DNA from: an uncultured Bacteroidota bacterium
GTDB lineage: Bacteria > Bacteroidota > Bacteroidia > Bacteroidales > 4484-276
Assembly: GCA_903944895.1 (NCBI GenBank)
Contig: CAJATL010000380.1
Coordinates: forward strand, 1-37,798
Direction: 5' to 3'
Length of the DNA: 37,798 nucleotides
Numbering within the stretch: position 1 is the first letter of the stretch; each line of letters begins with the position of its first letter. This document shows positions 1 to 37,798 of this stretch, in pieces. Under the pieces are notes generated by a model. That model ran no database searches, was not told the DNA's origin, and saw only the letters and a list, made by a program, of their open reading frames with translations. A program made the translations under genes and the position numbers.

Positions 1-445
1 CCCGGGCAACACCCACGGCGTGTAAGGTGTGGTTTCCGGTGGCCGACGAAACATTGTGAATATTCCATTCGGGTTTTGCAAAATGGTTCGACATGTGCCT
101 GCCGCCGCTGGCAACATCGGTAGCTTTTGATAAACCGTTTAAAATGATTTCTTCAGGAGTCAGTCCTGCCGAAATTGCCGTGAGCATGTCGCGGTAATAG
201 GGGAACAGATGATCCTGATTTCTCCTGAAAACCTGTCCGATGGCGAGCTGTATCCCGTCGTGTCCTGCAAAAGGTGCATGATACGACCATCCCAGCGCCT
301 GCCTGAGGTAATTGGGTGCTTTATCGTCAATCTGACGCCCGAGCGTCATCAGGTAATACCATTTTCTAAGAGTCTCTTTATCAGTTTTTTTAAGGGTAAA
401 AATTTTGTCTTCTTTGTTTAAAGTTAAGAGCTTACGGTTTATCAT
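1..445 (-). CDS. 2-oxoacid dehydrogenase E1 component, 5' part only
   Basis: The minus strand reads open from an ATG at 445-443 to the left edge (148 codons), beginning MINRKLLTLNKED. The translation holds RQIDDKAPNYLRQALGW, YHAPFAGHDGIQLAIG and FPYYRDMLTAISAGL, typical of the thiamine-diphosphate-dependent E1 alpha region of branched-chain 2-oxoacid (2-oxoisovalerate) or pyruvate dehydrogenases. In Bacteroidota this family is often a fused alpha-beta E1 protein; the rest is outside the window, so fusion cannot be judged. E1 decarboxylates a 2-oxoacid and passes the acyl group to the lipoyl E2 subunit. Family assignment is fairly sure, substrate is not. Confidence 0.8.
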   Translation of the reverse strand, partial: MINRKLLTLNKEDKIFTLKKTDKETLRKWYYLMTLGRQIDDKAPNYLRQALGWSYHAPFAGHDGIQLAIGQVFRRNQDHLFPYYRDMLTAISAGLTPEEIILNGLSKATDVASGGRHMSNHFAKPEWNIHNVSSATGNHTLHAVGVAR

Positions 446-630
446 TTTCAAATATTTTTTCTGATTTTCTGTCAATTTTAATAAATCGCAAAGATAACAT
501 AGTTGCGGTTGGTTTGTTCAGCGTCAGCATTTCAACAATTTCTAACAGAATTATGTTGCTGAATGGCTGTTGTCTTTAAAATTCCTTTTATGTAGCTGAT
601 ATTGCTATGGTTACAATGATGAGTTTTCCC

Positions 631-1923
631 TTATTGAGGAATTGTTTTGTTCAGGAAATTTTCTTCGAGAGATTTCCAGTCCGGCAGACGGCTGAACGAC
701 CATTTTCCCAAAACCTGCCCGTTCTTCATCAAAAGCAAACCAGGATTTGAACGGACCATCGTTTTTAAAACCACATCGTCGGCATTAAAAAATTCGAAGC
801 CTTCGGGAAGCTGATTGATTTCTTTGAAAGCACTGATTTTTTCAGGGATGCTTGCCGTGAGGCAGACACACGCAATATTGCCGGCATCGGCATTTAAAAA
901 CAGCGATTTAAGTTTGCGGAAACTTTTTTTATTGGTTTCATCCAGGTCGTAGGCTACCACAATCAGGTTATAATCAGGATTACGCAGGTAAACATTGGTG
1001 ATATCGTTGCCTTCCAGATCGCTGATGGCCAGATTATTTCCCGGGTTTACATTCGGGTCTTCGACGCGTTGGGAGACAAACTGCCAGTTTTTAAGCCAGG
1101 TGGTATCGTTAAATGGATAATCAGGCGACTGATATTCTTTTTGCTCACCGGTGGCCTTATTTTGATAGGTCAGAAAATGCTTTACAGGCAATGGGTTTTC
1201 GGCAAACATCTTATTCCCAACCTTCCACGGCATAAAATCGATCATGGGCAGGTTGCGGTAATTGAAGTATTGGAATCCCAGGAAAAGGATGATGAAACTG
1301 AATGCCAATGCCCATTCGGTGCGGTTTTTATAAAAGACGGCAATGCTTTTCTTCTCCAGGAAAATAATCAGCACAAAAACATTGATCGCGAGATTTTTAT
1401 AAAAAGTTTGCCAGTTCGACATGATGATTGCATCACCAAAACAGCCACAATCGGGAACAGGATTATTAAATGCGTCGTTGAGGGTGGTAAGGGTAAAAAA
1501 TCCCATCATCAGCAGAGTCAGCCAGGCCGTGAGTTTAGGTTTTACGTTGGCTAACAGCAAAGCTCCAAGCACAAATTCGCTGGCATTTAATAAAAATGAA
1601 AGGACAAGTGAAGCGGGAATCATCCAGTCGGTGCCGAAGGCGACAAAATAATCTTCGACGCGATAGGCCGTTCCGAGCGGATCAACACCTTTAACAATGC
1701 CCGAAAAAATGAAAAGCAGTCCGAGCAAAATCTGGCTGACCCTGATCATCACCGGGCTAAAAATCTTGCTGAACTTAAAGGCTATTGCCGGATTAAGTAG
1801 CAGCAGCAGCAGAAATGGAAAATTAAGCTTCTCGAAATAAACGATCAGTGAAGCAGAAAAAACGGTAATAAAAATAATTGCCCATCCGCTGATGGCTTTT
1901 AATGTATTGCTGTTTAGTGACAT
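631..1923 (-). CDS. BT_3928-type DoxX/MauE membrane protein with thioredoxin-like C-terminus
   Basis: A 430-residue protein. Residues 1-210 contain several hydrophobic helices of the DoxX/MauE type. A VPDCGCFGDA motif (Cys159, Cys161) matches the conserved cysteine pair of MauE-like membrane proteins involved in thiol-disulfide chemistry. The C-terminal half (about 220-430) is soluble and looks thioredoxin-like (LIVVAYDLDETNKKSFRKL ... PGLLLMKNGQVLGKWS) but I see no CxxC in it; a CVC occurs near residue 353. Known Bacteroidota proteins of this architecture are annotated BT_3928 family. A periplasmic redox role is inferred. It lies 46 nt downstream of the coiled-coil protein on the same strand. 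Confidence 0.75.
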   Translation of the reverse strand: MSLNSNTLKAISGWAIIFITVFSASLIVYFEKLNFPFLLLLLLNPAIAFKFSKIFSPVMIRVSQILLGLLFIFSGIVKGVDPLGTAYRVEDYFVAFGTDWMIPASLVLSFLLNASEFVLGALLLANVKPKLTAWLTLLMMGFFTLTTLNDAFNNPVPDCGCFGDAIIMSNWQTFYKNLAINVFVLIIFLEKKSIAVFYKNRTEWALAFSFIILFLGFQYFNYRNLPMIDFMPWKVGNKMFAENPLPVKHFLTYQNKATGEQKEYQSPDYPFNDTTWLKNWQFVSQRVEDPNVNPGNNLAISDLEGNDITNVYLRNPDYNLIVVAYDLDETNKKSFRKLKSLFLNADAGNIACVCLTASIPEKISAFKEINQLPEGFEFFNADDVVLKTMVRSNPGLLLMKNGQVLGKWSFSRLPDWKSLEENFLNKTIPQ

Positions 1924-1969
1924 ATAAATTATTTGTTGAGATTTGTAAAGCCAGAATCAACGACCAGGA

Positions 1970-2611
1970 TTACTTTTCTTTACCCTTCTTTTTGTCTTTT
2001 TTGTTGCCGTCGTCTTCAATTTTGGAATCATCAATTTCCTTGTCGGGAGGGCCGGTGATCGCTTCGAGTTGTTTTTCGGCTTCAGCTAAGGCTTTTTGAG
2101 CAGGTTTTAACTTTTCGTTACCAACGCTGTTTTTCTCTTTGCCTTTTGCGATGTTCTTTTTACCCGTTTCGTATTTGGCGTTGGCTTCCTTAATTTTTGC
2201 ATCGGCTAGGCGCAGTTCTTCACGATGTTTTGTGCTAAGCTCGCGGATTTCTTTTCTGGCATTCTCAACCGTGGCTTTATCCTTGCTGTTAAGCTGTTTT
2301 TCGAGCATTTTATACTCTGAATTATAGGTTTTTTCCAACGAAGCTTTTTCGCTGTTTGCAATTTTAAGATCTTCTTTGGCCTCTGTCATCATGCGGCTTC
2401 CGGCATCAGTAAGGCTGTCGCCTTCGTCGAGATAGGCCTGGGCGCGGGCTAACGAAACTTCGACACGCTGAACACTTTGCTGTGCCCGCTGCAACTGCAT
2501 TTCCTCACGGCTCAGCTTTGGCTCTTCGGTTTGCTGGGCAACAATTGAATGTGAGAAAAATACCAGGAAAAAAAGCGTGATCATTCCGGTTAAAATTCGA
2601 TGCTTTTTCAT
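1970..2611 (-). CDS. exported coiled-coil protein of unknown function
   Basis: 213 residues. An N-terminal signal peptide (MKKHRILTGMITLFFLVFFS, cleavage probably after IVAQ) is followed by a highly charged region with heptad-like spacing of Leu/Ala and many Lys/Glu residues from about 35 to 185, consistent with a long coiled coil. The tail is Asp/Lys rich and ends GNKKDKKKGKEK. I do not recognise a named family. It probably sits in the periplasm and may be cotranscribed with the downstream DoxX-type gene. Confidence 0.65.
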   Translation of the reverse strand: MKKHRILTGMITLFFLVFFSHSIVAQQTEEPKLSREEMQLQRAQQSVQRVEVSLARAQAYLDEGDSLTDAGSRMMTEAKEDLKIANSEKASLEKTYNSEYKMLEKQLNSKDKATVENARKEIRELSTKHREELRLADAKIKEANAKYETGKKNIAKGKEKNSVGNEKLKPAQKALAEAEKQLEAITGPPDKEIDDSKIEDDGNKKDKKKGKEK

Positions 2612-2722
2612 ACGCTATTTATGATTTTAGTGATTTTTAAAAAATTGCTCAAAGATAAAATGGATTATTTTCGCTTCGTGTTAACGATATGTAAAAAGAA
2701 TCCACAAAATTAATATTTCCTG

Positions 2723-3577
2723 ATGATGTCAAAAATGAACTGCAACGGCAAATTGCTCGATTTATCTTCACCGGTTGTGATGGGGATTTTAAATATTACG
2801 CCAGATTCGTTTTATGATGGTGGGAAATATCCAACCACCGGCAACGCTTTGATTCAGGCCGAAAGGATGATCAGTGAAGGTGCCGCTATTATTGATGTTG
2901 GCGCTGTTTCAACCCGGCCTGATGCCATCGAAATAGATGAAAAGGAGGAATGGTCGCGGCTGAAAGCTGTTTTGCCCGTATTGCGGAATAAATTTCCTGA
3001 AACCATAATTTCAGTTGATACCTGGCGAAGTTCGGTTGCGAGGGAGGCTGTGGCTTGTGGCGCCGACATGATCAACGATATTTCGGGTGGACAGTTTGAT
3101 CAGGAAATGTTTAAAACGGTGGCTGATCTGGAAGTTGCATACATCATGATGCACACGCAGGGAACCCCGGTTGCCATGCAGCTAAACCCTCAATATGCTG
3201 ATGTTGTGGAGGATGTTTTTGATTTCTTTGCCGAAAATCTGCGTAAGCTGAACAAAATGGGAGTTCGTAAAAATATCATTATTGATCCGGGTTTTGGTTT
3301 TGGGAAAACGGCAAAGCATAATCATGAACTGCTTTCGAGGCTGTCGAAATTCAAAAGCTTTGGTTTTCCAGTTCTTGCCGGATTATCGCGTAAATCGATG
3401 ATTTATAAAATTTTGGGAACACAACCTTCCGAAGCCCTCGCCGGGACTACCGTTTTAAACACCATCGCGCTGCTGAATGGCGCCGACATTCTGAGGGTTC
3501 ATGATGTCAGGGAAGCTGTGGAAGCAATTAAGCTGGTTGGCTTTTATCAAAATAACAATCAGAAATCCGACATCTGA
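2723..3577 (+). CDS. folP: dihydropteroate synthase
   Basis: 284 residues, normal length. Makes 7,8-dihydropteroate from pterin pyrophosphate and p-aminobenzoate in folate synthesis (cytoplasm). Signature motifs are visible: MGILNITPDSFYDGG near residues 19-33, GAAIIDVGAVSTRP near 53-66, ISVDTW, DMINDISGG, and IIDPGFGFGK for substrate binding. The start is ATGATG at 2723, so the second ATG is equally possible. The gene is followed after 123 nt by cdaA on the same strand, a pairing often seen in Bacteroidota. Confidence 0.95.
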   Translation: MMSKMNCNGKLLDLSSPVVMGILNITPDSFYDGGKYPTTGNALIQAERMISEGAAIIDVGAVSTRPDAIEIDEKEEWSRLKAVLPVLRNKFPETIISVDTWRSSVAREAVACGADMINDISGGQFDQEMFKTVADLEVAYIMMHTQGTPVAMQLNPQYADVVEDVFDFFAENLRKLNKMGVRKNIIIDPGFGFGKTAKHNHELLSRLSKFKSFGFPVLAGLSRKSMIYKILGTQPSEALAGTTVLNTIALLNGADILRVHDVREAVEAIKLVGFYQNNNQKSDI

Positions 3578-3700
3578 AAAAGCCACTTCATTTCTTTTTA
3601 CTCAAAATCAGGTATTTGAAGGTTATTATCCGACTGTTTTTACTTTCATCCCCGATTTCGGGATTAAATGTTTATTTTTGAAGCCGGCTTAAAATACTTT

Positions 3701-4495
3701 ATGATAAACCTGTTCATCACCGCATTTATTGATATCAAGCTTACAGACGCTATTGATATTCTGTTGGTTGCTTTTTTATTGTATGAGTTGTACAACCTTT
3801 TAAAAGGAACTGCAGCCATCAACATCTTTTTTGGAATTGTTTCGATATTCCTGCTTTGGAAACTTGTTTCTGCACTCCAGATGAAAATGCTTCGCGAAAT
3901 CCTTGGAGCCTTTATTTCGGTTGGTTTTATCGCACTGATTGTTGTTTTCCAGCCCGAAATACGCCAGTTCCTTTTATTGATCGGAACCCCGAGGTTTGTG
4001 AGTAAAACCAGGCAAAGGCTTCGTTTTTTCAGGTTCTCCGACAACCAGTTACAACTTTTGGAAGTTGACCCTATCGTTACTGCCTGCCGTAAAATGTCGG
4101 CAAATAATACCGGAGCTATAATAATTATTGCCAAATCAAACGAGTTGCGGCAATACATCAATACAGGTCAGATTATTGATGCCAAAATTTCGGATGAACT
4201 ACTGATGAATATTTTCTTTAAAAACAGTCCGTTGCACGATGGTGCTGTAATTATCCTGAACAACAAAATCAGGTCGGCCAGGTCAATTCTGCCTGTATCC
4301 AGTACCCAAAAAATATCAGTCAGGCTGGGATTAAGGCATCGTGCCGCGGTTGGAATCACCGAAAAGACCGACGCCGTAGCCATCATCGTTTCGGAGGAAA
4401 CAGGTGAGATTTCGTATTGCAAAAAAGGGGTTCTCATTCATAATGTTAACCCCTCCAATCTTCGTAATTTTCTTGAGAAAGAGTTTAATTCGTAA
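3701..4495 (+). CDS. cdaA: diadenylate cyclase CdaA (c-di-AMP synthase)
   Basis: 264 residues from ATG 3701; an earlier in-frame ATG at 3668 would add 11 residues. About three hydrophobic helices occupy residues 15-90, followed by a DisA_N diadenylate cyclase domain. The catalytic DGA motif is at residues 180-182 (LHDGAVII) and the RHR motif at 212-214 (GLRHRAAVG), both intact. The enzyme condenses two ATP into c-di-AMP at the inner membrane, a second messenger tied to osmotic and envelope control. No clear Shine-Dalgarno is seen at either start, which is normal for this phylum. Confidence 0.93.
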   Translation: MINLFITAFIDIKLTDAIDILLVAFLLYELYNLLKGTAAINIFFGIVSIFLLWKLVSALQMKMLREILGAFISVGFIALIVVFQPEIRQFLLLIGTPRFVSKTRQRLRFFRFSDNQLQLLEVDPIVTACRKMSANNTGAIIIIAKSNELRQYINTGQIIDAKISDELLMNIFFKNSPLHDGAVIILNNKIRSARSILPVSSTQKISVRLGLRHRAAVGITEKTDAVAIIVSEETGEISYCKKGVLIHNVNPSNLRNFLEKEFNS

Positions 4496-4734
4496 CCAAA
4501 TAACTCTTGATTTGTCACAAAAACTAAATCTCAAATTTCTTGATTACTCTCCGCAGGCCTGCAAAGACTGAGAATTTTAAAACATTTTCCACCGAATCTT
4601 ATCGAAAAAAGCTTCCTCAACCTTCGTACAAATTTGAAACCCCGGATTCTTCAAAACAATAAAGGCAAATAATTTTCAAAATATTCTGAGTTGAGAAGAT
4701 TTCCCAATACCTGTACTTTCGACAAATGATGATT

Positions 4735-5265
4735 TTATTGGATGGCTTTGGTTGAATCAGCATTTTGGAAAATTTCGATCAATTCCTCTGGTGATTTTCC
4801 GAGGTATTTCAACGATACTTCGGCATCATCGGCAAATTCGTTGGTGGGATATTTTGCGATAAACGATTCGTAAATTTCTTTGGCTTTATCGAGGCGGCCA
4901 AGATTATTTTCGTAAACATAACCTTTTAAAAACAAGGCCTCCGGGGCTTTGCGGTAATCCGGAAAATCATTCAAAATCCGATCATAAAACCTGATGGCTT
5001 CCATCGAACGATTGGTGTTCATGGCGATATCGCCGGCTTTGAAAATATAGGAAGGTGCTAAAGTGTCATCTTTAAATTTATCAGCAAAAGCAATGTAAGC
5101 AGCAATCAGATCATTAACCTTGTCGGTGTTGAGTGCACCGTTTTCGGCGAAGGCCTCCTGTTCGGCTTTTTCGATAATTTTAATGTCTTTTGTACGCTGC
5201 GACTGACAAGCAGATAAAACAAACACGAATGCTGTTACCATTAAAAATTGAAATGACTTTTTCAT
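4735..5265 (-). CDS. tetratricopeptide-repeat lipoprotein
   Basis: 176 residues. The N-terminus MKKSFQFLMVTAFVFVLSAC carries a lipobox (LSAC, lipidation at Cys20), so the product is probably a membrane-anchored lipoprotein. The rest is helical with TPR-like repeats (SYIFKAGDIAMNTNRSMEAI, ALFLKGYVYENNLGRLDKAK, YPTNEFADDAEVSLKYLG), resembling the BamD/YbgF type but shorter than BamD. It is the last gene of an apparent ruvX-def-lipoprotein operon, 7 nt after def. The partner protein is unknown. Confidence 0.75.
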   Translation of the reverse strand: MKKSFQFLMVTAFVFVLSACQSQRTKDIKIIEKAEQEAFAENGALNTDKVNDLIAAYIAFADKFKDDTLAPSYIFKAGDIAMNTNRSMEAIRFYDRILNDFPDYRKAPEALFLKGYVYENNLGRLDKAKEIYESFIAKYPTNEFADDAEVSLKYLGKSPEELIEIFQNADSTKAIQ

Positions 5266-5272
5266 AAACTTA

Positions 5273-5857
5273 TTATTTTGGATTTGTTATTCTTTTCTTT
5301 TTTAAGGGAGGGAAAATCATTTTGTAATCGGGTTTGATATTTCCGGTTGTGATGTCCTGTAATTTGCGTTTTAGCAGCGTTTTCCGGAGCATACTTATTT
5401 TATCAACAAACAGGATTCCGTCGAGGTGATCGTATTCGTGCTGAATTACACGTGCAATCATGCCACTGTAGGTTTCATCGTGAAATTGCCAGTTTTCGTC
5501 GTAATATTCGATGCGGATGTCATTTTTCCGCCACACTTCTTCACGAATATTGGGAATGCTCAAACAACCTTCCTCCACCAGTTTTTCGTCGCCGGTGCGC
5601 TCCATAATATGTGCGTTAAGGAAAACTTTTTTAAAATCTTTGGCTTCAGGGATTTCATCGGCATAATGCGAGGCATCCATCACAAAAACCCTGATGGATT
5701 TGTTAACCTGGGGTGCGGCCAAACCAACACCTTCGGCAAAGTACATGGTTTCGAACATATCCCTGATAAATTGCTCCAGTTCGGGATAATCTTTATCAAT
5801 ATCCTGGGCAACTTTCTTTAAAACCGGATGCCCGTAGGCAGTAATGGGTAATATCAT
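5273..5857 (-). CDS. def: peptide deformylase
   Basis: 194 residues, usual length. Removes the formyl group from the N-terminal methionine of new proteins. All three metal-site motifs are intact: GVGLAAPQ at residues 43-50, EEGCLSIP at 95-102 (metal ligand Cys98) and QHEYDHLDG (His140, Glu141, His144). The start ATG overlaps the 3' end of ruvX by 4 nt, which suggests translational coupling. Confidence 0.96.
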   Translation of the reverse strand: MILPITAYGHPVLKKVAQDIDKDYPELEQFIRDMFETMYFAEGVGLAAPQVNKSIRVFVMDASHYADEIPEAKDFKKVFLNAHIMERTGDEKLVEEGCLSIPNIREEVWRKNDIRIEYYDENWQFHDETYSGMIARVIQHEYDHLDGILFVDKISMLRKTLLKRKLQDITTGNIKPDYKMIFPPLKKKRITNPK

Positions 5858-6291
5858 TGTATCAAATTTTTTAAAGTTATCGATCTGGACTGCATGTACG
5901 ACTGTAAAATGATCGTCGCACTGATGGTGTCAACAAGTTCTTTGTTCTGACGGGCTTTTTTACCCAGGCCTGATGCAAGCATGGTATCGTGGGCCATTTT
6001 TGAGGTAAATCGCTCATCGCACCTATCAACAGGAATATGAGGAAATTGTTTTATCAGTCTTCTCACAAAAGGTTCGATGAAGCGGGCAGCATCTGAGGGG
6101 GAATTGTTCATTTGCTTTGGCTCTCCGACAACAATCCGGTCAACTTTTTCTCTTTTAAAATAATCCTCCAGAAAAGTTAAAATATCCTTGGCATGAACAG
6201 TAGTCAGGCCGGTAGCAATGATCTGAAGTTCATCGGTAACCGCGATACCAGCACGTTTTTGTCCGTAATCGATGGCGAGAATTCTGCCCAT
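5854..6291 (-). CDS. ruvX: RuvX/YqgF-type nuclease (pre-16S rRNA processing)
   Basis: 145 residues with an RNase H-like fold. It starts MGRILAIDYGQKRAGIAVTD, where the first acidic active-site residue (Asp in AIDYG) is seen; VGEPKQMN and DERFTSKMA match the other conserved blocks. Known family members act in maturation of the 16S rRNA 5' end and were also named putative Holliday junction resolvases. It is first in the operon with def and a lipoprotein gene. Confidence 0.92.
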   Translation of the reverse strand: MGRILAIDYGQKRAGIAVTDELQIIATGLTTVHAKDILTFLEDYFKREKVDRIVVGEPKQMNNSPSDAARFIEPFVRRLIKQFPHIPVDRCDERFTSKMAHDTMLASGLGKKARQNKELVDTISATIILQSYMQSRSITLKNLIQ

Positions 6292-6437
6292 GAAAAATCT
6301 GAAATTTAATTTATCTTAAAAATATTTCCTGGTTTGGAGATTTACACCCTTTTCGCTGAAATCTGCAAACCGCGCAAAATTATAAAGAAAAAGGGTATCA
6401 GATAATTTTTTACCTATTTTTGAAGTTTCCGATAATT

Positions 6438-7256
6438 ATGAACATGGATTTAAAATTTATCATCGAAGATGCCTGGGAAAACCGGCAGAAATTGCAGGAA
6501 AGTGCAACGCGTGAAGCCATCGAAGAGGTTGTACGCTTGCTAGATGTGGGCGAAATCAGGGTAGCAGAACCTTTTGAAGGGGGCTGGAAACTGAACGAAT
6601 GGATTAAGAAAGCTGTGATTTTGTATTTTCCAATCAGGAAGATGGAGACCCGCGAAGTTGGGATTTTTGAGTTTCATGATAAGATTGAATTAAAGAAAAA
6701 TTACGCTGAACTTGGTGTCAGGGTTGTTCCTTCAGCCGTTGCCCGTTATGGCGCCTACCTTGCAAAAGGGGTGGTTTTGATGCCATCGTACGTAAATATT
6801 GGCGCTTATGTGGGCAGTGGAACGATGGTTGATACCTGGGCTACCGTTGGCTCATGCGCGCAGATCGGTAAAAATGTTCATTTAAGCGGTGGAGTAGGTG
6901 TTGGAGGTGTGCTGGAGCCGGTTCAGGCAGCACCGGTGATTATCGAGGATGATTGTTTTATAGGTTCGCGTTCGATCATAGTTGAAGGAGTAAAAGTTGA
7001 GCGGGAAGCTGTGCTTGGAGCCAATGTCGTAATCACCAATTCGACTAAGATTATCGATGTAACCGGCGATAAACCCATCGAAATGAAAGGCGTTGTGCCT
7101 TCACGGTCGGTGGTGATTCCAGGCTCCTATACCAAAAAATTTCCTGCCGGCGATTTTCAGGTTCCCTGCGCCCTGATTATCGGAAAGCGCAAACCGTCAA
7201 CCGATCTTAAAACTTCCCTCAACGAGGCGCTGCGCGACTATGAGCTGGCCGTTTAG
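6438..7256 (+). CDS. dapD: 2,3,4,5-tetrahydropyridine-2,6-dicarboxylate N-succinyltransferase
   Basis: 272 residues from ATG 6438 (a TTG at 6420 and an ATG at 6444 are alternatives). The N-terminal helical domain is followed by a left-handed beta-helix with hexapeptide repeats (GAYLAKGVVLMPSYVNIGAYVGSGTMVDTW region) and the motifs GGVGVGGVLEP and DDCFIGSRSIIVEGV of DapD. It transfers succinyl from succinyl-CoA to tetrahydrodipicolinate in lysine and diaminopimelate synthesis. It is divergent from ruvX across a 146-nt gap. Confidence 0.95.
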   Translation: MNMDLKFIIEDAWENRQKLQESATREAIEEVVRLLDVGEIRVAEPFEGGWKLNEWIKKAVILYFPIRKMETREVGIFEFHDKIELKKNYAELGVRVVPSAVARYGAYLAKGVVLMPSYVNIGAYVGSGTMVDTWATVGSCAQIGKNVHLSGGVGVGGVLEPVQAAPVIIEDDCFIGSRSIIVEGVKVEREAVLGANVVITNSTKIIDVTGDKPIEMKGVVPSRSVVIPGSYTKKFPAGDFQVPCALIIGKRKPSTDLKTSLNEALRDYELAV

Positions 7257-7307
7257 CGTAATCAAGATTTCCTGTGAATACTTTATTTTGATAATAATAA
7301 CTTTCGG

Positions 7308-8324
7308 GTGAAAAATAATAGCATCAAAAAAATACTGATCATACAGACCGCTTCTATTGGAGATGTGGTTCTCGCCACGCCTGTTATCGAAAAACTCAGG
7401 CAGTTTTATCCTGAGGCTACGATTGATTTTTTGGTTAAAAAAGGTATCGAAAGCCTCTTGGTTGGCCATCCCAAGCTTAGCCATGTTTTGATCTGGAACA
7501 AAACCGAAGATAAGTACCAGCAACTGTGGAGACTTCTAAGAAATATCAGAAACGAAAAATACGATGTGGTGGTCAACCTGCAAAGGTTTGCTTCGAGCGG
7601 TTTCATCACGGTCTTTTCGGGAGCGCCGGTGAAGTTGGGGTTTAACAAAAACCCGTTTTCGCTGTTCTTCACAAAATCGGTAAGGCATCTCATTACCTCA
7701 GATCCTGCAAAGAGTGTACACGAAACGGTACGAAATCTTGAAGTAGTTGCCTCAATTACCGATAAATCTGCGGATTATCCCATCAGGCTTTATCCGGCTG
7801 CCGAAGATTTTGCAAAGGTTTCGCAGTTTAAAACATCCCGTTATATTTGTCTTGCACCAACATCGTTGTGGTTTACCAAGCAGTTTCCAGCCGAAAAATG
7901 GATCGAATTTCTAAAAGAAGTCGATCGTGATCTACATGTTTATTTTTTAGGTTCAAAAAGCGACGTGAAGGCCTGCGGTGAAATCATCGAAAAATCGGGA
8001 CATCAAAATTCGATAAATTTGTCGGGTAAACTTACCTTCATGCAGTCGGCGGCATTGATGCGTGACGCGGCAATGAATTTTGTGAACGATTCGGCACCGC
8101 AGCATTTTGCGTCAGCGATGAATGCTCCTGTAACTGCAATTTTTTGTTCGACGGTACCTGCTTTTGGTTTCGGGCCGCTCTCAGAAAATTCGGCAATTAT
8201 CGAGACCGACGAAAAACTGAGCTGCAAACCATGCGGATTACATGGTTTCGAATCATGCCCTGAGAAACATTTTAAATGTGCCCTCACCATCCGTAAAGAA
8301 AAAATTCTTGAACGTATCAAATAA
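7308..8324 (+). CDS. glycosyltransferase family 9 (heptosyltransferase-like)
   Basis: 338 residues starting at GTG 7308; no ATG lies near and the N-terminus KKILIIQTASIGDVVLATPV is the usual beta1-loop of GT9 enzymes. Further family signs are VNLQRFASS, ICLAPTSLWFTKQFPAEKW (donor-site region) and VNDSAPQHFASAMNAPVTAIF near the C-terminus. GT9 proteins add heptose or related sugars to lipopolysaccharide core at the inner membrane. The exact sugar cannot be told. Confidence 0.85.
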   Translation: MKNNSIKKILIIQTASIGDVVLATPVIEKLRQFYPEATIDFLVKKGIESLLVGHPKLSHVLIWNKTEDKYQQLWRLLRNIRNEKYDVVVNLQRFASSGFITVFSGAPVKLGFNKNPFSLFFTKSVRHLITSDPAKSVHETVRNLEVVASITDKSADYPIRLYPAAEDFAKVSQFKTSRYICLAPTSLWFTKQFPAEKWIEFLKEVDRDLHVYFLGSKSDVKACGEIIEKSGHQNSINLSGKLTFMQSAALMRDAAMNFVNDSAPQHFASAMNAPVTAIFCSTVPAFGFGPLSENSAIIETDEKLSCKPCGLHGFESCPEKHFKCALTIRKEKILERIK

Positions 8325-8405
8325 TTTCCGATTACTTTTGTATTAGGTAAACAAATACTTAAAATAGTGGTCAATTTCCATTTACTGTATTTTGCTGACA
8401 AAACT

Positions 8406-8972
8406 ATGATGCTTGAAGAAATTGAAAAGACGATTAAAATTCTGCAGTCGGGAGGAATAATCCTTTATCCGACTGATACGATCTGGGGAATTGGCTGCGA
8501 TCCGACCAACCAGAAAGCCGTTGACAAAATTTATAGGGTTAAGAAACGGATCGAAGGGAAGAGTTTGCTGGTACTTGTTGACACTGTCGAACGCCTTTCG
8601 ACTTATGTTGATAAACTTAACCCGGTGATTATCGACCTTGTAAAAAACTATGAAAGGCCATTGACCGTAATTTATCCCAACGCCAAAAATGTTGCAAAAG
8701 GTGTTTCGGCCGCTGATAACACCATCGGAATCAGAATAGTAAATGATGAATTTTGCCGTGAGTTGATCAGGAATTTCGGAAAAGCCATTGTTTCAACTTC
8801 AGCCAATGTTTCAGGAGATCCGTCGCCGGTAATTTTTCAGCAAATTTCCAGGGAAATCAAAGACAATGTTGATTATGTGGTGAACCTTTATCAGGACCGG
8901 ATCCGGTCGATGAAGCCATCCCGCATCATTCGGGCAAAAGAAAACGGAGATTTTGAGATTGTCAGGGCTTAA
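8406..8972 (+). CDS. threonylcarbamoyl-AMP synthase family protein (Sua5/YciO/YrdC)
   Basis: 188 residues from ATG 8406. A GTG at 8367 would add 13 residues that do not look like the family. It begins MMLEEIEKTIKILQSGGIILYPTDTIWGIGCD, with the KR-loop YRVKKR and SANVSGDPSP near the C-terminus, as in YrdC-domain proteins. TsaC/YrdC makes threonylcarbamoyl-AMP for the t6A modification of ANN-decoding tRNAs. YciO paralogs look similar, so I leave the symbol open. Confidence 0.88.
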   Translation: MMLEEIEKTIKILQSGGIILYPTDTIWGIGCDPTNQKAVDKIYRVKKRIEGKSLLVLVDTVERLSTYVDKLNPVIIDLVKNYERPLTVIYPNAKNVAKGVSAADNTIGIRIVNDEFCRELIRNFGKAIVSTSANVSGDPSPVIFQQISREIKDNVDYVVNLYQDRIRSMKPSRIIRAKENGDFEIVRA

Positions 8973-9063
8973 TTTAATGAACTCTTATCCAATTAATTAA
9001 ACCCATCAAAATTCTCTCTTCAAATTTTATTCTAAAAATTGATGAAAAGAATGCAAAAAAAAC

Positions 9064-9093
9064 TTTGGTGATAAAATAATTAATGTATTTTTG
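9064..9093 (+). promoter_or_regulatory. promoter-like boxes for tRNA-Asp
   Basis: TTTG at 9064-9067 and TATTTTTG at 9086-9093 are separated by 18 nt. This matches the known Bacteroidota pattern (-33 TTTG, -7 TAnnTTTG). Transcription would begin near 9100, about 28 nt before the tRNA. Confidence 0.6.
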
Positions 9094-9127
9094 CACCGCT
9101 TTTGGAAGTTCTTTACAAGCAAAATTT

Positions 9128-9201
9128 GGTCTGGTAGTTCAGTTGGTTAGAATGCCTGCCTGTCACGCAGGAGGTCGCGAGTTCGAGTCTCGTCCAGACC
9201 G
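9128..9201 (+). tRNA. tRNA-Asp (anticodon GTC)
   Basis: A 74-nt cloverleaf. The acceptor stem is GGTCTGG/CCAGACC with discriminator G9201, the anticodon stem CCTGC/GCAGG encloses loop CTGTCAC (anticodon GTC), and the T-arm is GCGAG-TTCGAGT-CTCGT. No CCA is encoded; the next bases are CGA. A terminator follows. Confidence 0.95.
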
Positions 9202-9214
9202 CGAATCAAAAATT

Positions 9215-9252
9215 AACCCATTGTTAAACAACGTTTTAGCAATGGGTTTTTT
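9215..9252 (+). terminator. rho-independent terminator after tRNA-Asp
   Basis: AACCCATTG at 9215-9223 pairs with CAATGGGTT at 9240-9248, followed by a T-run to 9252. It separates tRNA-Asp from the selenoprotein genes. Confidence 0.8.
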
Positions 9253-9438
9253 GTTGTAATTACATTTTTATTCCACATTTTTTCAGATTCCAATCTTTGT
9301 CGACTGAATTAGAGTATTAAAATACTTTAATTTTAATGCCAAAATTCAAAATAATCCAAACATCCTGTTATTTTTGTCAAAAATTCATTTTCATGGATTT
9401 ATTAAAATTCTGATTTATTACAAACTAACACGATAATT

Positions 9439-11241
9439 ATGAGAAGAATATTTTTCCTACTTATCTTATCATTATTGCTCAGGTTGCCAATTATAGCCCA
9501 AACCGTGGTCTGGAACGAAAGTTTCAGCGATGCTCCCACAGATTGGACCATTGACGGGAACTGGGTTTTCGATAATGGCGCGTTGCTGTTTTACTATTAC
9601 CCGGTTTACGAAAATTTCGATTTCTCAGCCATCTCACCCGAAGTGCAAATTCCGGATTTCTCTTCCACATTAACGGTTAATCAGTTTATCGACCCTTACC
9701 TGAGCGGTGTGACCAACGAAATGTGTGAAATTTACGTGGTTGCCGAAGACGAAGAAGTAATGGTATTCAGTTATGAGATCATCAACGGAACATGGGGTGA
9801 TATGGGCGGAAGTACATTCAGCCACTCCCTTGATCAGTTCAAGGGTCAGAATGTTCGGTTTAAATTCCGCTCCCATGGCGCAACCACCAACTCTTTGTGG
9901 AACTGGACACTTTTTAATGTTTCGATTAGTACGAATTTCGATAATGAACTATCTGCAATCGCAGTTGGCGGCCCATCCAACGTTTTACCCGGAGTTGGCG
10001 GTAGCTGGTATTTTACGATGAAAAATACAGGACAATTGCCGCAATCTGATTTCAACGTCAAATTATTCAATTACAAAACCGGCGGTCAGATCGCCGAAGA
10101 AACCTTTACCGGCATTGTAAATCCCGGAGAGTTGTGTGAAGTTAATTTCGAATGGGTGCCTGAGGATTATCAAAATACCAGTTTGTATGCTGTAATTGAT
10201 GCCCCGGGTGATGAATTCCCGGCAAACAACCGCTCAAAAGGTTATTTTGTCAGGGTTGAACCACCGTTTGAACATAATATTCTTCTCTGGGATAACGACA
10301 ACGACATCGCGACCATCTACAACGCAGAAACCGGGCAAAAAGAACAGGCCAATGTTAGCATCGAAAATGCACTTTATCTCGCTGGAATTCCATACATTAA
10401 AGTAAATAGTCTGCCTGATGATCTGTCGGATTTCAATTTAGTGATTTGTACGATGGGGTCGTACTGTCTGAGCTGAAGTAATACCCCGCCCGGTACTGTA
10501 AATGCAGCAGACCAGGCTAAGCTAAACAGTTACCTCGACAATGGTGGTAGCTTGTACATCGAAAGTGTTAATCTTGGAATCGATCACGCGGGAAGTTCCA
10601 TGTTACAGCATCTTGGAATTAAATATTCTGGCGATGGCGAAAACTATGAAATCGATCATATGGTTTGTCAGTACAACACCTTTATGGATGATATGAATTA
10701 TGCTTATGGCGGCGGTGTTGATGCACATTATAGTGTTGATCGTCTTGTCCCAAACCAGTCAACCTGCCTTTATAAATCGGATGATGGTTTTGGAAGAACA
10801 TTTGCAATTTCCAATGATGTTTACAAAGCAATTTCGTCATCGGTAATTTTCGGGGCTTTCAAAAATGAGGATAGTCTGAGGACAAGACCTTACCTGATGG
10901 CTGAAATGATCAATTTTCTTCTTGGCATAACCACAATTACCTCCTTAACCGATCTAATGAATAATGAGGCTGTTTCGGTGATGAATTATCCAAACCCATT
11001 TACAAGTTCTACAAATTTCGAGATTTCGTTGCGTGAAACAGAAAATGTAAGTCTTGAAATTTTTGATGAATTGGGAAGGCTGGTTCACAATGAAAGCAAC
11101 GAAGAAATGGCTGCCGGAAAGCACATCAAAACCTGGGATGCAACCAATCAGCAAGGAAACAGGGTAAGAAGCGGAATGTACTTTTACAAGCTTACCTCTG
11201 GCGAAAAGGTCAGTTCAGGGAAATTTATGTTGATGGATTAG
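9439..11241 (+). CDS. predicted secreted selenoprotein A, T9SS cargo (in-frame TGA = Sec346)
   Basis: A 600-residue product if TGA 10474-10476 is read as selenocysteine; the frame stays open from 10477 to the TAG at 11239-11241. Order: signal peptide (1-21, ending LPIIAQ); beta-rich region 22-170 like a choice-of-anchor/adhesin jelly roll (DWTIDGNWVFDNGALLFYYY); Ig/CARDB-like region 170-272; flavodoxin/GATase-like region about 276-515 starting HNILLWDNDNDIATIYN; C-terminal T9SS sorting domain 520-600 (NYPNPFTSSTNFEIS ... GMYFYKLTSGEKVSSGKFML). Sec346 is in CLSU (Cys343). A -7-like TATTTTTG lies at 9369-9376. Sec reading rests on the paralog having the same TGA, on the conserved RNA block and on the adjacent sel genes. 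Domain names are by eye; catalysis is unknown. Confidence 0.88.
10466..10513 (+). promoter_or_regulatory. SECIS-like element, selenoprotein A
   Basis: It surrounds and follows TGA 10474-10476. Candidate fold 1 is a hairpin GGTACTG (10492-10498, one bulged A) with CAGACC (10508-10513), loop TAAATGCAG, starting 22 nt after the TGA. Candidate fold 2, which excludes fold 1, pairs GTCT-(GA)-GCTG (10466-10475) with CAGC-AGAC (10505-10512), enclosing the TGA and a small inner hairpin ACC/GGT with loop CCGCCC. The block is nearly identical in the paralog. Which fold SelB binds cannot be decided by eye. Confidence 0.7.
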
Positions 11242-11263
11242 CAAAATTTTTATCTGTCCGAAA

Positions 11264-11297
11264 AATACTTCATCTGTTAAGGTGAGGTATTTTTTTT
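11264..11297 (+). terminator. rho-independent terminator after selenoprotein A
   Basis: AATACTTCA at 11264-11272 pairs with TGAGGTATT at 11283-11291 (nine pairs, one G-T), followed by a T-run to 11297. The two selenoprotein genes therefore probably have separate transcripts. Confidence 0.75.
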
Positions 11298-11367
11298 GCC
11301 TTTCAAGGCTTATTTTTCTTACCTTAGCCGCATACTTTTCAGGATTATCAATGAATACTGTTAATGT

Positions 11368-13170
11368 ATGAAACGTGCATTGTATCTGATTTTTCTTGTT
11401 GTTTTGCCGGTAAATTCAATTTTGGCGCAAACCACGATTTGGGAAGAGAATTTTAATGCACCAAAATCCGGCTGGGAGATCGAAGGAAACTGGGCTTTTG
11501 AGTCAGGAATCCTGATTTTCAATTATTTTCCGATCAATATTAATTACGATTTTTCGGCCATCTCACCCGAAATTATCCTTCCCGAAAATGCTCCGGAAAT
11601 TACGGTAAACCAGTTTATCGAAACGTATCCTTCAAGTGTGACAAGCGAAGCATGCGAAATATCGGTGATTTTTGATGGTTCAGAGGAAGTAATCTGGTTT
11701 ATTGAACTCTCTCAGGGAAATTGGGGTAGTGAAGGTGGAGAGGAAATATCTTTTTCGATGGCACAGTTTGCCGGAAAAACCATCCGGATAAAAATCAGAA
11801 CCTGGGGCCCCACGACTGATGCATGGTGGGATTGGAGCGTTTATTCGATGAAAATTACTTCAGTTTTTAATCGCGATTTATCAGCCTCAGGCCTTACCGG
11901 GCCTTCAAATGTTTCGCCTGATGCTACGAATACCTGGCAGGTGCAGGTCAAAAACCTTGGGTTACAGCCCCAGACAGGGTTTATTGTTGAATTGGTCAGT
12001 TTCAAAACCGGGGAAGAATTAGGAAGTCAGTTGTTTAATGATGTTCTTGAACCTGGCGATAGTGCTTTTGTAAGTTTTGATTGGACTTTTGGAAGCCCTC
12101 AAAACACCTGTTTATATGGAAAGTTAACATCAGAGGAAGACGAATTCAATCAAAATAATATTACCAGGAGTCATTTTTTGAGGATAGAACCTGATTTTGA
12201 ATACCAGGTGTTATTGTGGGATAACGACAATGGCATCGAGACCATTTATAATCCCGAAACCGGCGCCCTGGAGCAACCCGACAAAGCATTTTCAGACGCA
12301 CTTACCTGTGCGGGTATCAATTTTGATTACGTCAATTCGTTGCCCGAAAATTTGGATGGTTACGAAATTATCATCGCTACTTTGGGCTGTTATTGCCTGA
12401 GCTGAGGTAATACCCCGCCCGGGTTTGTAAATGCAGCAAATCAGGTAAAGCTAATGAATTTTCTAAACCTTGGGGGCAGCCTATTTATCGAAGGAGTTAA
12501 TCTGGGTTTTGATCATGAAGCAACTGAATTTCTTGATTATCTGGGTGTGTGGTATGAAAATACGGGTGGAACCGATGAAGTTTCAGAGATTTTTGGTGCA
12601 GGAAATTCATTTTTCGATTCGGTAAATTTCGGTTATCATGGAGGTTCAGATGCTCACTATAGTATTGATCATCTTTCTAATACAACATCAAACGTATTGT
12701 ATTATTCTGAAGATGATTTGTCCAGAATATTTGTAAACAGCACCGAAAATTATAAAACTATAGCTGCTTCGGTTATTTTTGGGGCCTTTGCTGATGGTGA
12801 AAATCTAAATCTGAAGACCTACTACCTTGCCGAGATCATCAATTATTTTCTGGGAATTTCGCCGGTTACAGCTTTGAGTGAGTTGTTTACAAACCAAAAA
12901 ATTCAACTGTCAGCATTTCCAAACCCATTTTCAGAAGCTACGCAAATCTGCACATTTCTTCCCAATGAAATTTCAATTTCGTTACGGATTTTTGACGAAT
13001 CCGGGAATCTAGTCCGTGAAATTGCCAGGGGTGATTTTTCACAGGGAATGCATTCATTTTTCTGGAATGGCTTAAATGATCATGGCGAGCGGGTAAAAGA
13101 AGGGATCTATCTTTACGTCCTGGTGACAAAAAATCAAACAATTACGGCTAAGTTGATCATGTTGAAATAA
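11368..13170 (+). CDS. predicted secreted selenoprotein B, T9SS cargo (in-frame TGA = Sec346)
   Basis: A 600-residue product with TGA 12403-12405 read as Sec346, exactly the length and Sec position of its upstream paralog. The frame continues from 12406 (GNTPPGFVNAANQ) to TAA 13168-13170. Order: signal peptide (1-21, ending NSILAQ), jelly-roll-like region (SGWEIEGNWAFESGILIFNY), Ig/CARDB-like region, flavodoxin/GATase-like region (YQVLLWDNDNGIETIYN), T9SS-type C-terminal domain (AFPNPFSEATQI ... EGIYLYVLVTKNQTITAKLIML). The Sec context is CYCLSU, so Cys341 and Cys343 are both near. Also conserved in both paralogs is a CEI motif near residue 98. Sequence drift outside the TGA block is considerable, so this is not a recent duplicate. 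No terminator is seen before the tRNA-Sec, so readthrough into the sel genes is possible. Confidence 0.88.
12396..12445 (+). promoter_or_regulatory. SECIS-like element, selenoprotein B
   Basis: Fold 1: GGTTTG (12422-12427) pairs with CAAATC (12437-12442) around the same loop TAAATGCAG as in the paralog. One pair is C-G in copy A and T-A in copy B, a compensatory change. Fold 2: CCTGA-GCTG (12396-12404) pairs with CAGC-(AAA)-TCAGG (12434-12445) around an inner ACCC/GGGT hairpin. The TGA is at 12403-12405. Confidence 0.7.
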
Positions 13171-13239
13171 CCTTTAAATTCCAGCTTCTCACCCTGACTT
13201 TGACTTTAAGATTTAAAATTCACCATCCTATTCTTTTTC

Positions 13240-13273
13240 CTTGTCGAACATTACCCATCTTAGCTTATTTTTG
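13240..13273 (+). promoter_or_regulatory. promoter-like boxes for tRNA-Sec/selA/selB
   Basis: TATTTTTG at 13266-13273 is a good Bacteroidota -7 box. CTTG at 13240-13243, 22 nt upstream, is a weak -33 box. Transcription would start near 13280, about 20 nt before the tRNA. Confidence 0.45.
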
Positions 13274-13300
13274 TTGCGTTGTATAAAATAAATATTTCAC

Positions 13301-13395
13301 AGAGAGGATGGAACTGGTGTTCCGGTTGGTCTTCAAAACCAATAACAGACGGATAAAACCGGCTGTGGCAGGTTCGATCCCTGCTCTCTCTGCCA
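13301..13395 (+). tRNA. selC: tRNA-Sec (anticodon TCA)
   Basis: About 95 nt with the marks of bacterial tRNA-Sec: six-pair D-stem TGGAAC/GTTCCG with a four-nt loop TGGT, anticodon stem TTGGT/ACCAA with loop CTTCAAA (TCA anticodon), a long variable arm (ACAG-A-CGG ... CCG-G-CTGT), T-arm GCAGG-TTCGATC-CCTGC, discriminator G13392 and encoded CCA 13393-13395. The acceptor AGAGAGG/TCTCTCT then gives 12 acceptor-plus-T pairs rather than the usual 13. Adding C13300-G13392 makes 13, but uses the discriminator. It lies 21 nt before selA. Confidence 0.93.
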
Positions 13396-13416
13396 AGTTA
13401 AATCAAGAAACCTGCT

Positions 13417-14856
13417 TTGAAAAAACCTGATCAATCTTCCGAAAATTCGTTTTCATCATTAAGAAATCTTCCGGGCACCGACACCTTGCTTAACTGGCCT
13501 GAAGTGAAACAATTATTGGCAACGCATAACGCCGAAGTCGTTAAATTCTTCATTAAGAACACTATGAGCAATTTTCGTGATAAAGTTAAAAATGGTGCAG
13601 CAATTCCTGAAAAGGATGAAATTTTATCCCAGCTAAATCTGGGTTTAAAAAAACTGACATCTAAAAGTTTAAAACCGGTAATTAATGCTACGGGCATTGT
13701 GGTTCATACAAATCTTGGCCGTGCGCCTTATGGCACTGCACATCTCGATGATATTTTTAATGTTTTGAAAGGATATTCCAACCTTGAATTTGACCTCGAA
13801 AATGCCGATCGGGGATCGCGTTACACCCACGTAACCGAATTATTTAAATTTTTAACCGGTGCCGAAGATATTTTGGTGGTAAACAACAATGCTGCCGCTG
13901 TAATGTTGATTTTAAGGGCGTTTTGTAAAAATCGTGAAGTAATTGTTTCGCGCGGTGAACTGATCGAAATTGGAGGATCCTTCAGGATGCCTGATATTAT
14001 GAAGGCCTCTGACTGCAGGATGGTTGAAGTTGGAACAACCAACAAGACAAAAATTGGTGATTACGAAAAAGCCATCACCAAAAAGACGGCGATGTTTTTA
14101 AAGGTGCATCAATCCAACTATGTTATCAAAGGTTTTACGCACGAAGCCTCGTTGGATGAGTTGGTAGCTCTTGGAAAAATTACGGGTATTCCGGTTTTTT
14201 ACGACATGGGATCTGGCCTGCTCACCAAAGCTAATATCGAAATCTTAAAAGATGAACCTGACGTAAAATCCACATTGGCTCATGGTGTCGATTTGGTAAG
14301 TTTTAGCGGAGATAAATTGCTGGGTGGCCCTCAATCGGGCATTATTGCAGGTAAGAAGGAGCTTATCAAAAAACTTAAAAACGAGCCGATGACCCGGGCT
14401 TTAAGAGTCGGGAAAACCACGCTGGCTTTGCTCGAAACCGTTTGCCTGAGTTATCTCGACCAAAATGAACTTGCCAGGAATAATCCTGTTTTCAAAATGT
14501 TGGGAGCCACACCCGAAAGCCTGAAGAGTAAGGCAGAATTTTTAGGTAAGAAGCTTATTTCGAAAAATATAAACTGCAAAATTGTTCCAGGTTCAGGACA
14601 GACTGGTGGTGGCGCTTTGCCCGACAAAACCATCCCGAGTTTTGCCGTTCAAATCGAATTCCCGAAGGCCTCCCGAAAGGATAAAACCGCTTTTGCCGAA
14701 AATATTTTTAAAGAATTATTAAGGATCGAAACGCCAATGCTGGGCATTTTGCGCAAAGGAACGCTGCTTTTTGATGTGCTTACAATTCCTGAAGATCAGA
14801 TTGAAGAAGCTGCCCGGCTGATTATTGAAGTTTACAGGGAGGTGTGCCGTGATTAA
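13417..14856 (+). CDS. selA: L-seryl-tRNA(Sec) selenium transferase
   Basis: 479 residues starting at TTG 13417; the next in-frame ATG (13564) would remove about 49 residues of the N-terminal domain, so TTG is preferred. SelA is a PLP enzyme that converts seryl-tRNA(Sec) to selenocysteinyl-tRNA(Sec) using selenophosphate. Family motifs: INATGIVVHTNLGRAP near 89-104, DRGSRYTHVTELF near 131-143, VVNNNAAAVMLIL near 154-166, and SFSGDKLLGGPQSGII with the PLP lysine at Lys300. It lies 21 nt downstream of tRNA-Sec and overlaps selB by 8 nt, so tRNA-Sec, selA and selB look like one transcription unit. Confidence 0.96.
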   Translation: MKKPDQSSENSFSSLRNLPGTDTLLNWPEVKQLLATHNAEVVKFFIKNTMSNFRDKVKNGAAIPEKDEILSQLNLGLKKLTSKSLKPVINATGIVVHTNLGRAPYGTAHLDDIFNVLKGYSNLEFDLENADRGSRYTHVTELFKFLTGAEDILVVNNNAAAVMLILRAFCKNREVIVSRGELIEIGGSFRMPDIMKASDCRMVEVGTTNKTKIGDYEKAITKKTAMFLKVHQSNYVIKGFTHEASLDELVALGKITGIPVFYDMGSGLLTKANIEILKDEPDVKSTLAHGVDLVSFSGDKLLGGPQSGIIAGKKELIKKLKNEPMTRALRVGKTTLALLETVCLSYLDQNELARNNPVFKMLGATPESLKSKAEFLGKKLISKNINCKIVPGSGQTGGGALPDKTIPSFAVQIEFPKASRKDKTAFAENIFKELLRIETPMLGILRKGTLLFDVLTIPEDQIEEAARLIIEVYREVCRD

Positions 14857-16807
14857 ACACCTGATCATGGGAACTGCCGGCCATGTGGATCATGGAAAAA
14901 CCGCACTGATAAAAGCACTCACCGGCATCGACTGCGACACGCACAAAGAAGAAAAGGAGCGGGGCATTACCATAAACCTTGGTTTTTCGCATCTCGATTT
15001 ACCTTCTGGAAATTCGATCGGAATTGTTGACGTTCCGGGACATAAGGATTTTATAAAAACCATGGTAGCCGGGGCTTACGGAATTGATCTCGTGCTGCTT
15101 GTGGTTGCTGCAGATAGCGGGATTATGCCGCAAACCACCGAACATTTTAACATCATCAGGATGCTTGGGATAAAACATGCCATCGTTGTGCTCAATAAAA
15201 CCGATCTTGTTGATGAGGAGATGCTCGAATTAGCCAAATTTGAAATCATGGAGTTTCTGGAGAAAACGCCCTTTAAAGATGCCCAGATTATTGGGGTTTC
15301 GTCGTTGACTGGCTGTGGAATTTCTGAACTGACGGAACAAATCGACCGCATGGTTTCGATAATTCCTGAGCGTAAAACAGGTAACATTTTCAGACTTTAC
15401 ATCGACAGGATTTTTAATATTAAAGGCCATGGTTTGGTGGTGACCGGATCGGTGCTGAATGGAGCTGTGGAGACCGGTGATGAACTTTTTTTGCTTCCCG
15501 GAAGAAACGACCGTTTAAAGATCCGCAGCATCGAGCGGCACGGAAAAACTGTTCAGAAAGTTGTGGCCGGCGAACGTGCAGCGTTAAATTTGTCTGGACT
15601 GAAGTTTATCGATTTTGAGCGTGGCATGTTGCTTTCAAACCGGGATATTACCGAAACAGCGCTGTTAGATGCCCATTTGAAGCTTTTTGAAAACGATGTC
15701 AGGCTTGGCGTGTGGTCGCAGGTGATTTTTCATACAGGAACTTTTAATACCAAAGGCCGGATTCATCTTATCGACAAAGACCTGGTGCAGGGTGGTGAAG
15801 AGGCCATCGTTCAGATTCATCTCGAAAAGCCCGCCATACTGCTTAACAAAGACAAATTTATTATTCGCAATTCGTCCAATGACCTCACGCTTGGCGGAGG
15901 CACCATTGTTGACGTTTCGCCGCTGCATCACCGTCGCCGCACCGAAAAGCTTGCAAATAGCCTCAAGCAGGTTGTCAATGCGATTTTGAGCCAGGAAAAC
16001 ATGCTCAGCCTCATCGAACTGGAGTTAAAAAAAGAAGGCCGGCCATTGTTTGCACATTCGCTTGCCTTGTCCCTGGATATTGAAATTGATGAATTAGTCG
16101 AGATTTGCACAACTGAAGGGGCAAATAGCATTTTAATATATGATTTTCAGGAAGGAAAATTACTGGTTTCGGCGGCTTTTGAGCAGGCTTTGACTGAGAA
16201 AATCGTAGAAGAAATAACGCTTCATCATCAAAAAAATCAGATTTTTGAAGATGGCCCCGAACAAAAAGAAATGGCCGGAAAGCTTAATTTTAAATCGGCA
16301 ACCGAATTGAAATATCTTGATTTGCTAATTAAAAAAATGCTCGGGAATTCGATCCTGAAAAAATCAGGGAAAACACTGGCATTGCAAAGCCATCGCGCTA
16401 TGATTGACCCCAAAATGCAGGAACAGATCGATTGGCTCGAACAAACCATCCTTGATTTTGGGATGCAAAAAACTTCATATCCTGAGCTCGAAACCCTCGC
16501 TTTAAAACGCAATCTTAATAAAGGACTTTTGAAAATGCTGCTCAACTACCTGGTCAGGAAAAGCAGGATTTTTTATGATGGCGAAGATGTGATTCATCAA
16601 ACGATGGTCGAAAGTGCACGCCAAAAGCTACTGAAAACCCTTGCTACAAAAGCAAACGGCATCAACGAGAAAGAGTTTCGCGAACTAATCGGAGGCACCA
16701 AAAAAATTGTCCAGGTTTTGATTGACCTTTTTATTGATGAAGGCATCATCGAAAAACGCACCTTTTATCTGATGATTACCGAAGAGGGACGGGAATATCT
16801 GCGATAA
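14849..16807 (+). CDS. selB: selenocysteine-specific elongation factor SelB
   Basis: 652 residues from GTG 14849, preceded by a strong ribosome site AGGGAGGTG (14836-14844), unusual for this phylum. The GTG overlaps the selA stop. The GTPase domain carries GHVDHGKT (residues 11-18), DVPGHKDF and NKTD; EF-Tu-like domains II and III follow (residues about 175-350). The C-terminal half (about 370-652) has the winged-helix repeats that in SelB bind the SECIS hairpin. SelB brings Sec-tRNA(Sec) to UGA codons on the ribosome. The natural partners here include the two SECIS-like hairpins at 10466-10513 and 12396-12445. Confidence 0.96.
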   Translation: MIKHLIMGTAGHVDHGKTALIKALTGIDCDTHKEEKERGITINLGFSHLDLPSGNSIGIVDVPGHKDFIKTMVAGAYGIDLVLLVVAADSGIMPQTTEHFNIIRMLGIKHAIVVLNKTDLVDEEMLELAKFEIMEFLEKTPFKDAQIIGVSSLTGCGISELTEQIDRMVSIIPERKTGNIFRLYIDRIFNIKGHGLVVTGSVLNGAVETGDELFLLPGRNDRLKIRSIERHGKTVQKVVAGERAALNLSGLKFIDFERGMLLSNRDITETALLDAHLKLFENDVRLGVWSQVIFHTGTFNTKGRIHLIDKDLVQGGEEAIVQIHLEKPAILLNKDKFIIRNSSNDLTLGGGTIVDVSPLHHRRRTEKLANSLKQVVNAILSQENMLSLIELELKKEGRPLFAHSLALSLDIEIDELVEICTTEGANSILIYDFQEGKLLVSAAFEQALTEKIVEEITLHHQKNQIFEDGPEQKEMAGKLNFKSATELKYLDLLIKKMLGNSILKKSGKTLALQSHRAMIDPKMQEQIDWLEQTILDFGMQKTSYPELETLALKRNLNKGLLKMLLNYLVRKSRIFYDGEDVIHQTMVESARQKLLKTLATKANGINEKEFRELIGGTKKIVQVLIDLFIDEGIIEKRTFYLMITEEGREYLR

Positions 16808-16848
16808 AAAAAAATCACTACTTACCGGATTAAATTATTCAATCGTCC

Positions 16849-17002
16849 TAAACCCTTGATTTCTTTAACCTCTACGAGGTATTCTTAAATCAGGGTTAAA
16901 CTTTTTTCTACAATACTTTATCGCCTACGGCGAATTCCGCGTAGCGGATAAAGTATTGTAGAATAATAAGATACGACAGCCTTAAATATTCCCCGTAGGG
17001 GA
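16849..17002 (+). repeat. cluster of short palindromes and a 17-bp hairpin between selB and hypB
   Basis: The 229-nt gap 16808-17036 between convergent selB and hypB has no gene. It holds an imperfect stem (16851-16862 with 16887-16897) around ACCTC-TAC-GAGGT, then a 17-bp perfect stem (16906-16922 with 16947-16963) whose loop contains CGCCTACGGCG and CCGCGTAGCGG, and finally CCCCGTAGGGG (16991-17001). The long hairpin could end transcription from both sides; its flanks TTTTTT (16902-16907) and AATAATAA fit this loosely. Confidence 0.7.
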
Positions 17003-17036
17003 TAAACAATTTAATCGGTCATCAGTGAAAAAATTT

Positions 17037-17954
17037 CTAAGATAAACCTTTCACTTCCTCCAAAACCCAGTCAATCCAGGGTTCCATGCCTTCACCGGTT
17101 TTTACCGAAAGTTCAAAAAACTTCAGTTTTGGATTGATCCGCAAGGCATATTCCCGCGCCTTTGCAACATCAAAATCAACATAAGGCAACAAATCTGTTT
17201 TGTTGATGATGCAGATATCCGAAGTTTGGAACATGGTCGGATATTTTAGAGGTTTGTCGTCGCCTTCGGTTACACTGATTACAACCACCCGCTTCGATTC
17301 GCCAAGATCGAACAATGAAGGGCAAACGAGATTACCAACATTTTCGATGACTAAAATTCCATTTTCATTCATTTCCAGCTTTTTAGTTGCTTTGTGCACC
17401 ATGTCAGCATCCAGGTGGCAACCGTTGCCGGTGTTGATCTGAACCACAGGAGCGCCGGCAGCTTTAATCCGGTTTGCGTCATTCATGGTTTGCTGGTCGC
17501 CTTCGATCACATAAATTTCGGCTTTACCTTTTAAAGCGGCGATGGTCTTTTCGAGCAGGCTTGTTTTTCCTGATCCCGGTGAGCTTACGAGGTTGACGAC
17601 AAACAGTTTTTTTGCATCAAAATAACCGCGGTTTCTGGCTGCAATCAGGTCGTTCCTGTGCAGTGCATCCTCTTCGATTACTATTTGCCGGCTATGACTG
17701 TGGGGATGATCGTGGTTGTGAACATGGTCATGTTGGCCTTCACCATGTTTATGTTCGTGAAGGTGTTCATGATCGTGATGAGCATCTTCAAAATCATGAC
17801 TGTGGGCATATTCGTGGTCGTGACTGTGAACATGAAGTTCATTGCCATGGCTGTGTTCGTGAGCATGAATGTATGAATGAGGGTGTTCCTCTTCACCCGG
17901 TTTTAAAATCCTGATGGGCTGATCGTTTTGCCCGCATCCGCAAGTTCCGCACAT
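17037..17954 (-). CDS. hypB: hydrogenase nickel incorporation GTPase HypB
   Basis: 305 residues from the ATG at 17954-17952. The open frame extends upstream to 18035 but the extra residues are not family-like, whereas MCGTCGCGQ supplies the N-terminal CxxCGC nickel site (Cys2, Cys5, Cys7). Residues 24-88 hold 26 histidines in 65 residues, a Ni-storage stretch. The GTPase domain has SSPGSGKTSL (P-loop), EGDQQT, GNGCHLDADM (metal site) and NKTDLL. HypB with HypA delivers Ni to the active site of NiFe hydrogenases. HypA is the next gene upstream on the same strand. Confidence 0.96.
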   Translation of the reverse strand: MCGTCGCGQNDQPIRILKPGEEEHPHSYIHAHEHSHGNELHVHSHDHEYAHSHDFEDAHHDHEHLHEHKHGEGQHDHVHNHDHPHSHSRQIVIEEDALHRNDLIAARNRGYFDAKKLFVVNLVSSPGSGKTSLLEKTIAALKGKAEIYVIEGDQQTMNDANRIKAAGAPVVQINTGNGCHLDADMVHKATKKLEMNENGILVIENVGNLVCPSLFDLGESKRVVVISVTEGDDKPLKYPTMFQTSDICIINKTDLLPYVDFDVAKAREYALRINPKLKFFELSVKTGEGMEPWIDWVLEEVKGLS

Positions 17955-17989
17955 AATTATATATTTTTTTGGTGTAGTTTCTTTTAAAA

Positions 17990-18210
17990 GCACAGCGCAT
18001 GGCGCAAAGCGCGGAGCGCAAAAATCAAATCTCAAATCTCAAAAAACAAATCTCAATTTACAAATTGCCAGCCGGTAGTTGCCAGTCGGCAGTTGCCAGT
18101 CATTCAAAATTCAAAATTCAAAATTCAAAAATCCAATCTCCAATCTCCAATCCTAAATATGAAATCACCAATCCTAAATCCGAAATCATCAATCCTAAAT
18201 CCAAAATTCT
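17990..18210. repeat. low-complexity tandem repeats between hypA and hypB
   Basis: The 256-nt gap holds CAAATCTC repeats (about 18027-18055), near-copies of AGTTGCCAGTC (18075-18100), ATTCAAAA repeats (18103-18130) and three units of a 21-nt repeat starting AATCCTAAAT (about 18150-18205). No gene is seen. It lies inside the likely hypA-hypB operon. Confidence 0.75.
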
Positions 18211-18552
18211 CTAATCAACATTAATGGCTTTTACCCGGAGTTCCTTTCCCTGTTTGACTTCCGGGTTAAATGAACCACAAAACGGGCAAGGGTCAAAAAG
18301 GTTTTGAAGGTCAAATTCCATTTTACAATCCAGACATTGACCTCTTCCCTGGAGAAAATGAAGAACAATAACTGCTTTGTCGGCTATAGTGCCTTTAATT
18401 GCTGATTCCATGGCAAATTCCATCGCATCCAAAACAACACCCGAAAGTTCTCCAACTTCAATTTCGATTTCATTAACTACGCTGGCACCGGCCTTTTCAG
18501 CGTATTGGTCAACAATATCAATAATACTTAAGGCGATCGAAAATTCATGCAT
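18211..18552 (-). CDS. hypA: hydrogenase maturation nickel chaperone HypA
   Basis: 113 residues, normal length. It begins MHEFSIA, giving the N-terminal His2/Glu3 nickel site. The zinc-binding CxxC pairs are CLDC and CPFC in the C-terminal half (GQCLDCKMEFDLQNLFDPCPFC). It works with HypB in Ni insertion into NiFe hydrogenase. It is divergent from the zinc-ribbon gene at 18771, with 218 nt between them. Confidence 0.96.
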   Translation of the reverse strand: MHEFSIALSIIDIVDQYAEKAGASVVNEIEIEVGELSGVVLDAMEFAMESAIKGTIADKAVIVLHFLQGRGQCLDCKMEFDLQNLFDPCPFCGSFNPEVKQGKELRVKAINVD

Positions 18553-18685
18553 AACATCAGCTAATTTCCTGCAAAGGTAAATTTATCAACTTAACCAGCT
18601 TCTCAAACATCATGATTTCTTTATCTGGCCGAAAAATTCCGGCTTAAATGCATGATATGTTAAATTGTAAATATTTGGAAAATTG

Positions 18686-18718
18686 TTTGACTTTTATTGT
18701 CTGAAAATAGTATTTTAG
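18686..18718 (+). promoter_or_regulatory. promoter-like boxes for the zinc-ribbon gene
   Basis: TTTG at 18686-18689 and TATTTTAG at 18711-18718 (one mismatch to TAnnTTTG), 21 nt apart. The start codon lies about 45 nt after the likely transcription start. Confidence 0.5.
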
Positions 18719-18770
18719 CGCGTTAATCGTAAGATATTTTTTAAACGAAAATTTAAAATTTGGAGGTTTT

Positions 18771-19178
18771 ATGTCAAATCAAGTTTCTTTATTTGTTAAA
18801 TGTCCGCATTGTGATAAATCGTTTATGGATGCTGAAAACCCTATTAATGGCGAACCAAGCATCAGAATAAATATTGTTACTGCCAGCGAACGGGGCGTTT
18901 TAAGATTGTGCTCACTTTATGGGTGCTATGAACATGAAAGTGATATCGTGCTTAACGACAAAGAAATAGTAACGATTTATTGCCCTCACTGCAACAAATC
19001 ACTGATGCGCGAAGAGAAGTGTGAACTTTGCGAAGCCCCGATGGTTGGCATGAATATTAAAGTCGGAGGAAGAGTAAACATTTGTTCGCGTAATGGTTGC
19101 AGGAATCATTATGTCGCCTTTAACGATATTGCAGGCGCACTTAATAAATTTTACCACCAGTATGGGTTTAGTGGATAA
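18771..19178 (+). CDS. small double zinc-ribbon protein of unknown function
   Basis: 135 residues, with a ribosome site TTGGAGG 6 nt before ATG 18771. Two similar halves are visible: KCPHCDKSF ... LRLCSLYGCYEH (residues about 9-52) and YCPHCNKSLMREEKCELC ... VNICSRNGCRNHYV (about 66-118). Each half offers a CxxC pair and a later CxxxxC plus His. No family name is recognised. No signal peptide, so probably cytoplasmic. It is the only plus-strand gene within the minus-strand hyp cluster, which may hint at a metal-related task, but that is inference from position alone. Confidence 0.75.
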   Translation: MSNQVSLFVKCPHCDKSFMDAENPINGEPSIRINIVTASERGVLRLCSLYGCYEHESDIVLNDKEIVTIYCPHCNKSLMREEKCELCEAPMVGMNIKVGGRVNICSRNGCRNHYVAFNDIAGALNKFYHQYGFSG

Positions 19179-19187
19179 AGTTTAAAT

Positions 19188-19290
19188 TCCAAATTCCAAA
19201 TTTCAAATAACAAAATTCCAAATGGAAGATTCACAATTCTGAAGAATGATTTTTTATTGCTTTTGAATTTGGAATTTGAGATTTGAGATT
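19188..19290. repeat. inverted AAATTCCAAAT repeats between convergent genes
   Basis: AAATTCCAAATTCC near 19188-19201 and TTTGGAATTTGAG near 19266-19280 are inverted copies flanking the 119-nt gap between the zinc-ribbon gene and hypE. They may form a hairpin, and are also typical low-complexity filler of this genome. Confidence 0.5.
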
Positions 19291-19297
19291 TGCTTGT

Positions 19298-20317
19298 TTA
19301 ACATATTCTTGGGAGCATTTCACCAGCCAACATATCAATAATTCTCCGGCCGCCAACTTCGGTTTGCATCAGTACTTTGCCAGGATTAGATCCGGTAATT
19401 TCACCGATTATTGCCGATTCTTTGCCAAGCGGGTGTGCCTGTAGAACCTTCAGAATATGATCAGCATCCTTTTGGGAAACCACCATAACTACTTTTCCTT
19501 CGTTGGCCAGGTAGAGCGGGTCAAATCCAAAGATTTCGCAGGTTCCTTTCACAATTTCCTTTACAGGGATATTTTTTTCATCAATCGAAATACCCAGCTT
19601 TTTACTTTTTGCAAGTTCGCAAAGAACAGTCGCAATTCCGCCTCTGGTGGCATCACGCATAAATTTGATGCCGCCGATAATATTGAGGGCATCACCAATT
19701 AACCCATTCAGTGCCACACAATCCGAATTAATCTCCGATTTAAAATTCAACGATTCACGTGCTGCAAGGATTGCAATGCCGTGGTCGCCAACAGATCCGT
19801 TAATAATTATCTTATCCCCGTCTTCAACATTTGTCCCAAAACTGATGTGCTTTTTGTCTTCCTCCATTTCGCCGATACCTGCGGTGTTGATGAAAATCTT
19901 ATCGCATTTTCCCCTGTTCACCACCTTTGTGTCGCCGGTTACAATTTTTACACCAGCAATCTTTGCCTCTTCAGCCATGGTTTTAACGATGGTTTCGAGA
20001 TCATCCATCGGGAAACCTTCTTCGATAATAAACCCACAACTCAGGTAAAGCGGTTTTGCCCCCGAAACAGCAAGATCGTTTACGGTGCCGCAAACCGCCA
20101 GTTTCCCAATGTTTCCACCCTGGAAAAAGATGGGATCAACCACGTACGAATCGGTGGTGAAGGCGATATTTTTTTGTGATAATCCGAGAATTGCCGAGTC
20201 GGTTTGCGCATCAAGATGGTCGTTGCTGAAATATTTCACAAACAGCCCGCCTATTAAGTCGTGCGATAGTTTGCCGCCGCTGCCGTGGCTAAGAAGAATA
20301 TTTTGGTTTGATGTCAT
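19298..20317 (-). CDS. hypE: hydrogenase expression/formation protein HypE
   Basis: 339 residues, an AIR-synthase-like ATPase. It opens LLSHGSGGKLSHDLI, contains DSYVVDPIFFQGGNIGKLAV and DATRGG, and ends with the catalytic tail PRIC, whose terminal Cys339 carries the thiocarboxamide that becomes thiocyanate. HypE makes the cyanide ligand of the NiFe hydrogenase iron with HypF, and hands it over through HypC/HypD. HypC and HypF are not in this window. Confidence 0.96.
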   Translation of the reverse strand: MTSNQNILLSHGSGGKLSHDLIGGLFVKYFSNDHLDAQTDSAILGLSQKNIAFTTDSYVVDPIFFQGGNIGKLAVCGTVNDLAVSGAKPLYLSCGFIIEEGFPMDDLETIVKTMAEEAKIAGVKIVTGDTKVVNRGKCDKIFINTAGIGEMEEDKKHISFGTNVEDGDKIIINGSVGDHGIAILAARESLNFKSEINSDCVALNGLIGDALNIIGGIKFMRDATRGGIATVLCELAKSKKLGISIDEKNIPVKEIVKGTCEIFGFDPLYLANEGKVVMVVSQKDADHILKVLQAHPLGKESAIIGEITGSNPGKVLMQTEVGGRRIIDMLAGEMLPRIC

Positions 20318-20352
20318 TGTCTTTTAATTATTTTTAGGATGTCTGGTGAAAT

Positions 20353-21498
20353 TTAAAATGTGCTGTTCTTACCAAGATAAATCTGAATAAACCAAAGCCT
20401 GAACAAAGGATCAATAAACTCGATTTTGCTACCCCATAAATCAATGATTTCGCGGTTTTCGAGTGAAGTTTTAATGCGGGCGATGTTCGCTTGAACACCA
20501 AGATCATAAGTTGTTAATGTTTCTTTTGATGAAAATTGTGTTACACCATCAGCCAATGCTTTTAAAAAGCTGATTTGTTTGTTGGTAAGGTTATCGAGTT
20601 CACGCTGGAACAAAAGTGAGTTTTGAATAAGTAATTGATTTAGCGTGGTTTTAATTGTTTCAGGAGTACAGGTATCAATTGTATTCTGCCAGACATTTTT
20701 GGCAAACCATTGAACAAAATATGGATGATTTTCCATTAATTTTGCTATCCTGGAAGCCAATTCAGGCGTAATGTTTTTTTCTGTTTCGTTAAATTGTTTT
20801 ACGATGTATTCAACCCAAAACTCATCCGAAATTTTATTAAGAAACACCGTCTCGCCAAACTTGTAAAATGGCATCGATTTGCTTTCAAAGATTTCGGCAA
20901 GCATGTGTCGTTTGCTGCCGTATAAACAATAGGCCACCGTTTGGTGCTTTTGCCAGATTGACCGCAATTTTTTCTGAAAAGACAAAGATTGATCGAAATG
21001 GGCAATGTTTTGAAATTCGTCAATGCACACAACAACTTTAATTTTTTTATCTGATGAAATTTTTTGCGGTAGCTCTAATATTTCGTCCTGCGATTTTTTC
21101 AATTCCTTCCAGTCGAAGGTTATTTTAAAATCATGAAAAGGATCGAGGCCAACATTAAATCGTGGGATGAGATTGGAGAAGAATTTTTTTCCGTTTTTAA
21201 GCCAATCGTCCATTTTTGACGAGGTAGATTGAATTAATTTGGTAGCAAAAGCTTCATAAAATTCCTCTTCGCTGCGGATATTGAATAAATCAATAAAACA
21301 GAAGCGCAAATCAGGACTTTCCGTGTTAAGTTGCTCGGCAACACAATTTACCAATGACGATTTCCCCCAGCGTCGCGGCGAGATAAGTATGGTGTTGATG
21401 CCACTTGTTAAATTGAGTTTAAGATATGCTGATTCTTTCTCCCGGTTTATAAAATTTTCTCCTTCGGCTAATTTGCCAAAAACAAACGGTGCTTCCAT
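20353..21498 (-). CDS. AAA-type P-loop ATPase, archaeal-ATPase-like family
   Basis: 381 residues from ATG 21498-21496; a TTG at 21516 is also in frame but lies within the -7 box. Walker A is SPRRWGKSS (about residues 40-48 in this numbering) and Walker B is VVCIDEFQN. The C-terminal part (about 280-381) looks like a winged helix (ALADGVTQFSSKETLTTYDLGVQANIARIKTSLE) followed by RLWFIQIY. Proteins of this STAND/archaeal-ATPase type are common, mobile and of unclear role. It interrupts the run of hyp genes between hypE and hypD, has its own promoter-like box and an unusual repeat array upstream, so it is probably not a maturation factor. Confidence 0.8.
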   Translation of the reverse strand: MEAPFVFGKLAEGENFINREKESAYLKLNLTSGINTILISPRRWGKSSLVNCVAEQLNTESPDLRFCFIDLFNIRSEEEFYEAFATKLIQSTSSKMDDWLKNGKKFFSNLIPRFNVGLDPFHDFKITFDWKELKKSQDEILELPQKISSDKKIKVVVCIDEFQNIAHFDQSLSFQKKLRSIWQKHQTVAYCLYGSKRHMLAEIFESKSMPFYKFGETVFLNKISDEFWVEYIVKQFNETEKNITPELASRIAKLMENHPYFVQWFAKNVWQNTIDTCTPETIKTTLNQLLIQNSLLFQRELDNLTNKQISFLKALADGVTQFSSKETLTTYDLGVQANIARIKTSLENREIIDLWGSKIEFIDPLFRLWFIQIYLGKNSTF

Positions 21499-21513
21499 GG
21501 TTAAATGTTTCGG

Positions 21514-21545
21514 CAAAAGTACAACACAACTTTGTGTTTCACAAC
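21514..21545 (-). promoter_or_regulatory. promoter-like boxes for the ATPase gene
   Basis: On the minus strand TACTTTTG (21521-21514) matches TAnnTTTG exactly, and GTTG (21545-21542) is a weak -33 box 20 nt upstream. The predicted leader is only about 10 nt. The spacer lies inside the palindromic repeats at 21525-21584. Confidence 0.5.
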
Positions 21546-21584
21546 TTTGTGTTACACAAAAATGTGTTGCGGAAAAATGTATTG
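21525..21584. repeat. four 15-bp palindromic tandem units upstream of the ATPase gene
   Basis: Units: CACAACTTTGTGTTT (21525-21539), CACAACTTTGTGTTA (21540-21554), CACAAAAATGTGTTG (21555-21569) and CGGAAAAATGTATTG (21570-21584). The first three each contain a CACA...TGTG palindrome and neighbouring units form further ones (TTTGTGT-T-ACACAAA). The array covers the promoter spacer, as an operator would. Confidence 0.75.
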
Positions 21585-21643
21585 AAATCCTTTATTCTAC
21601 GGCTCGCTTTTTCTTGCACAATTTAGGTAAACTTCATTCATTT

Positions 21644-22729
21644 TCAACCCTCCCTATTATACCGATACCACGCGTGGCAGGAGCCTTCGCTCGAAACCAT
21701 GCAGGCGCCAACCGGGTTTTGTGGGGTGCATGCTTTGCCATAGAGTTTGCAATCTTTTGGCAATTTAAGTCCTTTTAAAATTTCTCCACAGATGCAGCCT
21801 TTGGGTTCGATGGTTTTTTCGATTTCGACGGGAATCATCTTTTCGGCATCATATTTCGAAAATTCATCTCTTAATTTTAATCCGCTGAGTTTTAAAATGC
21901 CAAGCCCACGCCACCAGTCATCGCGAAGTTCGAAAACATCGTACATCAGTTTTTTTGCTTTTACGTTGCCTTCGGGCTTTACGGCACGGGTGTATTGAAT
22001 TTCGACTTTAAGGTCGTTTTCTTCCATTTGTTTTACCAGCATATAAATTGATTGCATTAGATCAACCGGTTCGAAGCCTGAAATTACGCAGCCAAGTTGG
22101 TATTTTTCGGCGATGCCGTTGTACATTTCGGAGCCTGTAATTGTGCTCACATGGCCGGGACCGATGTAACCATCGATTTTTACACCTTCGTCGATGAGGG
22201 CGGCCATGGCAGGCGGCATAATTTTATGCGAACTCAGCAGAAAGAAATTTTTAAGCCCGAGTTGCTGAGCCATCATGATTCCTGCTGCGCTGGCTGGTGC
22301 CGTCGTTTCGAAGCCAATTCCAAGAAAAACAACTTTTTTGTCTGTATTTTTCTTCGCAATTTCGATGGCTTCCATAATCGAATAAACAATCCTGACGTCG
22401 GCGCCTGCGGCCTTTTCCCGGTCGAGGGATGAAGTTGAACCCGGCACCCTGATTAAATCGCCAAAAGTGGTGATGATAACCTCCGGAAGCCTTGCCAGTG
22501 CGACTGCGTGATCGATAAAACTGCGGCTCGACACGCAAACCGGGCATCCCGGCCCAGAAAGCAATTTGATGTTTTCGGGCAGGAGCGAGGGAATTCCAAA
22601 CTTCTGGATTGACATGGTGTGGCCGCCGCAGACTTCCATCAAGCGGATTGGCTTTGTCGAAATTTCCTTAATTTTTCCGGCAATTTGCAGCACTAATTCC
22701 TTATTCCTGTATTCGTCGATGTACTTCAT
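21644..22729 (-). CDS. hypD: hydrogenase maturation protein HypD
   Basis: 361 residues. HypD is the iron-sulfur scaffold on which Fe(CN)2CO is built. Conserved blocks are present: VCGGHTMSI near residues 38-46, LSGPGCPVCVSS near 57-68, GIGFETTAPASA, GPGHVSTI, CVISGFEPVD, CICGEIL and the C-terminal CMVSSEGSCHAWYRY with cluster-ligand cysteines. It is the most upstream hyp gene in this stretch, and followed (towards lower coordinates) by the ATPase. Confidence 0.96.
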   Translation of the reverse strand: MKYIDEYRNKELVLQIAGKIKEISTKPIRLMEVCGGHTMSIQKFGIPSLLPENIKLLSGPGCPVCVSSRSFIDHAVALARLPEVIITTFGDLIRVPGSTSSLDREKAAGADVRIVYSIMEAIEIAKKNTDKKVVFLGIGFETTAPASAAGIMMAQQLGLKNFFLLSSHKIMPPAMAALIDEGVKIDGYIGPGHVSTITGSEMYNGIAEKYQLGCVISGFEPVDLMQSIYMLVKQMEENDLKVEIQYTRAVKPEGNVKAKKLMYDVFELRDDWWRGLGILKLSGLKLRDEFSKYDAEKMIPVEIEKTIEPKGCICGEILKGLKLPKDCKLYGKACTPQNPVGACMVSSEGSCHAWYRYNREG

Positions 22730-22746
22730 GATTGATTTGTGTATTT

Positions 22747-22840
22747 CGCTAAGCGCTTAGCGCAGAGCGCTCTGCCATTTGTTATTTGAGATTTTGTGAT
22801 TTATGAAAGTCGCTAAGCGCTTAGCGCAGAGCGCTCTGCC
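22747..22840. repeat. duplicated 30-bp double palindrome
   Basis: Identical 30-bp copies lie at 22747-22776 and 22811-22840. Each joins two perfect palindromes, CGCTAAGCGCTTAGCG and GCAGAGCGCTCTGC, sharing the central GC. The copies sit in the 127-nt gap between hypD and mqnD. A weaker relative (GCGCAAAGCGCGGAGCGC) is at 18002-18019. Confidence 0.8.
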
Positions 22841-22856
22841 CTTTGTGATTTGAGGT

Positions 22857-23702
22857 TTATTTTGGTTTGATAAATAAATCTTTTGAAACAGGCTTAGTTA
22901 GCCCATTTTCCAGCGATTTTTCATACAACAACCTGATTGCTTGTTTTCCTTTATCACCAAGTTCCAATGTAAAATTGTTCACATAAAGTCCGATATGTTT
23001 GTACATAACTTCTTCCTCCATTTCCTGGGCATTTTGTCGAATAAAATCATAAGCCGATTGCGGATTTGCGAAAGCAAATTCGATGCTTCTCCTCAAAATA
23101 GCATCAATTTTATGGATCAGGGTTTCACCTAAATCGCGCCTGACAATAATTCCTCCAAGAGGGACGGGCATTCCGGTCAGGTTTTCCCAATATTCGCCAA
23201 GATCAACAATTTTATGCAAACCGCGTGAAGCGTAAGTAAAACGGTTTTCGTGGATAATCAGTCCGGCATCAACCTGCCCTGTTAAAACGGCGTTTTCGAT
23301 ATCCGAAAACAGCATCTCAACTTTGTTTGTGGCCTTTGGAAAAGCAATCGTGAAAAGCAGGTTAGCAGTGGTGTTTTTGCCCGGAATAGCAATTTTTAAA
23401 TCTGGAATTTCATCAATGATGAAAGGCTTTTTGCTGATGAGCAGCGGGCCGTTATTTTCTCCAAGCGCTGCTCCTGAATTGAGCAAAACATAATCTTCGG
23501 CAAGCGAAAAAAAAGCATTAAACGAAATTTTGGTCATTTCGATGGTTTTCGAAAAGGCTCTGCGGTTCAGCTCTTCAACATCTGCTAATATGTAATCGAA
23601 CTGCAAACCTTGCGTATCAATTTTTTGATGAACCATCGCATCAAAAATAAAGGTGTCGTTGGGACAGGGTGAAAAGCCGAGGGAAATATTTGTTTTATTC
23701 AT
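22857..23702 (-). CDS. mqnD: 1,4-dihydroxy-6-naphthoate synthase
   Basis: 281 residues. It starts MNKTNISLGFSPCPNDTFIF, the hallmark SPCPNDTF of MqnD, followed by a periplasmic-binding-protein-like fold (VDAGLIIHENRFTYASRGLHKIVDLGEYWE and GGIIVRRDLG). MqnD converts cyclic dehypoxanthine futalosine to 1,4-dihydroxy-6-naphthoate in the futalosine menaquinone pathway. Its start overlaps the 3' end of mqnB by 8 nt. Confidence 0.95.
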   Translation of the reverse strand: MNKTNISLGFSPCPNDTFIFDAMVHQKIDTQGLQFDYILADVEELNRRAFSKTIEMTKISFNAFFSLAEDYVLLNSGAALGENNGPLLISKKPFIIDEIPDLKIAIPGKNTTANLLFTIAFPKATNKVEMLFSDIENAVLTGQVDAGLIIHENRFTYASRGLHKIVDLGEYWENLTGMPVPLGGIIVRRDLGETLIHKIDAILRRSIEFAFANPQSAYDFIRQNAQEMEEEVMYKHIGLYVNNFTLELGDKGKQAIRLLYEKSLENGLTKPVSKDLFIKPK

Positions 23703-24399
23703 TTTCGATAGTTGATTTATTCAGATCATCAAGAATTTTAAGTGTGGTTGAGGTTAGATTTTTTACGGCGATCGGAATGTTCCAGCGGGATTTATCGCGT
23801 TCTTCGACAAAGTTGGAAATCGCCCGTATCTGCGCACAGGGAATTTTTTCGATAAGACAACCATAAAGAAAAGCAGCGCCACCCATGGTTTCGATATCCG
23901 GGTGAAATTGCTCTTTTATCTGTAAAATCGAATTAGTTTCACCATGAACAGTGTTGGCAGTTATACCGGTTACCTGCTTTAAATTTTGAATGCCGGATTT
24001 TGTAAAATCGGTTTGATTTATCAAAAAACCGGAACGAAAAGGAAAACTGTCAAAATCGCTGAAGTGAAGATCGGACGCAGTTAAAAAGCCAGCCGATGTC
24101 AATGCACCTATTTCCGAAAACTGATCTTTAATCACATTAACAACTTCGCCGATGGGAATTTCCGGTCTGAAGCTACCTGCAATGCCGAGGTTTAGCGCAA
24201 AGTCATAGTTCTTCCATGAAAGGTATTTTCCAAGCCAGAAAGCCTTTGCAACCATCCCGATGCCACTGATCAGGAGGTCGGTTTTTAACTTTCCAAGTTG
24301 AAACGAGCTCAGTTTCCCATCAGTAAAAAATGGTTTCCCAAGCGCTTCAACGAGCGGAAGGACTTCATGTTTAGTGGCAGATAAAATCAGAATGTTCAC
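23695..24399 (-). CDS. mqnB: futalosine hydrolase
   Basis: 234 residues from GTG 24399-24397. A nucleoside-phosphorylase/MTAN-like fold: ILILSATKHEVLPLVEALG, LLISGIGMVAKAFWLG, LNLGIAGSFRPEIPIGEVV, ETMGGAAFLYGC and IRAISNFVEERDKS match futalosine hydrolases. It removes hypoxanthine from futalosine. Operon with mqnD. A -7-like box TACTTTTG is on the minus strand at 24429-24422, 23 nt before the start. Confidence 0.92.
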   Translation of the reverse strand: MNILILSATKHEVLPLVEALGKPFFTDGKLSSFQLGKLKTDLLISGIGMVAKAFWLGKYLSWKNYDFALNLGIAGSFRPEIPIGEVVNVIKDQFSEIGALTSAGFLTASDLHFSDFDSFPFRSGFLINQTDFTKSGIQNLKQVTGITANTVHGETNSILQIKEQFHPDIETMGGAAFLYGCLIEKIPCAQIRAISNFVEERDKSRWNIPIAVKNLTSTTLKILDDLNKSTIENE

Positions 24400-24539
24400 T
24401 TTTGGCGTTTTTGTCAGGCTTCAAAAGTACACAATAAACATTTTTAAAAGCATTAACATATTCCGAAATGACAATTTGTACCTTTAAACTATTCGGCAGA
24501 TTTTTTGTTTAAGTTTCCGAAATTTAAAAAATTAAAAAT

Positions 24540-25217
24540 ATGACATACTTATTGATTTTTGGGGTTTTCATGCTGTTGAGCTGGTTGGTTCAGATGCGCA
24601 TGAAATCGAAATTTGATAAATATTCGAAGGTGCCGCTGATGAATGGAATGAGCGGAAAGGACATTGCCGAAGCCATGCTTCGTCAGAATGGCATTACCGA
24701 TGTCCGGATTATGTCGGTTGAAGGCCAGCTTACCGATCATTATAATCCTTTGGACAGAACGATTAACCTTAGTCCCAATGTTTACAACGGACGCAGTGTG
24801 ATGGCAGCCTCGGTGGCAGCCCATGAAACCGGTCACGCCCTGCAACATGCAACGGCTTACATGTGGCTCCAAATGCGCTCGCAACTGGTTCCGATCGTAA
24901 GCATCAGTTCACGTTGGGTGCAGTGGATTTTGCTGGCAGGTATTCTGATGATCAATATTTTTCCATCACTTTTACTCATCGGAATTATCTTGTTTGGATT
25001 GACCACACTTTTCAGTTTCATAACTCTTCCAGTCGAATTTGATGCTTCAAATCGTGCCCTGGCCTGGTTGAGCAGCACCGGAATGATCAGGGGAGAACAA
25101 CACGAAATGGCAAAAGACGGACTTCATTGGGCAGCCATGACCTACGTAATTGCTGCATTAGCCTCGCTTGCAACGCTGATGTATTATGTGATGATTTTTT
25201 TAGGAAGAAGGGAATAG
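24540..25217 (+). CDS. zinc metallopeptidase, YugP family
   Basis: 225 residues. An N-terminal helix (2-18), then AAHETGHALQHA with the zinc motif HETGH at residues 95-99, then two or three hydrophobic helices (about 115-160 and 195-220). LPVEFDASNRALAWL is also conserved in this family (neutral zinc metallopeptidase 2). Integral inner-membrane protease; substrates unknown. Divergent from mqnB. Confidence 0.9.
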   Translation: MTYLLIFGVFMLLSWLVQMRMKSKFDKYSKVPLMNGMSGKDIAEAMLRQNGITDVRIMSVEGQLTDHYNPLDRTINLSPNVYNGRSVMAASVAAHETGHALQHATAYMWLQMRSQLVPIVSISSRWVQWILLAGILMINIFPSLLLIGIILFGLTTLFSFITLPVEFDASNRALAWLSSTGMIRGEQHEMAKDGLHWAAMTYVIAALASLATLMYYVMIFLGRRE

Positions 25218-25222
25218 GAAGA

Positions 25223-25312
25223 AGTTAGGAGTTAGGAGTTAGGAGTTAGGAGTGAAGAATGAAGAATGAAGAATGAAGAATGAAGAGTGAAGAGTGAAGA
25301 GTGAAGAGAAAG
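25223..25312. repeat. simple tandem repeats
   Basis: About four units of GTTAGGAG (25224-25252) are followed by units of GAATGAA and GAGTGAA (7-nt period) up to about 25308. They fill the gap between convergent yugP and the exported protein gene. Confidence 0.85.
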
Positions 25313-25319
25313 AGGGAAA

Positions 25320-26861
25320 TTAAAAGCGGATTTCGATAAGGTTGAAAGGCCTGCTTTGATTGAGAAAAATAACCGAATGATCTGAGATTTTGTAAATAGC
25401 GCCGGGTTCGAAAATGATCCCGGCGTTTTTTGTGTTTAAAATTTCTTTAGCATAAGTGGCTTTCTGATAGTTATATTTTGCAATCATTGGTGAATAGCCC
25501 GATTTCATGGGTTTCAGCTTTTCAATCCTGTATTCAGCGGCATTTTTAGGATTATCGTTAAAAATGATGATTAGTTCATTTTTGGCCATAAAAGCCGAAA
25601 AACCAATTAAATCGAAAGCATTGGCCTGAAGTTGTTCTTTTGGCAAAATTCCGGCATTTACAAATTCATCAGCCTGGTCAAAACTGAGGACAATAATTTC
25701 GTTGGCATAAAAATATGGTGTTGTCCAGGGTTTTCCTTCCCGATCCTGAACAATCATTAGCTTTTCCCAGTAAAATTCGAAAAGCAGCAAAACCTGATTA
25801 TCGCTGGTAAGAAATATTTCCTGGGGCATGAGATGGACGTAATCAGAGGTCGAAAACAGATTTTTTGGGTTGAATATTTCTCGGATTTCAGGGCTTGAGT
25901 CATAAATTTCATGACGCATTAATTTCCCGGTTTCAGCTTCAAACAAATAATACAGCACACCTTTAGGTTTTGGATCGTCGTGTTTTTGCGTAAAATATCC
26001 AAAAAATCCAATGGTATTATTGTCAACTTTTTTGAGAGTGGCTTTGGCGATTTCTCCACCCTCGGGACTAAACTCAAGGTTTTGGGTTTTGTCGTTTAAG
26101 ATGTCATAAATTATCAACTGATGGATGGTTTTATCCATTTGATAAGGGTTGGTGGTTTCAATCCTGAAAAACGCCTGACCCGACTCACTCATCACGATTT
26201 GCGAAAGATGGTAATCCAGAATATCGTCCGGAAAATTGATCAGTCTCTCACCGGTAATCGCAAGGTTTTCGTCGTAAATGATAAAACTAACCCTTTCGGG
26301 GACGTTGATATCCGTTGGGAGAATCTGGCTGTAAACAAAGCGGCTGACGTCGTTTTCGATGATTTTATCGAGTTGGAAAAAATGAAATTTCTCATTAGAA
26401 ACAGCGATGCCTTCAATTTCGCCAATGCTTTTTACAAGTAAAATAAGCCCGTCATCTGAAATTTTAAAAATGAACGATTTCATCAATTTCTGGGAAGTGT
26501 TGTAAAGCTTTGCCAGCAAAAGGAAACCATCATTTATTTTGATAAAAGACAAGGGTTCGAAGCGCTTGTGTTTCGTGCCTTCAGGGCAGCGAAAGGGAAT
26601 GGTGGAAATATGGTCCATCTCTTTGTTAAAAACTTCGATGGATGCATCTGCACCGGTATTAATCTCGAAATCGCCTTTATCGTTGAGATGCAAAAGGTAG
26701 TAGTTGTTTTCATCACAAACCAGCAGCTTACTCATTTTCCCTGATCCTGCATCGAAAGTTTGTCCGGGAACAACAGACAAGGCCTCCTGGGCTTTTGCAT
26801 GAGCGAAAATCAGGAGCAGCAATAAAAGTTGTAAGGCCGGTTTTACCAGGAACTTTACCAT
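25320..26861 (-). CDS. exported protein of unknown function
   Basis: 513 residues from ATG 26861-26859; an in-frame ATG at 26879 adds six residues ahead of the signal peptide. The signal peptide is MVKFLVKPALQLLLLLLIFA with cleavage near AKAQ. The mature part is beta-rich with repeating strand-turn patterns (LLVCDENNYYLLHLNDKGDF, FLLLAKLYNTSQKLMKSFIF), suggestive of a beta-propeller, but I see no named motif and no T9SS tail. Probably periplasmic or surface. Monocistronic by position. Confidence 0.6.
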   Translation of the reverse strand: MVKFLVKPALQLLLLLLIFAHAKAQEALSVVPGQTFDAGSGKMSKLLVCDENNYYLLHLNDKGDFEINTGADASIEVFNKEMDHISTIPFRCPEGTKHKRFEPLSFIKINDGFLLLAKLYNTSQKLMKSFIFKISDDGLILLVKSIGEIEGIAVSNEKFHFFQLDKIIENDVSRFVYSQILPTDINVPERVSFIIYDENLAITGERLINFPDDILDYHLSQIVMSESGQAFFRIETTNPYQMDKTIHQLIIYDILNDKTQNLEFSPEGGEIAKATLKKVDNNTIGFFGYFTQKHDDPKPKGVLYYLFEAETGKLMRHEIYDSSPEIREIFNPKNLFSTSDYVHLMPQEIFLTSDNQVLLLFEFYWEKLMIVQDREGKPWTTPYFYANEIIVLSFDQADEFVNAGILPKEQLQANAFDLIGFSAFMAKNELIIIFNDNPKNAAEYRIEKLKPMKSGYSPMIAKYNYQKATYAKEILNTKNAGIIFEPGAIYKISDHSVIFLNQSRPFNLIEIRF

Positions 26862-27028
26862 CAAATCATCATTTATCAAGTTGATAACAAATTAAAAAAC
26901 CTGATTTCCGGTAAATTAATTGCGAGCTAAAGATAAATAAATTAGAGGTTTATTTTTTTTATTTTAAAAGAACTGATTATCTATTCAGAATAGGAGGAAT
27001 TACAGTTTTATCTGCATTAATCAGGGGC

Positions 27029-27058
27029 AAAAAAAAGGGTGCTTTGGGCACCCTTTTT
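27029..27058 (-). terminator. rho-independent terminator after the MFS gene
   Basis: AAGGGTGC (27035-27042) pairs with GCACCCTT (27048-27055). On the minus strand the stem is followed by eight T (27036-27029). It lies 20-50 nt past the MFS stop codon. Confidence 0.85.
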
Positions 27059-27078
27059 AATAGCATTCATTAAATATT

Positions 27079-28467
27079 TTACGACCGGATGTTTGGCAAT
27101 TCCAGCCCGTAGCCTTTTTTCTTGTCTTCTTTTTTGAGAAGATATCCAAAAATCATTGCTAAAATTCCTAAAGAGGCGAACATCAACATCGGAATGGTGT
27201 AAACGTAAACTGCGGTGGTATCACCAGCGGCAATTTTATCAGCAACACCCGGATTAACAGCTTCAATAACCACACCGATTAAACCCGGGATTACGCCAAG
27301 ACCCCAGTTTTGGATGAGGAAAACCAGCGCATAAGCCGAACCCAAATATCTGTCTTCGACAACTTTTGGTATTGATGGCCATAAAGATGCAGGAACCAGC
27401 GAAAAAGCAACACCAAGCAAAAGGATGGCAAAAATATAGAGAGCCATGTTGGCAGGACCAACTGCAAAAATCAAATGCGAAACCGAGAGCAAAATGGCGC
27501 CAAGCATCATAATCGAGGCAGCTTTTCCCTTTTTATCGATCATATTCCCAAAATAGGGAGTCAGCAAAATGGTGCCTACAGGAAGTAAACCAGCAATCCA
27601 GCCGCCTTGTTCGTTGGTAATGCCGAGGTTGCTTTCCATCATATTTACGGCGTACTTTAAAAACGGGAAAACCCCTGAATAAAACAACACACACAACAGC
27701 GAGATGTACCAAAAAGCTCTGTTTGAAATAATCTTCCCAAGGTCCGAAAATTTAAATTCTTCTTCGGTGGAACCTGTGTTATTGGCTTTAATTTGTTTGT
27801 CGAGCCTTGCATCGTAGCCAACAGCGTAAGTTAAAAAGGTAAGAAAACCAATCGACATCAGGGCAGCCCCAAAAATTACCGAGTTAACAGGTTCTCCGCC
27901 GGCAATGTAGGAAGAGAAGAAAAATGCAACACTGGCACCCATTCGTGCTGTCGCCATTTCCATACCCATAGCCATGGCCAGTTCTTTACCTTTAAACCAT
28001 TTTACAATGGCTTTTGAAACAGTGATACCGCACATTTCCACTCCAATCCCAAAAATTGCATAACCAAAGGCAGCTAATTTTGCCGAAGCAGGCATGTAAG
28101 ATAAAAATGAATTGAGGAAATCATAAAGTGCGCCACCCGAATTGAATGCATCGGTAAGTGCGTACATCTTAATAAAAGCACCGCCAACCATCAGACCGGT
28201 TGAAAGCAGCCCCGTAAAACGGATGCCTAATTTATCAAGGATAATTCCCGAAATCAACAGGAACCCAAACATGTTCAGGTAATACTCCGAACCTGAAAAT
28301 GTGCCATAAGCAGCAGGATTCCATTTATAGTTTACTTCAAGAAGTTTTTGCAGAGGCGCCAGGGCATCTACAAAAAAGTAGGCCGAAAGCATTGTAAACG
28401 CGATGAGAAACAAAGCGGTCCACCGTGCAGTTTTCGATTCGTTTAAAGCATGTTTAATTTGTTCCAT
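27079..28467 (-). CDS. major facilitator superfamily transporter
   Basis: 462 residues from ATG 28467-28465 (MEQIKHALNESKTARW); the frame is open to 28524 but that start adds a hydrophilic tail. About twelve hydrophobic helices. Features of the MFS include GFLLISGIILDKLGIRFTG after helix 2, GIGVEMCGITVSKAIVKWFKGKELAMAMG in the helix 4-5 region and YFGNMIDKKGK after helix 8. It resembles nitrate/oxalate-type and other uncharacterised Bacteroidota MFS proteins; substrate unknown. On the minus strand a TAAATTTG box (28504-28497) lies 30 nt upstream. Confidence 0.88.
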   Translation of the reverse strand: MEQIKHALNESKTARWTALFLIAFTMLSAYFFVDALAPLQKLLEVNYKWNPAAYGTFSGSEYYLNMFGFLLISGIILDKLGIRFTGLLSTGLMVGGAFIKMYALTDAFNSGGALYDFLNSFLSYMPASAKLAAFGYAIFGIGVEMCGITVSKAIVKWFKGKELAMAMGMEMATARMGASVAFFFSSYIAGGEPVNSVIFGAALMSIGFLTFLTYAVGYDARLDKQIKANNTGSTEEEFKFSDLGKIISNRAFWYISLLCVLFYSGVFPFLKYAVNMMESNLGITNEQGGWIAGLLPVGTILLTPYFGNMIDKKGKAASIMMLGAILLSVSHLIFAVGPANMALYIFAILLLGVAFSLVPASLWPSIPKVVEDRYLGSAYALVFLIQNWGLGVIPGLIGVVIEAVNPGVADKIAAGDTTAVYVYTIPMLMFASLGILAMIFGYLLKKEDKKKGYGLELPNIRS

Positions 28468-28649
28468 AAATCTTTTGTTAAATTTTTTTAAGGGGTCAAA
28501 TTTACAATTTATCAAATGAAACAAAACTTTATTTTGAGTTTCTTGTTAGTTTTATTTTTAAACAAAGTAGGTGGTGAAATTAAATGAACTTTAAATAAGC
28601 CATTTTTTTCTATTTTTGCCATTCACAGGTTCACCAAAATATTGATATT

Positions 28650-30317
28650 TTGAAAATTAAAATCAAAGGTATCTTCGCTATCATCGCCTTTATAATGGCT
28701 GGTTTCGGCGGATTTTTACAAGCACAGATCAGTCAGGGAGGCATTCCACCATCCACCAGATTTAACCTCGATAAAATCGGGATTACATCCATCATCCTTC
28801 AACAGCCGGATGTCGAAAATTTGTTGCGGGAGGATGGATTTTCTGATAAACATGCTTTGCCCATGAGGTTTGCGGTTTCGGTTCCGGCCAACATTGATTT
28901 TTCGAAACAGGGAAACTGGTCGGATTTGCCGGATGGGGGCAAGGTTTGCAGGCTTTTGTTAAATGTGCCAAATGCGCAGGCTTTGATTGTTTATTATCAA
29001 AAGTTCCGGATTCCGCAGGGCGGACAATTATTCCTCTACAACCATGATAAATGGCAGGTAATCGGTGCTTTTACGGAGTTGACGAATCAAAAAGGTTGCG
29101 CTTTTGCCAACGAATTGATCCAGGGTGAAAAGGTTACACTGGAATATTATCAACCTGAAGGTGTCAGCGAACTGCCCGAATTTGTCATCAACGAAGTTGG
29201 TTACGTTTACCGCACGGCTGAATATTTCTTCGGACAGCGTGGTTTTGGAGGTTCCGGAGCCTGCGAGGTTAACGTAAACTGCGACGAAGGTCAGGACTGG
29301 CAAAAGCAAAAAAACAGTGTAGTCCGGATTATTGTAAAGCAGGGTTCATCGCAGGTATGGTGCACAGGTTCGTTGCTGAATACAACCCGTTATGATAATG
29401 CGCCCTATTTTCTTACCGCCGATCATTGTGGCCCAACTGCCACACCAACCGAAATAAATCAATGGGTTTTTTATTTCAATTATGAAGGGCCTGATTGCAT
29501 AGATCCCACCAATGATACAGCTTTTAACTCGAAGGTGATGGTAGGAGCCACCAAAAAAGCGAGGAGCGGTGGTGCCGGGCTGGAGTCTGATTTTAAGCTT
29601 TTGCTGCTCAACGAATCCGTTCCGCTGAGTTACAATCCTTATTTTAATGGATGGTCGGCAAAAGATAAACCAAGCGACAGCGGCGTATCCATTCATCATC
29701 CGCAAGGCGACATCCGTAAGATTTCGACCTATAAAACTCCGTTGGTTTCTTCAAACTGGGGGGGTATTCCAAACACACACTGGAAAGTAGTTTGGGATGA
29801 AACTGCCAATGGATATGGCGTTACCGAAGGCGGCTCATCGGGTAGCCCGATTTATAACAGCAACGGTCAGCTCATTGGGCAGCTAACTGGCGGAGATGCC
29901 TCATGTGCAAATCTTACCGGCCCCGATTATTATGGAAAAATCGCCTACTCATGGGCAACAAATTCTTCTGCCGACAGCACCATGCTAAAACCCTGGCTCG
30001 ATCCAGACAATTCCGGAATTTTGGAAATCGGCGGTGGTTTTGTTGGCCTCGAAAATGAAAATATTATCGAATCACTTAAAGTTTTTCCAAATCCTACCAC
30101 TGGTCTTTTTACGATTGATTTGGGAAATCTGAATAAGAAATCTGTCGAAATAAGCGTCTATAATGTGTTGGGTGAAGAAATGCTCAATACCGGAACAAAA
30201 GATTATTCTGTCAATCCCCCACTTTTGGATATTTCGGCCAATCAACCTGGAATTTATTTTATTACCCTTAAAAGCAAGGGTGAAATTCGTACCTCTAAAA
30301 TCTTAAAATGCAAATAG
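28650..30317 (+). CDS. secreted trypsin-like serine protease with T9SS sorting domain
   Basis: 555 residues starting at TTG 28650; no upstream ATG is in frame, and the lysines after the start are needed for the signal peptide (KIKIKGIFAIIAFIMAGFGG). The protease domain (about 205-455) has His259 in YFLTADHCG, Asp314 in LESDFKLL and Ser397 in GGSSGSPIYN, as in lysyl endopeptidase/Achromobacter protease I relatives. Residues about 475-555 (VFPNPTTGLFTIDLGN ... GIYFITLKSKGEIRTSKIL) form a type A T9SS sorting domain. Probably a surface or secreted protease; cleavage specificity cannot be read reliably. A TATTTTTG box is at 28611-28618. The stop overlaps the mqnE start by 10 nt. Confidence 0.88.
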   Translation: MKIKIKGIFAIIAFIMAGFGGFLQAQISQGGIPPSTRFNLDKIGITSIILQQPDVENLLREDGFSDKHALPMRFAVSVPANIDFSKQGNWSDLPDGGKVCRLLLNVPNAQALIVYYQKFRIPQGGQLFLYNHDKWQVIGAFTELTNQKGCAFANELIQGEKVTLEYYQPEGVSELPEFVINEVGYVYRTAEYFFGQRGFGGSGACEVNVNCDEGQDWQKQKNSVVRIIVKQGSSQVWCTGSLLNTTRYDNAPYFLTADHCGPTATPTEINQWVFYFNYEGPDCIDPTNDTAFNSKVMVGATKKARSGGAGLESDFKLLLLNESVPLSYNPYFNGWSAKDKPSDSGVSIHHPQGDIRKISTYKTPLVSSNWGGIPNTHWKVVWDETANGYGVTEGGSSGSPIYNSNGQLIGQLTGGDASCANLTGPDYYGKIAYSWATNSSADSTMLKPWLDPDNSGILEIGGGFVGLENENIIESLKVFPNPTTGLFTIDLGNLNKKSVEISVYNVLGEEMLNTGTKDYSVNPPLLDISANQPGIYFITLKSKGEIRTSKILKCK

Positions 30318-31429
30318 AAGAAATCGAAATCCTGATCACGAAATCCGTTGCAGATGCCGGAATAAAAGCCATTTCCGAGAAAATCATTGCTGGCCAGCGC
30401 ATCAATCAACAGGAAGGAATTTACCTTTTTGAATATGGTGAGCTTGCACTTTTGGGCAGCCTTGCCAATTTTATCAAAGAAAAGAAGCACGGAAAAATGG
30501 CTTTTTTCATTCATAATTTTCACATCGAACCTACCAATATCTGCATTTATAACTGCAGGTTTTGCTCCTATTCTCACCACCAGAGTGGCACAAGCTGGGA
30601 ATTTGAGCAAAAGGAAATGGTCGAAAAAGCTGTGGCAGCTCCTGCTGAAATGAAAGAACTACACATCACCGGCGGGGTGCATCCCAAACATGGCCTCGAC
30701 TATTATGCCGGCTTGTTGAAGATGATCCGTGAAGCCAGGCCAGAGCTGCATTTAAAAGCCTATTCGGCCATCGAACTCGATTTTATGTTCGAAAAATCAG
30801 GTGTAACTTTAGAGGAAGGTTTGAAAATTCTGAAGGAAAATGGCCTGGATTCGATCCCCGGTGGTGGCGCCGAAATTTTTGATGAAGAGGTTCGAAAGCA
30901 GATTTGCGACGACAAAGCCTTCGGGAATCGCTGGCTCGAAATCCACGAAACTGCGCACAAACTTGGCATTGGCTCAAATGCGACCATGCTTTACGGGCAT
31001 ATCGAAAATTACAGCCATCGCATCGATCACCTCGAGTTGTTGCGGCAACTTCAGGATCGCACCGGTGGATTTAATACGTTTATCCCGCTAAAATTCAAAA
31101 ATAAAAACAACGAAATGTCCTACCTGCCCGAGGTGAGCTCGATCGAAGACATGAAAAACTACGCTGTTTCAAGGATTTATCTCGATAATTTCCCGCATCT
31201 GAAGGCTTACTGGCCAATGATTGGACAGCAAATGTCGCAACTGGCTCTTTCGTTTGGCGTGGATGACCTCGATGGAACTATAAATAATTCGACACAGATT
31301 TATTCGCTGGCCGGGGCCGATGATAAAAATCCCGCCATCTCGCTCGACGGATTGATTAAACTTATCCGTGATGCAGGCTGCACGCCTGCTGAGCGCGATT
31401 CGTGGTACAATGTTTTGAAGGAGTTTTAG
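30308..31429 (+). CDS. mqnE: aminofutalosine synthase, radical SAM enzyme
   Basis: 373 residues. The radical-SAM cluster motif is CIYNCRFC (Cys79, Cys83, Cys86). AYSAIELDFM, SIPGGGAEIFDEEVRKQIC and NATMLYGHIE match MqnE rather than MqnC. It joins 3-enolpyruvyl-benzoate with S-adenosylmethionine to form aminofutalosine, the early step of the futalosine menaquinone route; mqnD and mqnB, the later genes, lie 6-8 kb upstream on the other strand. The start overlaps the protease gene. Confidence 0.93.
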   Translation: MQIEEIEILITKSVADAGIKAISEKIIAGQRINQQEGIYLFEYGELALLGSLANFIKEKKHGKMAFFIHNFHIEPTNICIYNCRFCSYSHHQSGTSWEFEQKEMVEKAVAAPAEMKELHITGGVHPKHGLDYYAGLLKMIREARPELHLKAYSAIELDFMFEKSGVTLEEGLKILKENGLDSIPGGGAEIFDEEVRKQICDDKAFGNRWLEIHETAHKLGIGSNATMLYGHIENYSHRIDHLELLRQLQDRTGGFNTFIPLKFKNKNNEMSYLPEVSSIEDMKNYAVSRIYLDNFPHLKAYWPMIGQQMSQLALSFGVDDLDGTINNSTQIYSLAGADDKNPAISLDGLIKLIRDAGCTPAERDSWYNVLKEF

Positions 31430-31454
31430 ATCCGGTTTTTTAATCGACTAGTAA

Positions 31455-31487
31455 AGAGTTCCGAACCCTTCAAGGGTTCGGAACTCT
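31455..31487 (+). terminator. perfect 16-bp hairpin between convergent mqnE and lipid kinase
   Basis: AGAGTTCCGAACCCTT (31455-31470) pairs with AAGGGTTCGGAACTCT (31472-31487). A short T-run (31491-31494) follows on plus. It probably ends transcripts from both sides; it could equally be one of the genome's palindromic repeats. Confidence 0.65.
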
Positions 31488-31523
31488 GCATTTTACGGGA
31501 CGTTTTTGTCAAAGAAATAAATC

Positions 31524-32423
31524 TCAGTCTGCTTCCGGAACCAGGACTGATAAAGACGAAGGGTTAACTTTAATAACCAGATTTTTACTCATCTTTAATG
31601 GTTCACCATCGAGATGAATAAATTTTTGTTCCTGGATAACTTCAACTTTTTTAGCTTTCAAAACTTCGACATATTTTGAGCGGTTTATCTGCTTGCTGTA
31701 TAGTAAGGTGGCCGTGAACAGGGTTTTCCATAACGGAATCTTTTTTACTATCGAAATATCAATAAACCCATCGTCAATCCTCGCCTGTGGCGCAATAGAA
31801 GTGTTGTAGCCAAACTGGTCGGAGTTGGCAAAGCTGATAAAAAGCGCTTCCCGTTTTATCGTTTTTCCATCAACAATCATGGTAAAATTGGTGGGTTGGT
31901 AACGCAGGTATTCCCAAACTGCAATTTCAAAATACTTGAAAAATCCCCGCCGTTTCTGACCTTCAAATTTTTTTGCTACCAACGCATCAAAACCAATGCC
32001 GGCAAGGTTTACAAAAAACTGTTCGTTGGCAAGGGCGGTATCAATTTTTTTTACATTTAATTGATTGATGATCTGGATTGCCTTTTCGGGAAAAACTGAA
32101 ATATTCAGATGTCTTGCCAAACCATTTCCTGAGCCTGAAGGCACAATTCCAAGGATAACATCAGTGCCAACAAGGGCCTTAGATACTTCGTTTACCGTGC
32201 CGTCGCCGCCAACGGCAACAACAATATCGAACTTACATTCGATGGCATTTTTGGTAAGTTCGGTTGCATGATGCGGTGCTTCGGTGTATTTTACAGTGTA
32301 ATCAAAAAGCTTATGATCGAGTGCTTTTTTGATATGTTTTTCGATAGATTGGTGCCGTCCAACCCCTGAAAATGGATTAACCACAAACAGGATTTTCTTT
32401 CTATGTTCTTTGTCTCCGCTCAT
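31524..32423 (-). CDS. diacylglycerol kinase-like lipid kinase
   Basis: 299 residues of the DagK/YegS/LCB5 family: KILFVVNPFSGVGRH at the N-terminus, the nucleotide-site GGDGTVNEVSKAL near residues 72-84, VPSGSGNGLARHL, and a C-terminal beta domain with IDDGFIDISIVKK and LDGEPLKM. It phosphorylates a lipid such as diacylglycerol or a sphingoid base; which one is not visible. It overlaps the upstream LtaS-like gene by 4 nt, so the two are likely coupled. An LtaS-type reaction releases diacylglycerol, which this kinase could recycle. Confidence 0.87.
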   Translation of the reverse strand: MSGDKEHRKKILFVVNPFSGVGRHQSIEKHIKKALDHKLFDYTVKYTEAPHHATELTKNAIECKFDIVVAVGGDGTVNEVSKALVGTDVILGIVPSGSGNGLARHLNISVFPEKAIQIINQLNVKKIDTALANEQFFVNLAGIGFDALVAKKFEGQKRRGFFKYFEIAVWEYLRYQPTNFTMIVDGKTIKREALFISFANSDQFGYNTSIAPQARIDDGFIDISIVKKIPLWKTLFTATLLYSKQINRSKYVEVLKAKKVEVIQEQKFIHLDGEPLKMSKNLVIKVNPSSLSVLVPEAD

Positions 32424-34369
32424 TTTGCAACAGTTAAACGATTTTCGATCATCCGGTTGTTGAATTGCTGCAAATAGGCTTTCAGCAAAGTTTCCATTTC
32501 GGCAGCTTTTGCAGGATTTTTTGCCAACAGATTTTGTTTCAGTAATTTGTCGTCAACAAAATTGTAAAGCGTAATGCTTTGGCTACCATTAAATTCAAGC
32601 ACAAAATCACCCGAAATGATCTGGTAAATTCCGTTGAGGTAGTTTACAGCAAAATGCTTTTCATCAATATTAAAAAGGTTGTTCCCAAACGAAAAAAGCG
32701 ATTCATCAAAATTCAGAAAGCTAAGCACCGATGGCACAATATCAACCTGTGAAGCAGTTTCGCTGGTTTGCCCGTTTAATTTTCCTGAAGGATTAAAAAA
32801 TAAAACAGGGATGCGGTATAAACCAAGCCTGGTCTGGTATTCCGGGATTACCGTTTCGGAAGTATGATCGGCTGTGATGACAAAAATGGTGTTTTTGTAC
32901 CAGCTCATTTTTGAGGCAGTTTCGAAAAATCGTCTCAACGAAAAGTCCGCATACATCACCGCTTCCTGGATTTCTAATTTTCCTTTCCTGAACCGGCCTT
33001 CATACTTTTCGGGTACTTTGTAAGGGTGATGCGACGAAAGCGAGAAAATTGTGGTAAAAAACGGCTGGATGGTTTTATCGAGACTTTGTGCAAAATACTG
33101 GAAAAAGGGTTCATCAAAAATCCCCCAGTTGCCATCAAAATCGGCTTCGTTATTGTATTCGGTGCGGCCAAAATACTGATCATAACCAGCCATCTTTGCA
33201 AAACCGTCAAAATTCATGGTTCCGTTGGTTCCGCCATGATAAAATGAGGTGGAATAACCCTTTGTTTTGAGCAGGCTCGCAAGGCTGTTGATCTTGTTGC
33301 CGGCATATGGCGAAATAATGTAAGGCCGGCTCATCAGGCTTGGAAGACTTGCCACAACTGCCGGTATGCCTTCGATGGATTGTTTGCCGTTCGAAAAGCC
33401 ATCATAAACCATGCTTTCGCTGATCAACGAATCGAGAAAAGGCGTAAATCCCGGATAATCGGGCTGGTGTTTGTTAAAAGCCCCGATATGCTCGCCCGAA
33501 AAGCTTTCCATAATAATGACCACAACATTTTTCTGTCGAAAAACCGTGTCAGCGTATAAAACCTGGATTTCATCCGTCGGATGAACCGGCGAATAAATGG
33601 AGGATAGTTTCTCTTCATCAAAATAATTTAAACGCTGCAAACCAGCCTGGTTAAAGGTTTTCATGATGGTAAACGGTGTATTCAGCAGCAAAGGAGCATT
33701 ACGGGCCTCGGTGTAATTTCCGGCCGTGATGATGTTGATGGGTTTTAACTGAAGTCCTCCGCGGATAGCTATAATTGTAATCCCGGCAGCCACTATAAAA
33801 CCAGCTATTTGAAGCAAATAAAAAACAATCCCATTGTGATTTGTTTTTTGTGTTTTGAATTTTATTTTTTCTGAAAAGTAGATCAACGCTGCCACAAATG
33901 CCAAAAAAATCAGGAGGTAGTACCAAAAGTCGCGCAGGAACTGGGGCATAAGCGTTTCAACATTACCTTCGGCCTGGAGGTAAGAGAAAATATCGCCGGT
34001 CATCCTTTTCTGCGTAAAGCGGAAATAAATGATGTCGATAAAATTTGTCAACAAGCCTGCAATATTCCCGAGATAAAAGAAAAATCCGCTAAAACTTCGG
34101 TACAGCCTGTATTTCCGAAAGGGCAGAGGCAAAGCCATCAAAATGATAAACGGGCTGTTCAACAAAAACAGTGAGGACAAATCGAAGCGGATTCCATAAA
34201 AAAGAATGCCCAGAACTTCGATAAACGAAAGATGCGAAAAGTAGGAAGTGTTAAAAGCATAAAAAAGCAACCGGCTTAGCCAAAGCAAAACGAAGGCTGT
34301 CAGAAGCCTGTAAGCGATTATTTTATAATAGTTACCGGTCGAAAGTTCCTTTTTAAAATTTAATGTCAT
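32420..34369 (-). CDS. LtaS-like membrane phosphotransferase (sulfatase superfamily)
   Basis: 649 residues. About five membrane helices occupy residues 15-215; the extracytoplasmic domain (about 270-640) belongs to the alkaline phosphatase/sulfatase superfamily. Metal and active-site blocks: VVVIIMESFSGEH, FSNGKQSIEGIPAVVASLPS (the Ser after GKQ aligns with the catalytic Thr of LtaS), FYHGGTNGTMNFDGF and VITADHTSE. In Gram-negative relatives such enzymes add phosphoglycerol or phosphoethanolamine to glycans; the acceptor is unknown. Operon with the lipid kinase. Confidence 0.87.
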   Translation of the reverse strand: MTLNFKKELSTGNYYKIIAYRLLTAFVLLWLSRLLFYAFNTSYFSHLSFIEVLGILFYGIRFDLSSLFLLNSPFIILMALPLPFRKYRLYRSFSGFFFYLGNIAGLLTNFIDIIYFRFTQKRMTGDIFSYLQAEGNVETLMPQFLRDFWYYLLIFLAFVAALIYFSEKIKFKTQKTNHNGIVFYLLQIAGFIVAAGITIIAIRGGLQLKPINIITAGNYTEARNAPLLLNTPFTIMKTFNQAGLQRLNYFDEEKLSSIYSPVHPTDEIQVLYADTVFRQKNVVVIIMESFSGEHIGAFNKHQPDYPGFTPFLDSLISESMVYDGFSNGKQSIEGIPAVVASLPSLMSRPYIISPYAGNKINSLASLLKTKGYSTSFYHGGTNGTMNFDGFAKMAGYDQYFGRTEYNNEADFDGNWGIFDEPFFQYFAQSLDKTIQPFFTTIFSLSSHHPYKVPEKYEGRFRKGKLEIQEAVMYADFSLRRFFETASKMSWYKNTIFVITADHTSETVIPEYQTRLGLYRIPVLFFNPSGKLNGQTSETASQVDIVPSVLSFLNFDESLFSFGNNLFNIDEKHFAVNYLNGIYQIISGDFVLEFNGSQSITLYNFVDDKLLKQNLLAKNPAKAAEMETLLKAYLQQFNNRMIENRLTVAK

Positions 34370-35004
34370 GATTAGGTTTTGAAACAGATCGGCAAAAATA
34401 GGGATTTTTGGGTGAAGTGGGCTTTTTCGATGCAGTGGTTTCCGATAAACTGCTTAATATCGTTAATTCTGATTTTAACCTTGAAAATGAAAGTTGTTTT
34501 CGTAAAGTCCAAATGATTCAATGATTATTTGGAGTTATAGTCCAAGTAATTCAATGATTATTTGGAGTTACCCAAGCTAAGCGGCATTTGCAATGCCGCT
34601 TTAATCATTGATGAATTTGTAATTCAACACAATCCGTTTTGTTTATGTTAAGTTTTATTTGATACCATTGCAAAATGTCGGATATTTCGGTCGGCATTGC
34701 AAATGCCGCCCAGCGCAGGTTTTTGCCTTTAGAAAATCCTCTCAATCTTTACCCTAACCTTGATAAACCAGAAATAACAAAAAACAAAAAACAAAACTCA
34801 AATAAGTCCTTGAAAATAATTTGTCATTTGTCCCGATAGCTATCGGGATGACTTTTGTAATTTCTGCCAAAAAAACATCAATTTCAAAAATATGACACGA
34901 AATTTATACTGGTTCTACCTTTCCAACCGGATAATTTGAAATATTTTTGCTACCGACTTTTAAAGAAAATCATCAATCATAAATAAATTAAAACGGAGGT
35001 TGAT
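34370..35004. repeat. 635-nt gene-free region rich in repeats and palindromes
   Basis: No coding sequence seen. Contents: two 32-nt copies with two mismatches at 34506-34537 and 34539-34570 (33-nt period); a 10-bp hairpin AAGCGGCATT/AATGCCGCTT at 34579-34601; the same core inverted (CGGCATT-GCA-AATGCCG) at 34692-34708; and an 18-bp perfect palindrome TCCCGATAGCTATCGGGA at 34831-34848, a word frequent between genes in Bacteroidota. The last 85 nt hold the promoter of the citrate lyase gene. Confidence 0.8.
34920..34949 (+). promoter_or_regulatory. promoter-like boxes for the citrate lyase genes
   Basis: TATTTTTG at 34942-34949 is a good -7 box; TTTC at 34920-34923 is a near -33 box 18 nt upstream. 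The leader to the TTG start is about 50 nt. Confidence 0.5.
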
Positions 35005-36243
35005 TTGGAAAAAATAGCAACTGCCGGAAACAAAGGTAAACGCGTGCGTTCCGATTGTTTTGTGAGCCTTACACTTACCGAAAACGGAGGCATCGACCTG
35101 CGCCTCGAAAGTAAGGTAAAAGTGCTGTACGGTAAAGATATTGAGCAACTTGCCCTCGATATCCTGAAATTCTTCGACATCAAAAACTGTATTCTTGAAA
35201 TCGACGACAGCGGCGCTTTGCCTTATGTGCAGGCCGCCCGCATCGAAGCTGCCATCAAATTGCTGGTTCATTCAGACAAGAGTTTCCTTTTTGATGTTTT
35301 GGAAGAAAATAAATTCGACACCAAAAAAGATCAGAACAGGTTTTCGAGGCTCTACCTGCCAGGAAATACACCCAGCCTGATGATCAATGCCGGCCTTCAC
35401 CGGCCAAACGGACTTATCCTCGACCTGGAAGATGCCGTGGCTTTCGATAAAAAACATGAAGCGCGCTTTATGGTGCGAAATGCGCTTCGTAGTCTGAATT
35501 TTTATGGTGCCGAAAAAATGGTGCGCATCAACCAGGTTCCAAAAGGCATCGAAGATCTCGATTTTCTTGTCCCTCACGGAGTTAATCTTATCCTGGTACC
35601 AAAATGCGAAAGTGCTGATCAGATAAAGCAGGTGAATGATAAAATCGCTCAGATTCATGCCGGTCTGAAAATTTCACGGCCCATCTGGCTGATGCCGATC
35701 ATCGAAAGTGCGCTGGGAGTAATTAAATCTTTTGAAATTGCATCTGCCGCCGACAATGTTGTGGCACTGGCCATTGGCCTCGAAGATTACACCGCCGATC
35801 TTGGCGTAAAACGCACAGCCGCTGGCACCGAATCATTCTTTGCCCGGACACAGGTTGTTAATGCAGCAAAAGCCGCTAGTATTCAGGCCATCGATTCGGT
35901 ATTTTCGGATGTTGGCGATATGGAAGGCCTCAGGCAAAATGTGCTGACCTCAAAATCGTTGGGTTTCGATGGCATGGGCTGTATTCATCCCCGCCAGATC
36001 AAGGTGATCCACGATAATTTTGCGCCGGATGCAGTTGAGATTGATAAGGCGAAAAAGATCGTAAACGCGTTCATGATTGCCACTGAGCAGGGTCTGGGCG
36101 TGGTTTCGCTTGGCACAAAAATGATTGATGCTCCCGTTGTAAAACGTGCCCAAAAAACCATCAATCTTGCCATTTCAGTTGGATTGCTCAATCCAGGCTG
36201 GCGTGAAGAAATGCTGGCCGAGCAGGCGGTTTTAAAAAGTTAG
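35005..36243 (+). CDS. fused citrate lyase acyl-carrier (CitD) and beta (CitE) protein
   Basis: 412 residues from TTG 35005, with a clear ribosome site GGAGG (34995-34999). Residues 1-95 resemble CitD: MEKIATAGNKGKRVRSDC, then IDLRLESKVKVLYG and LEIDDSGALPYVQAARIEAAI. Ser16 lies where CitD carries its phosphoribosyl-dephospho-CoA group. Residues about 107-412 are CitE-like (LYLPGNTPSLMINAG, GLILDLEDAVAFDKK, MPIIESALGVIKSFEIA, GCIHPRQIKVIHDNF), the lyase subunit that splits citryl-ACP to oxaloacetate and acetyl-ACP. The usual separate citD gene is absent, and citF follows after 32 nt. A different CoA- or ACP-bound substrate is not excluded. Confidence 0.87.
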   Translation: MEKIATAGNKGKRVRSDCFVSLTLTENGGIDLRLESKVKVLYGKDIEQLALDILKFFDIKNCILEIDDSGALPYVQAARIEAAIKLLVHSDKSFLFDVLEENKFDTKKDQNRFSRLYLPGNTPSLMINAGLHRPNGLILDLEDAVAFDKKHEARFMVRNALRSLNFYGAEKMVRINQVPKGIEDLDFLVPHGVNLILVPKCESADQIKQVNDKIAQIHAGLKISRPIWLMPIIESALGVIKSFEIASAADNVVALAIGLEDYTADLGVKRTAAGTESFFARTQVVNAAKAASIQAIDSVFSDVGDMEGLRQNVLTSKSLGFDGMGCIHPRQIKVIHDNFAPDAVEIDKAKKIVNAFMIATEQGLGVVSLGTKMIDAPVVKRAQKTINLAISVGLLNPGWREEMLAEQAVLKS

Positions 36244-36275
36244 TATTAAAACGAATTTTAGAAAATCAGGAAGTT

Positions 36276-37798
36276 ATGAAAAAATTTGATAAACTGGTAA
36301 AAAACGCTGCAGGCCGCATGGTTCCAAGCGAAATCAACGGAGAAGCTCAGGTGCCGTTTATGGGAATCGGGAAATTTATTCCCACGGGTCGCAAATTTGC
36401 TCCACGTATCTCCAGTTGCGCCAATTATCCGGATGATGGCAACAAAACCGTCGAAAATCTTAAAGAAGCCTTGATAAAAGCTGGTTTGAAAGATGGGATG
36501 ACCATTTCGACACATCACCATTTTAGGAATGGAGACCTTATCGCCAACCAGATTTTTGACATTGCCCACGAACTTGGCGTGAAGAATCTAAGGTGGTTTC
36601 CGTCGGCTTCGTTTCCCTGCCACGAACCTTTGATAAAATACCTCGAAGACGGCACCATCAACCGCATCGAGGGAAGCATGAACGGGATTCTTGGAAAATT
36701 CTGTTCGCAGGGACGTATGGAAGGTGTGGGTGTTTTGCGTTCGCATGGTGGCCGTTATCAGGCCATCCAGGACGGTGAAGTACAGATTGATATTGCTGTA
36801 ATAGCCGCGCCAACAGCCGATCCTTTCGGAAATGCAACCGGCGACCGCGGCCCTGCCGCTTGTGGTCTTTTGGGTTTTGCGCTTGGCGATTCGCAATATG
36901 CCGACAAAGTGATTGTTGTAACGGATAATCTGGTTCCTTTCCCATGTATTCCCTGGCAGATTCATGGCAATTATGTCGATTATGTGGTTGTTGTGGATAA
37001 AGTTGGTTTATCCGAAAAAATCGTTTCAGGAACCACCGAAGTCACCAAAAGTCCCGACCGCTTGCTTATCGCTGAGATGACCGCTCAGTTTTGCGATGAA
37101 GCCGGGATTATCCGTGATGGCTTTTCATACCAGGCCGGTAGCGGTGGAACTTCACTTTCGATTGGAATTTATTTTAGCGAAATTTTAAGGAACCGGGGTT
37201 GGAAAGCACGTTTCATCCGCGCTGGCAGCAACAAATACCCGGTTCAGATGCTCGAAGAAGGGCTCGTTGATTATATTCTGGACGGCCAAACTTTCGACCT
37301 GGAAGGTGTTCGCTCGATGCGCGAAAATGAAGGACACGTCAATACAAGCCCGTTTACCAGTTACAATTATCATGGAAAAGGAAATTTTGCCTCGATGGTT
37401 GATGTGGTAATTCTGGGGGCTACCGAGGTTGATGTGAATTTTAACGCCAACGTTGTAAGTCATTCCGACGGTTACCTGCTTCACGGCATCGGTGGCTGGC
37501 AGAATTGCCTCTTCTCGAAATGTACTATTCTTCCGATTCCGCTTTTCCGCGACAGGATTCCTGTGGTTAAAGATGAAGTAACCACACTTTGCGCTCCCGG
37601 CGAACTTATTGATGTGATCGTTACCGAAAGAGGAATTGCGATAAATCCATTGCGGACCGATCTTATCGAAAAGATGAAAAATACAAATCTTCCGATGGTT
37701 ACCATTCAGGAATTAAAGGCTGAAGCCGAGAAAATCTGCGGTGTGCCTGCTAAACCCAAATTTAGCGATGAAGTTGTCGCGGTAATAAAATGGGTTGA
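36276..37798 (+). CDS. citF: citrate lyase alpha subunit, 3' end cut by the window
   Basis: 507 complete codons from ATG 36276, open at the right edge; family length is about 510-520, so nearly all is present. Begins MKKFDKLVKNAAGRMVPSEI and contains ISTHHHFRNGD, SHGGRYQAI, APTADPFGNATG, QAGSGGTSLSIG and FNANVVSHSDG, typical of the CitF citrate-ACP transferase. It exchanges acetyl for citrate on the acyl carrier, here the CitD part of the preceding fusion protein. Together they would cleave citrate to acetate and oxaloacetate under anaerobic growth. citC, citX and citG are not in the window. Confidence 0.93.
   Translation, partial: MKKFDKLVKNAAGRMVPSEINGEAQVPFMGIGKFIPTGRKFAPRISSCANYPDDGNKTVENLKEALIKAGLKDGMTISTHHHFRNGDLIANQIFDIAHELGVKNLRWFPSASFPCHEPLIKYLEDGTINRIEGSMNGILGKFCSQGRMEGVGVLRSHGGRYQAIQDGEVQIDIAVIAAPTADPFGNATGDRGPAACGLLGFALGDSQYADKVIVVTDNLVPFPCIPWQIHGNYVDYVVVVDKVGLSEKIVSGTTEVTKSPDRLLIAEMTAQFCDEAGIIRDGFSYQAGSGGTSLSIGIYFSEILRNRGWKARFIRAGSNKYPVQMLEEGLVDYILDGQTFDLEGVRSMRENEGHVNTSPFTSYNYHGKGNFASMVDVVILGATEVDVNFNANVVSHSDGYLLHGIGGWQNCLFSKCTILPIPLFRDRIPVVKDEVTTLCAPGELIDVIVTERGIAINPLRTDLIEKMKNTNLPMVTIQELKAEAEKICGVPAKPKFSDEVVAVIKWV

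Follow-up and report, generated by a model that had tools for sequence, protein, structure and literature searches.

A recent catalogue (PMC13188914, 2026) recognises 119 prokaryotic selenoprotein families, and several entries in its Table 1 invite comparison with the genes described here. GrdA and the SelW-like and AhpD-like proteins share with the present family a CxxU motif and a bacterial UGA closely followed by a SECIS-like element, but the present family has a different domain make-up, carries a type IX secretion system (T9SS) sorting tail and has no Cys form that we could find. The CTP-synthase C-terminal-region-related selenoprotein (NF004836) is glutamine amidotransferase-like, and a class-I-glutaminase-like fold is possible both for it and, from a low-confidence model, for the proteins here; its motif is GxUxG, however, rather than CxxU. 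Other envelope-exposed selenoproteins in the same table are the TonB-dependent receptor of the FCYXU type and an MtrB/PioB-type barrel, which likewise place Sec in an exported protein. None of the entries listed there is named as T9SS cargo, the status predicted for the proteins here.

The present family is absent from that catalogue's family table, which was compared in whole. At E 0.01, NCBIfam gave no match to the GrdA, SelW-like or AhpD-like families, and NF004836 did not match the window proteins. Searches of open-licence literature, with passages of PMC8674449, PMC5029168 and PMC12016528 considered, listed no paper on a T9SS selenoprotein, though a description may exist elsewhere. The selenoprotein family is thus apparently undescribed.

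A family of TGA-interrupted genes

The window is a 37,798-nucleotide stretch of DNA from an uncultured Bacteroidota bacterium, and it carries two such genes, a and b, in tandem (Table 1). Each has 601 codons, with a single in-frame TGA at codon 346 and 254 sense codons beyond it, just as the first-pass annotation had described; the end codon is TAG or TAA. The two proteins are 42% identical and read CLSU-(S/G) around the Sec position. A standard ORF list divides the pair into the four pieces that had been foreseen for ordinary gene calling: 9439-10476, 10552-11241, 11368-12405 and 12454-13170.

Table 1. Features of the selenoprotein locus (nucleotide positions in the window; residues in the protein of gene a)
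Feature	Position	Residues	Strand	Remarks
Selenoprotein gene a (P0001)	9439..11241		+	600 aa, Sec at 346
Signal peptide, gene a		1-21		assigned by eye
Beta domain, gene a		about 22-168		low-confidence model
CARDB-like domain, gene a		about 169-277		weak
Sec domain, gene a	10270..10974	278-512	+	ThuA/class-I-glutaminase-like, low-confidence model
Codon 346 TGA, gene a, predicted to be read as selenocysteine	10474..10476		+
SECIS-like stem-loop, gene a	10488..10517		+	apical loop of 7 nt, beginning 23 nt past the UGA
T9SS type A sorting domain, gene a	10987..11229	517-597	+	TIGR04183, 45.1 bits (cut-off 23)
Terminator-like hairpin between genes a and b	11260..11295		+	consensus match only
Selenoprotein gene b (P0002)	11368..13170		+	600 aa, Sec at 346; architecture as gene a
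Codon 346 TGA, gene b, predicted to be read as selenocysteine	12403..12405		+
SECIS-like stem-loop, gene b	12417..12446		+
T9SS type A sorting domain, gene b	12916..13158		+	TIGR04183, 28.0 bits (cut-off 23)
tRNA-Sec (selC)	13298..13394		+	anticodon TCA; RF01852, 63.1 bits (cut-off 47)
selA	13417..14856		+	TIGR00474, 534 bits (cut-off 268)
selB, selenocysteine-specific elongation factor	14825..16807		+	TIGR00475, 327 bits (cut-off 242)

Twenty-seven TGA-bearing genes of this family were found in 20 genomes from seven families of a single order. All 27 have TGA in the codon-346 column, and Cys343 and the TPPG that follows are equally invariant (27/27). Residue 341 is a further Cys in 17 genes, giving CxCxxU, and some other residue in 10. 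Eight of the 40 invariant residues fall within the 17 positions 338-354. Past the TGA (codons 361 on), dN/dS lies between 0.18 and 0.37 in six of seven gene pairs, the seventh being saturated, and by this measure the gene is under purifying selection on both sides of the TGA. The shared TGA column and the low downstream dN/dS bear out the claim that the codon is not a random stop. A search for the case that the first-pass annotation had named as refuting, homologues that simply stop at the TGA and have a decayed remainder, brought up only two gene remnants, G085 and G345, both of which lack the TGA site along with parts upstream of it. Loss of gene and Sec machinery together is seen in one case, G345; the counter-case is G085, where the gene has decayed though the machinery is retained.

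A search of 393 genomes of the order (E 1e-15) gave matches in 171, mostly through the sorting tail or the peptidase-type domain; the best three candidates per genome were scored, so that lower-ranked family members may have been missed. Two C-terminal pieces that stop short of the site (G005:C143 1-480 and G124:C167 6896-7330) were excluded from the 27, and L030, L031 and L032, whose contigs equal G001:C1039, G120:C118 and G108:C53 in length and were treated as identical to them, were counted once. A phylum sample (395 genomes, E 1e-12) returned the window's own genome, four genomes with a weak relative that has no loop, and no more members; a class sample (395 genomes, E 1e-20) returned its own genome only, with no more members or Cys forms. 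Homologues with Cys at position 346, which the first-pass annotation had proposed to look for, were not found in the order, phylum or class samples or among the aligned peptidase relatives.

The stem-loop and the selenocysteine machinery

A candidate recoding signal, a stem-loop, lies 12-41 nt after the UGA. The start of its apical loop falls within the 16-37 nt that serve as the criterion for bacterial selenoproteins. Across the family 90.4% of 270 stem cells are paired (26 are not), compared with 22.6-43.3% when the stem is slid, and not one of 500 shuffles reached the stem's paired percentage, its covariation score or its 10 cells with both sides changed. Those changes fall in 3 of the 10 stem pairs, a number equalled by 38 of 500 shuffles; the further pair types in the stem were reached by 158 of 500, and sliding the stem by +1 gives 11 cells with both sides changed vs 10 in place. 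Synonymous conservation peaks at codons 348-359, with an excess identity of 0.319 (mean 0.042, sd 0.048; 12-codon windows, 26 genes, G006 being omitted). Unaided, RNAalifold recovers only six pairs, the inner ones (-3.1 kcal/mol). Folded singly, the two elements of the window do not clearly outdo shuffled sequences. Neither of the first two nucleotides of the 7-nt loop, AAAUGCA, is a G, which departs from the usual bSECIS model as quoted in PMC13188914; an invariant GU, in the Val354 codon, lies within the closing pairs of the stem. Comparison of the aligned genes strongly supports a role for this stem-loop in directing Sec decoding.

The genes for tRNA-Sec, SelA and SelB do follow the pair, as had been claimed (Table 1), and the window's own genome has tRNA-Sec, SelA, SelB and SelD. 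Two other candidate Sec users in that genome were considered and rejected: SelD reads GLGCACKI with Cys and has no stop, and FdhA gave six matches, all below cut-off and free of internal stops. PADLOC gave no match. Within the order sample, tRNA-Sec is present in 13 of 13 gene-bearing genomes vs 40 of 393 overall, and in 13 of 20 genomes the family gene belongs to the tRNA-Sec/selA/selB cluster or is found close by. Two further gene families join the cluster in 5 of 22 loci examined; one member of each, scanned against NCBIfam, matched YedF and SelD. SelB scores above cut-off in 18 of 22 genomes checked. The exceptions run in both directions: G001 and G005 have tRNA-Sec with no SelB found, G006 has SelB with no tRNA-Sec above cut-off, and G010 (83% complete) carries the family gene with neither above cut-off. 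Only tRNA-Sec matches above 55 bits were counted, because weak matches appeared in 59 of 59 genomes scanned and in all 14 controls; at E 1e-9, 3 of the 14 controls still gave matches.

By genomic criteria it is near-certain that genes a and b encode selenoproteins, with UGA 346 read as Sec, and that they are exported selenoproteins is highly probable. The earlier view of a selenoprotein pair is upheld, and a place outside the catalogued families supported, by the family-wide TGA, the RNA element, the linkage and co-occurrence with Sec machinery, and the absence from the 119-family table.

Domain make-up, export and relatives

The N-termini of both window proteins, judged by eye, are basic and then hydrophobic, ending near AQT. 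At the other end, the tail of gene b scores 20.3 bits against Pfam Por_Secre_tail, below the cut-off of 27, and at E up to 1 that model matches all 19 members scanned. The family protein is therefore predicted, from its sequence, to be T9SS cargo, and the sorting tail suggests that the product acts at the cell surface or outside. The sorting tail and the relatives of the Sec domain described below are additions to the first-pass annotation. NCBIfam at E 0.01 gave C-terminal matches only (sorting tail, FlgD and similar), the Sec domain was matched by no model in the Pfam and NCBIfam scans, and PDB sequence searches gave FlgD-like and aspergillopepsin matches or nothing convincing.

AlphaFold models of the full-length protein (pLDDT 58.4) and of the Sec domain (59.8, with the Sec loop below 50) are of low confidence. 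Compared with solved structures, the Sec-domain model reaches VIA Z scores up to 9.9, to be read with that low confidence in mind; among the ThuA-like and class I glutamine amidotransferase structures it scores 9.8 to 4pxy (rmsd 3.1, 140 aligned) and 9.7 to 1t0b (rmsd 3.6, 159 aligned). Foldseek with the same model found nothing at E 0.001 or better (best E 1.5e-3), and Pfam gave no ThuA or glutaminase match in 19 members scanned. The Sec domain is probably an alpha/beta domain of ThuA/class-I-glutaminase-like fold, if the model is a guide. Its loop, C-x-x-U-x-x-T-P-P-G with Cys343 and Sec346, follows the core's third strand; Sec does not sit at the known nucleophile position of ThuA-like proteins and class I glutamine amidotransferases.

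Closer relatives are found in T9SS-secreted peptidases (C25, M14, S8), whose accessory alpha/beta domain is homologous to the Sec domain and also precedes a T9SS tail. Of seven large proteins chosen among the preceding matches, six show homology to the Sec domain (E 1e-20 to 1.9e-13 over the full sequence), and four of five proteins scanned have a peptidase domain; no peptidase match was found among 19 selenoprotein members scanned. The peptidase relatives lack the CxxU loop, with a gap of about six residues in its place, and Cys occurs at neither CxxU position in any of 25 aligned rows, which represent 23 genes (L066/L106 and L068/L105 are each the same gene twice); one more row ends short of the site.

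What the CxxU loop may do

The most likely reading, to which we give a probability of about 0.5, is that CxxU forms an extracellular redox centre. The steps before it are highly probable: SelB and the tRNA-Sec encoded nearby decode UGA 346 as selenocysteine, guided by the downstream stem-loop, and the full-length product is predicted to be exported with the help of its signal peptide and the T9SS. The lower probability belongs to the redox step, in which Sec346 and Cys343 would form a reversible selenenylsulfide that exchanges, in the extracellular space, with thiols, disulfides or some other oxidised substrate.

A less likely view is that CxxU in this exported selenoprotein is a binding site for a metal or metalloid, such as mercury, arsenic or selenium itself (as in scavenging), with no redox cycling, and that the gene serves selenium handling. 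Clustering with tRNA-Sec, selA and selB, and in five loci with the YedF- and SelD-type families, would suit such a role but may merely secure the Sec supply; the further Cys341 of the CxCxxU genes would suit it too, yet 10 of the 27 do without it, and no metal-binding domain matched clearly (CopC at E 0.0077 in 1 of 19 members, among weak hits). It is improbable that UGA 346 acts mainly as a regulated stop, a selenium switch giving a 345-residue form under selenium shortage and the full form under ample supply. UGA/SECIS sites can terminate when Sec-tRNA is limiting, and polarity from a gene upstream of the machinery genes could couple their expression to selenium; but the short form would have neither the sorting tail nor the larger part of the Sec domain, purifying selection acts on both gene halves, and a terminator-like hairpin (a consensus match only) stands between genes a and b, one of seven such sites in the region where shuffles average 4.3 (sd 2.3). 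A sequencing error, a pseudogene mutation or an altered genetic code, for which the decayed relatives might be cited, is rejected as having next to no chance, given the TGA common to all 27 genes reaching the site, the constrained downstream half, the adjoining tRNA-Sec with its TCA anticodon, and two family genes (G005 and G010b) that end at TGA, which is thus still a stop codon there.

For the origin of the redox centre we offer a tentative scenario, at somewhat less than even odds. Sec would not have replaced Cys; rather, a new CxxU loop would have arisen within the accessory domain that secreted peptidases carry, creating a Sec-only extracellular centre. In part of the order this gene, heading a selC-selA-selB(-yedF-selD) cluster, would be a main reason the Sec machinery is kept, and where the machinery is lost the gene would disappear too instead of changing to a Cys form.

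These genes represent a selenoprotein family, apparently undescribed, whose members gene callers break into two pieces, and their frequent position in the Sec cluster is a simple marker for finding further members. They suggest that selenocysteine chemistry takes place at the Bacteroidota cell surface served by the T9SS, and a Sec that seemingly arose with a new loop, no Cys form having been found, bears on why selenocysteine is kept.

Tandem genes and their family

The first-pass annotation had described two tandem genes whose in-frame TGA conceals a longer product, and the reading frames bear this out: in both a and b the frame stays open for 254 sense codons past the TGA, and a standard ORF list cuts the pair into four. 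A hairpin between a and b resembles a terminator by consensus match only. The family was collected from three sources: the genome that holds the window together with 58 relatives, a single scan of named genomes, and a 393-genome search within the order. Together they yielded 27 distinct genes covering the TGA site, from 20 genomes in 7 families of one order (26 full-length, plus G010a, whose start is lost at a contig end); the three named records are Bacteroidetes/Bacteroidales MAGs. TGA occupies the same column in all 27, with no other codon at the site in any of them, and Cys343, Thr349, Pro350, Pro351 and Gly352 are invariant throughout.

In the family tree, the window's copies of a and b each group with their counterpart in genome G001 (G000a with G001a, G000b with G001b; support 100/100 for both). 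Since a and b fall into separate, well supported groups, the pair did not arise by recent duplication. The dN/dS ratio from codon 361 on, after the TGA, was 0.18-0.37 in six of seven pairs (the remaining pair was saturated) and before the TGA 0.12-0.18 in the five of seven that were computable; these values are rough, many dS exceeding 1, and the higher ratio after the TGA suggests a somewhat less constrained second half. Members from genome G108 reach 887 and 867 residues (loci L032 and L099), the former with nearly 300 additional residues separating the Sec domain from the type IX secretion (T9SS) tail. In three genomes, a tRNA-Asp lies near a selenoprotein gene start.

Coordinates of selenoprotein genes, remnants and other features
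Feature	Locus	Position	Strand	Remark
Gene a	window	9439-11241	+	single in-frame TGA at codon 346
Gene b	window	11368-13170	+	single in-frame TGA at codon 346
tRNA-Asp	window	9128-9202
tRNA-Asp	L030	44-120
tRNA-Asp	L087	9697-9771
hypB, hypA, hypE, hypD	window	17037-22729	-	hydrogenase maturation
381-aa ORF	window	20353-21498		between hypE and hypD; no NCBIfam match at E 1e-10
887-residue member	L032 (G108)	6912-9572
G345 remnant	L102 (G345:C33)	5739-6107		residues 97-214
G085 remnant	L101 (G085:C6)	5149-5690		residues 161-274 and 537-600
SelD	L107 (G000:C149)	28087-29010
selB	L098 (G168:C18)	5053-7014
selB	L098 (G168:C18)	17048-19024

Association with the selenocysteine machinery

As had been noted, tRNA-Sec, selA and selB lie downstream of a and b on the same strand. 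The gene adjoins tRNA-Sec, selA or selB in 13 of 20 genomes, a count that takes in G002, where one gene and about 1.5 kb intervene, and G168, where the neighbour is a second selB; the other seven showed no link of this kind, some on contigs of only 3.7-5.9 kb. Two further gene families join the cluster in five loci, and the one member tested of each proved to be YedF and SelD. The G168 selenium cluster holds two different selB genes; the stretch between them carries two selenoprotein copies as well as genes resembling YedF, SelD and desulfurase.

Taking the 393-genome sets of the gene and tRNA-Sec searches as identical (they carry the same handles), tRNA-Sec at E 1e-9 or better occurs in 40 genomes, including all 13 that have the gene (hypergeometric chance 1.7e-14, ignoring relatedness among these 13 genomes in 7 families). 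The other 27 tRNA-Sec genomes gave no match to the gene, which is thus not the sole reason for Sec in the order. Within the window's family, 10 of 12 genomes have a clear tRNA-Sec (>55 bits), absent from G006 and G010. SelB exceeded the cut-off in 18 of 22 genomes checked and was missing in G001, G005 and G010 (83-89% complete) and in G345. The last retains only a stop-broken fragment of the gene, and a search for tRNA-Sec at cut-off also found none there; the G085 remnant, two pieces lacking the Sec domain, adjoins tRNA-Sec, selA and selB. The gene has therefore been lost both together with the machinery and where the machinery stayed.

SelD of the window's genome has Cys at its active site, and a search for FdhA gave nothing over cut-off there, so neither of the two commonest selenoproteins, as named in PMC13188914, is seen as a Sec protein in this genome. 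This SelD lies within a 743-aa open frame that is a desulfurase-SelD fusion, its initial cysteine-desulfurase-like part judged by eye.

A conserved RNA element after the UGA

Codons 348-359 form the top 12-codon window of the whole alignment for excess synonymous identity (0.319, against a mean of 0.042 and sd of 0.048; 26 genes), and the Val354 codon is GTA in 26 of 27 genes. A ten-pair stem at +12 to +41, drawn from single-sequence folds, is paired in 90.4% of 270 cells, against 22.6-43.3% with the stem slid. None of 500 shuffles matched its paired percentage, its covariation score or its count of both-sides-changed cells, this last being 10 in place and 11 with the stem slid +1. Less clear measures were the stem pairs with both sides changed (3, attained by 38/500 shuffles) and the further pair types (7, attained by 158/500). 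Unaided, RNAalifold drew 6 inner pairs. Pair 24-36, which joins two third codon positions, is C-G instead of U-A in G274 and G182, perhaps through a single event given that the two are related. The G that the usual bSECIS model (PMC13188914) has in its apical loop is absent here.

A covariance model built from the 27 family sites recovered all of them at E 6.5e-14 or better across 22 genomes. The next-best site had E 0.01, so no other clear copy was seen among the candidates scored, at most 150 per genome.

The predicted exported protein and its Sec domain

The selenoproteins end in a T9SS tail. Among 19 members scanned, a CARDB-like domain matched in 18 (E up to 1) and the N-terminal beta domain gave an InhA-like MAM match in two. 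No model in NCBIfam 20.0 or Pfam matched the Sec domain, and the earlier view that the protein lies outside known families agrees with Table 1 of PMC13188914, a review from May 2026, whose 119 families include no such entry. Exported selenoproteins in general are already known; literature searches of an open-licence library listed no publication on T9SS selenoproteins.

Other secreted proteins of the order contain a homologue of the Sec domain, located between a peptidase (C25, M14 or S8 in four of five scanned) and the T9SS tail. The CxxU-TPPG loop, present in the selenoproteins, is absent from the homologous domain of those proteins, and none of 25 aligned relative rows (23 genes) has Cys at either CxxU column. 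The predicted domain structure (pLDDT 59.8, pTM 0.70) appears to resemble ThuA-like and glutaminase-type folds; its best VIA row has Z 9.9 and rmsd 3.7 with 156 aligned, and its best Foldseek match E 1.5e-3. The Sec loop is modelled after the third core strand. The invariant W284-D287-N288, C343-U346-TPPG and E375 are each predicted to follow a strand and, judging from the model, would lie on one sheet edge. Together these residues are read as an organised site centred on CxxU, whose function would most likely be redox.
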